DNA of 64,000 bases, from NCBI GenBank assembly GCA_002104905.1, contig MCFE01000484.1, positions 1 to 64,000 of the forward strand, given 5' to 3'. The position numbers and the translations under genes were made by a program. The notes under the pieces were generated by a model. That model saw nothing but the letters and a program-made list of their open reading frames with translations. It searched no databases and was not told where the DNA came from. Each line of letters starts with the position of its first letter. Positions within the stretch are counted from its first letter, which is position 1. Shown piece after piece: positions 1 to 64,000 of this stretch. Origin of the DNA: Basidiobolus meristosporus CBS 931.73. Lineage: Eukaryota > Basidiobolomycota > Basidiobolomycetes > Basidiobolales > Basidiobolaceae.

Positions 1-663
1 TTATATTTCATTGGCATTTTTGTATGTCAGAGTCTGTCTTACGTACATTTTGGGTGCGTAATAGCGTGTCATGGATTTAGTTTTATTTTAGCAGCACATG
101 GGCCAAGTTTATTCAATGAAGCATTTTATACCAAGAGTCTCTATAATCCAGAAGCCGAGAACTTTCCTTACAGTTGATCCCAAAGAGAATTGTTTCCAAC
201 ACTTGGCCAAATCCCCACTCTTTGCTTGGCCTAACCTGAATTTATTCAAAGTATTCGCATCACGTTCTGTAATTTCTACAATTTAATCATCATCGGTCTC
301 GCAGCGCTGCTCTACTCATCTAGCGTGTTTTACTCTGTTCCATCTGTATCGTTTATAAACTGTTGAAATTTCGGCTGCTTTGTATGTGTTCAGCAGATTG
401 AGCAGGTTTATTGATTTCTGATTCGTAGTGCATAATCCTATGTATGGGCGAGTGCATGTATTTTGAGTAAACATTTCTGGTTGAGAATATACTGCTTATT
501 TTATTATTTCTTGCATGCTGGGATCCTGTGAATTCGTTTCTATTCTTTGCGATCTCGCTCTGTATTGCTGGTGTATTGGTATTTGATGGGTATTAATGGG
601 TATTAATGGGTATTAAGGGTATTAAGGGTATGCATTTCTGTAGGATTACATAGATGTTTCACT
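1..663. other. AT-rich flank without a recognisable gene
   Basis: No reading frame here resembles a known family and no splice-linked exons were found. The only structure is the short tandem repeat near its right end, listed separately. It lies downstream of the minus-strand CAP gene and probably includes that gene's 3' untranslated region. Confidence 0.5.
585..631. repeat. short tandem repeat, unit GGGTATTAAT / GGGTATTAA
   Basis: About five head-to-tail units of GGGTATTAAT, the last ones shortened to GGGTATTAA, end 30-odd bases beyond the stop codon of the CAP gene. It is a simple microsatellite in the 3' flank; it is not a TTAGGG telomere array. Confidence 0.8.
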
Positions 664-1134
664 TCATTGCTTTCTTCCTACAAATTTCGGTGCCCTTTTG
701 CGCATCATCATAGGCCGGCCGAAGTCCTGAGTCCAGTAGCTCCCTTGTGGATCGTAGGCAATGCCAGTCTGGGTGAAGATGGGATCCAATATGTTGCGGC
801 GATGCTCTGGCGAGTTCATCCAGGCATTCATCACCGACACTGCATCCCCATACCCCGCTGCAACATTCTCCCCAATGTTGCTCCAGGGATAGCCTGTGGC
901 GCTGATTCTCTGGCCCAGAGTTGTGTTGGGCTCGTCATGAGTCATTTCATGCACGGTGGCCTGATACAGAGTGTGTCGTTCGGCAGCCAAGGTGAGTCTT
1001 GGGTCGATAGTGAGAGCTGGAGCGCCAACCAGGGCCCGTTGCTGATTCACGAGTGCGAGGAGTGTGTTCGGGTCAAAGGCGAGGGCTACCCCGGAGAATG
1101 TGAAGACAGTTGCGATCAGAGATAGAAGCTTCAT
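664..1134 (-). CDS. secreted CAP/SCP (YkwD-type) domain protein
   Basis: A 156-residue protein with a clear signal peptide (residues 1-19, hydrophobic, ending ALA) followed by one CAP domain. Visible family residues are His66, Glu89 in the IGENVA motif, and Glu110-His111 in the NSPEHR motif, which together form the usual CAP tetrad; YWTQDFG near residue 133 is the expected last strand. The compact form, lacking the C-terminal hinge, resembles bacterial YkwD-like proteins more than PR-1/Pry proteins. CAP proteins are secreted and in fungi may bind lipids; the activity here is not known. The gene has no intron. An AT-rich TATA-like run at about 1180-1190 lies roughly 50 nt before the ATG. The tail after residue 140 is basic (MMRKRAPK). 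A decayed paralogue lies just upstream. Confidence 0.88.
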   Translation of the reverse strand: MKLLSLIATVFTFSGVALAFDPNTLLALVNQQRALVGAPALTIDPRLTLAAERHTLYQATVHEMTHDEPNTTLGQRISATGYPWSNIGENVAAGYGDAVSVMNAWMNSPEHRRNILDPIFTQTGIAYDPQGSYWTQDFGRPMMMRKRAPKFVGRKQ

Positions 1135-1624
1135 TGCGGTAGAGTGCTGTATGGTTAGATATGGGGGAGGGGGCTCTGTGATATTTATATTTCATATGTC
1201 CTTGGGCTCTATGGTAACTTTACCAAGGAGTTGTTGGGATCGATTCCATCACGGAACTTACTCTCGGTCCAGACCTTTTGGCCCTGGAAGGTGAGGAACA
1301 TGGGAAAACCTCCTGGAATGATGAGAATGTTGAATCAGCACACTTAGCTCATGTCCTATAGTCGAAGGTGGATTAAAATGGGAATCTTTACGAGGGCTTT
1401 TCCATATCTGGCTGTTTCAGTTGTACACTCTTTCATTTGTTAGATCACTCCGAACCAATGGTATAGGAGTAATGTTGGGAAGTTAACAAGTGTCCCCTTT
1501 GGTACATCGTTATACCATTTAGAATATTCAGCACTCACATGGCTTTGTTTGAAATAAAGAGCCAAATATGCATCTACAGGCTGTAGTGCAGGAGCAACTG
1601 GATGTTGAACTTAGCTCTGATGGA

Positions 1625-1815
1625 ATAGTAGATATCAACATTCCCCCCGATGTCGCTCCTGGATCAGTTTGTTGCACTGAGCCTCTAGCCCAGTATTGTA
1701 TTGGGCTTATTATGTGGCATTTGGCGAATGTATAATCATCAATGTTGTTTACTTGCCAGTGAAGGGCCAATCTCTATGTAAACTGTCATTGCATTGATCA
1801 CAAGCACTGATCCAA
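1625..1815 (-). pseudogene. decayed second copy of the CAP gene
   Basis: The minus-strand DNA of about 1628-1755 aligns with about 861-990 of the CAP gene: the stretch ending in the GENVA block is recognisable (GGGGAGAATGTTG against GGGGGGAATGTTG), as is the block before it (CAACACAACTCTGGGCCAGAG against CAATACAATACTGGGCTAGAG). In the best 52-nt stretch about 38 positions match, and most mismatches are C/T or G/A. The reading frame is broken and the PEHR end is lost. It abuts the C-terminal end of the lysozyme pseudogene. Confidence 0.72.
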
Positions 1816-3000
1816 AGTCCGAATTCGGCTGCGGCTGAATTGTTGTTTCCTCGGTTGATGAACCTGCGTCTATCAGAATTGCAAAGCGCGCCACAGTACA
1901 TATTGAATGAAATTGGCACCAAGGCTGAGAATCACTTGGAGGTGATAGGCACCGAGATCAGACAGCTGACACATCTCTCAAACTCAACCATGTTTCTTCG
2001 AAGCAGATCTTCGCCTTGTGCAACACTGAGAGGAGGATGAATGTTGGCGCAACCAGTTGGGTCAGGGTGGCAGGCATACCCGTAGCCTACATTTTTGATG
2101 TCCACAGGGTCAATATAGAAATTGGGGAACCAGCCTTAAAAGCTCATCACTGAATCCAATCCTGCTTGGTTAATGTGCCCATTATTAAGCCCACCGTTTC
2201 CGCTGCCCTCGCCTTTGCACTTAGGGATCCCAGGCACATACTTACCGCCGGTCTCCACATATTTATTAAAGACCCAGTTGCCGTTGGTTAACTTGGCCGG
2301 TTCATTTGTTCCTTGGCACTCCATGGTCACTTTTCTCCATTACGGAGAGTTCCGATTTGGGGGTATCCAGTTCCCAGGCCTAAGCGGAAGCGTACACCAT
2401 TGTTGCTGATAGGAAAGGCGTTGTCACCGCTACTACCGCCATTATCGCATTTGGGTACTCCGGATACGAATTTGCTTCCAGACTCCGCATATTTGTCGAA
2501 TCCTCAGTTACCGCTGGTGAGTTTGTCCCAGACATTATACCCATTAACTGACTCCCCGGTTCCTTAACATTGGATGGTTACCCGGTCACCTTTTCTCAGG
2601 GTTCCTACTTGATAAAAGCTGGTTCCAGGACCTGATCGAACCCTCACGCCATCATCATTAATGTGGAAAGTGTTCCGGCCGTCACTTTTTCCGGTCTGGG
2701 AGCACTTGGGAATTCTGGCAACAAATTTGGTTCCAGTCTCTACATACTTATCGAAGACCCATTTACCATCTTAGAGCTTATCCCAATGTTTTATCCTCCA
2801 ATAGATTGACAAGCTTCTTGACATACAACGTCCACGTTACTTCCGGCTTACAATGATCCTACTACAGCATATTTGATTGCTGAGCCGACACGAGAATTCA
2901 CGCGATCATTAAGTGGGAAAGACTTGGCGGTTGCCGACGTAGCAGTGAGGAGTAGAGGAAGGATGACTCGACTCTCGCTGCGATGTTTAACGAATATTCT
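1816..3000 (-). pseudogene. decayed secreted 3xSH3b - GH24 (phage-type) lysozyme gene
   Basis: Reading the minus strand downward from about 2985: a signal-peptide-like segment (ILPLLLTATSATA), three tandem SH3b-like modules (about 2930-2690, 2690-2430, 2430-2210), each with NxxGVRxRxGxGTxY...GTLRxG and ending in KYxExGxKxVxxxPKC, then a GH24 domain (about 2180-1830) with NQAGLDSVMSF, IDPVDIKNVGYGY and GCANIHPPLS. GH24 enzymes cleave peptidoglycan glycan strands; SH3b modules bind cell walls. The frame is broken by several in-frame stops and at least two frameshifts (about 2335 and 2790). The codon at the expected catalytic Glu (GH24 pattern E-x8-D-x5-T) is TAA, followed at the right spacing by Asp, then Asn where Thr is usual. 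It is therefore dead. Confidence 0.8.
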
Positions 3001-3440
3001 CTTCAATATGGGTATTTGTACCTTCTCAAACGGAAATCGTAGCTGCTTTATCCGAAAATGTTGCAGCATTGGATCCTCATACTACTCAAGTCGGGTCACC
3101 AATTTGTGTTCTTGGGAAATGCGTACCAGGATTAGGGAATTCTAACCCTATGCAAATATCCGGAATACTGGTGAGTGGCACGGCATTTGATAACTGACAT
3201 TTCAGTTCCAGTAGGTATTTAACCGGGGTTACGCATGATTCTTTCGATACATTGTCTTTTTCTAGATACATTCAAGCTTATATACAACAGCCTGTTATAA
3301 AGCAAATGACATAATAAATGTATTGCATGCTGAATATTGCCGAAATGTGACACAAACTGCTATTTCAATCACTAAATAGTGTATATAAAGTCGAGCTTGG
3401 CGAAGACAGATCAGTACTTCAGTCGACCACTGCGTTCAAG
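3001..3440. promoter_or_regulatory. promoter region of the small cysteine-rich secreted protein gene
   Basis: No coding signal is seen. A TATA box (GTATATAAAG, about 3379-3388) lies some 50 nt before the likely first exon. That exon ends GTTCAAG at 3440, where a 5'-UTR intron begins. Confidence 0.55.
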
Positions 3441-3490
3441 GTACTGTTTGTTACCATTTTTCACAACTTCGCTACTAACTTGCGCTCTAG

Positions 3491-3712
3491 ATGAAATTCT
3501 CTCTCGTCAGTCTTTTTCTTGGTGTTTCTTTCCTTGCCGTTGCTCAAGCTGCCACCTGTCGCTGCTCTTACGGGGGTAGTGACTACACAAAGAGCTGCTG
3601 TGGCCCATCTGGTGGAAGCTACTCCAAGTCCAAATGCTCATTGAGCTCATCTAGCAAGGTCCAGAAGTTTGACAGATGTTGCCAAGGCTTTGGAGAATTT
3701 TCGGACTGTTAA
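3491..3712 (+). CDS. small cysteine-rich secreted protein
   Basis: A 73-residue protein with signal peptide MKFSLVSLFLGVSFLAVAQA and a mature part of about 53 residues with eight cysteines in the order CxC - CC - C - CC - C, rich in Ser, Gly and Lys. The pairing suggests four disulphides. The ATG follows directly after a 3' splice site: a 50-nt 5'-UTR intron runs 3441-3490 (GTACTG...CTACTAAC...CTCTAG) with a perfect TACTAAC branch site, and a TATA box lies at about 3379. The real promoter and splice signals make this short gene credible. I do not recognise the family; effector-like, antimicrobial or cell-wall roles are all possible. It sits between lytic-enzyme genes and pseudogenes. Confidence 0.75.
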   Translation: MKFSLVSLFLGVSFLAVAQAATCRCSYGGSDYTKSCCGPSGGSYSKSKCSLSSSSKVQKFDRCCQGFGEFSDC

Positions 3713-3715
3713 TTT

Positions 3716-6197
3716 CGATCATCCACTTTCTTCCAAAATAAAAAGTTACTAAAACGCTCGCACACACGAAATTCTGGAATAATGATTTTATCAAAAAGCA
3801 TACCACATATTGCTACCAACTTCAAGGCCAACGTATCGACTGCTACTGGATCAGTCGCTTTCAAGCAATCACAGGTGATAGGAAAATGTATTTGGCATGC
3901 AAAATAATTAGTCAATCACTAGACTTGAACTTCATTTTAATTGGCTGCCGCTATGAGTAAGTATCCGCTGATTATCTCAATGAAATATTGGTTCATGCAA
4001 TACTTTTGATGATTTTTTATAGGTAAGGACTTAAGACGTTTTTATCTAGTACGTTGAGGACACTTGATTTACTCTCTTATCATCCAGCATTGCGTTGAAT
4101 GCTGTTTACTAGTATTCATCCAATAACAACAAGCGAAGATTTTTCACCCGACCGCATACATATTTTGATAGAATAGCTTGAATATTATAGGTTTATTTCA
4201 ACCACCAGTTGCTCTGGTTCAACACTTCAGCCCAGAAGTATCATATCTACAACCCATGTCCAAGCGTCTAAACATGTGCCTAAGTCTTGGGATTGTTACA
4301 TTCAATACATCCAATACCTGAATCTATTCGCTGAGAATCGCAATTGCAATCGCGCAAGATAGTGAGCATTTCAGGCCAATGTCCAACTGAGAAAAATTAT
4401 GCGCATGTTACACATGTGATGTGAAGTTTTCTTACGCCGCCATTTTCATACTCAAACTGACACACCAAAGTAAGAATACTATCTTACCTCAATGCTGAGA
4501 ACTAAACGACTAGTGTCACGCATTCGGATTCAAAGGTGGCACAAAGCACTTGATATAGCGATGAAGAATGCAATGTCGGGTAGAAAATCCAGTGATTAAA
4601 ATAGCAGGTTACATCGAACAATAGATATACTTCTCTCCGTTTACTGATTGATGTGATACAAACATTTACCCGAGACTAATGGGCCAATCTTGTCAGGACT
4701 GGTTGGTTATCTTGAAATAACAATTTTACATGCATTCAAATAGATTCAAATTTTATTTCTTCAATCGTGTATTGTATTTGAACTTTTCCATGGACCAAAT
4801 GGTTGGAGCATAGCGGGCATCCTCTTTGTCATTAGTAAACGAGACCAGACCTATCATTGGGTGGATGGTTGCTTTTAGAATAGAATGTTTATTTTCGGCA
4901 ATGCTCCCGTGAGTACAGATAAAAAAGCCTGCAGATTTTTCACCCTTAGATACCAAATGGCCTTGCCACGGATCTTACTTGCATCGATGTTCTAGCCAAA
5001 GCCTCGCACGACAACATCATTACATTCCATGTCAGCAAACAAGTAACACCAGCCTCCGTATTTGTCAAATTACGACAAAGGCTTGCCTTCTTAACCACCC
5101 ATTTAACAAGGTTTTGAGAATGTCACACCCGATAATATCCGGCTGGATTCACTGAGTGCCCATTTCAGGGCCTATACAATCCACAGCAAACCCGTCAACT
5201 CCTTTCGCACACACGCCGTACCAAGAGTTGAGATTCGTTCAATTGCACATTATACCAATGGGCGCCGTGCAGATCTCCTACAACATTAGGGGATTTGGCT
5301 ACTGAGTGAAAATTATCCCACCTTTTCTCTTGGAAATTGGTGCATCTACAGTTTGATGTTGTTACGACTGAACTTTGAAGAATTATGTATATAGAATGTT
5401 CCCGCTCTTTACTCCTAGGAAAGGCATAAATTATGAGATGTAGTGCACTGTTCGTATGTCCTTCGGGACCATAGGATCTGTCAAGTTTGTCATTCCAACA
5501 ACCCTGCAAGGACAGTTTGTACATTCTAACCGCTTGACTACTATTTACCAATTGAAACTAAAATGGAGTTTAACCCTAAGCGTCATTCCTCAACATCTCT
5601 ATCGCGTGTGCATGACTTGTGAATAGCTGCTACCAGACACTCTTATTACATAAGATTCCACAACAATGTGAACGCTGCTTGTCCCAGTATTGATAGAGGA
5701 CTCAATGCCAAGTACCATGTTGGTAATACAAGCACAACAGAGTAAACCAAACAGAAACAAGCTTGGCTAACTATTCTTACAGAATCAATATTGCCTTGTC
5801 TCTGTTTAACTAAAATTCAGAACTTTGTCCGTGGTGATAGTATGAAGTATTGAAGTAAAACATGGGATAGCCATCAAAGACACCAACGAACCTCAGATAA
5901 TTTGTATAATCTTTTTTCTCATTCGTACAATGGTTAAAAATATCTTCAAAAACTTTTTCGTCATCAGTGAAGATTCGGCAACCGACGGTCATATCCATGA
6001 AGATCTTACTGTCCTTACAGTCATGAAGTTACAAACATGCTTTAGCATGTAAGCCACCACTGAGTGAACAATATGGCGATGTCGAATAGTACAGCTATCA
6101 AGCGTAGAATATTCTTTGGATCGAAGAAACCAAAATACCTCTCCACGCTCAAAATTCTGTAGATCACTAAAGATGAACACATGTAACAGAAATACAT
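3716..6197. other. 2.5 kb AT-rich region, no gene assigned
   Basis: Only broken, short minus-strand frames are present (for example 4753-4956, 5195-5551 and 5810-5998). Minus-strand translations of 4750-5550 look protein-like across stops and frame changes, so a decayed gene is possible, but I cannot name a family. No clean splice-linked model was found. Confidence 0.4.
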
Positions 6198-6481
6198 TGC
6201 CTAAATATGGCAATGGTCGACCCATGACACTATCTAGAAATAGAGTGCCGATCCACGACAAGATGACTTCTCCGTATATGGTAGGATCCTTGAAATCCCT
6301 CTCGATCTGAGAAGGTGAGCCAGATCCAAGTTGATTGGATTGAAAGTTGTGGAAGTCCCCTACCCAAGATTCCTTCACTTGTCGAGGATAGCGATCGAAT
6401 CCCAATCGCCATTTGGTTCGGCCACAGACTCTAGGCCTGAAATGGTAAGAGAGTTTGAATCCTTTGTAAATTGGTCTGCCC

Positions 6482-6517
6482 TTCCTCGGTTTTCCTCAGC
6501 TTTCCTCGGCTATATAT
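6482..6517 (+). promoter_or_regulatory. CHAP gene promoter: TTCCTCRG triplet and TATA box
   Basis: Three near-identical TTCCTCGG/TTCCTCAG units stand in a row just before TATATATTA (about 6510-6517), which is some 55 nt before the start codon. The same arrangement occurs at 8502-8537 in the duplicate. Confidence 0.55.
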
Positions 6518-6570
6518 TACGAGCCTCATGCCAAGGATCCAGCATCTTCATAACAGCTCAACAATCCAGT

Positions 6571-7116
6571 ATGGTCAAGATCTCTTCTATCTTTGCTGGT
6601 GTCACTGTCGCTGCTGCTGGCCTTTTGGGCCTGGCTGTCCAGGCACTCCCTGCCTCAACCACGCCCAGCACTACCCCAAGTCAGACTAGCACTACAGAGG
6701 TGTCTGGACCCCATGTCAAGCTAGCCGCTCTGTCTGAGCTCGACAACGCCTGCTCACTACAGTTCCGCTTCGATAACGGTCAGTGCACAGACTGGGCTGA
6801 TGCCCGCTACTACCAACTTACTTGCCACCACACTCAGTGGTGGGGGAATGCCAAGACTTGGCCCGCAAGTGCTCGCAACACCGATGGCTGGGTTGTCTCC
6901 AACGAGCCACGAGTCCCCTCCATCATCGCCATCCAGCCTGGATACCAAGGGTGTGACTCCTATGGCCACGTCGCAGTCGTCGAGAGCATCAACGATGATG
7001 GAAGTGTTTACACCAGCAACTGGAACTACATTGAGAATGGACGCGGCGGTCCCTACATCACCACATACGTCAACTTCTGGCCCGGAGAAGGGGTCTCCTT
7101 CATCTGGTATGAATAG
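6571..7116 (+). CDS. secreted CHAP-domain amidase/peptidase, copy 1
   Basis: A 181-residue protein. Residues 1-26 form a signal peptide, 28-48 a Ser/Thr/Pro linker, and 60-181 a CHAP domain. The catalytic Cys72 (NGQCTDWA) and His133 (SYGHVAVVE) are in their usual contexts, with Asn150 (TSNWNY) as the likely third residue. CHAP enzymes cut peptide bonds or the amide link in bacterial peptidoglycan. Extra cysteines (61, 85, 128) would suit a disulphide-stabilised secreted form. The start was placed at 6571 rather than an in-frame ATG at 6331 because it begins the signal peptide and follows the TATA box at proper distance. There is no intron, which fits acquisition from bacteria (inference). Confidence 0.9.
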   Translation: MVKISSIFAGVTVAAAGLLGLAVQALPASTTPSTTPSQTSTTEVSGPHVKLAALSELDNACSLQFRFDNGQCTDWADARYYQLTCHHTQWWGNAKTWPASARNTDGWVVSNEPRVPSIIAIQPGYQGCDSYGHVAVVESINDDGSVYTSNWNYIENGRGGPYITTYVNFWPGEGVSFIWYE

Positions 7117-7249
7117 GAGAGATACCCAACAATGGAATATACCATTCAGCAATGCCGGCATATACCCAACAGAGTATTTACCCAGTAGTGTCATCAATTC
7201 CCCGATAAATAAATACTAAAATAGTAAAGTAATACGTTTTGCCAGTGTG

Positions 7250-8217
7250 TTGTCAAAAAATGACTGCCTACATGATTACAGGCATCCAATAAGCAATTTC
7301 ACTAGAATTTGAGATTGAATGGTATGCTATCTGCAGCAGTGGGAAACGATAGGGGTAACCGTGATCTAGCATAACTGTTTGAGTGAAAGGGTGAGGTACT
7401 TGAAGGTAGGTAGGTAGATAGTGATCTACTTCTCTGCCAATCATGGTCAATAATCGTGGTGATGCGGAAGGGATAAGCGTAATTTATCAGGAATGCCGGT
7501 GTTCCATACCATTTGGTTCTGGTCTACACACGTTGAAAAGATATTCTGTTTAGAATCCAACTTGGCTATGCCTGCTTTGATCCTTTTTTGATGGTCATAT
7601 CACTCAGCAGCATGCGTTATGGTTTTAAACGTCAAAAGAATCGAGGTGGCAATGAGTGACTAGAGAAGTGTTCCCTCATCACTCATCAATCTATTGAGCT
7701 GATATTTTTCGTACTCTTCACTGAGGATTAATTGATTACGCCTTGACTTGGTGCGAACATCAACGTACGTATATGCTAACCACAAAATAAGTCACGACTT
7801 CATAATAATTTTCCCGTTTGAAGCTTACTTGTGTCGCTATTTTTGAACACTTCACCACTATGGGTAAGAGATAGTGATCGAAAGGCTCCGTCTTCGAATT
7901 CCACTCGGATGAAATGAACCACTTCTAATCTGTCAGTCATCATTCTCATAGCCTGATAGTAAGCCTGAGCTACCAATGAGAACTCCATACCCGAATTGCA
8001 TAGGGCTTTGGAGCCTCTATATTCATAGTCTAGACCTGAACCCAAGTTCCACAATGTAAGCTATTCGACTTGTTGAAATGCAGCTCTCAACAAGTATGAG
8101 GCTTGAGTAGTCTTCTATCAAGAATAGCAAGGACTGTGAGCTGCTTGGTGTGGGTGAGGGGAAAGGATGTTCCTTAATCGGAAGTACATATCTAGGTATG
8201 TACTATCTTGACTTCCG
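7250..8217. other. spacer between the two CHAP duplicates
   Basis: This 968-bp stretch is not part of the duplicated unit. The only sizeable frame is minus-strand 7800-8054 (84 codons), which resembles nothing I recognise and has no flanking splice signals that extend it. It may be a gene fragment or chance. Confidence 0.4.
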
Positions 8218-9269
8218 TGCCTAAATATGGCAATGGTCAACCCATGACACTATCTAGAAATAGAGTGCCGATCTACGACAAGATGACTTCTCCGTATATG
8301 GTAGGATCCTTGAAATCCCTCTCGATCTGAGAAGGTGAGCCAGATCCAAGTTGATTGGATTGAAAGTTGTGGAAGTCCCCTACCCAAGATTCCTTCACTT
8401 GTCGAGGATAGCGATCGAATCCCAATCGCCATTCGGTTCGGCCACAGACTCTAGGCCTGAAATGGTAAGAGAGTTTGAATCCTTTGTAAATTGGTCTGCC
8501 CTTCCTCGGTTTTCCTCAGCTTTCCTCGGCTATATATTACGAGCCTCATGCCAAGGATCCAGCATCTTCATAACAGCTCAACAATCCAGTATGGTCAAGA
8601 TCTCTTCTATCTTTGCTGGTGTCACTGTCGCTGCTGCTGGCCTTTTGGGCCTGGCTGTCCAGGCACTCCCTGCCTCAACCACGCCCAGCACTACCCCAAG
8701 TCAGACTAGCACTACAGAGGTGTCTGGACCCCATGTCAAGCTAGCCGCTCTGTCTGAGCTCGACAACGCCTGCTCACTACAGTTCCGCTTCGATAACGGT
8801 CAGTGCACAGACTGGGCTGATGCCCGCTACTACCAACTTACTTGCCACCACACTCAGTGGTGGGGGAATGCCAAGACTTGGCCCGCAAGTGCTCGCAACA
8901 CCGATGGCTGGGTTGTCTCCAACGAGCCACGAGTCCCCTCCATCATCGCCATCCAGCCTGGATACCAAGGGTGTGACTCCTATGGCCATGTCGCAGTCGT
9001 CGAGAGTATCAACGATGATGGAAGTGTTTACACCAGCAACTGGAACTACATTGAGAATGGACGCGGCGGTCCCTACATCACCACATACGTCAACTTCTGG
9101 CCCGGAGAAGGGGTCTCCTTCATCTGGTATGAATAGGAGAGATACCCAACAATGAAATATACCATTCAGCAATGCCGGCATATACCCAACAGAGTATTTA
9201 CCCAGTAGTGTCATCAATTCCCCGATAAATAAATACTAAAATAGCAAAGTAATACGTTTTGCCAGTGTG
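8218..9269 (+). repeat. direct duplication, copy 2 (1,052 bp)
   Basis: Second copy of 6198-7249. The seven differences from copy 1 are all C/T or G/A changes, and about three of them are at CpG sites in one copy. Both ends are sharp: TGCCTAAATATGG on the left and GCCAGTGTG on the right. Confidence 0.95.
8591..9136 (+). CDS. secreted CHAP-domain amidase/peptidase, copy 2
   Basis: Encodes a 181-residue protein identical to copy 1; the two coding differences (at positions equivalent to 6967 and 6987) are synonymous. Signal peptide, Ser/Thr linker and catalytic Cys72/His133/Asn150 are unchanged. Its promoter triplet and TATA box came along in the duplication, so it should be expressed the same way, raising dosage. 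Confidence 0.9.
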   Translation: MVKISSIFAGVTVAAAGLLGLAVQALPASTTPSTTPSQTSTTEVSGPHVKLAALSELDNACSLQFRFDNGQCTDWADARYYQLTCHHTQWWGNAKTWPASARNTDGWVVSNEPRVPSIIAIQPGYQGCDSYGHVAVVESINDDGSVYTSNWNYIENGRGGPYITTYVNFWPGEGVSFIWYE

Positions 9270-9546
9270 ATCCGTCTGACTTATTCAAATTAGAATATCA
9301 GTTTAGTGCTAAGATTTGCAGTTCTCATAAAAGATTCTCAAGGTGAATGAATACACATCTTCCACACCTTCCTCCAACGCTTTTTTTGACGTGAAATAGC
9401 CCGTTGCAAATCCCTAACCCTAAGTAGCACTGTATATGGCAATAGTCAACAAGAATGCGCATCTTGCTGTGAATGATTGGAAAACAAGTTGAAGGTGATG
9501 AATGTTTAATCGTAGTTGGCATGCAATATACTCTAGGCGAACCCTG

Positions 9547-10518
9547 CTAGTGAGATTGCCGAATTCCTTCCAGGGCCAATGCCTGTAAAGTCTGTGATAA
9601 GTTGTCCTGATCAACAGAGGAGTTTCCATTACTTGTAGAAGCAGCATCACTCTTGGGGATTAGAAGATCCCCTAATAGATCTGGTAATGCGGTTAGAAGG
9701 GGCGTCACATACAGAATATTCACCAAACTATATACCTTTAGATTTTTTGTCCTCCACCTTCTTGACTTCCGATAGCTCAAGCGCTGTTTCGGACAGCTTG
9801 ATTTTCAGCGTTGGATGCTTTTTGAAAGTGATTTGCCCACCCCATAGCCAGGTTGGAATTTCCTTCGGAATGCTGATTTCTGAAGTGAACCGCTCGATAA
9901 ATTCTGTTTCTTCCGAGCCTACCACTCCATCTCTCAGGTACCTGCACATGAAACGGTTGGTAGAAGCATCCAAGGCAGGTTTAAGCTATCTGTTTACCTC
10001 GCATATTCGGTCAAAGCTGATGGCACGCTGTAGAATTGCAGCTTGCGTAAACACATGACCACGACACCAGTAACCACTGAACCATCAATACAATGAAGAT
10101 AGAGAGGATGATATTCGGGGTTGATAATAATCTATAAGGCGATTCATGAGTAATTATCTATAGCCGTTCGAACCAAACCACTACCTCGAGGATTTGAACC
10201 ACCTTGGAGAAATTCAAGGGGACATTTTCTTTCGGCTTTTTGACGCGAATCATCATATTGATGATTCCGTGTTCTCTACAGAAGGTCACCAATTCCTGTG
10301 TTGGTTGATCCGGTATTAAAGATAGCACCGTCTTCAGTTTGAGTCTTGAGGAATGTTATCAAAAATACAAATACTACTGCTCAATAGGAGAGATGCACTC
10401 ACCGCTTTAAAAAACGCAGATTCCGCTCCTTAGGATAAGCTCCGCGAAATATGTTACTCTCAACTATACCATATCGAAAGGGGGGTACAATAGGTGGAAG
10501 AATACGATTTGCTTGCAT
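9547..10518 (-). CDS. Oca-family (PF03162-like) tyrosine-phosphatase-like protein
   Basis: Five exons on the minus strand: 10518-10403, 10344-10185, 10131-9998, 9941-9736 and 9680-9547; 249 residues. The introns are 53-58 nt and keep frame throughout. Residues 11-45 (PPFRYGIVESNIFRGAYPK, RNLRFLKRLKLKTVLSL) and the RYLRDGVVGSEETEF block near residue 137 are typical of the Siw14/Oca group of atypical dual-specificity phosphatases, closest in feel to Oca4/Oca6-like members. The active-site loop reads HCIDGSVVTG (105-114). The family signature HCxxGxxRTG would need Arg where Val stands, so catalysis through the classic CX5R mechanism is doubtful. Oca proteins act in inositol-pyrophosphate and oxidant-related signalling. 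It is divergent from PAN3, with about 440 bp between start codons. Confidence 0.85.
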
Positions 10519-10959
10519 AGGTGCACACAGAAGGAATATTCGCAGCAGTTAAACAGCTATCATGCACCACTAAGGCTAGCTAGCAAGCAAGCGGTGGTGA
10601 GAAAGTTAAGCAAATTTTATGGAAAACACACAATTCTGAATAAATTAGTATACAGGCTTTACTTGATTAGCAGAGAATTTTGAGGGACAAAAAAAGCTAG
10701 AAATAGGGGCACCACCGATCATCACAGAATAGAGGCCTCTCACCAATTTCCAACTCACCTTTACATTGCGAACTCCTGAGCTTCACGAAATACTCGTTGC
10801 TCTCAATTGCCCGCTTCTTCACACACAACCATTTGCCTTCTCGGTGTTTTTCGTGGGATTTTTCACTCGGCGGGGAAATTTAGAGTTTTGCAAGAGTCGA
10901 AATACGCCAGTTGTATTGTTTGACCGGAAATATTGATAATAAATAGCATAACAACCCCG
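10519..10959. promoter_or_regulatory. shared intergenic region of the divergent Oca-like / PAN3 pair
   Basis: The two start codons are 441 bp apart on opposite strands, so both promoters must lie here. No TATA consensus is obvious on either side. Confidence 0.45.
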
Positions 10960-13640
10960 ATGTCCTCTAACCCTACGTTTGGCACGCCTTTGATTCAAAC
11001 ACCCCTTGGATCTTCCGCGATACCTATCATCGCTCCTACCGAAGAGAACCAGGGCCAGAAAGAGGCAAAACGTCAGTGGTTACCTTTCAAATTGATTAGT
11101 GCTATTTGTTCGTGAATCTAACTCCCTTGATTAGCAAAGGCACCTTCCAGCACTCCTACCACTCCAAACACAAAGTCACGCACTTGTCGTAACGTGATTA
11201 TTCATGGGTACTGCAGATACGAAGGAAAAGGCTGCGAGTTTAATCATGATCTTAACGTATGTTTTCCAACAAACCGTATATAAACAACCGGTGTATTAAC
11301 CGCGGAACCTCCCCATCTAGTCCAATGCGCCGACTCCCGTTACCTCGCCCGAATCGTATAGCTCTTTCGTTGCCTTCTCACCAGGCTTCATCTGATCTAA
11401 CCAATGTTTTTGGTGATAGAAAGTCGAAACTTAGAATAACCTCACCGGCCTTCAATCCCACGGGAGCCCTTACCTCGGCCCTGAAATTTAACTCGCCAGT
11501 AGGTAGGGAATAGCTTGATGTTGCCGGCCATAGCGGTGACACACATCTAACCTAATATGTTGCACTCTACGTAGCCGTAGTTGAGAAGACACCAGTCAAC
11601 TAACGGACCCAGTGGCGTTGACTTTGAGACAGGGTATTGGACACCGTGGTCGATTTCACTTTCCAGTCATTAATTATCCATCTTCTCACGGAATAGAGCG
11701 CCTTACTATGCTCAGCCTGCCAATTCGGGCTATCATCCCTCAAACTCGAGTGTAAATCACCTGTCGGCCGACTTTGGCTCGATGGACCTGGACAACGGCA
11801 TGGTAAGTGCGCGTGCACCAATGTGAATCAACATCATCACCCAGCCAGCTTACCAACTACCATGCATGCAACGCTAGTCGGCGAACTACCCTCCGCTGGA
11901 GCTTCGATACCACCTGTACACCACACCACTTCCACACATCACCAATCTTCCGCCCAACCGCAAGACAATCCACTCGTTTTTCATGTCGGATAATTTACGC
12001 GAGGAGCTGCAGAGAAAGAACGAAGCGTCAATTCAATACTTGGATCGTATGTGTGGTTTATTTAGACTGACGGACTGCTCTCGCGTCTTGTTAATTCTCT
12101 CCAGCAGCACAAGACTCAGCACTACCTGCGGAGGTGCATGTGTACCATTCCCTGTATCCTCTAGACAGCCCCAATCAGGCCAAATCTACGCAGGCCTTTG
12201 GGTACCCTACCTCGGTGTACAAAGCAGCAAGCAGCATCGATGGGAAGCTCTACGTGCTTCGTCGAATCGAAGGTTCCTTTCTTTCCTGACCACCTTGATA
12301 GAGAGTGGCTAACCCCTTTCGGACGCTAGGCTACCGTTTGACGAATGAGGCAGCAATGTCGACCATCGAAAACTGGCGCAAGATAAGCCATCCGAACATC
12401 GTGTCTGTGCGCGAGGCGTTCACCACCAAAGCATTTGGCGATCACTGTACGTAGTTCCATCTAACCGACGGCCTTGCAGTAAACTGATTGATATGTTTAG
12501 CTTTGGTGTTTGTCTACGACTACCACCCGTGCTCCACCACACTGGCCGATCAGTACCTCCATCCCAACGCAATCCTCCCTTCAGCGAGGAACTCCCTCAG
12601 CGCGGACAACATCACCGAAGTCAAGTTTTGGAGCTTTGTTGTGCAGATAACCTCGGCACTCCGTACGCTACATGCAGGTGGCCTGGCAGCCTGTATCCTG
12701 GACCCAACCAAAATATTGATTACCGGAAAGAACAGGTACACTCCACCAAGTCTCCCGGGAAGCGCGTGCTAACTCAGTGTGTCCTTTAGGATTCGTCTCA
12801 ACTGTTGTGGGATCTACGACATGCTTTCATACGCCAGCACCAGAAACACCGCCCACTACCAGGTAGGTCAACCCCATGCCGACCCACCTCCCCACACGCT
12901 CACGTAGTCCACTTTCTAGCAAGAGGATTTGCTCCAGTTCGGCCAGCTGCTGACGTGCTTGGCATGCAACTCCTCCAGCGCGCTCGCCAACCTTCCCAAG
13001 TCCATCGACTTCATTGCCCGCCACTATTCTCCAGACGTCAAGAATCTGATCCTCTACCTCCTGAGCAAACCCTCCACGACCAAGAACATCGATGACATCA
13101 TCGGGATGCTGGGGCCCAAGATGCTGCTGGAGCTGAACCGCACCCACTAGTAAGCCAACCCTTGAATCGAGGCATCCCGATGCACGCATACTAACCCCGC
13201 AACCCGCTAGCTACAACGACTTTTTGGAAAACGAGCTGTCCACGGAGCTGGAGAACGGCCGGATTGCTCGACTGATGATGAAGTTGGGCTTCATCAATGA
13301 AAGGCCAGAGTACGTCATATCCGCGCATTGTATCGCCGCACATTAACTGAGAGAAACTTTGACATTGACTAGATTCGATCTGGATCCCAGTTGGTCCGAA
13401 ACCGGAGACCGCTATTTGATCAAGCTGTTCCGAGACTATGTCTTCCATCAGGTGGATGAGAACGGGAACCCGGTGTTGGATATCGCCCACGTTCTGTCCT
13501 GCCTGAACAAGCTGGATGCCGGTCTGGAGGAGAAGATCATGCTGATGTCGCGGGACGAGCAGTCTTGTTTGATTGTGAGCTACAAGGAGCTGAAGGATTG
13601 CGTCCAGCAGGCGTTCTCCGACCTCACCAGACGCCATTGA
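10960..13640 (+). CDS. PAN3: PAN2-PAN3 deadenylation complex subunit PAN3
   Basis: Fourteen exons: 10960-11071, 11135-11256, 11321-11355, 11420-11498, 11581-11633, 11697-11802, 11878-12046, 12108-12272, 12330-12446, 12501-12735, 12790-12862, 12920-13149, 13211-13309 and 13373-13640; 620 residues. A CX8CX6CX3H zinc finger (C55, C64, C71, H75: [10 protein letters not shown]...CEFNH) opens the protein. The PAN3 marker [12 protein letters not shown] lies at about 202, followed by a pseudokinase ([29 protein letters not shown]), then a helix and the C-terminal knob. PAN3 dimerises, binds poly(A)/PABP and recruits the PAN2 nuclease to shorten mRNA tails in the cytoplasm. Exons 3-5 (a poorly conserved, low-complexity part) are the least certain. 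Exon 8 has a CCAGCAG tandem acceptor (12105 or 12108). Confidence 0.93.
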
Positions 13641-15096
13641 AGATTTTTCCGTTCTAACCTTCATGTAATTAAGAAAACACGCCAACATTTCATGGAAATA
13701 TTTGGTAAAAACCCCCAAAAACATCAATAAATCTTCGGAAGATAGCAATTATCCGCACGGCCAGGAGTCCATCTCGGCTCTAGCGGCAAAGATGGCCCCC
13801 ACTCCTGTGGAATTCCTTGTTGGAGTGGTTTTGGTGGAATAAGACCCTTAAATGGGGGCGTCCACCAATGGCCGACCGCACCTGGAATGGGTTTGTTTGG
13901 ACCATCTCCAATTTGTTACTCCTTGTCGATGTCTAGGCCGGCATCGATTGCGTTATCGGAAGGCCATACCATTGTGTGGGATCGGTGAACGGTGATCCGT
14001 GGAATCTCCTCCCTGATCCCTGGTTGCTAACGTAAAATACGGAAACCTTTGAGGTAAATATGTGCTACGCATCTACTGACTAATCTTAAATAAGCTAGCA
14101 ACTTAATTCCCATTTACATTTACCTTGAACTTACACACCAGATCGACCCAAGAATGCACTTGTCATGTTAAATATCACCGGATCAACCAAGTGAAGAACA
14201 GTCGGAAGGCTTATGTGCTTCACATACCTCACCGACCATGAGCCTTCTCTAGTCGCCGGCTGCTCTCAGCAAGAAGCAAGGCGAATGTGCGCAAACTGGT
14301 TTTGCTTGTTATTACAACTCGTTGATACTCCACGTGGTTTCCTGGATTTGACTGGATTACAAATCCATTCTTTTAGGAAGCGCTGACAGATGAATTGCAT
14401 ATATGGCTAAACAAGCTTCCTAACCCAGCAACAACCCAAATCCACATTGATGGCTACGGATATGGCCAAGCATCCCCCAGAGATCAGAGTCAGTATACGG
14501 AAAGTTTACCCGCGGGTCAAAAATTACCAAATGCCCATCGAATTGGGAACAATGGTCGCTTTTGGCTATATTAAGGAGAGAAACAAGCATATCCAGAGGC
14601 CAAACCGGGCTAAACAATTAAAATGTGAGTGGTGGCCCAGGTTCGAGGCTATGGTGATGGTAAAACAATATAGTTGGGAATTCTCCTCATTTACCAGAAT
14701 TAGCAACTGGTGCAAAGCAAGAGCAAGCACAAGTAGCAGGGCAAGTGCAGGAGCAAGTGCAAGCGTAACTGAAAGCGTAACTGAAAGCGAAAGGGCCCGT
14801 GGAAATGCAAAGGTCTACACCGCACCGCTACGTCGCAAGGCCATCGTTCTTGGGCAACCAGTCCATGCGTATTGCGAATAAAGTTCGCATCAGCGTGGAT
14901 TCATATCTCGACCTGATCAGGCAATGATTCTTTAGGGCAGAAACTTCTAAGACCATTCGATAGCACATGATTTGCTAGGTGCGGCGGGCCAATGACCATC
15001 CGGCGGTGGCTCCTACATAAGGCGGGCGGCTGGCGATGAACGTCGCATTCCTTCACCTTCTGTACATTTATTCAAAGATTAGATTCATGAGCATTG
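13641..15096. other. 1.45 kb intergenic region with no convincing gene
   Basis: Holds the PAN3 3' end and the promoter of the receptor gene. A 144-codon frame at 14447-14881 consists partly of translated microsatellite and shows no family resemblance, so it is not annotated. Confidence 0.5.
14712..14800. repeat. degenerate GCAAGN/GCAAGTGCAG and GTAACTGAAAGC microsatellite
   Basis: Irregular repeats of GCAAG(A/T/C) run into two perfect copies of GTAACTGAAAGC. It is a simple-sequence tract in an intergenic region. Confidence 0.7.
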
Positions 15097-16113
15097 ATGG
15101 CATTACTAATACATGACACCAACGATCTTGAGCAGATCGAACTCGCCATCACTCCATACTTTCGGATCATTTCGATGGGGATTTTAGTCATAGTGATCGT
15201 GTGTGCGATCATGATTTGGATTTGGCGAAGACAGCTCACCCATCGAACCTCCTACAACCTCGCCTTCTGGAGTCTCGTATGCATTCTTATTTACCACGCG
15301 ATGGGCTTTTTCAAGACCACGTCCACCCAGCTCTCCATCTGCACTGTAGTCCCCTTCTTCGAAAACGTCGCCAAGCTATCGGCCGTCTTCATCACTGGAT
15401 GCATTGCGTACAACCTCCGGCGAGTCTTCATCAAGAAAATGTCGGTGCCCCCCAAGCTGGTCCGTGGCTATATCCCTCTCTCCATCCTCTTCGCCGTCAT
15501 CGTCAGCATCCCCGGGCTGGTCTACTCGCTGGACCGGGACATCTGCTGGCTCAAGGACAAATCCAACATCTGGCCCATGATCTATTGGTGGATCACCTCC
15601 GAGGTGTGGATGCTCATTGTGCTGACCTACTGCCTGGTCATCGTGATTGTGGTCTTCAGAATCATTCATCAAGGCAATCGCGAAATCAAGCGACTGCTGA
15701 GGAGACCAGATGGAAGCGATGGCCAGCCGCCAGTGGTGCGCCAACGTAGCAGGCAACTCAATCAGGCTGCGGTGCGCATCATCATGTATCCTATAGTACC
15801 CATCCTCAGCTTCACCCCCAGCCTGGTCACCTTCACCATCCAGATGATCCAGTTGGTTGGCCACCACATGCACAGCGCGCGTTATCAGGAGATCATCCAA
15901 AACTGCACTCTGGCTGCCGATTTCATCAGCTCTTGGACCGGGATATTCGCCGGGATCGCGTTCATGTGGGACCCGGTCGTGACCACGGTTATTATGGAAA
16001 TCAGGGTCAAATATGGCTGGGCCGACGGTCCCGAGGCCAACAATCAAAAGCCGGAAATACAAATAGACGAAAGCGGTACCTTCCGGATTAGTAGCACCAT
16101 GCCTATTATGTAA
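15097..16113 (+). CDS. seven-transmembrane receptor, Git3/cAMP-receptor-like GPCR
   Basis: A 338-residue membrane protein without introns. Seven hydrophobic helices are visible at about residues 20-45, 53-72, 80-106, 123-146, 162-190, 228-252 and 270-298. The loop between helices 5 and 6 is basic (GNREIKRLLRR...RQRSRQ), as in G-protein-coupled receptors. Helix 2 (NLAFWSLVCILIYH) and helix 6 (IIMYPIVPILSFTP) resemble the fungal Git3/Gpr1 glucose-receptor and Dictyostelium cAMP-receptor-like group. Cys80 and Cys151 could form the usual extracellular disulphide. The ligand cannot be inferred. The short C-tail (about 38 residues) is acidic and Ser/Thr-containing. The start at 15097 is the first ATG in frame. 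Confidence 0.8.
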   Translation: MALLIHDTNDLEQIELAITPYFRIISMGILVIVIVCAIMIWIWRRQLTHRTSYNLAFWSLVCILIYHAMGFFKTTSTQLSICTVVPFFENVAKLSAVFITGCIAYNLRRVFIKKMSVPPKLVRGYIPLSILFAVIVSIPGLVYSLDRDICWLKDKSNIWPMIYWWITSEVWMLIVLTYCLVIVIVVFRIIHQGNREIKRLLRRPDGSDGQPPVVRQRSRQLNQAAVRIIMYPIVPILSFTPSLVTFTIQMIQLVGHHMHSARYQEIIQNCTLAADFISSWTGIFAGIAFMWDPVVTTVIMEIRVKYGWADGPEANNQKPEIQIDESGTFRISSTMPIM

Positions 16114-16287
16114 GTATGGAACTGCCTTCTTCCCTGTAAATATCATCACCCATCCCAACCCCAATATACATAAAACTGTACAATTAATAAATCGCTCGAG
16201 CTTTATTTGCTTAAGTTACGTAAGTTTATTGTATATATCGCCCTCGTCACGTAGATTAGCGTATTTACACACTTCTATTTACATTTT

Positions 16288-16763
16288 TCATGGCGCCGGC
16301 ACTGGATTCGGTTTGGTTACTGGTCGTTGTACGAACACCCTGACTTGTCTCTCCATGTGGACCTTTGCCAGCTGGTAATCTCTCGAATACTCGGCATCGC
16401 CGTAAGCGCGTAGTGTGTAGTGGTCCTCAGGGCTGTCGGCGGGGAAAGCCCATTGAAAGTCGCCAGCCCCCTGGCTGATCAATTGGGTGATGTTTTGAAA
16501 AAGGCTCGACCCATTCTTACGCAAGATATCCAATGCCACGCTGGAGCTATGAAGAGATCCCGAGATTTCTATTTCCAAGGAGATGTTAAAGGGCCGCCCG
16601 GCCACGATGACCGAGTAGGGCAGAGGCTTGGTTATCACGATTTGATCTACACATACGAAGTTAGATGGGCTCCCGCCAAAGAAGCTACCTGCAGGCTCGT
16701 ACCTCCGGTTACCCCAGCAATCACCGAGATGTAGGTCAGCGCGAGAACTCTGAGCCGATTCAT
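16288..16763 (-). CDS. secreted Ig-like protein, Kre9/Knh1-type domain
   Basis: Two exons, 16763-16703 and 16646-16288, joined across a 56-nt intron with branch ATCTAAC; 139 residues. Residues 1-19 are a signal peptide. Residues 21-118 begin ITKPLPYSVIVAGRPFNI and end with a Y-T-L-R-A-Y-G strand, which matches the layout of the Ig-like N-terminal domain of Kre9/Knh1 cell-wall proteins (PF10342-like). The C-terminus is Pro-rich with no GPI-type tail. N-glycosylation sequons occur (NIS, NGS, NIT). A role at the cell wall or outside the cell is likely, but the family call is moderate only. It converges with the receptor gene, 174 bp apart. Confidence 0.68.
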
Positions 16764-17961
16764 TACGTTTAGGTTAGGGTAATCAGGTATTGGGACAATT
16801 TTAAGGTTAATAAACGTGGAATAAATCTCCGTGTCTGCCATAAACATGGAATCCCCGGCATTGTATGCCTTATACTATAACCATTGTCCCTGTACGTCTA
16901 TTCAAAATTGTGTTTAAAATTTTCACGAATTTCATTGTCTAGATTATTGAAAAAGTTTGCTTATCTTGATTTCCACGACCCATGAGATATCTTCGGAGAA
17001 AAAAATCCTTTATCAGGGGACATGATTGGTGGTATCTCCCCATCACCCATGTCTAAGAATAGCATAAAATGGATGCACCCAGTGTTCTGTCTCTCACCTT
17101 CAGTACATTGGTCTGCATATTGCATATGGTAAGTGACATTTCCTCAGTTCGTTGGTTCCTTTCCTTATGATGGTGTAATTTGCGTTTGAAAGGCAACACT
17201 CCGCGGTGTCTTGCCGGACACCACATGCGGGTTTGCTCACATGAGACTACTTTTTTGCTGAAGATCAACCTACAATTCCAATCCAGAATTTTCTATCCGC
17301 AACCTAACACTAACCGACTTATTTCAGTCTGTAGGACGCATGCAGCGAAAGTCCCTCATCTGTAAATATGAATGTAAGTACTGACTCCGACTTTCATACG
17401 AAGTCAAGCGTCCGTCCAGTGATTAAAAAAATTCGCTACCCTGAATTTCCATGTGGATCTCTTATTTATCACCAAGATCTCTGAGGACAGACCTTGACTT
17501 CCCATTCTCTATCTTTCAATTCATTTCACTTACCCACTATTTCCTAGGATTGCCAGGGGTTGTTTGTAAATAAAATAAATGAAATTCAACCATATCACGT
17601 GTCCTTTCGCTTTTGTACTCTGTAATTTAACAAACAAATCCATATTGGGAATGAGGCGAATGGTGTAGACGCCAAGAGACGGGATTGTTTTGTGGTTTTG
17701 AGGCGATTTCATGCAAATCCCACGAACTCGGAGTTCTAAATATTTAAGCTATTCAAACGTGATGGTGGACTGATGAGCAAGGGGAATGTAGGAGTGCTTG
17801 GGATGTATCAAATTAGTATGTAGGAGCGACATCCCACCGAGGGTATAAATAAATTGACTTGCACGCCGGACCAAGGGATCTACATCCGACACATTGAATC
17901 AAACCGTCCTATAAATATATTTCTCTTCGCCAGTATCCCTAATCTTGTACATTGTTGAGCC
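16764..17961. other. 1.2 kb intergenic region with promoter of the bHLH gene
   Basis: No gene was found. GGGTATAAATAAATTG at about 17839-17854 is a good TATA box about 115 nt before the bHLH-Zip start codon. The rest is AT-rich and unstructured. Confidence 0.5.
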
Positions 17962-18870
17962 ATGGCATTTCGCTCGTATGATGATGAACAGCTATTCTAT
18001 TTCCCCTATGAGATTGGGAAGACAAAGCAGAACATGGATTCGGTGGTGTATTCAGGTGAATACTCCCCTCATCGTTGTGTTATATGAACATGATTTAATT
18101 GTGCCAACTTGTAGAACAATATTCCACCGAGGTTCCGGGATTCGCCTTTGATCCACTATCTCTACCAGCGGAATTCTTCCCTGCGGATATGGGCTATTCC
18201 TCACTGCCAGAAGCCTCTCCAGAGTCATCCACCGTGTCCGAGACATTCATGTCCGACTTCTCCGAATACACGCAAGAGATTTTGGACCAGCTGTCTACTG
18301 CTCCCACAAAAAGGAAGAGAAGCGAGCCTGAGGTTCTGAAAGAAACGCTGGAGGAGCTCTCGGGGAACGGCCCTTCCAGGTAAGCAGGATTGAAGATACC
18401 TGCTCCTCAACAGCACTAAAGCCCACTTTACCACAGCCCTAGCCCACCCGGGTCGCTATCAAACGCCGAGATCAGACGGCAGATCCACATACAATCGGAG
18501 CAAAAGCGCAGAGCCCAAATCAAGGACGGCTTCGAGGAGTTGAAGTGCCACCTCCCAAACTGTAGCAACAAGAAGATCAGCAAAGCCGCCATACTTTACA
18601 AAAGTAAGTCTCAGGCGTGTGCTGATGGCGCTCCAGCTGCTTGCTAACCTTGCACCACTCCACAGCCGTCCAGTATCTGCAGCACCTCAAGAACATCCAG
18701 ATCGCTTTGATCGGCCAGCTTGAGCATATGGGGGCCGAGAACGAACGTCTTAAACAGTAAGTGGCTTGATGATCGGCACGGCGTCAGTTACTAAGTCTCT
18801 TCGGAACAGGTTTTGTGACGCAGCCCTTCAGAAGCAGAGCTTAGAAAAGGTCTACTCGATCGGACTCTGA
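17962..18870 (+). CDS. bHLH-leucine zipper transcription factor, Mlx/Mondo type
   Basis: Five exons: 17962-18055, 18115-18379, 18437-18603, 18666-18756 and 18810-18870; 225 residues. The first 120 residues are acidic and Ser-rich, a likely activation region, with a basic KRKR patch near residue 103. The bHLH starts near residue 134 with HIQSEQKRRAQIKDGFEEL: His, Glu and Arg (H-x3-E-x3-R) are the residues that read CACGTG-type E-boxes, and the wording is very close to Mlx and MondoA/ChREBP. Helix 2 (KKISKAAILYKTVQYLQHL) runs straight into a heptad leucine zipper (LIGQLEHMGAENERLKQ). Mlx partners sense glucose metabolites in animals; target and partner here are unknown. It would act in the nucleus as a homo- or heterodimer. 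Confidence 0.88.
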
Positions 18871-19123
18871 ACCCCCCCCTTCAACCACAGCACCGGGTCG
18901 CTTCCCAAGCCCGCCTCATTCAACTCTGCATATACCACGTTGACCGCACGTCTACGTACTTCCCATGAATATAACCTCATGTCCATCAGTACATAATCCA
19001 TGTCGAGCCCATGCATTTTGGTACCTATAGACCGCATTTCATAAATAAACAACTCATCCGATGAGGGGCAGGGGCTTTATTAATATATACATGAGATGCC
19101 TGGCCGGGGGATATACATTGGAG

Positions 19124-20342
19124 CTAGAGATCAGCAAGGCCTCTGGCAATCACCTCGTACGTCAATATGGTCAAAGCACTGGCCGGGATGGTGCGTAGCA
19201 GATTGGTGGGCATTCCTTTGTAGAAGGCCGACCACCCCTCCTCCAGGTAGATGGTCGTGATGGTGTGCCGAATTCCCGCATAGCGAAATGGCCGGGCGGT
19301 TTGGTTCTGAAGCCGGGTCCGGATGACCTCGTGCGGATACGTGGCGACGCTTGCGGCCATTTTGGAGGTGGCTGATGCAACGAGGATCGAGGAGGTGGGA
19401 AGATTGCCATCCTCTGGTTCTGGGAACCCGTTAGTTTGCTTGTTCGGCTCCAATGAGCATTGGGTAACACTTACTAAGGTAGATCTTCAGCTGCTCGTAC
19501 AGAGGGAATTGAACGGCCACATGCAGCAGGCCAAAGAGACTGGGGACGAGTCCCTTGTAAAAACCATGGATCCCCTCCTCCACCCAGATGGTCTTGAATG
19601 CGTGGAGAGTGTTGTTGTAATGATACGACGTGGCCGAGGATTGGGTCTAGGGGTGCAGCAGAATGTAAGTTTGCGTTCGCACGGTTGATCATTGCTGGTA
19701 CAGTACCATGAACCGAGTCTTAATCACCCACAACGGGTTGGTTGCCGTGGAGCTAACGGCACCAGCCCCCATCGCAGAGATCATATGAACCAGGGGCTGA
19801 CTGTCGCCGACTAGTGTAGAAGCAGATCAATTATTCGCAGTCCAAAGCAACAAAGGTGGCCTAGGCGGCTTACTTTTGAGAGGAAGCTCTTGCTTCAGAT
19901 AGTCGTAGACGGTGAAATAAATCGCCCACGTCGGTAGATAGCCGAATATCGTGGGCCCGAGGCCTCGGTACCAACCGCGGAGTCCGTTCTCCGCCCATAT
20001 TCTCTTCAGTGTACCTGGCAGCAGTTAAGGAGGCAAACATCAATACACTAGATTCCAAAGGTATTTAGAATTTTGGAATGTTCTACATATGCGTCAATAC
20101 TCACTAAAGGTTCCTCGGTAATGGCCTGCGTCGTAGCGACCCTGGTTCTGCAACTTCGTCTTGACCACATCCAGCGGACAGGTCACAATCGAAGCGACGC
20201 AACCTGCCCCAGCGCCTGCTAGCGAGTTTCTAAGATTGTCCGAACGCCTGCAACAAGTACAAGAGCCGTTTAGCAATGCAACGTACCCACCTGGACTCGT
20301 GAATTACCTCAGCTTATCGCGAACATTCTCCAAAGGACCCAT
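19124..20342 (-). CDS. mitochondrial carrier, NAD+/FAD/pyrimidine-nucleotide transporter subfamily
   Basis: Six exons: 20342-20308, 20247-20105, 20014-19874, 19810-19707, 19646-19475 and 19419-19124; 296 residues, the usual length. The three carrier repeats each carry their signature: [22 protein letters not shown] and [11 protein letters not shown]. The Trp in the second signature and the PHE in the third mark the branch that includes yeast Ndt1/Yia6 (NAD+), Flx1 and Rim2; overall wording ([14 protein letters not shown]) is nearest Ndt1. It would exchange nucleotides across the inner mitochondrial membrane. The substrate is inferred. A TGA stands directly before the chosen ATG in frame. Confidence 0.87.
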
Positions 20343-20774
20343 TCAAAATAGATTTGCTAGTTGGTGAGCTAAAGAGAGAGTGGTTGACTGACGTGGAAAA
20401 TTGGTCAGCAAACAATCTTGGTCACCAAGTTCCTGAGAAGAATCAGAATAAATGAGAATCATGCTGCTGATATCACGGAGGTGGGGTGGATGATCGTAGC
20501 TTCAGGTAATCAACCAACTCTGTTGACCTTTTTGGGGGTCAGTTTCCATATTGGTGCATCGATTAGCCCTCGCTGCTCGGCATATGATAGCTAACTATGC
20601 TAAACTACACACAATAGAGGCACCGAATGCACTAATTGCGCAAAGTGTAATCATTGAACAGGGTGAAGATCTCAAATACTTTTATTCATGAATGATTAAT
20701 AGCCTGAGATGGAGCGGATCATACTTAACTGTATGATAAGGAGAAAGCGTCTTGGCGGCAGATGGCCAGTTTGC
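20343..20774. other. intergenic region between carrier and RPS18
   Basis: No coding signal. It must hold the carrier promoter and the RPS18 3' end (both genes are on the minus strand). Confidence 0.5.
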
Positions 20775-21413
20775 TTAGTCTAGAGAGATGTTGCATCAGT
20801 ACACATGACCCAATATCAAGTATCGTCTTTGGAGCACTTACTCTTCTTCTTGGAGACACCAACGGTTCTTCCTCTACGGCCGGTGGTCTTGGTATGTTGA
20901 CCACGGACACGGAGACCCCAGTAGTGACGAAGACCACGATGGGCACGGATCTTCTTCATACGCTCCAAATCCTCACGGAACTTGTTGTCGAGTCCATTGG
21001 CAAGAACTTGGGTGTATTTACCATCAACGATATCCTTTTGTCTGTTAAGGAACCACTTGGGGATCTTGTACTGAAGGGGGTTTTGGATGATGGTGACAAT
21101 ACGTTCCAATTCTTCGTTGGTGAGTTCACCGGCGCGCTTGGTGAGGTCGATATCGGCCTTCTTGCAAACCATGGTGGAGTAACGTCTACCAACACCCTTG
21201 ATGGAGGTCAAGGCGAAGACGACCTTGGTTCTACCGTCAATGTTGGTATTGAGGAGACGAAGAATATGCTGGAATTGGTTCTTATCGGGAACGACGAGAG
21301 ACTAGCAATGGACAGCACGTTAGCTACGGTGAATATCATTTAGCCGACCACGATCCATCCATCGGAGTGGTCTCGCGGGGGCCTGCTTCACTTGTTGATT
21401 GATTTCTTACCAT
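20775..21413 (-). CDS. RPS18: cytosolic 40S ribosomal protein S18 (uS13)
   Basis: Three coding exons: 21413-21411 (the ATG alone), 21301-20842 and 20779-20775 (the last two coding bases plus the TAA); 155 residues. The sequence matches eukaryotic S18 throughout: SLVVPDK...[44 protein letters not shown], and [20 protein letters not shown], ending [14 protein letters not shown](N). S18 sits in the head of the small subunit and forms bridges with the large subunit. Splitting the start codon from the body by a 109-nt intron is common for ribosomal protein genes. The tiny 3' exon is the least certain part; a downstream acceptor would add about eight residues. Confidence 0.93.
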
Positions 21414-21739
21414 CTTGACCGTCTGCAACACCAAGTGGGAAAGGAGGGCTCAATTTGTTTAAGTCATCAGTTTTATTCAACCGTCAGGGCCATTCTTCTC
21501 CCCCGCTGATTGACCGCTACCCCGGGCTCGGGTCCAGATGTGGTTTTGGGAAATTTCTGGTTTAACAAAGCTGCTTAAACCCCTTGATTCTGGAAGGTTT
21601 GTTTGCCTCCGGTCATGTGATCCGGCCCGTGTTCCCTCCGCCAATCATAGGAGGAGGGGGAATTTTTTCGTTGAGAGTATAAGGAGAGTAGTTGGATTAG
21701 CAGGTCTTTCTCTTTCCCCCAACAAGGACAACAATAAAG
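21414..21739. promoter_or_regulatory. bidirectional promoter of the RPS18/RPS19 pair
   Basis: The start codons of RPS18 (minus) and RPS19 (plus) lie 392 bp apart, and the RPS19 5'-UTR intron begins at 21740. The region is pyrimidine-rich near the starts, contains GTTTAA...TTAAACCCC inverted motifs near 21560-21582, and has GAGTATAAGG at about 21674 on the RPS19 side. Confidence 0.6.
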
Positions 21740-21805
21740 GTCAGTGGATGAATTCATCGACTCGCGCTGATAATGGATTGCTAACGGATGCTTTCTTCTG
21801 TGTAG
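21740..21805 (+). other. 5'-UTR intron of RPS19
   Basis: GTCAGTGG...TGCTAACGG...TGTGTAG, 66 nt, ends immediately before the ATG. The CTAAC branch site and AG fit the rest of the locus. Confidence 0.75.
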
Positions 21806-22237
21806 ATGGCTGGTGGTATCACTGTAAAGGACGTCAACGCTCATGACTTCATTAAGGCCTACGCCGCTCACTTGAAGCGCAGTGGTAAGCTCGAGATCCC
21901 TAAGTGGGTCGATCTTGCCAAGACTGCCACCTACAAGGAATTGGGTCCCTACAACCAAGACTGGTTCTATGTTAGAGCTGCCTCCATTGCTCGTCACGTC
22001 TACCTCCACAAGAGCGTCGGTGTTGGTCACTTGAGACGTCTCCACGGTGGTCGCAAGAACCGTGGTACCAAGCCTTCTCACCACGCTGATGGCTCCGGCT
22101 CTGTTAACCGTAAGGCTCTCCAAGCTCTCGAGAAGCTCGGTATTGTCGAGCAAAACGCTACTGGCGGTCGTAGACTTACTGTTGATGGCCAACGTGATCT
22201 TGATCGTATTAGCTCCCAAGTCGCCAAGAGAGCTTAA
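21806..22237 (+). CDS. RPS19: cytosolic 40S ribosomal protein S19 (eS19)
   Basis: A 143-residue single-exon coding region that matches eS19 from end to end: [29 protein letters not shown], the [16 protein letters not shown] block and [15 protein letters not shown], ending in [15 protein letters not shown]. eS19 binds the 18S rRNA head and is needed for 40S maturation. Codon use is strongly biased to C-ending codons, as expected for a highly expressed gene. It is transcribed divergently from RPS18. Confidence 0.97.
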
Positions 22238-22466
22238 TTCACCTCTTAGATTAAGAAACCCAACAATCGTTCTGACGAAATAAACAAAGCTTAAATTCAT
22301 CTTTCAGTTGCTGTGTTTCATCCATCACTAGTGTATGCAGCGTATATGGGGTCCGGATGCCACTGGATCGTCGTGAAGCAGTGGCCATCCAAATAAGCTC
22401 GATTTTCAAATTGATTTCCCAATCCTTGGTATAAGAGGTTGTGCTTATGCCGGTTGAACCTTGAAC

Positions 22467-24497
22467 ATGAGTGGAGTACATACATCACCCTCCTTGAGGT
22501 GGTTTCAATTCCTCGACGGACAAGGCCTACGCTCCTTGGGTGTTTTTGCCATATTGGTATTTGCTTTCTATCTGCGATGGACTGTTGGCTTGAATCCCTA
22601 TTCTGGTAAACCGTTTTCCTCCCCACTTCGCTACACTTGGATACTGATCACCGCGTTGCCGACTTCTTTCCACCCAACGCGCACTTCACAAAGGTTATAG
22701 CACGCCCCCTTTGTACGGCGATTACGAGGCTCAGCGACACTGGATGGAAATCACGCTTCATCTGCCCATCTCCCAATGGTATCGATACGATCTACAGTAC
22801 TGGGGGCTGGACTACCCTCCGCTTACCGCATACGTAAGCTGGATATGCGGATACGTGTAAGTATTTTCTTCCCGTAACTGGCACTTACAGAGGTGTATAC
22901 TCACGATTTCGCTTCCGTTAGAGGCCAGTATTTCAACCCCGAGTGGTTTCTGCTTGATAGCTCACGTGGCTACGAGTCAGTTGAAAGCAAGCTGTACATG
23001 CGTGCCACGGTGATATTCTTCGAGTATTTGATATATATCCCGGCAATGGTGTTCTTTTATAAGCACTGGGCCAAGAATACCAACTGGAGCACCAAGGTAA
23101 GTCGAGTTCTAGTTGAGCCCATACAGCGGTGAGCATGGTCGTCATACTTGTCCAATATCCAGAACGCCGCATTGTTGCTGGTGTTGTTGCAACCGGCTCT
23201 GATCCTGATCGACAACGGCCATTTTCAGTATCCTTTTTTACGTTTCGCATGGCCAAGAGCTTCTCAATTATGTGCGAATCCTTGACCCGAGAAATCAAGA
23301 TACAACTCTATCATGCTCGGGCTCACTGCATGGGCTGTCGTTTGCTTCTTGTGCGACCTGGATGTCATCGGAAGTGTTATGTTTTGCTTGGCCCTAAGTT
23401 TCAAACAGATGGCTCTCTACTATGCATTGCCAATCTTCGCATATCTGCTAGGAAAGTGTATCAAGAGAAGGACGGAGGGGTAACTAACTTGAGCGCACCT
23501 GATCTTGTGGCCAAATAGCTCATTCTGCTTCGACCATCAACCAGATTCTTCCTTCTGATCAAGCTTGGGATTACCGTGGTGCTAACACTCGGCGTCTGTC
23601 TTGCCCCCTTTCTAACGTCGACGAGCGATCTACTCCAAGTGGCTCACCGTGTTTTCCCGGTCGCTAGAGGCCTTTACGAAGACAAAGTGGCTAATGTCTG
23701 GTGTGCCATTAGTATATTTGTTAAGCTTCGATCGTTGTTCAACCTCGAGAAGTTGGTTCAAATCAGGTACCCATACGTTCACAACAAGCACCCCTCTTTG
23801 TAATACGATGGCTAACGCTTTTCTAACGCAGCGCGTTGACTACGCTGTTGTGCTCGGCACCTTCGTTTGTCAACCTTTTGTTGAACCCCACCAAGAAGCG
23901 ACTGATCTATTCCTTATGCGTCGTTTCCCTCTCATTTTTCTTGTTTTCATTCCAAGTTCACGAGAAGACCATCCTCTTGCCAATTCTACCTGTCAGTATG
24001 TTGATCCTCGAGGAGCCGGTGGCGGTCCCCTGGTTCATCAATGTTGCCACCTTTAGGTAAGAATCCCCAATATATAAGTGGGTAACCGTGATGATAAGCT
24101 CTAACCGTTGCTCGTATGTGTAGCATGTTCCCGCTACTTAAGCGCGATGGACTGATGATTCCCTATTTCATCATGCTTTGCTTATGGAACTGGTTGGGAA
24201 ACTTCCTGGAACGGCCGAAGAAGTACACTCTCGTTCTAAATCTGGTAAGGATCTGGCTACCTGCGCTCGAAGGGCCTCAGCGTATCTAATCATTTTCGAA
24301 CCTGTATTTAGCTAAGTTATGTGACGATGGTGGCCATCCATGCATTGGAATTTCTGGTCGTTCCTCCCGCCAAATACCCCGACATCTTTACAATGCTGAA
24401 TGTCATCTTTTCCTGCGGGATGTTCACTCTATTCTTTGTGTATTTCAACTACAGACAGCTCACGACATCCACGAAGTCCAAGAAGAAAACCCAGTAG
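22467..24497 (+). CDS. ALG6: dolichyl pyrophosphate Man9GlcNAc2 alpha-1,3-glucosyltransferase
   Basis: Nine exons: 22467-22605, 22694-22856, 22922-23096, 23163-23227, 23300-23479, 23545-23766, 23832-24056, 24124-24244 and 24312-24497; 491 residues. This ER membrane enzyme adds the first glucose to the lipid-linked oligosaccharide using dolichyl-phosphate glucose. Family marks are [26 protein letters not shown] (luminal acidic-Pro motif), [39 protein letters not shown] and [13 protein letters not shown], with about ten hydrophobic helices. The [16 protein letters not shown] block separates ALG6 from ALG8 poorly, but overall wording and length favour ALG6. An upstream in-frame TTG at 22461 was not used. 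The C-terminus is Lys-rich (KSKKKTQ), consistent with ER retrieval. Confidence 0.92.
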
Positions 24498-25266
24498 GCT
24501 ACATGTACCTGCATCCTGGGAGTTGGACTGTAGCAATGGATACGGGCCTCATTTCAGCAGGAATAAACCAGTCATACCATCCATCCCTTGATTTCATGTA
24601 GATCTCCAAGACTCGTATCCTCTTCTACCTTGCTGGAATGAGAAACAGGCACCACTGGGCGCCTGAGACTAGGTTCTCAGTAATCATTCAGCGCGATTGA
24701 CAATACATGTGCGAGTGCCAATGCAGGTGATGTCCATTATTGGGTACGATCTTCCGCGCGAATATCCAATCAGACGTTCCTGTCAAAGGTCGTTGAAATC
24801 GCATTAGGCAATTTGTGGGATCGAACAGTCTGGCTTGATGAACATACACACCAATTTATAGTGGAGAATTAGATTACAACCAGATCTTGCCTGAAGCATT
24901 CGGATATACTTGGCATATGTTGTAATACATGCTTTCATGATTGGCCACGCTTGCCAATCGTGAAATATGGATATCATCGACTGACCAACCCTCAAGAAGT
25001 CCATGGTTTCTCCTCTATCGTAATGTCGGTTCGATTTGTTGGCATATAGCCTAAGCCTCACTCTGCAGAAACTTCATATAAAACCACGTATAAAAAAGCA
25101 GTCAATGCTTAAACAATTGATCGTTATTTCAAGGGCAGGTGTGTTTCAATCGACGTTATATCCTTTCTTGTGCCTTGTACCTTTATCACTCCGAGAAGCC
25201 CCTTTGGTGAGAATACAAGCAGCATAGTCCATTTCCATTCCTTACATTTGTGACTTGAGGCTGAGT
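24498..25266. other. 770 bp intergenic region
   Basis: No gene or repeat stands out. It should contain the ALG6 3' end and the promoter of the SAMHD1-like gene. Confidence 0.5.
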
Positions 25267-27494
25267 ATGGATACCAGATTAACGAAATACATCAATGACC
25301 CTATTCACGTAAGTCGACCCCCCCCACACTCTGGTCTATCTGTCTCGACCTAACAGCCTTACTGCTTCTTCTCAACACCATAACCAAAGGGGTATATAAA
25401 TATCGACGAACATTGCTTGGACATAATTGATACCGAGCAATTCCAACGTTTACGCGACCTCAAACAACTTGGTCCGGCATATTTCGTTTTTCCAGGCGCT
25501 AGCCACAATCGTTTCGAACATTCCATAGGTACTGTTGTTCCGCAAGTGTGTTATTCAGGCAACATTCCGCTCGTTGCTAACTCTCTCTACACGAAGGCGT
25601 CTCCCACCTTGCGGGAACTCTGATTGAGCGGCTCAAAGCTAGCCAGCCTGAATTAGAAATCGACGAGCAGGACATCAAATGCGTAAAGCTAGCAGGGCTG
25701 TGCCATGATCTAGGTAGGTGTGTACTTAGCTCCGCGGGTTGGGACAGATATTCAACACACTCCATTCCGCAGGACATGGCCCTTTCAGCCATATATTTGA
25801 CAACGAGTTTATCCCGCGATCCAGGCAAGTCGGCGGTTTCGGATGAAGAATCCTTCGCACAGTTCTGCAAACAGAAAATCCAACCAACCAACCTTTTGTT
25901 TAGGCCTGATATCGTCTGGTCTCACGAGCAAGCCTCTGAGATGATGCTGGAGAACTTGATCGAAGAGAATTACATCGATATCGATAAACAAGAGATCGAC
26001 TTCATCAAAGATCTTATCATTGGAGAGTCAAGATCAACCAGGTAATAAGTCATAATTGTATGGTGCTCTGGTCGACCGGGCGTGCTAACGGATTGACGAA
26101 CCCATCACAAGCCAGCAACATGAGAAACGGTTTCTCTTTGACATTGTCGCCAACAAAAGAAACTCGGTTGATGTCGACAAATTTGACTACATCGAGCGTG
26201 ATTGCTACAACCTTGGCATCAAGAGCAGTTACGACTCATCAAGGTGCGTAACAGATTGATCATGGACCTCCCCTTTCTCCATGAGCTAGACTAATGTTTT
26301 TCAGGCTGATGACATTCAGTAGAGTGATTGACAATCAGATTTGCTTCCACCATAAGGAGGTATACAATATGTACGAAATGTTCCATACTCGCTACAGCCT
26401 GTTTAAAAGAATATATACTCATCGTGTGGGTAATGATGCATCAAATGGACTCTCGTTAATTCGATCCATACTAACCAATTCCCCACCGTCCAAAGGCAAA
26501 TCAATCGAATACATGATCATCGATGCCATGCTTGCCGCTGACCCATACCTCAACATCTCGAAGGCGATCGAAAGTCCGCAGGATTACTTGCATCTCACAG
26601 ATGACATCCTGAAGCAAATAGAAAGATCAAAGTCAGAGGTAAAGCATTGGGTGTACCAGGCGTACTTGGTCTTGCTACGTCTATTCATGATTAACCGTGT
26701 CTGTAGGAGCTGCTGCCAGCAAGACAAATTATTAAGCGTATTCGACAGCGCCAGCTGTACAAATTTGTAGATGAGTTCATAATTCCAAGCGAACTTAAGC
26801 AGTACCTGACCAAAGTAAGCCGTCTCTTTTTGTGTTAACTGGCTCATCGTCTGACTGCCTTTTATCTGGGAACAGTCAATGGTTAATGAGGAGCAGATCG
26901 TTGCTCAGCAGAAGACCGGAGACAATATCAAGCTTGAGGATGTCATCGTGGAGTGGCTGTCCATCAATTATGGTAAAAGGAGTCAAAATCCTGTAGATTC
27001 TATCAAATTCTTCTCCAGGTTCAATGGAGATGGTAACGAACTTCTCAGCCCATTCATTGTTGGGCACACCTAGTATTAACGCCCATTGCATCTTCAGAAG
27101 CGTTCTCCGTCCCAAAGACCAAGGTCAGCTATCTGGTTCCTGAGCATTTCGAAGAGATTGTTATTCGGGTATTTGCAAGAGACGTTACCAAGGTAGCTAC
27201 CTAACCTGTGTACTTGTTGGTCCCCTATTCTGATCTAGTACTCGTTCCTAGATACAACAAATCCAACTGGCTTTCCGGAGACTCTTGAAACAATTCAAGG
27301 GACGAATTCCAGAATCTCCCGACATCAACCTTGAGCCCAACTACGCACATACCTATCCCAACAACTTCAAAAGCCCCTCCAAAAGGCGATATGAACAACC
27401 GGATTCTTTAAATTCTAGCCCCACCAGAGTATTCAGCAATCCTGAGACCCCGTGCAAGAATGGCAAGATCAGGCTGGAGTTTTCCAGTATTTAA
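25267..27494 (+). CDS. SAMHD1-like HD-domain dNTP triphosphohydrolase
   Basis: Twelve exons: 25267-25308, 25390-25528, 25597-25713, 25773-25824, 25904-26041, 26112-26243, 26305-26429, 26496-26638, 26707-26814, 26876-27032, 27098-27192 and 27252-27494; 496 residues. It aligns with the catalytic core of SAMHD1: NDPIHG start, [16 protein letters not shown] (allosteric Asp/Gln/Arg kept), [14 protein letters not shown], the HD pair His97-Asp98 in LCHDLGHGPFSH, and Asp185 in [11 protein letters not shown], completing the H...HD...D metal site; [10 protein letters not shown] follows. The family hydrolyses dNTPs to nucleosides and triphosphate, controlling dNTP pools. The N-terminal SAM domain is absent. 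The tail after residue 430 is Pro/Ser-rich and unlike the animal protein. Intron 4 (25825-25903) has a GC-AG boundary (AG|GCAAGT). Confidence 0.9.
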
Positions 27495-28010
27495 CCTATC
27501 GGCCACTTGATTTCTAGATACGCTACTTCTTCGCTTCTGACCAAGCCCCGTAAACCCGATATCCCCGGAAAGCTTTGTGAGCCGAGCATTGTATAGAAGC
27601 TAGGATATCCAACCCTATATGTGCACCAAGATCACTTCCTAAATAAACACATTGCATGCTGTGCATTCGTTTAAACACAGATGCCCTTCAGTTAAGCGTG
27701 ATTAAAAACCCTTGACCCTTAAGCGCCCGAAAATCGAGGGATGGAAATTGGGGAAAACTGGGCCTTTAATGTTGATTTGATGGCGAAAATTTCTTTCGCA
27801 TTATGACCCTCGGGAAGATTGATATTTCATTCCAACACTTCCAGTCCAAAAGGAATAGCGTTCTGTACTGAAAGGTAGGAATCCCCACCCCGCAAACCAC
27901 GAAGGTGTTCACCCCCGGCTGAAGACCTCCGTCTCTGTCTACCGTGTAGCGTAGATACCCTCCCACCTAACGAGCAGCCCACTAAACCTTTCCCAATTGT
28001 AACATCTAGC
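27495..28010. other. intergenic region before MRPS16
   Basis: No gene is visible. ATCTAG directly before the MRPS16 ATG could be the end of a 5'-UTR intron, but no matching donor was fixed. Confidence 0.4.
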
Positions 28011-28389
28011 ATGGTCGTTCGTATTCGTCTCACCCGTCTTGGTCGTAAAAACCTTCCCTTCTACCACTTAGTGGTCGCCAACGCAAGATCCCCACGCGAC
28101 CGTAGACACTTGGAACATATCGGTACATATAACCCACTTCCTGACAACGAGGGCGTCAAGCACGTTAGCATGAACATGGAGCGAGTGAAATATTGGCTAT
28201 CGGTTGGTGCCCAGCCCTCCGACCCGGTCCAAAAGCTCCTTTCCAAGGTAAAGTAACTCTACCAGTCTCACACGAAGCTCGCAGAAACTCACCACTGTCC
28301 TGCCCTCCCCTCTGTAGGCCGGAATCATTCCCAGCAAGCCCAAGCCCACCCCCAAGAACTCCGGTACTTCCGGTAAAGTTCAACGCTAG
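28011..28389 (+). CDS. MRPS16: mitochondrial small ribosomal subunit protein S16 (bS16m)
   Basis: Two exons, 28011-28247 and 28318-28389, encoding 102 residues. MVVRIRLTRLGRKNLPFYHL and the ARSPRDRRHLEHIGTYNPLP stretch are the S16 signature; ERVKYWLSVGAQPSDPVQKLL is the conserved second half. The Lys/Pro/Ser-rich end (SKPKPTPKNSG) is encoded by the second exon. S16 binds 16S-type rRNA in the body of the small subunit. No separate targeting peptide is seen, as is usual for fungal S16, whose basic N-terminus can act as one. Confidence 0.94.
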
Positions 28390-29290
28390 ATTTGGAGAAG
28401 GTTCGTCGCCTCACCTCCACCTCCCCTTCCCCTTGACGAGCGAGTGGCGTCCCCCCTTTTCACCCTCACCGACCATACATCCCATTGCATCTTTCTTCAT
28501 AACTTCCCATGTCTTTGGTACCTTCGATTTGATCATTAAAACACTCTTGTTATGATGTATTCCAGAACTGGACTGGTTGTCGTTGGTGGAGCGAATGCCA
28601 GGCAGCACGGTTTACCTGGCTGTTGCCAGGAAAGCGAAGCGAAGGAAGGGAATTGGAATGGAATGGAATGGAATAGAGAACAAGGGAGGGATTTTGCGGC
28701 TGGAGATGTACGATGTGTTCCGGATCGGGGAATGGGCCAACCCACCTCTCCGTCCCACGCCGGATCCATTTTCAGATGGTAACACTGTTGGTCGGTTTCA
28801 TATCGTGCCATTGGGTTTCTCTTCCGCCTGCTCTTCCTGGATGCTATCTCCGCTGAGGTCGTCTTACCTCCGTCCCAAGCCCCAAGATATTGATCAATTC
28901 ATCTCCCATCCGGACGGCCAATCTTAACTCGCTTTCATTTCCCCACAGTGTGGTCGGTAGGTCACGTGACCAGGGGGATCCCATCGACCCGAGTAGTCAT
29001 AGTATCCCAGGACACAAGGTCCAGGCTTTAGTGTATCTCACGAGGTCACGGCTGATTGGAGGTTATGGGGTAACAGAAGCGGACGAACATTAGACTAGAG
29101 GATACCCAGCAAGCCCATCTCCATGTGACACCGTGGGGTGACCTTAAAATCTTGGTCGGACACCGGTTTGGAATCGACCAGGGAAACGCTTTAAAACGGG
29201 GTTGGGGGATGGAGGGGACTCGATATCGCCATTCACTTGGTCAGCCTGGAGGGTCGGAAATCCTCCTCCTCCCCGGAATCACCGCCTCCC
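28390..29290. other. 0.9 kb intergenic region with a GGAAT tract
   Basis: A few GGAAT/GGAATGGAAT units at about 28650-28675 are a microsatellite. Frames across it (for example 28577-28927) translate the repeat and have no family resemblance. The rest should be the MRPS16 terminator and the globin promoter; TTTAAAACG at about 29190 is a weak TATA-like element. Confidence 0.45.
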
Positions 29291-29824
29291 ATGGAACTTT
29301 GCGGTAAAGATGGCCTGAAGCCGGACTCGACCGGGCATGAGCAACGCCCACGGATCAAATCCTTCGCCAGTCTACAGAGCGCCGACCTACCGGTCTCGGC
29401 GGACGATGAGCCGCTGCTCGAGACCCTAGGGGAGCATCGGGTGGAACAGATGGTGGAACTCTTCTACAACTACAACCTCAGGGATGAGGTCACCCGTGGC
29501 TTCTTCCAAGGGGTGAACATCGAGAGGTTGCAGCGGATGCAGACCCGCTTCCTGGTCCACATCCTGGGCGGCCACCCGATGAACACCGGAAAGATGCGTT
29601 CCGCGCACAAACGCTTGCTGGACCTCGGGGACGTCCATTTCGACGCCTTCCTCGCCAACATCCATCGCGCCTGTCACGAGCTGAAGTTCGCCCCCAAGGT
29701 GACCCACCGGATCATGACCTCCGCCGAGGCCACCCGGGCCGACGTCCTCGGCAAGAACCCCTACCTGAAGTTGAAAAGCTCCCGGCAATGCCTCAAAGAT
29801 CACGAATCCACCGTGTCCCGTTGA
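29291..29824 (+). CDS. truncated (2/2) haemoglobin, group I-like
   Basis: A 177-residue intronless coding region. Residues 1-38 are a charged, probably disordered extension. Residues 39-158 carry a 2/2 globin: TLGEHRVEQMVELFYNYNL (Phe58-Tyr59 at B9-B10), GFFQGVNIERLQRMQTRFL, GG turn near 94, and MRSAHKRLLDLGDVHFDAF with His106 as the likely haem-binding proximal His. Group I truncated globins bind O2 and often detoxify NO. The haem-pocket residues needed are present. GC content is higher than in neighbouring genes and there is no intron, so transfer from bacteria or an old intron loss are both possible. The ATG at 29291 is the first in frame. Confidence 0.85.
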   Translation: MELCGKDGLKPDSTGHEQRPRIKSFASLQSADLPVSADDEPLLETLGEHRVEQMVELFYNYNLRDEVTRGFFQGVNIERLQRMQTRFLVHILGGHPMNTGKMRSAHKRLLDLGDVHFDAFLANIHRACHELKFAPKVTHRIMTSAEATRADVLGKNPYLKLKSSRQCLKDHESTVSR

Positions 29825-30883
29825 CCCTCGGCGGTCCCCTGCCCCACTTGACCCAACCCCCACCCCAACCGCCCCTTCTTTCCCCGCCCGCATCCTGCGT
29901 TGCCGTGTAGATTGCGAACACCCCCTCCCCACTCGCACCCGACCGTTTGATTCCTGGTGGCTCGTAGGAGCCCCTCGTTGCATCGAATCTCTTCCAGCTC
30001 TTCTTCCAGGTAACGCACCCAACCGGGCAAATCTCCCACGAACACCCTCCCCCAACCGGGATGCCCGAGCGGTCCCAGCCAGCCGAATCGGGGCCGGTGT
30101 CAGCGGCCGGGTCCGCGTCCCCACCCCCACCCTCACCCTCGTCCACGTTCACATCACCTTTGGCCAAACCAGGCTTCTAGTCTAGTCTCGGTCGAACGCA
30201 TTCAGTACACAACCCTACGGTTCGTAATAAAGTTCTTTGCCCCGTAAATTCTGTCCCTGATCTTTCACCAGGTGTTGCGGGAGGTCGATGGTCGTGTCGT
30301 GTCGTGGCGTGGTGGGTGCTTGCCCATATAGGTTATCGGGGGGGGGAGTTGAAGATTCGGGGAGATCCTCATCGGTGGTTCAAAAAGGAGAAGGAGGTAG
30401 TAGGGCGGAGACGGGGACGAGGGCGGGAGCGGGAGCGGGAGCGACAACAGGAGAAGCTGGTGGTACCGCGTGTGTCCATCCGAGAATCGTGCGCTGGAAA
30501 CCCGATCGGATCAAGGGGATCTGTTGGTGTCAGGTCGCCTTCCAGTCCATCTCCAGTGACTTCTCAAGTCTGAGCCTGTAGACGTCGGATTGCCCATTTT
30601 CCAAGCCCAAACTCCGGCCCAACCGGAAGCTCAAACCCAATCTCTCGGGATCCTGGTGCCGGATTAGGGGAGGCTGACGTCCGTGCGGTGGACCCGGGAA
30701 GGACGCTGGCCCAGACCCCATGGAGTCCATCGGGTGGACTGGTGGGTGCTCTGCAAAGTCGTGCCCCACCCACACCAGACGCGCTATCCCCATTGGTTTG
30801 GCGCTCAAGGTTTCACCGGGACTCGGTGGGTTCATGGTCGTCCTCATCCCCTCCAGCGGGAATGCTCATCCATTGGTTAAACG
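29825..30883. other. GC-rich, C/T- and G/A-skewed region, no gene
   Basis: Downstream of the globin gene lie pyrimidine-rich tracts and, at about 30290-30460, GTCGT and GGGAGC/GGAGAC purine-rich repeats. Several frames cross it because GC-rich DNA lacks stops, but none resembles a protein family. The last CpG of this region is at about 30,882. Confidence 0.5.
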
Positions 30884-31029
30884 GCTTTGGCACAATCTTG
30901 GCATGTATTGAATGTTCCTATGATGGTGTCTTGACAAAGGTCCATGTACCACACCCCACACCCCATGCTTCATATACATTACATGCTACCAGCATCCTAG
31001 GAGCCCACCATCAAGCATAGCCCTGTTCA

Positions 31030-32935
31030 CTAACATTGGGAGAACAGGTAGATTGTGTGGCTTTCACCCAACAATTCATTGAATGTCCAAGTGGTATTTG
31101 TGCTTTCACATGGTCCAGGCAAGGCAACCATGTAGAATATGTTCAGGAAGCTCCCAAGAGCATGCAAGCAAACCTTGGGGGCCTTTCAACAACTTTGAGG
31201 ATTTTCATGTCCAGTGTACCTGATATTCTGGTGAAAGGTTCAAGGTGAATCCCATTCCAGAATCAGGGCTATGTACTCAAAGGTTCCTAGGCCACAATCC
31301 AAGTGACTAAGCCAAGTGAATGTTTAGGAGTGATCACAAAATTTTCAACACCATGCCACTTGCAATTCCTGAATGGGGAGCTTCTTGAGGATGTGTATAT
31401 GGTTCAACCTTATGGGGTTGTTGACAAACATAGCCCCCATTTGGTCTGCAAGCTCCAAAAGTCCCTATGCAGCCTCAAACAATCCCCAAGACCTTGGAAT
31501 GCAGGAGAGACTCTTATTTGATGCCACCAAGTCTCCAGAGTTGCTCTCAACTGTTTCAATTTTGTAATCACACCTAAATATTCATTTGACTTATTCACTT
31601 AGATCATAGTCTGCAATGCTCAGAGAACTCTTGCCAAGCTCCTTTTTGGAACATGCCTAGAGTATATTACCAGAATATCAGGTACCCTGGAAATGAAGGA
31701 TTGCCAAGTTGTCCCAACTGCCCCAAACTTTGCACACATTTTTTGGGACATTTCAGGGCATGTTTGGTGTTAGTTGTGCCAAAGCCATGTAAAAGTGCAT
31801 GTGTTGCATTTGCATACAGTAAATTATCCAGTGAAAGCTCCCATAAGTACTGCGGAGATGTCAGAGGTGATCTTGAATCCAAGCAGATTATGTCGCTTTT
31901 GTTGTATGAGTTTTGGAGATATTAAGAGTATTTAGGAGAACCAGTAGATTATGCATTTATTACTTAATGACTTATTGAATGTAAAAGTGGTATTTATACT
32001 TTCATGTGATCTTGGCAGAATAAGCATGAGCAATATGCTTAGGAAGGTCCCAAGTGCTGCAATATTCTGAGGAGTATTGGAAGTGATGTGGAGAACTAGA
32101 GGATTTACATGTTATTCACTTTTAAATTTATTGATCAAAGGTATGGTATTTATACTTTTGATAACATAGAGCATGCAGATGAGTAAAGTTTGTTAAGGTA
32201 GGTCCCTAGAGTATGTGTGCAAAGTTTGGGGGCTTTTGGATAACTTTGAGAAAGATTATAATCTGTACCTGATAATCTGGTGTAAATATTCTAAGTAATA
32301 CTCAACAAGATATTTGTTCAGGACAGAATGCTAATCAAAGAATAAGATTTATGTGACCATGCTTGCATGAATATTTAGGTGACAACTGTTGTAAAAATTT
32401 GTATTTCCACCTAAATATTCACCTGACTTAGTCACTTAGATCATTACCTTCAAATCGTAGAGAATACTGACCAAATTCCTTGTTGGGATTTACTTAGAAT
32501 ATTTACCCAGAACATGAAAATTCTCAAAGTTGCCCAAACAGCCCCAAACTTTGCGCACATGCTCTTGGGACCTTCCTTAACCTATTCTACATGTTTGTAA
32601 TGCTAAGACCAGGTAAAAGTATAAATACTACTTTTACATTCAATAAATCATTAAGTGAAAACCACATAATCTACTTGTTCTCCCAATCACTTCCAATATC
32701 TCCAAAACTCTTACAACAACAACTTGTTAATTACAAGACCAAGAGCATGTGCGCAAAGCTTGAGTCTGTTTTGACAGCTTTGAGAAATTTCATGCTTTTG
32801 CGCATAATGTTTTGGTGAGAATATCCTAATTTAATCAAAACAAGGAGTTTGGTCAGAATTCTCAAATATTTGTAGGTAATGATCCAAGTGACTAAGTTAT
32901 GTGAGTATTTAGGTGCAATTACAAGTCTTTACATC
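31030..32935. mobile_element. array of about five alternating copies of a non-autonomous repeat
   Basis: Copies in forward sense begin about 31555 and 32395, and copies in reverse sense begin about 31030, 31960 and 32700. Shared blocks are CACCTAAATATTCA...GACTTA.TCACTTAGATCAT, then CCCCAAACTTTGC.CACATG and AAGTATAAATAC. Neighbouring copies are inverted with respect to each other, so the array could fold into hairpins. There is no coding capacity apart from the Copia scrap below. It is probably a MITE or fold-back family; terminal repeats and target duplications were not resolved. Confidence 0.6.
31348..31505 (+). pseudogene. Copia reverse-transcriptase fragment trapped in the repeat array
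   Basis: The translation contains [16 protein letters not shown], then [21 protein letters not shown], which matches the Copia RT block FLNGxLxExVYMxQPxGF...VCxLxKSLYGLKQAPRxW. It is only about 150 bp, lacks the YVDD part, and differs from both Copia elements further right, so it comes from another family. Confidence 0.75.
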
Positions 32936-33114
32936 ACTCCAACTCTACCAAATACCCAAATCAACTAGTCCTAATAGCTATCTGGGATATTCAGTTTTGT
33001 CTGCAGTCATTTCATCTGTATGACAGTTAACTACTCTAGCTAAGTGCTCTACTATAGCCTCACATGAAGTAATGTCTTATATCCATATGCCAAGTTCTAG
33101 CATAAAAAGCTGAA

Positions 33115-33425
33115 TCTCTACCTTATGGCACTGCAAGGTATAGCACTTCATCTGCCAGTCTTTGTAATAAATCCTTGCAATATTCAAGCATATATTCTTG
33201 AGCACTGCTCTTGAAGAAGTTTTGCAATCTTATAGTATTCCTATTAATGCACCAAAATTCCACTGTAATCAATTCAATAGTCTTTTGAGTTCTTGATGTT
33301 GTTGCTTTGTCTCTCAGTGGAATCTCCACTCTGTCAACAATGGAGGACATGAAGGCTGTGGTAGACAAATTGCCTTTCTCTGCAGTTCATCTACCTCACT
33401 GGAGTGTAGCTCAACTGGCTGCATG
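33115..33425 (-). pseudogene. inverted fragment of the 34.8-35.2 kb element ORF
   Basis: Minus-strand translation (VELHSSEVDELQ, then RLADEVLYLAV) corresponds to VELNTSEVDEFAENG...RLADEVLDLAV at about 34815-35110 on the plus strand. It is a third, short copy of the same transposon-associated gene. Confidence 0.65.
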
Positions 33426-33539
33426 TCCAAGTCTTGTGAGAATAGCAGATGCCTTCTCTGTATATTTTCTTTGCAATTATAGATCTCTGCAGAGCTGCAA
33501 ACTGACCACAATGCCCAGTCAAATACAAATGCAACAGAT

Positions 33540-35620
33540 GCAGTACCTCCGGTGAAAGACCAGCAAATGACAATCATGACACCACCATCACTATTGTTAG
33601 CAGGTATTATGTTGGTTCCTATCAAAGTAGTGATGGGACAATTGGGTGCAGTTGCTGATAGGATATATGCAATGGCCCAGAGAAATTAGGAAATAGACCA
33701 GAAACAGGATGAGCAGACAAAAGGTGTAGAGCAATCAATAACTCAGGTAAAGAAAGCAGTATCTTTCCTGCAAAGAAGAAACTTGAGTAGCTCCATGTCA
33801 CAGCCAAGAATTGAGCCATTTCCCAGTGTAACAGTAGAGGAACACCATATAGTCTCTGAGGCACAACAACAGTGCCCAAAGATAAAGCACACAGAAATAC
33901 CTATCAAAGCATGGGAGAGAGAAAATGAAGTATTTATACCACAGCCTAAAAATCAAAAGACACTGAAGATCTGTGAAGCTGCTCAGTGCAATGCTAACAA
34001 GTGGGCTAATATTGAGAGGCTGTTAAAAGTCTGGCATGTCAACACCTTAGGGCCTGCATTTCCATGGGACTATCAGGAACTTAAGGCCAAGCAGAGTGTG
34101 CTTTAGTTGTTCCATGAGCATTATTCTGGATTCAGGCAAGAAAACTGATTTTAGGCTAGCATTGGTATGCTAAGAAAGTATCTCAAGAGTAGCAGAGACT
34201 ATCAGAGGCAGAATAACAACAGAGCAATGGCCAAAAACCAGTAGCTTCCTCAAGAGCCTGTTACAAGCAGTGCCAAAAGCTCCAAGCAAGCATCAAGGAG
34301 ATATCAGGTAGCTGGAAAGGTGCTGATAAGGGAAAAGCAGGCAGACACAGATGCACCTGCACATCATTTATCAAGGAAAAAGCATAGTTCCACTCAAGAG
34401 GTGCTCAGTCAAAGTAGCAGTGAAGGCCCTGGCAGTAATAAAAACCAGTGGCTACCCTAGGAGATCATCACACCATGAGCTGAGAGCTTGAAACAAGCAG
34501 GAAAAAAGCATTAGTGCTCCCACAGAGTGCCTGCAAGGGACAAGCAGGCCAAAAAGATGCATCAGAGCAGCATTTATCAAGGAGAAAATGTAGTTCAATA
34601 AAAGAAGTACTCAGATAGATTAGCAGTGAATGACCTGGCAGTGATGAAAGACAAGGAAAGGGAAAAAAGTCTACCCAAGCCAGAGATAGGGAAGCACAAG
34701 AAAGAAGCTGCAGTTCTTGCCAATTAATGCCAAAAGCTTGGAACTGACTGAATCCCATCATAGCCAAATTACCAACACAAAAACAGCTGCTTTCACAAGA
34801 GTTGGAAGCACCAACAGTTGAGCTAAACACTAGTGAGGTAGATGAGTTTGCAGAGAATGGCAGTTTGTCTACCACAGCCTCCACATCCTCCATTGTTGAC
34901 AGAGTGGAGATCCCACTGACAGAGAAAGCAACAATGTTAAGAACTCAAAAGGTTGTTGTAATGCCTTCAGTGGAGTTTTGGAACATTAATAGGCACACCT
35001 AGAGGTTGCAGAACTTCTTCAAGAGCAGTGCTCAAGGAAATGCACTTGAATATTGCATGGATTTATTGCAAAGACTAGCAGATGAGGTGCTAGACCTTGC
35101 AGTGCAAGCTGAAGACCATGATGTATGGAAACCAGTGAATGAACAGTGGTATAAAGCTGTGGGTTTCCTGCCAAAGTCATGGATACAGAGTATTACAGCA
35201 GAAATACTCACTGGGTGATGGATTTTAATGAAGTTACTTGTTGAGTGTGGGGTTGGGCTTAATATTAGTGTAGGGTATAGGGACTTGTATAGGCCAAAAC
35301 AATATGGCAATTGAGGTACAACTGAAGTTTCAAATCAAATAAATCAATTTGTATGCATGAAGAGTGAGAGAAATAATTGAGTCAGGAAGTAAGGAGAGTG
35401 AAAAGAGGCAATAGCCAGCCAATGCACACAAATGTTGGAGGTGCTAGAGTGTCCAGGAACAGAAAGTGAGAAAATTGGCAGCAAACCAATCAAAAGCCAC
35501 TTTTGTTTTGTTGTGATGAAAAATTTTGACCAAGTTTTTTGTGAAATCTGGGGAGCAATTATTTTTGGCAGTCTTTGCATGGTGTCCTGATACAGTCAAT
35601 ATCATTTAGTCTTGGGACTT
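33540..35620 (+). repeat. large imperfect inverted repeat, left arm (decayed element ORF)
   Basis: Matches the reverse complement of 37085-39890. The decayed plus-strand protein shows AQRN-like helical text, SSSMSQPRIEPFPSVTVEEHH, then KAWERENEVFIPQPK...KTLKICEA...FPWDYQELKA, a Ser/Lys-rich tandem peptide repeat (HLSRKKHSS / HLSRRKCSS), and a C-terminal block (LLQRLADEVLDLAVQAEDHDVWKPV). I do not recognise the family. It is interrupted by many stops and is associated with tnp2 sequences. Confidence 0.65.
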
Positions 35621-35829
35621 TAAATTTGTGACAGCCTTTTGACAGGATTGTCACAATGATAATTCATAAGGATTTCTTATTGTGATGAATTATTTTGCTC
35701 AAGTTTCTTGTAAAATTTGGGGTGCAGTTTTTTAACTGACTTTGCCCAATGTCCTGACAGGATCAAGTCACTAGTCATGAGATTCTAATTTGGCAATTGC
35801 CTTTGGACAAGCTCATCACAGTTATTTTT

Positions 35830-37020
35830 CATAGGGCATGCTGGCTACTGATTATCATCAACCTGAATCTGCTGCCAATCTTGCAGTGTCAGAGCAGAAA
35901 TCTGATTGTAGTATCACTAATACATGGGCCTAAATCAGCATTCATTATGGATAGCTTCCTGTATGCATTGTGGGATGAATCTTGTGTGCTATTCAGCAGG
36001 GTACTAGTAAATAACTGCCATGTCAGATCACATAAAATTATCTGCATTGAAGATACCCTAGCCATCAGCAAGATAGCTGTTTTTTCTGGGCACAGCAAAG
36101 TGTAATGCTGTCAAATGCGCACAATCTAAGGGACTTACTCCATACCCCACTCATATTATTATTATCCAAATACCAATACAAAGTATATCATCTTCCCACA
36201 GAGAGAACATTCAGAAGTCAGCATGCAATTGCACCAAATCTGGCAAGATACAAGCACTAGCCAGAGTATGGATTTAATTAAGAATGGGAGATACTAAAGA
36301 CAGAGAGAACTGTGGGAGCAAATGCTTTCTGCTAAGAGAAATATATTTGATCTTCAATAATATCCCTATACTAGTGACCAAGGTTTGCATGAGGCACTTC
36401 AGGTTGAATGTGCTCTTTGAGATACCAGAGAAATTGAACAAACTGAAAAGATATTACAGAGTATTTACTACCCAAACTACTTCTCACAAGCTCCAATCTA
36501 TATTCTTACACATATGATACAATACAAACACAAGGACTGGAGTAATTGGATACATATTATTTCAAATGTCCTTCTGAAACAATCTCTACACAGAGTATAT
36601 TGAAAGCATTTGAAGTCACATGGCAACATTGTAGGAATACTTATTCAGAAGCAAATCACCAATGCCAATTTGGTATATTTATAGCTTTTACGCAAGGGAC
36701 TTGTGATGGGACCTGAGCAGCTATACTAAAAGCATAAAGCTGAATACAAATATCTCTGCCACTACTGTGTCCATTCTCTACTCAATCTTGCTTGGTGTGT
36801 GGAGAATATTGGACCTTGCTCCACCTTACAGGAGTTTTCATTGGCACAGAAGTGTAGGGGGACAGCAAGATAAGTCAAGTGATAAGTACTATTATATCTC
36901 AGTCTCATCAAAAATATAACCTTCAACTTTGTCTTGGATGTTGCAAGTTGACCTATGGAGGACAGCCAGAATGAGTTGGAAAATACTGAGTACAGATGTC
37001 CACAAGGAGACACATTTGCC
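35830..37020 (+). pseudogene. tnp2 transposase remnant (CACTA/EnSpm), short copy
   Basis: Homologous in direct sense to about 46095-47260. It keeps CWLLIIINLNLLPILQ, GPKSAFIMDSFLYALWDE and EDTLAISKIAVFSGHSK, which correspond to the tnp2 blocks SCWPLILINL, GPK...LDSFLYPL.DE and GDTPAISK..G.SGHN. The N-terminal zinc-binding part is missing and the frame has many stops. It lies between the arms of the large inverted repeat. Confidence 0.65.
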
Positions 37021-37084
37021 CTATGAAATATTATTGAAATAATCCCATCAAAAGGCCATCACAAGGTTAAAGTCCTGTGATTAA

Positions 37085-40040
37085 GAGGTACTGATCCTGT
37101 CAGGACACTGTCCAGAGACTGTTGAAAAATAATTGCACCCATATTTCACAAAAAACTTGGTAAAAATTTTTCATCACAACAATACAAAAGCGGCTTGTGA
37201 TTGGTTCCCTGCCAATTTGCTCACTTTCTGATCCTGGACACACTATTGCCTCCTACATTTGTGTGCATTGATTGGCTATTGCCTCTTTTTCACACTCCTT
37301 ACTTCCTGATGCAACTGTTTCTCTTACTTTGCATGCATACAAATTGATTTATTTCTGTTAAAACTTCAGTTGTACCTCAATTGCTAATTGTATTGACCTA
37401 TACAAGTCCACATACCCTACACTAACATTAAGCCCAACCCCACACTTCACAAGTAACTCCATTATAACTTGCCACTCAACAAGTATTTCTGCTGTAACAC
37501 TCTGGTTCCACAACTTTGGCTGGAACCCAACAGCTTTATGCCACAGTTCATTCACTGGTTCCCACACATCCTGGTCTTCAGCTTGCACTGCAAGGTCCAG
37601 CATCTCATCTGCCAGTCTTTGCAATAAATCCTTTCAATATTCCAGTGCGTTTTCTTGAGCACTGCTCTTGAAGAAGTGCTGCAACCTCTTGGTGTGCCTA
37701 TTAATGTTCCAAAACTCCACTGGAGCCATTGTGATAGTCTTTTGAGCTAGGAATACTTGGGTTCTGTCTCTAATCAAATGTGATGGGGAATAAGGACAAA
37801 AGTTTGTCAAGGGAAAACTTTTGAGCTACAATCTCCAAATTAGTTGGCATTGTGACAAAAGTATGTGCTGGGTTCAGCATCCTTTGAGATGACAATGTAC
37901 TAAAGCTTCCAAAGTCAAAACAACTGGAAACTCCTCAAGCAGGGACTTGATAAGAATACAGCTGTGGTCAATAGTTGCAAAGACAGAAAAGTATCTTTGC
38001 CTGTGCAAGAACAAACTTGGCAAAGAATCAAATATAATAAAAGATACCTACTCTGAGTATTCCTCACAAGTAGCACCTCTAAGGTCAGTTGGCTGTCAGC
38101 GCAGTTTCCTGGGAGTGTCCTGTGGTCTGGGGTTGGAAGTTCAGGTGGCAGCAGGTAGCAGTGATTACACTAATCAACAGGTTGGTATATTGATAAAAGG
38201 GATGATGATTATTGTTGAGGGATTGCCTCCATTATATACTTTTCTTACTGACTAAGTCATTACTAATCATGGTGTTCCAGAAGGTTCCAGATATCAATAG
38301 AGATCTTAATGACATCAGAATGACCTAAGAATGCTCTAAGTATGTGCTGGAAGGTTCCAAGAGGCACAGCACACCCAAACAATCAGGAATTGGTATTATG
38401 AAACCTGTGTAACATAGGGATACCATATATGGTATGGAGATGGTAGGAATGGTGACACAGATTGGTCATCTGTCACAGGTGCTGGCGTGGGTACTTGCCT
38501 AATATAGAAGTACTTGTAGCTAGTAATCTTACATAAAGCAAGGGATAACTTATGCAATAAGGTACGCAGCTGTGATAGTTGGCCAGTTTATGGGATAGTA
38601 CTGATCAAGTAAGACAAATGGTATAACACTAAAATAAGAGTAGTAGAGAAATAGGGAAGTAGAAAATATAGGAATGAGCACATCTGTCAGTGGGTGTCAC
38701 TGTGACCCCACTACAGTGGCAGTTAATTGGCAAAAACTGCAGTGTTTTTTGCATGCCTCCCTGTCTCAGGCTTGGGTAGTCATTTTCCCTTTACCTTTTC
38801 CTTTATTACTGCCAGATCTTTCACTGCTACTTTGTCTGAGTGCTTCTTGTAAAGAACTACATTTTCTCCTTGATAAATTCTGCTCTGACCCATCTGTTTT
38901 GGCCTGCTTGTCCCTTGCTGGCACTCTTCTGGCAACCTGAAGTTTCTTTTCCGCTTATTTTGAGCTCTCAACTGTAGTTGTCACAGGTTCCTGTAAAAGC
39001 TGCTGGTTTATATCACTGCCAGGTCCTTCACTGTTACTTTGACTGGGTGCTTCTTGAGTGGTACTATGCTCTTTCCTTGATAAATGTGGTGCTGGTAAAT
39101 CCATGTCTGCCTGCTTGTCCCTAATTGACACTCTTCCAGCTACCTGATGTCTCTTTGATGCTTGTCTGGAGCTTTTGGCCCTTCTTGTAACAGGCTCTTG
39201 AGGAAGCTGCTAATTTTTAGCCATGGCACCCTTGTTCTTCTGCCTTTGATAGTTTCTGCTCTTCTTAAGATACTTTTTTAGCATACCAATGCTGGCCCAA
39301 AATCCACTTGCCCATTTGAATCCAGGATAATGCTCATGGAGACAGTCAAGTGCATTCTGCATGGCCTTGAGTTCCTGATGGTCCCATGGTATGCCAGCCT
39401 TGAGGTGATGGCATGCTAGACTTCTGACAACCTCTTGAATATTGGCCCACTTTTCATTATTGGACTCAATGGCTTCATGGATCTTTAAGGTCTTTTGACT
39501 TTTAGGCTGTGGCATAAACACCACATTGTTGCCCTCCCACACTCTGATAGCTTTTTCTGTGGGCTTTATCTTTGGGCACTGTTATTGTGCTTCAGAGATT
39601 ATATGGTGTTCCTCTGTTGTTACATTGGGAAATGACTCAATTCTTGGCTGCAACATTGAGCTACTTGAGTTCCTTCTGTGCAGCAAAGGTACTGCTTTCT
39701 CTACCTGAGATATTGATTGCTCTACATGTATTATCCACCTATCCTGTTTCTGCACTATTTCCTGCTTTCTCTGGGCCATTGCATCTATTCTATCAGCCAC
39801 TGCACCTAATTGCTTCATTAATGCTTTGGTATGAGCTGACAACATACTTGCTAATATGGGTGGTGGTGATGTTATGACAGCTGCTTGCTGCTCTTCAACT
39901 GAGGGTACTGCATTTGCTACATTCTCATTTGCCTGAGCATAACAGTCAGCTTGTGGCTCTACAGAGGTTCTCAAATGCCTACTTGACTGAGAGCCTGTGG
40001 AGTCTGCATTGTTACCTTTAATGGGCACACTTTCCACAGA
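37085..40040 (-). repeat. large imperfect inverted repeat, right arm (decayed element ORF)
   Basis: Minus-strand counterpart of the left arm and better preserved: frames 39582-40037 (KALMKQLGAVADRIDAMAQR, LQPRIESFPNVTTEEHH) and 39210-39542 (WEGNNVVFMPQPK...IPWDHQELKAMQNALDCLHEH) read almost continuously, then the HLSRKEHS/NLSRRKCSS repeats (about 38850-39150) and the LADEMLDLAVQAEDQDVWEPV block (37358-37624). About 950 bp at 37755-38700 has no counterpart in the left arm, where only about 210 bp stand at that place. The left boundary matches 35344-35620 inverted (non-coding end). Confidence 0.65.
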
Positions 40041-40131
40041 ATCTTTTTTGGATGTTTTGCCTGGCTTGTTGCACTGAATGTCAAAGCAAGCTGTTGTCCA
40101 ACTGTTCTTCTGTTGCCATCAATGTTGGGGT

Positions 40132-40500
40132 TGTTGAAATATTGGACTATTTGGTATTGTTCTGCTGCTAAAAATTTACTTAACAATTCTGGACTAGTCT
40201 TGGTCACTGTGGGACTAATTTACAGCTCTCGCTTTGCCTCTTTCTTCAGATCTATGATCTTACAATTATTCCCCTATAGTCAGGATCAAATTAGTACTAA
40301 TACTAACAATTATGTACTAACCATGAAACTGTTACAGAATGCTCCTGAATATTGAGAAACACTCCTTACTTAGTGTTACAACTGTATTACTTCTACAAAG
40401 GTATAAATACTGAGCTTCTTTATTAATAAGCAACAGTTCAACTATTATCACCATTTCTTGATAAGTTCCTTATATCCAAATCACTTCTTAAATTGCAACA
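40132..40500 (+). repeat. Copia-1 5' LTR
   Basis: 369 bp, TG...CA ends; AGGTATAAATACTG at about 40401 is the likely TATA box of the element. Confidence 0.9.
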
Positions 40501-40536
40501 GGTTATGAGCCCCAATTGCCTTAATCTATCCTAAAG

Positions 40537-43500
40537 ATGACTTATACCAGCAAACAGAACAACACAAACATCTTCCCTGTAAAGGAGAGGTTTAATGAAA
40601 AGAACTACAGACTTTGGAGAATCAAGATGCAGATCCACCTTGAGGAAAGGAAGCTTTGGAATGTAGTAACAGGAAAAGAAGTTGAGCCCAAAGGAACAGC
40701 AGAAGAAGTGGGGAAGTTTCAAGAGAAGGAGAGAAAGGCCTTTAATGCCATATGTATCAATGTGCAAGATTCCTTCATTGGACAAATCCATGCCTCAAAT
40801 ACTGCCAAAGCAGCATGGGAATCCTTAGAGAAGATCTTTAGGGCAAAGTCAGTATCAAGCAAGCTTTATTTGAAACAAAAGTTCTTCAACATGAGGAAGA
40901 AGCCAGATGATGACATGCTACAACTTATTACCAAAATGAAGACACTTGCAGAATAACTTTACAGTATTAATACTGGTGTAGATGATGAAGAAAAGATACT
41001 CTGTCTGCTTTGCAGCCTACCAGACAAGTATGAGCCACTCATACTTTCTTTTGAAAGCAGAGAAGACAACTTGACTTTAGACTATGTCAAAGGAAGACTT
41101 CTCCATGAAGAACTCAGACGTAATTATCAAGCAGAGAAAATGAAGATAATGCTTTATTCAGTCCAGAAAGGCACTCAGAAAAGAAGGAAAAACAACAAAA
41201 CCAAAGAAAACCTGGTTGCAGCATCTATTGTAAAAAGCCAGGACACTGGGCAAGAGAATGCAAGAAGTAACAAGCAGACAAAAAACAGAAACTAGAGCAG
41301 GCCAGCCATATAACTACTGATGAACAGTTATTTGTAACCGTACAAGAGAGTGCAAGTAACCAAAGTAATGAATGGTATATTGACTCTGGAGTTTCACAGC
41401 ATATTTATGGTATAAAGGAGTGGTTCAGCAACTCAAAAACTATTCCAGTAAGAAAGGTTTATCTGTGAGATAACTCTGCTCTGGAAGCTACAGCAAGTGG
41501 GTCTATACAACTATATATGAGCAATAGCTCAGGGGCAACTACAGCAAGACTCACTGACATACTTTATGTACCTGGAATAGCTAAGAACTTACTCTCAGTC
41601 AGTAAAGCAACTGCTCAGGGACTGGAATTTGTTTTTACTAAGATGAGCTGCTCAATATTGAGTGAGAATGGACAAAAATTAGCTTTGGGAATCAGAGATC
41701 ACAATACACACAAGTTACAATGCAAGATCATTGTACCTGAGTATGTCAACATTGCTGAAACTGATGAAACTAACTGGGAGATGTGGCATAGGAGGCTAGG
41801 ACACATTGGGGAACAGAAAATGAGCCAATTGGTGAAAAATCAGCTTGTTTTGGGCCTAGAATACTCAATTCCAATCAAATCAAATGTTTGTAAGGGATGT
41901 TCATATGGCAAACAAGCTAGGCAACATTTCAAGAGCTCAGAAGGCATCAATACCACCAAGATATTGTCTATTGTACACTCAGACATATGTGGCCCCATGA
42001 GAACACTGTCCTCTGGAGCCAGGAGATACTCTATGACGTCTATTGATGCCAAAACAAGATATACATGGGTGTACTGCCTCAAAACAAAGGATGAAGCTTT
42101 AGAGACGTTTAAGCACTTCAAGAACATGGCAGAAATACAAACTGGGTGTAAATTGAAGGTACTACAAAGTGACAATGGAGGAGAATACAGCTCAAAGGAG
42201 TTTGCAAAATACTGCTTGTCTACTGGTATACTTCAACAGACCACTGTTCCTCATACTCCACAGCAAAATGGAGTAGCAGAACGTGCAAATAGAGCAATAG
42301 TAGAGATGGGAAGATCTATGCTACATGATAAGGGAATGGACTACAAGTTTTGGGCTGAATCTGTTGCTACCACTGTATACATCAAGAACAGATGCCCAAC
42401 AACAGCACTACGTGATTCTACACCCTTTGAAGCATATACAAGCAAAAAACCAGATCTCCAGCACCTCAAGATCTTGGGCAGTGATGTTTTTGATCACATC
42501 CGCAACAAAAAAAAAAAAAAAAACGCCAAAAGTTGGAAGCAAAGAGTAGGAAAGGGATCTTTCTTGGGTATTGTGAAGATACTAAAGGGTATAGAGTATA
42601 TGATGGCAAAATTCACAAGCTGATCAAGAGCAGGGACATTGTATTTGAGGAGAATTCAGATCAGAAAGCCACAGATATTATTGGCCAGCTGCCGGATGAT
42701 GCAATCAACACTAATGAAGAAGATACATACCAAATCCAGACAGATACAGAAGATACTTCTACCAGTTCCAGATCAGAATAGATTATCCCAGTTAGGAGAT
42801 CTACCAGAATAAGAAATCCTCCTGGATCCTGGTGGCAGACATCTAATGATCATGAAGAAGCTTATCTTGCCTTACGTGCCAAACCTCAGAATCTGGAACA
42901 GGCAATGCAAAGTCCAGATGCTACTAGGTGGCAACAAGCAATGCAGGAGGAGTACCAATCACTGATCAAGGCAAAAATGTGGGAACTGGTAGATTTACTA
43001 AATGGGACAAAGCCAATAGGATGTAGATGGGTCTACAAGATCAAGATAGCCTCAAATAGTGCTGTTGATAGGTACAAGGCTAGATTGGTGGCTAAAGGCT
43101 ATTTCCAGATCCAGCAACTAGACTTTAAGGAAACATTTACTCCGGTTGCCAAGTTTAACTCCATTAGAGCAGTTCTAGCCCTGGCAGCTGTACACAGTCT
43201 AGATCTACACCAAATGGACATCAAAACAGCCTTTCTAAATGGGGATTTGCAAGAAAACACATATATGGAGCAACCAGAGGCTTTACCAATCAAAAAGTAC
43301 CCCATAAGGTGTGCAAACTTAGAAAATCATTGTAAGGGCTTAAGCAGGCACCTAGAGCATGGTATAACAAGATTGACACATATTTAGAGGAAATTGGGTT
43401 CTCTTGTAGCACTGCATATCACAGTATATATGTGAAACAGCTCAAAAAGGGTGTGATCATCCTAGTTCTTTATGTGGACAACCTAATTATAGCTTCAAGT

Positions 43501-44463
43501 GACCAAGAGGTACTTATACAGACAAAATCAGATCTCTTCAGCAAGTTTGAGATGAAAGATCTTGGAAAATTGAGCTATTGTCTTGGAATTGAGGTCAAAT
43601 TTGACATACCTACTCAGAAAATTATGCTGCATCAGTCTAAGTACATCAGGGACACTCTTAGATGCTTCAAAATGGAAAATTGCAAACCTGCAGCTATTGC
43701 TATGGACAATAACCTGAAATTAAGCAAATCTCAGCCAGTTATAGATGAAAACGGCTCAAATATGGACCAAAACTTTCCCTATCAATCAGTGGTGGGTAGC
43801 CTAATGTACTTGATGGTGTCTACACGTCCTGATATTACAGTGGCAGCTGGAATAGTCAGTCAATTCATGCAGAATTATGGATCAGATCAAATTGCAGCAG
43901 TTAAGCGGATTTTCAGATATCTACAAGGTACCATAAATATGGTACTGGAATACTCTGGAGCAGCTAATAGGCAAAAATCTGATGGTTATAGTGATGCAGA
44001 TTGGGGTAGGGATCTGATAGAGAGATGCTCTACCACAGCCTAGGTATTTCTTTATGCTGGTGCTGCTATTACTAGCAATTGCAAGAAACAACCAACTGTG
44101 GCCCTATCTACAACTGAAGCCAAATATATGGCTGCATGTCAAGCATCTGAGGAGGCTGTATGGCTACAGAAATTATTCAAAGACTTGGGCTTTAATTCAG
44201 ATGAACCAACATGTATTTATAAGCATAATCAAAGTTGTATTTCATTAGCTAGAAATCCTACTAATCATGCCAGAACTAAGCACATTGATATACAGCATCA
44301 CTTTGGGAGGGAAGCTGTAGAAAATAACTTAGTAGAGTTAGTGTACTGCCCAACTAGCAAAATGGTGGCAGATATATTGACAAAACCACTAGCTAGGCCA
44401 CAATTTGAGAATCTCAGAGAGGAATTAGGATCAAGATATTATTTAGTTGAGGGGGAGTGTTGA
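40537..44463 (+). pseudogene. Copia-1 gag-pol pseudogene
   Basis: About 85-90% similar by eye to the intact Copia-2 protein. Fragments are gag 40537-40956, spacer 41071-41295, GAG-pre/integrase 41517-42520, 42533-42781, RT 42905-43387 and 43432-44043, RNase H 44098-44463. Stops and frameshifts separate them. Integrase keeps HSDICGP, QSDNGGEY and the NGVAERAN Glu, but RT reads YVDN instead of YVDD, and the gag zinc knuckle is destroyed by a frameshift. A run of 18 A at about 42507-42524 stands where Copia-2 has six. Confidence 0.9.
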
Positions 44464-44826
44464 AGTACTGGACTACTTGGTATCATTCTGCAGCTAAAAA
44501 CTTACTTAACAATTCTGGACTAGTCTTGGTCACTGTGGGACTTATTTACAGCTCTAACTTTGCCACTTTCTTCAGATGTATGATCTTATGATTATTCCCC
44601 CATAGTCAGGATCAAATTAGCACTAATACTAACTATTATGTACTAACCCTGAAACTGTTACAGAATGCTCCTGAATATTGAGAAACCCTCCTTACTTAGT
44701 GTTACAGCCGTATTACTTCTACAAAGGTATTAATACTGAGCTTCTTTATTAATGAACAATAGTTCAACTATTATCACTATTTCTTGATAAGGCCCTTATA
44801 TCCTAATCACTTCTTAAATTGCAACA
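44458..44826 (+). repeat. Copia-1 3' LTR
   Basis: 369 bp, TGTTG...CAACA. Its first bases, TGTTGA, supply the last Cys codon and the stop codon of the gag-pol frame. Confidence 0.9.
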
Positions 44827-45089
44827 GGGGTTTGGTTGGGAATCCGACAGCTTTGCTTTATTTTTGGGTGGCACATATATGGAAGTGAGCCAAACCAAAG
44901 GGGAAATAGTGTTACATATACATGTGTATGTGGTGCCAAAACTTTATTTATAATGCTTACTATGGCAGGTCATCATTGAATCTTACATACAAGTAGGTGC
45001 AATGTCTCAAATACAAGACTGTCTTAAGTTCACCTGAGTATTGAACAAAAAGTGATAAAATAGCATTATGTTGTTGAAGGTCAAACTGT

Positions 45090-47270
45090 TTGCCTCATGG
45101 ACAAGACCACTTTGACTCACTGCCATAAGAGAAGAGAAAAAAGACCATGTGGCTATTGTGGCAAGCCTCTCAGCCAAGAAGCATGCAGACAGCATAGGAG
45201 TTATTACAAGGATCACAGCCAGTGTTTTCCCACCCATGTCATATATGACCACTCATCAGTCACTACTGTACCAACATTATCTTGCCAGCCAGTTGATACT
45301 TCTATATTGGCACCTGGCCATCTTTGTCACCTTGCACAAACTGAGTTAGGTGAGTTTGTGACACCTTTAGGCTCACCTCAGCCTTCTGAATATGACATGT
45401 AGAGTGACAGCTCTGATAAATATGGTTCACTGATGGTTTTAGGGCCTATCTCCCCTTACAACAGAATGACGTATGAGCCCAGTCAAATCCCTATTTGCAA
45501 TGAGACAACACCTGTTGAAACAAATGCCAAGAATACTTTATGGAGCCAAGTGAGCCCAGCAATCCATCTACTGGTGAATGATGTAATGTTGTGGCTAGAG
45601 AAGTGGCGTGTTTCCACTAATATCAGTAATGGGGACTTTGAGGATTTATTATTACTTCCTGCTAAAATTGTACCAGGATGTAGCTTACCATGTACATGGT
45701 ACAAGTGGACAACTATCACGTGGCTGGCAACATATGATCCAGAGACTGTCTTGATTCCAGCATGTGTCAACAGTTGCATGGCATTCACATCCAAAAATGC
45801 TACCATTGCAACATGTCCAAATTGTCAGGAATCCACCACATTTGAGGGAAAACATTGTTCCAACTCCAGAAATATTCTGGTCATACCCTGTCTGAGGAAG
45901 CTGATACAGTCCAACAAATATTGCAAAGCTATACAGTACCACATTCAGCATCAATCAAGTGCAAACATATCCCATATATTTGATGGCAAACATTACAAAT
46001 AGCTAAGAAGCAAGGGCTACTTTGAAGGTATGTATGACCATGCCTTTGCTTTGGCACATGTCAGATTCTCATTAAACAAGTACTCTTCCAGCAAATCCTG
46101 CTGGCCACTGATTCTCATCAATCTGAAGCTGCCACCCATCTTACAGTAACAGAGCAATAATCTGATGGTAGTCTAACTGGTATCTGGGCCTAAATTACCA
46201 CCCAACCTGGACAGCTACCTGTATCCATTGCTGGATGAATTTTGTATGCTTTCAAGCAGGATAACAGTAAATGGCCATCAGGTAAAAGCGCATATGAATA
46301 CCTGCATTGGAGATACCCCAGCCATCAGCAAAATAGCAGGTTGCTCTGGGCACAATGGACAGTATTGCTGTTGAATGTGTGAGATCCAGGGGATTTACTC
46401 CATAACTGACACTCATTATTATTACCCAAACACCAGCACTAAGAACATCATCTTTCCTCAGAGAGAACTTACGGAGGTCAGCAAGCAATTGCAGCAAAGC
46501 TGGCAAGCTATAAGTCATTGGCCAGAATATGGAATCAATTGGAAACCAGAGATACTTAAGATATAGGGTATCTGTTGGGGCAAAAGCTTTCCACTGGGAG
46601 CAAAGCATTTGCCTTTAGCATTATCCCTATACTGATGATCAAGTTGTACATGGGGCATTTCAAGCTAAATGAGCCCTTTGAGATACCAGAGAAAATTGAA
46701 AGAATTGGCAAGATATTACAAGGTATCCACTACTGTAAGTACTTCTCACTGGCTCTAATTAATATTCATATGCATATGCATCAATACAAATGCAAGGACT
46801 GGATAAGCTGGATATGTATTTATTCAAGTGATGTTCTCAAGTTATTCCTACAAAGAGTACATTGGAAGCATTGGGTGTCTTTTGTGGACAATGTAGGAAT
46901 ATTTATCCAAAAGTGGATCACCAATGCCAACTTGGTGCATCTACAGCTGTTGTGTGAGGAGTTTGTGATGGTATTTGAGTGGCTATACTGCAAATATAAA
47001 GCTGAATGTGTAGATCTCTGCTGCTACTGTATCCATTCTCTACTCCATCTTGCCTTGTTTCACCTTTTGCAAGTTTCCTATGGAGCAAATGCGTGGGGAG
47101 ATAGGAAGACAAGTCAAGTTGCAGGTAATACCATATTCCAATCCCATCAAGAGTACTACCTTCAAGTCCATCATGGATGTGATGAGTTGGCACTTGGAGG
47201 ACAGCCAGGAGGAGTTGGAAAATACTGAGGACAAATGTGCACATGGAGACACCTATGCCTATGGCATTAA
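45090..47270 (+). pseudogene. tnp2-type transposase (CACTA/EnSpm), decayed long copy
   Basis: Frames 45097-45402 and 45433-46002 carry a zinc-binding start (CGYCGKPLSQEACRQH), a middle part ending FDGKHYK, and a CPNCQES knuckle. Across the next stops, SCWPLILINLKLPPILQ, GPKLPPNLDSYLYPLLDEF and IGDTPAISKIAGCSGHNG follow, with CEIQGIYSITDTHYYYP. This order is that of fungal tnp2 transposases (PF02992-like), which cut and paste CACTA elements. Later parts (FPQRELTEVSKQLQQSW, EQMRGEIGRQVK) are fragmentary. No terminal CACTA repeats were identified. Copia-1 inserted just upstream. Confidence 0.75.
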
Positions 47271-47289
47271 GAAGCTAAGCAGCCCCAAT

Positions 47290-47850
47290 GTGTGGGTAAA
47301 CAGTTAAGTAATGTAAAGTTGGGTTGGGTGCAACAAGCAACTAATTTTTATCAGGAGAACTCTACCAAGGTATGCTGGATTTTGCTCAGTCACAAGCCAA
47401 CTTCTACACTTTTAAATATGAAATTCACAGAGACAAAAGCCAGAGTGCACCTATCAGGGGGACTAGAATCCAGCAGGGAGAAGGAATATATTGGCTAAAT
47501 ACCAAGAAGTTCTTTGCAGATATTCAGGAGGTATTCAAGGTAGAGGTGGCAGCAACTAAGCATATGTTTGCAAGATGTATATGTTACCAGCAGTACAAGG
47601 TATATGGCAACTTTTCAAGTATCACACTAAAAAGCTGTAAAGTTGAGGTGATAGAAGTATGTCATTTGTGGCAGGTGTGCATGTTTGTGAAGGTTAGTAA
47701 GCAGGGGGTCATATTTTTTTTGATTCAAGCTATATGTGGAATACCCAAGGTAGCAGTGGGTAAGCAAATAAAGAGGGGATATTCTGTAGTGGAATATATG
47801 CATTACACCACAGTAGGTAGAAAAAGGAAATACATTTTGTGAATTGGTAT
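47290..47850 (+). pseudogene. possible C-terminal part of the tnp2 gene
   Basis: An open frame of 156 codons (47372-47842) contains a Cys-containing, beta-rich stretch (KHMFARCICYQQYKVYGNF, then VCHLWQVCMFVKV) that resembles the C-terminal extension of fungal tnp2 proteins only weakly. Position and strand fit. It could also be unrelated. Confidence 0.4.
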
Positions 47851-48352
47851 GGTGGCATTATTAAAAACCAATTGTAGGCCATCATACTGCCAATATAATG
47901 CAATCAGAGTCTTGCTGTGAGGCCATCAAAATACTGTCAAGTTTCTTGCCATATAAGACAATTGGATGTCCTGGCTGGATGGATCCATTTTAAATAGTTG
48001 TAGAGCGCTAAAAGACTGCAACAATACCATGCAATATTGTAACAGCACCAATTAAATTTTTTCTAGTTTTATCTCATTATTCCATTGTAAAATTAGCAAA
48101 TTACCATTATGATCCTGTTGTAAGATCATTAGGAGGGTCACTAATTCCAAGCTGCTGGTATTGTGATGGTCTATTAACAGGATCCTGACAGCTGATTGAG
48201 ATTAGATCCACCCAGGACCAAACTATTTCTCAGAGGGATGCCCTTGTATTAAGAAGTTAAGCAGCCCCAATGAGGTGCAAGATAGTGCCATGATTTTCTG
48301 TGACATTTTACAAGCCACAGGGCACATTTTAAGAATACCTGGAATGTTCTGG
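47851..48352. other. repeat-derived spacer, no gene
   Basis: Between the tnp2 remnant and the Gypsy-1 LTR. It includes a phrase AAGAAGTTAAGCAGCCCCAATG (about 48251) that also occurs near 47270, so it is probably more of the same element. Confidence 0.45.
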
Positions 48353-48721
48353 TGTTACAAGTCTTGGAATAAGAGTTGTAGAGGAATAGGGAGTTTAGCT
48401 AGTATTGTATACACTAAAACTTGAACTGATCTTTATTGAGGTTCCAGCAGCTTCTTATATACATTTTGCCAGATCAATTGCTGACTAATTATATTTCCTA
48501 ATGTAGGTTGTGCCTGATGACTCATTTGATTGCATCATCATCACCCAATAATATCCCACTTAATATATCTATTTCTGTCTGATAAGGATCTGCTGATTCA
48601 TTTGCTGACTAATGTTACCAATATGATAGATAATACTAATATACTGATATCGTAAACATATAACTAATTGATTTGACTAAAAACTGATCTAACTTTAACA
48701 CTCAAGCAGCAGACCATAACA
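48353..48721 (-). repeat. Gypsy-1 3' LTR
   Basis: 369 bp, TGTTACAAG...CATAACA on the plus strand, followed by the polypurine tract (AGTGGGGGAGAA on the coding strand). Confidence 0.9.
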
Positions 48722-48731
48722 TTCTCCCCCA

Positions 48732-50030
48732 CTAAAGCTGAGAGGGTTCTCCTGAATCTCTTTTCTTGTAATACCAATATCTTGATGGTTCAGTATTGTC
48801 AGCAAGTCTTGCAAGCTTGAGTCTGTCTCTATGAACTAAATCTTCCCAGATATTCCCTTGTTTATCCACTAGTTGGTACGCTGCAAATGGACATTTTCTG
48901 ATGATCTTGATTGGTCCTGTCCATTGTGGCTCAAACTTCTTCCAAGTGTTGTTTCTTAACAATACAAAGTTCCCAACTGTCAATGCTTCTGGTGCTATAG
49001 TCTTATCAAATCTCTGCTTCATCTTTTCTGCACTTTGAGATACTTTGGCCTGTGCCTCTTGTCATCTTCCTTCCAATTGCTGGTGTCTACTGGGCTGATT
49101 AAGTTCATCTTCTAAGGCATCTGTGAGCTTGGGTTGTGTGAGATCTCCTGGAACCCTTGGTTCACATCCATACACTAAGTAAAATGGTGATTGTTGGGTA
49201 GTGTTGTGCACTCTAACTCTGCAGGCAAAAAGTGCTTGATCTTTATACGCATCCCATCTACTGACAGCTCCATTTGCATACTTGGTCAGCATTTTTCCAA
49301 ATAATCCATTAAAGCATTCAGTGATTCCATTAGTTCTGGGGTGATATGCCAAGGTTTTCAAGTGTTTAATCTGCTGCATTTCCAGGTAAGCCTCTAATGT
49401 CTTTGCCATGAAGTTTGCTCCTCTATCAGATAAGATCTCCACAGGGCATCCAAACTTCATCAGGATCTCATGGTAAATGAAACTTGCAACTTCTTGTTCA
49501 CCGGCTATTGGTACAGCTTTAGCAACTGGCCATTTAGTGGCATGATCAATTGCTACTATGATCCAACAATTGCATTTCCTGGTGGTTGGCAGTCTTCTAA
49601 TAGAGTCAATTCCCCATCTCTCAAATGGACTTACAGGCTCCAAAGGGAAGAGCTTGGCAATTCTTTGTGGCTGGCCTTGATTGATTTGGCAGTTTTGGCA
49701 TGTTTTCACTAGCTTCTCAATATCTTGTTTCATTCTGGGCCACCATGCTCTGGCTTTCACAAGGCTATAGGTTCCTTTAATTCCAAGATGTCCATATCCA
49801 TTGTGTAGCTTATGTATTAAATCCAGGCAAGCAACATAAGGACAATAGGCAATAGGGCTTCCATCAACAATTTGGTAGAGTGTTTCATCCTGTACAACAA
49901 ATTTGCTGGCTTCATCCCGGATTATCTTCTTTATCTCTTCATCCACCTTGTTAGGAATGGCTTGGTCCTCCAAGTATTGTGGTAATAAGCTAGGCCAATC
50001 TGATTCATGCACCAAGTTGAGTTGTGCCAC
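48732..50030 (-). pseudogene. Gypsy-1 integrase region
   Basis: Frame 50030-49062 holds the HHCC zinc finger (HNGYGHLG...CQNCQ) and the catalytic D-D-E: WGIDSIR, ILSDRGANF and NGITECFNG. Frame 49022-48732 is the C-terminal DNA-binding part (FVLLRNNTWKKFEPQWTGPI). A stop separates the two (about 49060), and another stop (TAA, replacing CAA found in Gypsy-2) separates integrase from RNase H. The integrase core itself is intact. Confidence 0.88.
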
Positions 50031-50388
50031 TTATTCTAGTCTTGATAAGGCATCAGCAACCGTGTTGTTTTTCCCAGGGCAGTAGACAATCTCCAAGTCA
50101 AATTGCTGGATGTATTCACTCCATCTTGTCATTCTTCTAGAGAGTACCTTCTGAGTAAATTTATACTTGAGGGAGGCATGATCAGACTTTACAGTGCATT
50201 TGACTCCTTCAATATAGCATCTCCATGTCTTCAGGCAGTGTATTATAGCAAGCATCTCCTTCTCATGCAGAGTATAGTTTTGTTCTGCTAAGTTCAGTAT
50301 CTTGGACTCAAAGGCAAATGGATAGTCCTTTCCCTTGTGTTCTTGGCTTAGTACTCTACCAATTGCATAATCTGGAGCATCTGTGCAC
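50031..50388 (-). pseudogene. Gypsy-1 RNase H region
   Basis: Contains DAPDYAIGRVLSQEH, YTLHEKEMLAIIHCLKTWR, VKSDHASLKY and NTVADALSRLE, the Gypsy RNase H pattern. Its start is cut off by the solo LTR insertion at 50389. Confidence 0.88.
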
Positions 50389-50757
50389 TGTTGCAATTTA
50401 AGAAGTGATTTGGATATAAGGAACTTATCAAGAAATAGTGATAATAGTTGAACTGTTGTTTATTCATAAAGAAGCTCAGTATTTATACCTTTGTAGAAGT
50501 ATTACAGCTGCAACACTAAGTAGGGAGGGTTTCTCAATATTCAGGAGCATTCTGTAACAGTTTCAGGGTTAGTACATAATGTGTGGTAATAGTGCTAATT
50601 TGATCCTGACTATAGGGGAATAATCATAAGATCATATATCTGGAGAAGGTGGCGAAGTTAGGGCAGTAAATGAGTCCTACAGTGATTAAGACTAGCCTAG
50701 AATTGTTAAGTAAATTTTTAGCTGCTGAATGATACCAAATAGTCCAATATTTCAACA
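50389..50757 (-). mobile_element. solo Copia LTR (TSD TGCAC)
   Basis: 369 bp, same family as the Copia-2 LTRs and same orientation, flanked on both sides by TGCAC (50384-50388 and 50758-50762). It interrupts the RT-RNase H junction of Gypsy-1. A solo LTR arises when two LTRs of one copy recombine and remove the body. Confidence 0.93.
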
Positions 50758-50857
50758 TGCACAGGGTAAACTCTTTTCTGAAGTCAGGTATTCTTAAGCT
50801 TGGCAGCTTAGCTAGTTCATTCCTGAGCGTCTGAAATGCAGTCTCACAGGCTATGTC

Positions 50858-52217
50858 TCACCTGTAAGTGTTGTCTTTCTTGAGGGTATCAGTTAAAGGG
50901 GCTGCAATGCTTGCAAAGGACTTGACAGATCTCCAATAATAGGATGCCATTCCAAGGAATGATCTGAGTTCTGATATGCTATGGGGCTGCTTCAAGTTCT
51001 TGATAACTTCAACCTTCTCAGGGTCTAAGGTCATTCCTGTGCTAGTCACTATGTGTCCCAGATATTCAATGTTTTCCTTGAAGAATTCACACTTGGCTAG
51101 CTTCCCATATAGCTTGTTCTCTCTTAGTTTCTTCAAGACCTTTTCAATGTGCACTACGTGATCCTCTTCTGTCTTGGTGTGTATCAATATGTCATCCAGA
51201 TAGATTATCACAAACTTGTCTAAGTACTCCTGAAAGACAGTCTGCATCAGCACATGAATGTTGCAGGGGTATTAGTGAGGGCAAAACTCATGACCAAGTA
51301 CTTGTAATGTCCATATCTGGTCCTGAATGCTGTCTTAGGGATATTGTCTGGTTTCACCCTAATCTGGTTGTATCCTGACATGAGGTCAATCTTGCTGAAA
51401 ATAGTGGCTCAATTAAGTTGGTCCAAAAGTACATCATTCCAAGGTATGGGGTACATATTCTTGGCGGTAACTGAGTTCAGGGCTCTGTAGTCAATGCACA
51501 TCCTAAGTGTTCCATCCTTCTTTTTCACAAAAAGCACTGGCGCTCCGCAGGGTGACTTGCTGGGCCTGATGTATCCTTGCTCCAATAGCTGATCGATTTG
51601 TCTCTTCATTTCCTCCAATTCCAATGGACTCATTCTGTAAGGTGTCTTGCTTACTGGAGGGCTATCTCCTGTGTCAATGGCATGATCCATGTCTCTGACT
51701 GGTGGTAGGCTTACAAGCTCATCTGGAAACACATCTGAATATTTCTTAAAGAGAGTCTGGACCTGCTGAGGTGCTGGGGTAGAGAAATCCTCCTGTAATA
51801 CCACCGTGAGGAACATATGAGTACCTTTTTTAAGTGCTCTACAGAACTGGGTCTTGCTAAGCTCACTTGTCTCACACATACTGGAATTGACCAAGTTGAA
51901 ATCCAGCCTGGCAGGTGATAGCTCATAGGTTTTGTTATCCTTTTGGATCTGAGAAACATGGGTTCTCCAGTTGATTGATGGATTACAACAAAACAGCCAG
52001 GTTTTTCCAAGTACAAGGTCAAACTTGCAGTTCCCAAATATATAAGCCTGTAGGTCTTCTTCATAGTCATTGATCTTCATTCTTACTGGCTGAGTAATAC
52101 GGTTGATTATGTGAGAGTTCCCATCAGCTGTGGAGACTGAAGTTGATTTGGTAGGTTCCAAGTTGATTCCAGCTTTCAGAGCAAATTGCTCTGACATGTA
52201 CTCATGTAATGCTCCTG
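50858..52217 (-). pseudogene. Gypsy-1 protease and reverse transcriptase region
   Basis: Frame 52197-51409 covers the protease body ([17 protein letters not shown]) and RT fingers ([39 protein letters not shown]). Frame 51253-50858 has the catalytic FVIIYLDDILI and ELRSFLGMASYY. A TGA replaces the Gly of LNGATIF at about 51407. At the protease active site (about 52222) one extra T breaks the frame just before the Asp-Ser-Gly codons, so this copy cannot make a full polyprotein. Confidence 0.88.
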
Positions 52218-52219
52218 AG

Positions 52220-52730
52220 TCAAATCATGATCTTGGCAGGTACTCCATTGATTACTCCATTCAAGCATAATAGCTTTCCTGAATTTGAGGTCATCTGGGA
52301 TAGGTATTCTTCTGCCATGTGGAAGGTGAGTTCTGAGTCTTCTTCAAGTTCATCCTCAATGTTACTATGCTCCATGGCCTCAATGCGGTTAAAGGTTCTT
52401 GATGGGTGGTGTCCATTTCTTCTCTGAGGGCAGTACTTTGGATTATGTCCTTGCTGGTGCCAATTGAAGCAATGTCCTTTCTTCCTGCATTCTTCTGAGG
52501 TGGGGTTATTCTGCATAGCATCTATTTCCATTGGTACTGCTTCTGACTGTCTTCTTTCATAAGGATTGTAGCCTTTTGGATTAGTCACTGTAGGCTTCCC
52601 AACTCCAAACATAGCTGAGTCATAGTCAATGGCAATCTTGATGGCTTCTTCAATAGTCTGAGGTCTTTGATAATTCACTTCCTTGCAAGTTCTTTCTTTC
52701 AACCCAACAATAAAGTATTCAACTTGATCC
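52220..52730 (-). pseudogene. Gypsy-1 gag, C-terminal part
   Basis: Continues the gag frame that begins at 57932 and is interrupted by Copia-2. It holds DQVEYFIVGLKERT, then the nucleocapsid knuckle, which reads CFNWHQQGHNPKYC: the second Cys of the CX2CX4HX4C motif has become Trp. Confidence 0.85.
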
Positions 52731-53100
52731 TGTTGCAATTTAAGAAGTGATTTGGATATAAGGAACTTATCAAGAAATAGTGATAATAGTTGAACTGTTG
52801 TTTATTCATAAAGAAGCTCAGTATTTATACCTTTGTAGAAGTAATACAGCTGCAACACTAAGTAGGGAGGGTTTCTCAATATTCAGGAGCATTCTGTAAC
52901 AGTTTCAGGGTTAGTACATAATGTTTGGGTAATAGTGCTAATTTGATCCTGACTATAGGGGAATAGTCATAAGATCATATATCTGGAGAAAGTGGCAAAG
53001 TTAAGGCAGTAAGTGAGTCCTACAGTGACTAAGACTAGCCTAGAATTGTTAAGTAAATTTTTAGCTGCTGAATGATACCAAATAGTCCAATATTTCAACA
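52731..53100 (-). repeat. Copia-2 3' LTR
   Basis: 370 bp; on the coding strand begins TGTTGAAATATTGG and ends TTGCAACA. The gag-pol stop codon lies at its first bases. Confidence 0.93.
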
Positions 53101-56100
53101 CTCCCCCTCAACTAAATAATTTCTTAATCCCAATTTGTCTCTAAGGATCTCAAACTGTGGCCTAGCTAGTGGTTTTGTCAATATGTCTGCCACCATTTTG
53201 TCAGTTGGGCAGTAAACCAGCTCTACTAAGTTATTTTCTACAGCTTCCCTCACAAAGTGATGCTGTATATCAATGTGCTTAGTTCTGGCATGATTAGTAG
53301 GATTTCTAGCTAATGAAATACAACTTTGATTATCCTTGTAAATACATGTTGGTTCACCTGAATTAAAACCTAAGTCTTTGAATAATTTTTGTAGCCATAT
53401 AGCCTCCTTAGTTGCTTGACATGCAGCCATATATTTGGCTTCAGTTGTAGATAGTGCCACAGTTGGTTGTTTCTTGCAATTCCAAGTAATAGCTGCACCA
53501 GCATAAAGAAATACATAGCCTGTGGTAGAGCGTCTGTCAATCAGATCTCTACCCCAATCTGAATCACTATAACCATCAGATTTTTGCCTATTAGCTGCTC
53601 CAGAGTATTCCAGTACCATATTTATGGTACCTTGTAGATATCTGAAAATCCGCTTAACTGCTGCAATTTGATCTGATCCATAATTCTGCATGAATTGACT
53701 GACTATTCCAACTGCCACTGCAATATCTGGACGTGTAGACACCATCAAGTACATTAGGCTACCGACCATTGATTGATAGGGAAAGTTTTGGTCCATATTT
53801 GAGCCGTTTTCATCTGTAACTGGCTGAGATTTGCTTAATTTCAGGTTATTGTCCATAGGGGTTGCTGCAGGCTTGCAATTTTCCATTTTGAAGCATCTAA
53901 GAGTGTCCCTGAGGTACTTAGACTGATTCAGCACAATTTTCTGCGTAGGTATTTCAAATTTGACCTCAATTCCAAGAAAATAGCTCAATTTTCCAAGATC
54001 TTTCATCTCAAACTTGCTGAAGAGATCTGATTTTGTCTGTTTAAGTGCCACTTGATCACTTGTAGCTATAATTAGGTCGTCCACATAAAGAACTAGGATG
54101 ATCACACCCTTTTTGAGCTGTTTCACATATAAACTGTGATCTGCAGTGCTACGAGAGAACCCAATTTCCTCTAGAAATGTGTCAATCTTGTTATACCATG
54201 CTCTGGGTGCCTGCTTAAGCCCATACAACAATTTTCTAAGTTTGCACACCTTATGGGGGCTTTTTGGATCGGTAAAACCTTCTGGTTGCTCCATATATAT
54301 AGTTTCTTGCAAATCCCCATTTAGAAAGGCTGTTCTGACGTCCATTTGGTGTAGATCTAGACTGTGTACAGCTGCCAGGGCTAGAACTGTCCTAATAGAG
54401 TTAAACTTGGCAACCAGAGCAAATGTTTCCTTAAAGTCTAGTCCCTGGATCTGGGAATAGCCTTTAGCTACCAATCTAGCCTTGTACTTATCAACGGCAC
54501 CATATGAGGTTATCTTGATCTTGTAGACCCATCTGCATCCTATTGGCTTTCTCCCATTTGGTAAATCTACCAGTTCCCACGTTTTTGCCTTGATCAGTGA
54601 TTGGTACTCCTCCTGCATGGCTTGTTGCCACTTAGTAGCATCTGGACCTTGCATTGCCTGTTCCAGATTCTGGGGTTCGGCACATAAGGCAAGATAAGCT
54701 TCTTCATGATCATTGGATGTCTGCCACCAGGATCCAGGGGCATTTCTTATTCTGGTAGATCTCCTAACTGGGATAATCTGTTCTGATCTGGAACTGGTAG
54801 AAGTATCTTCCATCTCTGGCTGGATTTGGTACATATCTTCTTCATTTGTGTTGATTACATCATCAGGCAGCTGGCCAATGATTTCTGTGGCTTTCTGATC
54901 TGAATTCTCCTCAAATACAACGTCCCTGCTCTTGATCAGCTTCTGAATTTTGCCATCATACACTCTATACCCTTTAGTATCCTCACAATACCCAAGAAAG
55001 ATCCCTTTTCTACTCTTTGGTTCCAACTTTGAGCGTTTTTTGTCAGGGATGTGATAAAAAACATCACTGCCAAAGATCCTGAGGTGCTGGAGATCTGGTT
55101 TTTTGCCTGTATATGCTTCAAAGGGTGTAGAATCACGTAGTGCTGTTGTTGGGCATCTGTTCTTGATGTATACAGCGGTAGCAACGGATTCAGCCCAAAA
55201 CTTGTAGTCCATTCCCTTATCATGTAGCATAGATCTTCCCATCTCTACTATTGTTCTATTTGCACGTTCTGCTACTCCATTTTGCTGTGGAGTATGAGGA
55301 ACTGTGGTCTGTTGAAGTATACCAGTAGACAAGCAGTATTTTGCAAACTCCTTTGAGCAGTATTCTCCTCCATTGTCACTTTGTAGTACCTTCAATTTAC
55401 ACCCAGTTTGTGTTTCTGCCATGTTCTTGAAGTGCTTAAACGTCTCTAAAGCTTCATCCTTTGTTTTGAGGAAGTACACCCATGTATATCTTGTCTTGTC
55501 ATCAATAAACGTCATAAAGTATCTCTTGGCTCCAAAGGACAGTGTTCTCATGGGGCCACATATGTCTGAGTGTACAATAGCCAATTTTTTGGTGGTATTG
55601 ATGCCTTCTGAGCTCTTGAAACGTTGCCTAGCTTGTTTGCCATATGAACATCCCTTACAAACATTCAATTTGATCAGAATTGAGTATTTCAGGCCCAAAA
55701 CAAGCTGATTTTTCACCAATTGGCTCATTTTCTGTTCCCCTATGTGTCCTAGCCGCCTATGCCACGTCTCCCAGTTGGTTTCATCAGTTTCAGCAATGTT
55801 GACATACTCAGGTACAATGATCTTGCATTGTAACTTGTGTGTATTGTGATCTCTGATTCCCAAAGCTAATTTTTGTCCATTTTCACTCAATATTGAGCAG
55901 CTCAGCTTAGTAAAAACGAATTTCAGTCCCTGAGTAGTTGCTTTACTGACTGAGAGTAGGTTCTTAGCTATTCCAGGTACATAGAGTACGTCAGTCAGTT
56001 TTGCTGTTGTTGCCCCTGAGTTATCACTCATTTTTAGTTGTATAGACCCACTAGTGGTAGCTTCCAATGCAGAGTTATCTCCCAGATAAACCTTTCTAAC

Positions 56101-57012
56101 GGGAATAGTCTTTAAGTTGCTGAACCAATCCTTTATACCACAAATATGCTGTGATGCTCCAGAGTCAATATACCATTCATTACTTTGGTTACTTGCACTC
56201 TCTTGTACAGTGACAAATAACTGTTCATCAGTAGTTATATGGTTTGCCTGCTCTAGTTTCTGTTTTTCGTCTGCTTGTTTCTTCTTGCATTCTCTTGCCC
56301 AGTGTCCTGGCTTCTTACAGTAGTTACAGCAGCCAGGTTTTCTTTGGTTTTGTTGCTTTCCCTTCTTTTCTGTATGCCTTTCTGAACTGAATAAAGCATT
56401 ATCTTCAATTTTCTCTGCTTGATCATTACATCTGAGTTCTTCATGGAGAAGTCTTCCTTTGACATAGTCTAAAGTCAAGTTGTCTTCTCTGCTTTCAAAA
56501 GAAAGTATGAGTGGCTCATACTCGTCTGGTAGGCTGCAAAGCAGACAGAGTATCTTTTCTTCATCATCTACACCAGCATTAATACTGTAAAGTTCTTCTG
56601 CAAGTGTCTCCATTCTGGTAATGAGTTGTAGCATGTAATCATCTGGCTTTTTTCTCATGTTGAAGAACTTTTGTTTCAAATAAAGCTTGCTTGATACTGA
56701 CTTTGCTCTAAAGATCTTCTCTAAGGATTCCCATGCTGCTTTGGCAGTATTTGAGGCATGGATTTGTCCAATGAAGGAGTCTTGCACATTGATGCATATT
56801 GCATTGCAGGCCTTTCTCTCCTTCTCTTGAAACTTCTCCACATCTTCTGCTGCTCCTTTGGGCTCAACTTCCTTTCCTGTTACTATGTTCCAAAGCTTTC
56901 TTTCCTCAAGGTGGATCTGCATCTTGATTCTCCAAAGTCTGTAGTTCTTCCCATCAAACCTCTCCTTTACAGGGAAGATGTTGGTATTGCTTTGTTTGCT
57001 GGTAGAAGTCAT
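53095..57012 (-). CDS. Copia gag-pol polyprotein, intact
   Basis: 1,305 residues in one frame. Order: gag (residues about 1-220; NYRLWRIKMQIHLEERKLW start), zinc knuckle CNYCKKPGHWAREC (about 227), aspartic protease DSGA (WYIDSGASQHICG, about 284), GAG-pre zinc finger (WHRRLGHIGEQKM, about 415), integrase core with D-D-E (IVHSDICGP; QSDNGGEY; NGVAERANRTIVE), RT (YKARLVAKGYSQ, VRTAFLNGDLQE, catalytic LYVDDLIIA near 977), and RNase H (STTEAKYMAACQA near 1190). All key catalytic residues are present, so it could be functional. The C-terminal VEGEC is encoded by the polypurine tract and the first LTR bases, with the TGA inside the LTR. Its CpG content is low, like that of the whole block. Confidence 0.95.
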   Translation of the reverse strand: MTSTSKQSNTNIFPVKERFDGKNYRLWRIKMQIHLEERKLWNIVTGKEVEPKGAAEDVEKFQEKERKACNAICINVQDSFIGQIHASNTAKAAWESLEKIFRAKSVSSKLYLKQKFFNMRKKPDDYMLQLITRMETLAEELYSINAGVDDEEKILCLLCSLPDEYEPLILSFESREDNLTLDYVKGRLLHEELRCNDQAEKIEDNALFSSERHTEKKGKQQNQRKPGCCNYCKKPGHWARECKKKQADEKQKLEQANHITTDEQLFVTVQESASNQSNEWYIDSGASQHICGIKDWFSNLKTIPVRKVYLGDNSALEATTSGSIQLKMSDNSGATTAKLTDVLYVPGIAKNLLSVSKATTQGLKFVFTKLSCSILSENGQKLALGIRDHNTHKLQCKIIVPEYVNIAETDETNWETWHRRLGHIGEQKMSQLVKNQLVLGLKYSILIKLNVCKGCSYGKQARQRFKSSEGINTTKKLAIVHSDICGPMRTLSFGAKRYFMTFIDDKTRYTWVYFLKTKDEALETFKHFKNMAETQTGCKLKVLQSDNGGEYCSKEFAKYCLSTGILQQTTVPHTPQQNGVAERANRTIVEMGRSMLHDKGMDYKFWAESVATAVYIKNRCPTTALRDSTPFEAYTGKKPDLQHLRIFGSDVFYHIPDKKRSKLEPKSRKGIFLGYCEDTKGYRVYDGKIQKLIKSRDVVFEENSDQKATEIIGQLPDDVINTNEEDMYQIQPEMEDTSTSSRSEQIIPVRRSTRIRNAPGSWWQTSNDHEEAYLALCAEPQNLEQAMQGPDATKWQQAMQEEYQSLIKAKTWELVDLPNGRKPIGCRWVYKIKITSYGAVDKYKARLVAKGYSQIQGLDFKETFALVAKFNSIRTVLALAAVHSLDLHQMDVRTAFLNGDLQETIYMEQPEGFTDPKSPHKVCKLRKLLYGLKQAPRAWYNKIDTFLEEIGFSRSTADHSLYVKQLKKGVIILVLYVDDLIIATSDQVALKQTKSDLFSKFEMKDLGKLSYFLGIEVKFEIPTQKIVLNQSKYLRDTLRCFKMENCKPAATPMDNNLKLSKSQPVTDENGSNMDQNFPYQSMVGSLMYLMVSTRPDIAVAVGIVSQFMQNYGSDQIAAVKRIFRYLQGTINMVLEYSGAANRQKSDGYSDSDWGRDLIDRRSTTGYVFLYAGAAITWNCKKQPTVALSTTEAKYMAACQATKEAIWLQKLFKDLGFNSGEPTCIYKDNQSCISLARNPTNHARTKHIDIQHHFVREAVENNLVELVYCPTDKMVADILTKPLARPQFEILRDKLGLRNYLVEGEC

Positions 57013-57048
57013 CTTTAGAATAGATTAAGGCAATCAGGGCTCATAACC

Positions 57049-57418
57049 TGTTGCAATTTAAGAAGTGATTTGGATATAAGGAACTTATCAAGAAATAGTG
57101 ATAATAGTTGAACTGTTGCTTATTAATAAAGAAGCTCAGTATTTATACCTTTGTAGAAGTAATACAGCTGCAACACTAAGTAGGGAGGGTTTCTCAATAT
57201 TCAGGAGCATTCTGTAACAGTTTCAGGGTTAGTACATAATGTTTGGGTAATAGTGCTAAATTGATCCTGACTATAGGGGAATAATCATAAGATCATATAT
57301 CTGGAGAAAGTGGCAAAGTTAAGGCAGTAAATGAGTCCTACAGTGACTAAGACTAGCCTAGAATTGTTAAGTAAATTTTTAGCTGCTGAATGATACCAAA
57401 TAGTCCAATATTTCAACA
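57049..57418 (-). repeat. Copia-2 5' LTR
   Basis: 370 bp; contains AGGTATAAATACTG as the probable promoter. About 36 nt lie between it and the gag start codon. Confidence 0.93.
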
Positions 57419-57932
57419 GATCCAGGGGGTCCATTCTTTCAATTTGTCCAAGTAGACATCTGTACTCATAGATGTACTCTTGAACCATTCCTTTCTGTGT
57501 GAGTGTCTTTAACTTCCTTCTTAGTAGTCTCTGCTGGTGTGGAGATTCAAAAGCATCCTGAATTTCCAACACAAATTCATCCCAGGTAGAGATTGTAGAC
57601 CATCCCATCATAGTGGCTGACCTGATCTTGTTGTGGTACCACTGTAAAGCTGCATCTGCCAGGTAAGAAGTTGCATAATGCAACTTGCTTTCTGGAGCAA
57701 TTTCTTTAGCCTTAAAAGCTTCCTCAATCTGAAAGAGCCAAGTTCCCAGGTTTTCATTGACTCTACCATGGTACTGGTTGATCTTCACACTAAAGTTGCT
57801 CTTGACAGGGCTTTGCTGGCTCTGGGCCATGGTAGTCATTCCTTGCTGCTGTTGGCTGAGGATCTGGAGTAACTGTTGCTGTCGGGCCAGGATTTGCTGC
57901 ATGGCATTCTTCCATTCTTGATTGTCAAACAT
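57419..57932 (-). pseudogene. Gypsy-1 gag, N-terminal part
   Basis: Begins with ATG at 57932, 58 nt from the 5' LTR. It is Gln-rich (MQQILARQQQLLQILSQQQQ) and then carries the retrotransposon gag core (YHGRVNENLGTWLFQIEEAF, YLADAALQWYHNKI, IQDAFESPHQQRLLRRKL, MVQEYIYEYRCLLGQI). The frame runs into the Copia-2 insertion at GATCC. Confidence 0.88.
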
Positions 57933-57990
57933 CTTGAGGGTGGTTTCTTCTTTCTTCAGGAGGGAGGTTTCTGGTTATTGCTGCTACCAA

Positions 57991-58203
57991 TGTTATAAGT
58001 CTTGGTATAAGAGTTGTAGAGGAATAGGGAGTTTAGCTAGTATTGTATTCCCTAAAACTTAAACTGATATTTATTGAGGCTCCAGCAGCTCCTTATATAC
58101 ATTTTGCCAGATCAATTGCTGATTAATTCTATTTCCTAATGTAGGTTGTAGCTGATGACTCATTTGACTGCATCATCATCACCCAGTAAGATCCTACTTA
58201 ATA
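57991..58203 (-). repeat. Gypsy-1 5' LTR, part 1
   Basis: Begins TGTTATAAGTCTTGG. Together with 58889-59044 it adds up to 369 bp, the same as the 3' LTR. TTGGTAGCAG on the coding strand directly inside it is the probable primer-binding site. Confidence 0.88.
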
Positions 58204-58883
58204 GACTTGTTCTATTGGATAGTGCCACATTGAGCCATGAGTGCCAAATGATGCCATAGTGTGCCAGGGAGGCTAAGTGAGCCTATACTTGGCTGCAGAG
58301 TGTGAAACATAGATCTGCATCTTCATGCAAAGCAGTTCATGTGTTTCACCAGTTGTGTTGGAGAAAATCCATTTTTTGACCTTTTTTTTTAGGTCAATGT
58401 TGTGCAGGATGTGTTAAAGCACAAATGGATTGAAAATATGCATTTGGTACTCTATACCCATGGCACTCTGAATCTAGCTCCTGTGGCTTGTAACATGTCA
58501 CAACAATGCATGGCACTATCTTGGTCCACTGGTACTATCTGGCACTATAAGTGCTTTGTATAGATATTACTTTAGGGCTAATAATTAAATATGTTACAAG
58601 CCACAGGAGCTAGATTCAGAGTGCCATGGGTATTGAGTACCTGATGCATGTCTTCAGTTCTTCTGTGCTCTTACACATCCTGCATAACATTGATCCACAT
58701 AAAAACATCAAAAAATAGATTTTCTCCTGCATCATAGGTGAGACACAAGGGCTGCTTTGCATGTAGATGCAGATCCATGTTTCACACTCTTTGGCCAAGT
58801 ATAGGCCCACTTGGCCTCTCTGGCACACTATGGCATCATTTGGCACTCATGGCTCAATGTGGCACTATCCAATGGAACAAGTC
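58204..58883. mobile_element. 680-bp fold-back/MITE-like element with long terminal inverted repeats
   Basis: Starts GACTTGTTCTATTGGATAG and ends with the near-perfect reverse complement CTATCCAATGGAACAAGTC. The inverted arms extend about 300 bp on each side, with gaps, and meet near 58,480-58,620, where AGCTCCTGTGGCTTGTAACA and its reverse complement face each other. It has no coding capacity. It is flanked by TAATA on both sides (58199-58203, 58884-58888), best judged against the uninterrupted LTR at 48,555-48,570. The superfamily is unclear. Confidence 0.85.
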
Positions 58884-58888
58884 TAATA

Positions 58889-59044
58889 TATCTATTTCTG
58901 TCTAATAAGGATCTGCTGATTCATTTGCTGACTAATGTTATCAATATGATAGTTAATATTGATATACTGATAACCTAAACATATAACTAATTGGTTTGAC
59001 TGAAAATCGATATAACTTAAACATTCAAGCAACAGTTCATGACA
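58889..59044 (-). repeat. Gypsy-1 5' LTR, part 2
   Basis: Continues the LTR on the far side of the fold-back element and ends TCATGACA, equivalent to CATAACA of the other LTR. Confidence 0.88.
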
Positions 59045-59481
59045 CTATATTGACTATCTTGGTATTTCTATACATGAAACCAAGTCTTCATGTAGCAACT
59101 GAGCTCTCCTACATTAACATATTAAATCCCATAGATTTTGCATTATGTGGCACAATCTTGCACACTCTGGCACAATATGACACAATGAGGTTGGTACACA
59201 CAATTGCATTATGTGCATAATCAGATATCATTATTGAGGCTGGTAAAATCCATTACTTGGATATGTTTCTTTAATATGAGTGGAACTAAGTGCATATCAC
59301 AATATAAGCTACACTGATACTTACAATTGTGGTTACCATAACTCCAATTGGATGGTGTGTCCATGACTGATTGGTCTAAAAGTATCTAGAGGCTCTTGGC
59401 TCTCAATTAGCTCATTGACCAGCACACAAGCTGCGTGATTCACCACCAAATATCCCATTTTGCCTATTGGGAAAGTAAATC
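59045..59481. other. repeat-rich spacer, no gene
   Basis: AT-rich sequence with scattered TGGCACAAT phrases reminiscent of the fold-back element (about 59148-59190). No coding signal. Confidence 0.45.
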
Positions 59482-59701
59482 TAAGTGTATATTAAGTAGG
59501 ATCTAATTAGGTGATGATGATGCAGTTAAATGGGTCATCAACCAGATCCCACATTAGGAAATACAAGTAGTCAGCAATTGAACTGGCATAATGCATACAA
59601 AGAGCTGATGGAACCTCAAAAAAATCAGTTCCAGTTTTAGTGAATACAATACCAGCTAAACTCCATATTCCTCTACAACTCTTACACCAAAACTTGTAAC
59701 A
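59482..59701 (+). repeat. Gypsy-2 5' LTR fragment
   Basis: Reverse complement of the right-hand 60% of the Gypsy LTR; its first 150 bp are missing or unrecognisable. Confidence 0.75.
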
Positions 59702-59769
59702 TTGGTAGCTTTATTAATCAGAAACCCTCCCTCCTGAAGAAAGAAGAAGCCTCCCTCAAGACAACAGAA

Positions 59770-62584
59770 AATGAAGAATGGAAGAATGCCATGTAGCAAA
59801 TCCTGGCCTAACAGTAAAAATTACTCTAGAACCTTAGCCAGCAGCAACAAGGAATGACTACCATGGCCCACAGCCAGCAAGGCCCTGTCAACAGCAACTC
59901 TAGTGTGAAGGTCAACTGGTACCATGCTGGGGTCAATGAAAACCTGGTACCACAACAAGATCAGGTCAGCCACCATGATGGGAAGCTCTACAATCTCTAC
60001 CTGGGATAAGTTTGTATTGGATATTCAGGACGCTTTTGAACCCCCACACAAGCAGACACTATTGAGAAGGAAGCTCCAGACACTAAGACAGAAAGGAATG
60101 GTTCAAGAGTATATCTGTTAGTATAGATGCCTACTTTGACAAATTGAGCAAATGCACCCCCTGGATCAAGTAGAATACTATACTAATGGGCTGAAGGAGA
60201 GCACTTGCAAGGAAGTGAATTATTGGAGACCTGAGACTAATGAAGAAGTTATTAAGATTGTCATTGACTATGACTCAGTTATGCTTTGAGTTGGCAAGCC
60301 CACATTGACTAATCAGAGAGGCCATAATCACTTTGAAAGAAGACAATCAGAAGCAGAGCCAATGAAAATAGATGCTATACAGAAGAATCCCATCTCAGAA
60401 GAATGCAAAAAGAGAGGACTTTGCTTTAGTTGCCACCAGCAGCAACATACTACAAAGTAATGCTTTTGGAGAAGAAATGGGCACCAGCCATCAAGAACCT
60501 TCAGCCATATTGAAGCCCTTGAGCATAGTAACATGGAGGATGAACTTGAAGAAGACTAAGAACCCACCTTTGATATGACAGAAGAATACCTATGCCAGAT
60601 GACCTCAATATCAAGAAAGCTATTTTACTTGAATAGAGTAATCAATAGCGTACCTGCCAAAGTCATGATTGACTTAGGAGCATTGCATGAGTATATATCA
60701 GAGCAATTTTCTTTGAAAGCTGGAATCAACTCAGAACCCACCAAAGCAACTTCAGTCTCAACAGCAGATAGGAACTCTCACATAATCAACCGTAGTAATC
60801 AGCCAGTAAGAATGAAGACTAATGACCATGAAGAGGACCTACAGGCCTATACATTTGGGAACTGCAAGTTTGATCTTGCACCTGGGAAAACCTGGCTATA
60901 TTGTTGTAATCCATCAATCAACTGGAGAGCACATGCTACTCAGATCCAGAAGGATAACAAGACCTTTAAGCTATTACCCACCAGACTGGATATCAACTTG
61001 GTTTATTCTAGTATGTGTAAAACAGTGAGTTTAGCAAGACACAGTTTTGCAGGACACTTAATATAGGTACTCAGATGTTTTTCATGGCGGTATTACAGGA
61101 GGATTCCTCTACTCCAGCACGCTAAAAGGTCCAGACTCCTTTGAAGGAATATTCAGACATGTTTCTAGATGAACTTGTAAGCCTACCCCCAGTCACAGAT
61201 GTGGATCAAGCTATTGACACATGAGAGACCCCTCCAGTGAGTAAGACACCTTACAGAATAAGTCCATTGGATTTGGAAGAGATGAAGAGGCAAATAGATC
61301 AGTTATTGAAGCAAGGATATATTACACCCAGCAAGTCATTTGGGGTGCTCCAATAATCATTGTGAAGAAGAAGGATGGAGCTCTTAGGATGTCCATTAAC
61401 TACAGAGCCCATAACTTGGCTTCTGTTAAGAATAAGAACCCCATACCTTGGATTGATGAGTGTTTAGATCAACTCAATGGTGCTATCAATGCATATTTGT
61501 CCAGTCCTTTGCAAGTATTGCAGCCCCTTTAATGGATATTCTCAAGACAGATGACACCATGAAGTGGAACATAGCCCATGAGACTGCCTTTCAGATACTC
61601 AAGAAAGAACTTGCCAAGCTGCCAAGCTTGAAATTCCAGACTCCAGAAAAGAGTTTAGTTTGTGCTAAGATGCTTCAGACTATGCAATTGGTAGAGTACT
61701 GAGCCATGAATATGAGGGATAGAACTACCCAATTGCTTTTGAGTGCAAGAAGCTGAACTCAGCAGACCAAGACTATTCAGTGCATGAGCAGGAGATGCTT
61801 GCCATAATACACTGCTTGAAGACTGGGAAATGCTACACTGACGGAATCAAGTACACTGTCAAGACTGATCATGCCTCTCTTAAGTATATATTTACTCAGA
61901 TGGTACTCTCCAGCAGAATGACAAGATGGTGTGTATACATTCAGCAATTTGACTTGTAGACTTCTACCACCCTGGGAGAAACAACACAGTTGCCAATACC
62001 TTATCAAGACTAGACCAAGTTGCACAACTCAACTTGGTGCATGAGCCAGATTGCACTAGCCTTTTACCACAGCACTTGGAAGACCATGTTCAAATATTGG
62101 ACTATTTGGTATCATTCAGCAGCTAAAAACTTACTTAACAATTCTGGACTAGTATTTGTCACTGTAGGACTAGCTTAAAGCTCTGGATTTACCACTTTCT
62201 TCAGATCTATGATCTTATGATTATTCCCCTATAGTCAGGATCAAATCAGCACTATTACTAAACATTATGTACGAACTCTAAAACTGTTACATAATGCTCC
62301 TGAATATCGAGAAACCCGCCTTACTTAGTGTTACAGCTGTATTACATCTACAAAGGTATAAATACTGAGCTTCTTCATTGATAAACAACAGCTCAACTAT
62401 TATCACTATTTCTTGATAAGTTCCTTACATCCAAATCACTTCTTAAACTGCAACAGACCATGCCAATTGTAACCAGGTGGATGAAGATATCAAGAAGATC
62501 ATCCAGGATGAAACCAGCAAGTATGTAGTATGGGATGAAACACTCTAGGAAATTGCTGATAGAAGCCCTATTGCCTATTGCCCT
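59770..62584 (+). pseudogene. Gypsy-2 gag-pol pseudogene
   Basis: Gag keeps TMMGSSTISTWDKFVLDIQD and GMVQEYIC; part of gag (the YATSYLADAALQ region) is deleted near 59,945. Protease keeps the Asp in KVMIDLGALHEYISEQF but Gly-Ala follows Leu instead of Ser. RT is a string of short frames (KTPYRISPLDLEEMKRQ) and the YLDD region is deleted near 61,485, where RT fingers run directly into the connection domain. It cannot be functional. Confidence 0.85.
62087..62455 (+). mobile_element. solo Copia LTR (TSD GACCA)
   Basis: 369 bp, TGTTCAAATATTGG...CTGCAACA, flanked by GACCA on both sides (62082-62086 and 62456-62460). It interrupts Gypsy-2 between RNase H and integrase. Its sequence is further from Copia-2 than the solo LTR at 50.4 kb. 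Confidence 0.92.
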
Positions 62585-62953
62585 TGTTACAAGTCTTGGT
62601 ATAAGAGTTGCAGAGGAATAGGGAGTTTAGCTAGTATTGTATTCACTAAAACTTGAACTGATTTTTATTGAGGTTCCAGCAGCTCCTTGTATTCATTTTG
62701 CCAGATCATTTGCAGAATAATTGTATTTCCAAATGTAGACTGTGGCTGATGACTCATTTGATTGCATCATCATCATCCAATTAGATCCTACTTAATATAT
62801 CTATTTCTGTCTGAAAAGGATCTGCTGATTCATTTGCTGACTAATGCTACTGATTTAATAGATAATACTGATATACTGATATCCTAAATATATAACTTAT
62901 TGGTTAGACTAAAAACTAATCTAACTTAAACATTCAAGCGGCTGATCATAACA
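62585..62953 (-). repeat. Gypsy-3 3' LTR
   Basis: 369 bp, TGTTACAAGTCTTGG...ATCATAACA, followed by a C-rich polypurine-tract complement (TTCACCCCCACT). Confidence 0.9.
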
Positions 62954-62965
62954 TTCACCCCCACT

Positions 62966-64000
62966 AAAGTTAAGAGGGTTCTCCTGAATCTCTTTTCTTG
63001 TGATACCAATATCTTGATGGTTCAGTATTATCAGCAAGCCTTGCAAGCTTGAGTCTGTCTCTATGAACTAAATTTTCCCGGATATTCCCTTTTTTATCCA
63101 CTTGTTAGTAAGCTGCAAATGGACATTCTCAGATGATCTTGAATGGTCCTGTCCATAGTGGCTCAAACTTCTTCCAAGTGTTGTTTCTTAGCAGTACAAA
63201 GTTGCCAACTGTCAAAGCTTGTGGCGCTATAGTCTTATCAAATCTCTGCTTCATCTTTTCTCTACTCTGAGATACTTTGGTCTGTACCTCTTAGCATCTT
63301 TGTTCCAGTTGCTGGTGTCTACTTGGCTGACTAAGCTCATCTTCTTAAGCATCTGTAAGCTTGGGTTGTGTGAGATCTCCTGAAATCCTTGGGTCACATC
63401 CATACACTAAGTAAAATGGTGATTGTTGGGTAGTGTTGTGCACTCTAACTCTGCAGGCAAAAAGTGCTGGATCTATATTCTCATCCCATCTACTGACAGC
63501 TCCATTTGCATACTTGGTCAGCATTTTTCCATATAATCCATTAAAGCACTCAGTGACTCCATTAGTTCTGGGGTGATATGCCAAGGTTTTCAAGTGATTA
63601 ATCTGCTGCATTTCCAGGTAAGCCTCTAATGTCTTTGCCATGAAGTTTGCTCCTCTATCAGATAACATCTCTACAAGTATCCAAACTTCATCAGGATCTC
63701 ATGGTAAATGAAACTTGCAACTTCTTGTTCACTAGCTATTGGTACAGCTTTAGCAACTGGCCATTTAGTGGCATGGTCAGTTGCTACTAGGATCCAACAG
63801 TTGCATTTCCTGGTGGCTGGCAGTCTTCCAATAAAGTCAATTCCCCATCTCTGAAATGGTCTTACAGGCTCCAAAGGGAAGAGCTTGGCAATTCTTTGTG
63901 GCTGGCCTTGAATGATTTGGCAGTTTGGGCATGCTTTCACTAGCTTCTCAATATCTTGTTTCATTCTGGGCCACCATGCTCTGGCTTTCACAGGGCTATA
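62966..64000 (-). pseudogene. Gypsy-3 integrase region, partial
   Basis: Frames 63991-63671 (MKQDIEKLVKACPNCQ, RWGIDFIGRLP) and 63668-63345 (LSDRGANFMAKTLE, NGVTECFNGLYGK) hold the integrase zinc finger end and D-D-E core. They are in different frames because bases are missing at about 63,670 relative to Gypsy-1 (ATCTCTACAAGTATCC against ATCTCCACAGGGCATCC). The C-terminal part (63250-62990) has further stops. Confidence 0.85.

Follow-up and report, generated by a model that had tools for sequence, protein, structure and literature searches.

Genes and remnants at the locus

The window, the 64,000-nucleotide stretch of contig MCFE01000484.1 that was analysed in the genome of Basidiobolus meristosporus CBS 931.73, carries between positions 664 and 9269 a compact series of genes and gene remnants (Table 1). 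Two of these are CHAP genes within a tandem duplication, and their coding sequences differ by two synonymous and no nonsynonymous changes. Each matches the Pfam CHAP profile (PF05257; E 8.4e-17, 61.9 bits against a curated cut-off of 26), confirming the two copies described in an earlier sequence-only reading of this DNA. The reading frames of the CHAP and CAP genes are uninterrupted. Signal peptides of the window genes were assigned by eye only.

Table 1. Coordinates of the genes, remnants and duplicated units in the window
Feature	Position	Strand	Description
CAP-domain gene	664..1134	-	156 aa, cysteine-free, Pfam E 3.3e-19
Second CAP gene, remnant	1625..1801	-	one 62-residue match with stops
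Dead 3xSH3b-GH24 muramidase gene	~1773..2967	-	collinear with open gene on contig C417
Duplicated block	1810..5275		collinear with contig C417, partly with contig C408
Orphan secreted-looking peptide	3491..3712	+	73 aa, 8 cysteines, open frame
Third small secreted-type gene, remnant	4965..5057	-	belongs to duplicated block; intact frame on contig C408 only
Tandem unit 1 (CHAP gene and flanks)	6198..7249	+	1,052 bp, 99.3% identity to 8218-9269
CHAP gene copy 1	6571..7116	+	181-aa protein; by eye a signal peptide, then a linker rich in Ser/Thr and the CHAP domain (C72, H133, N152)
Tandem unit 2	8218..9269	+	1,052 bp, 99.3% identity to unit 1
CHAP gene copy 2	8591..9136	+	protein sequence identical to copy 1

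An AlphaFold model of the CHAP protein reached a pLDDT of at least 90 at 109 of the 181 residues, the first ~46 residues being unreliable. Searched with Foldseek, the model returned 20 matches at E <= 0.001, all of them CHAP or related lysin proteins and including staphylococcal amidase, PcsB and LysK, with modest TM-scores of 0.39-0.54 by query length. As modelled, the domain has the papain-like CHAP fold, and its predicted catalytic cysteine, histidine and third polar residue are C72, H133 and N152, whose catalytic roles are presumed here.

A duplicated block beside the CHAP pair

The CAP gene proposed earlier is present and is YkwD-like, but it falls under the curated cut-off of the YkwD model. 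CAP domains are not specific to peptidoglycan. The remnant of its sister copy is matched at E 4e-7, and down to 7e-8 with paralogues. The dead lysozyme gene was likewise recovered: it is spread over three reading frames, and seven stops interrupt its principal alignment with a 444-aa relative whose frame on contig C417 is open. These stops and frame breaks leave the window copy without SH3b and GH24 in one open frame. The lesions are not likely to be assembly errors, because contig C312 carries the dead GH24 gene, the CAP gene and the peptide again, in a copy that is 98.4% identical. The open gene on contig C417 holds three SH3b domains and GH24 in one frame, and its residues 206-439 are matched (E 1.1e-47) by the GH24 muramidase PDB 8b2s, presumably the structure linked to the Trichophaea saccata muramidase paper. 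This match, together with the available part of that report, in which an SH3-like domain is combined with GH24 in a fungus (PMC10394673), identifies SH3b-GH24 as a known fungal muramidase layout. Compared with the T. saccata enzyme as described there, the Basidiobolus gene has three SH3b domains and is dead in the window.

The SH3b-GH24 gene, the orphan peptide and the third small gene constitute a block that was found, partly decayed, at two other places (contigs C417 and C408), and the peptide alone has kept its frame in each of the three copies. The small cysteine-rich peptide noted earlier is an open frame with four genome copies, including the C312 repeat of the window locus, and one relative in B. 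ranarum; a dN/dS of 0.09-0.12 among three copies indicates purifying selection. A structure model of the peptide was poor (pLDDT 55.5) and was discarded. The suggested birth and death of members is supported.

One alternative is the functional antibacterial cluster inferred earlier: CHAP, SH3b-GH24, CAP and peptide would have been brought to one place by joint acquisition or assembly and would work jointly. The four gene types do occur in a span of 9 kb, the peptide is linked to GH24 or a GH24 remnant at three places, and with a chance expectation near CHAP loci of 0.12 CAP and 0.04 GH24 loci such a meeting is uncommon. However, the recurrent linkage came about via block duplication, the GH24 gene and the CAP sister copy are dead in the window, and neither CHAP nor CAP is matched in the 10 kb on either side of the block copies on contigs C417 and C408. 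Of the 22 CHAP loci in the genome, only one has a GH24 or CAP match at a distance of 10 kb or less, and the arrangement is not repeated elsewhere; the same genes were not found linked at a second independent locus, the GH24-peptide pair recurring only as the duplicated block. The cluster as a unit was rejected on this linkage and is very improbable. The GH24 gene, the CAP gene and the peptide are likely accidental neighbours of the CHAP pair, separate elements rather than partners.

An expanded CHAP family under purifying selection

A profile search of the B. meristosporus genome yielded 54 CHAP matches at 22 loci on 20 contigs. Nearly the whole domain is covered in 45 of the 54 (E <= 4.3e-13), two contain a stop, and 13 of the 22 loci hold at least two matches. 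B. ranarum is a second species with copies of the family. The dN/dS ratio was calculated on the CHAP domain only for 38 genes from the window and fetched regions. Of their 703 pairs, 58 had a dS of 0.1-1.2; the median dN/dS of these 58 was 0.0455 and none exceeded 1, so that the family is under strong purifying selection. The CHAP contigs C631, C306, C113, C419, C868, C568, C626 and C166 lie outside this set and the fetched regions.

Bacterial contamination joined to a fungal contig might account for a bacterial-type domain in an uninterrupted frame. The occurrence of CHAP on 20 contigs and in a second species, the long-term selection on the family, the separation of the fungal clade from every bacterial row in the trees described below and, by eye, retroelement frames of eukaryotic type in the same contig reduce the probability of this explanation to almost nothing.

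The presumed catalytic residues are retained in nearly all of the 79 fungal rows of the alignment (C72 in 76, H133 in 77 and N152 in 78), and the three rows without C72 are gaps in incomplete rows. A catalytic residue is missing in a few copies, namely P0024 of B. ranarum and two damaged copies on contig C454. The residues C85 and C128 occur together in 43/79 fungal rows versus 0/106 Ktedonobacteria and metagenome rows, and the gain of cysteines in the large subclade to which the window copies belong likely postdates the transfer. The extra cysteines number three, an odd number that a simple disulphide account does not fit.

Bacterial relatives and probable use of the CHAP proteins

The best five bacterial matches to the CHAP query, one of them named Thermogemmatispora, have 56-59% identity over 63-64% of the query. 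In a search of the genome collection, all 34 confirmed loci were Ktedonobacteria by title (36-57% identity), a proportion that is partly biased since the search patterns came from an alignment already holding Ktedonobacteria-type rows. We take the titled genera to be members of the class Ktedonobacteria (Chloroflexota). In a careful tree of 62 rows, the 16 Basidiobolus rows formed one clade (support 100/99), and fungal and Ktedonobacteria-type rows were split from eight other bacterial rows (100/100); a quick tree of 213 rows agreed (supports 99 and 91). Other bacteria are thinly represented in these trees, with 28 and 8 rows, the named ones being staphylococcal and streptococcal kin, and within that sampling the nearest relatives of the fungal CHAP proteins appear to be Ktedonobacteria, apart from other bacteria. 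An AU test of the fungal clade placed inside versus beside Ktedonobacteria does not separate the two (p-AU 0.244).

The rows of the small trees were thinned by identity. In a 60-row tree the very long-branched LysM-CHAP row P0055 fell inside the fungal clade, and the final, 62-row tree was built without P0054, P0055, P0107 and P0124. The large tree left out domain matches of fewer than 90 profile positions and the loci L001-L023, which overlap fetched regions; some fungal genes are represented in it by two rows, an NCBI protein and the fetched locus that coincides with it. The tree group labelled metagenome (58 rows) also includes Thermogemmatispora, Ktedonobacteraceae, Dictyobacter and Chloroflexota rows.

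CHAP domains are common in phage lysins, and a phage lysin could have been the source of the gene. Identity decided against this origin, which was rejected and is most improbable: seven phage records gave 34.5-40.0%, the best being 40.0% over 60% of the query, and viral-contig matches gave 28-46% among the 80 of 87 listed, as opposed to up to 59% over 64% for bacteria. In a word-based search of limited reach, no eukaryote other than Basidiobolus was named among 55 matches (281 candidates) or among 120 listed of 638.

Taken together, the window pair belongs to a large Basidiobolus family of predicted secreted, peptidoglycan-cutting proteins that probably goes back to a single capture from a bacterium of the Ktedonobacteria lineage. 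The proposed bacterial origin is supported for the CHAP genes; acquisition of the locus as a unit is not supported. For CBS 931.73, 806 candidate transferred genes with an intron number unlike that of fungal genes have been described, and Proteobacteria, Firmicutes and Actinobacteria are the main Basidiobolus donors named in the available part of that study, the Ktedonobacteria lineage being absent from them (PMC7466969). Its main text contains no mention of CHAP, lysozyme, Chloroflexi or Ktedonobacter, and one of its tables has an NRPS-like gene attributed to GNS bacteria (PMC7466969). The open-licence literature searched yielded no earlier description of a Basidiobolus CHAP family.

The Ktedonobacteria proteins (e.g. 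of Thermogemmatispora) share the active-site residues with the Basidiobolus family, and several of their loci also have at least two CHAP copies side by side. They have neither C85 nor C128, unlike the subclade of the window copies, and are longer, most with ~270-370 residues and with a long N-terminal part containing a hydrophobic stretch (by eye). If this stretch is a membrane anchor, as it appears by eye, these relatives would likely be the bacterium's own wall-remodelling enzymes. The fungal versions retain the CHAP domain behind a different N-terminus, which by eye comprises a signal peptide and a linker of low complexity. The family likely entered once, and grew by local tandem duplication that partly predates the split of B. 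meristosporus and B. ranarum. The full scenario has in our judgement an even chance of being correct: the fungus would have taken an enzyme of wall remodelling from a mycelium-forming soil bacterium, reduced it to its cutting domain, equipped it with a signal for export and multiplied it into dozens of secreted enzymes that serve as weapons for killing bacteria.

As for function, the likeliest is that of secreted peptidoglycan hydrolases used against bacteria, as had been suggested. The Cys-His pair with Asn would hydrolyse amide linkages within the peptides of peptidoglycan, and the enzymes would act extracellularly on bacteria that compete with the fungus or serve it as food. Fungi themselves have no peptidoglycan, and one may speculate that the domain has taken on a new substrate of fungal or host origin, e.g. 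an amide bond of the cell wall of the fungus itself, of the spore coat or of gut mucus; the CHAP fold is also found in glutathionylspermidine amidase (weak Foldseek matches, E 1e-2). Such repurposing is unlikely, as the domain is close to bacterial enzymes in the identities given above and, among solved structures, best matches those of peptidoglycan hydrolases and phage lysins. Feeding, by which the enzymes digest dead or living bacteria for nitrogen and carbon and not for defence, is a less doubtful though still tentative alternative: the proteins are secreted-looking, present in many copies and under strong purifying selection, and the gut habitat is bacteria-rich according to the available part of one report (PMC10964425). 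The same chemistry, however, serves competition, and feeding overlaps with antibacterial use.

Captured bacterial wall hydrolases are already known in some other eukaryotes. The oomycete Saprolegnia parasitica has secreted CHAP proteins of suspected bacterial origin with seven genes by duplication, as excerpted from PMC3681718. As described, the family resembles that of Basidiobolus in secretion, suspected origin and expansion; it differs in belonging to an organism that is not a fungus, in a table entry for origin that is blank and in its seven genes versus 54 matches in B. meristosporus. Trichomonas vaginalis has laterally acquired bacterial peptidoglycan hydrolases (PMC6299479, in part), and these are NlpC/P60, not CHAP; the profile search gave no NlpC/P60 match in the B. 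meristosporus genome. If the full scenario given above is correct, the Basidiobolus family would be a fungal counterpart to antibacterial enzymes captured by animals and protists, and the soil phase, not the gut alone, would be a source of weapons for this fungus. One capture followed by dozens of strongly conserved copies would offer a clean, testable case of a fungal anti-bacterial enzyme set.

Among other wall hydrolases in the same genome, GH25 has one match, and Amidase_2 is represented by two pieces on one contig, barely over the cut-off. A longer CHAP paralogue carries a cysteine-rich N-terminal piece with no Pfam name above cut-off, and this piece has two genome matches, located just upstream of CHAP matches on contigs C557 and C631.

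Probable bacterial origin of the CHAP family

The idea that the CHAP genes were acquired from bacteria, first raised by the sequence-only reading, is supported by phylogeny. In a quick tree of 213 rows all 79 fungal rows fell in one clade (support 99), which sits within a group of Ktedonobacteria and metagenome rows (91). In a first careful tree of 60 rows, a single very long row upset the topology by landing within the fungal clade. The second, with this row and three others removed (62 rows, 112 columns), gave the fungal clade a support of 100/99 and separated fungal and Ktedonobacteria-type rows from eight other bacterial rows by a split of 100/100. A clade of Ktedonobacteria-type rows without the fungi was not rejected in this tree (p-AU 0.244). 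The trees support a single origin of the fungal family from the Ktedonobacteria lineage, but not an exact branch within it. Since the CHAP domain is widely spread in bacteria, we infer transfer from bacterium to fungus and not the reverse. Eleven minimal mixed clades of the quick tree contain both fungal species (support 87-100), so growth of the family is likely to have begun before B. meristosporus and B. ranarum split.

Ktedonobacteria are soil-living and form mycelia. A protein search reduced 281 candidates to 55 hits. The two Basidiobolus species, B. meristosporus and B. ranarum, account for 37 of them, followed by 15 bacterial-type or unnamed hits at 49-59% identity, one named Thermogemmatispora, and lastly by three weak hits at 31-38%. 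The profile search scored 7,995 candidates; among the matches listed (best 120 of 638), the named non-fungal hits nearest in rank to the fungal ones are Thermogemmatispora, Ktedonobacteraceae, Chloroflexota and Dictyobacter, and staphylococcal and similar CHAP proteins rank under these. A scan of 84,980 species genomes with the CHAP patterns matched 52 stretches, of which 37 are relatives. All 34 distinct loci are Ktedonobacteria by title, their genera belonging to that class, although this is not an unbiased census since the patterns derive from an alignment already holding Ktedonobacteria-type rows. Several of these loci (among L044-L077, e.g. L057, L064 and L069) hold at least two CHAP genes in about 5 kb; the donor lineage therefore has expansions of its own.

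The open-licence literature searched yielded no paper on CHAP in Basidiobolus and none linking Basidiobolus with Ktedonobacter. Tabima et al. (PMC7466969) report 806 transfer candidates in strain CBS 931.73, with donors mainly Proteobacteria, Firmicutes and Actinobacteria, and assign GNS bacteria as the source of one NRPS-like gene; CHAP, lysozyme, Chloroflexi and Ktedonobacter are absent from its main text, and the candidates are listed in supplements that may include CHAP. A survey of transfers in 44 early-diverging fungi (PMC11291939) does not mention CHAP, lysozyme or peptidoglycan. A comparable CHAP family of seven genes, of suspected bacterial origin, is described in Saprolegnia (PMC3681718).

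Selection and predicted function of CHAP

In the 89-Mb assembly (G000) CHAP matches number 54, spread over 20 contigs and 22 loci, 13 of these with at least two; the count is of matches and not of genes, some being possibly alleles, nine partial or weak and two with a stop. The two copies noticed earlier in the window sit on the two units of a 1,052-bp tandem duplication (99.3% identity), and their coding sequences show two synonymous and no nonsynonymous differences. Among 38 CHAP genes (703 pairs), the 58 pairs with dS 0.1-1.2 gave a median dN/dS of 0.0455 and none exceeded 1; the majority of the remaining pairs are saturated at synonymous sites or near-identical. Cysteine 72, H133 and N152 are retained in 76, 77 and 78 of the 79 fungal rows. 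Both C85 and C128 are present in 43/79, with an additional cysteine near position 61 in 41 of these 43, whereas cysteine is absent from both positions, 85 and 128, in all 106 rows from Ktedonobacteria and metagenomes. It is likely that the fungal lineage acquired these extra cysteines once the transfer had taken place; their number, three, is odd and does not fit a simple disulphide scheme.

The structure predicted for the window protein, confident from roughly residue 70 on, resembles solved CHAP domains (staphylococcal amidase, phage proteins, PcsB) with modest TM-scores. CHAP relatives are established as peptidoglycan-cutting enzymes, and the hydrophobic N-terminus, judged by eye, suggests export. 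Given this activity, the putative export, the number of copies and the strong selection on them, the likeliest predicted role is a secreted attack on bacteria, whether for food or in competition. Two paralogues carry an extra cysteine-rich N-terminal domain with no Pfam name, possibly a new binding domain.

The lysozyme-peptide block and the cluster question

GH24 lysozymes are a known family according to a survey of early-diverging fungi (PMC8778642). In the window the GH24 gene with SH3b pieces is indeed dead, its main match spanning three frames with 7 stops, and the CAP gene does have a dead sister. Window 598-6695 recurs on contig C312 at 98.4%, with CAP, peptide and the same dead GH24 gene. 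Assembly errors are therefore an unlikely source of the lesions, and the repeat is either another haplotype or a duplicate of recent date.

The block at 1810-5275 (dead lysozyme, 73-aa peptide, third gene) is collinear with contig C417 and partly with C408. C417 carries an uninterrupted SH3b-GH24 gene that combines three SH3b domains with GH24 and matches the solved GH24 muramidase 8b2s over residues 206-439 (E 1.1e-47), and the match to the third gene there contains 2 stops. C408 has an open third gene together with a lysozyme end that looks decayed by eye, and the GH24 search gave no match on it. The peptide has an intact frame in each of the three copies (dN/dS 0.09-0.12; aligned flanks ~75% identical) and has been preserved by selection where its block neighbours died. 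Its mature part is nearly unchanged across the blocks, while the other block genes died in some copies and not in others. Neither Pfam nor NCBIfam gave the peptide a match; beyond this genome it has one relative, in B. ranarum.

The proposal that these genes form a functional CHAP-GH24-CAP unit is not supported. With loci merged at 15 kb and proximity set at 10 kb to a CAP or GH24 match, 1/22 CHAP loci qualified, that of contig C740 (whose bases 1-64000 are the window), against a chance expectation of 0.12 CAP and 0.04 GH24 loci; the meeting is uncommon by chance, yet was seen once and never repeated. No CHAP or CAP match was found within 10 kb of the C417 and C408 blocks.

Features of the window and related contigs
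Feature	Window	Other contigs	Remark
CAP gene	664-1134		
Second CAP gene	1625-1801		remnant only
Orphan 73-aa peptide	3491-3712	C417:127327-127545; C408:88939-89157	8 cysteines, secreted-type, open frame
CHAP copies 1 and 2	6571-7116 (+); 8591-9136 (+)		
CHAP paralogues, extra domain		C557:1462-2016; C631:8330-8893	
Bac_globin frame	29195-29821 (+)		PF01152, E 5.4e-8
Retroelement-like repeats	40132-64000		dense
Copia-type frames	41469-44043; 53095-57024		by eye; second with 1,309-aa open frame flanked by 372-bp repeats
Other element type, frames	49062-52801		

CAP has 27 matches at 21 loci in the genome (G000:C384, C701, C1246, C732 and others). By eye the domain is cysteine-free in the window copy and in the 8 paralogue frames examined (7 loci), and against the YkwD model the window copy gives a match that scores under the cut-off. 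The Bac_globin frame may be a further bacterial-type gene.
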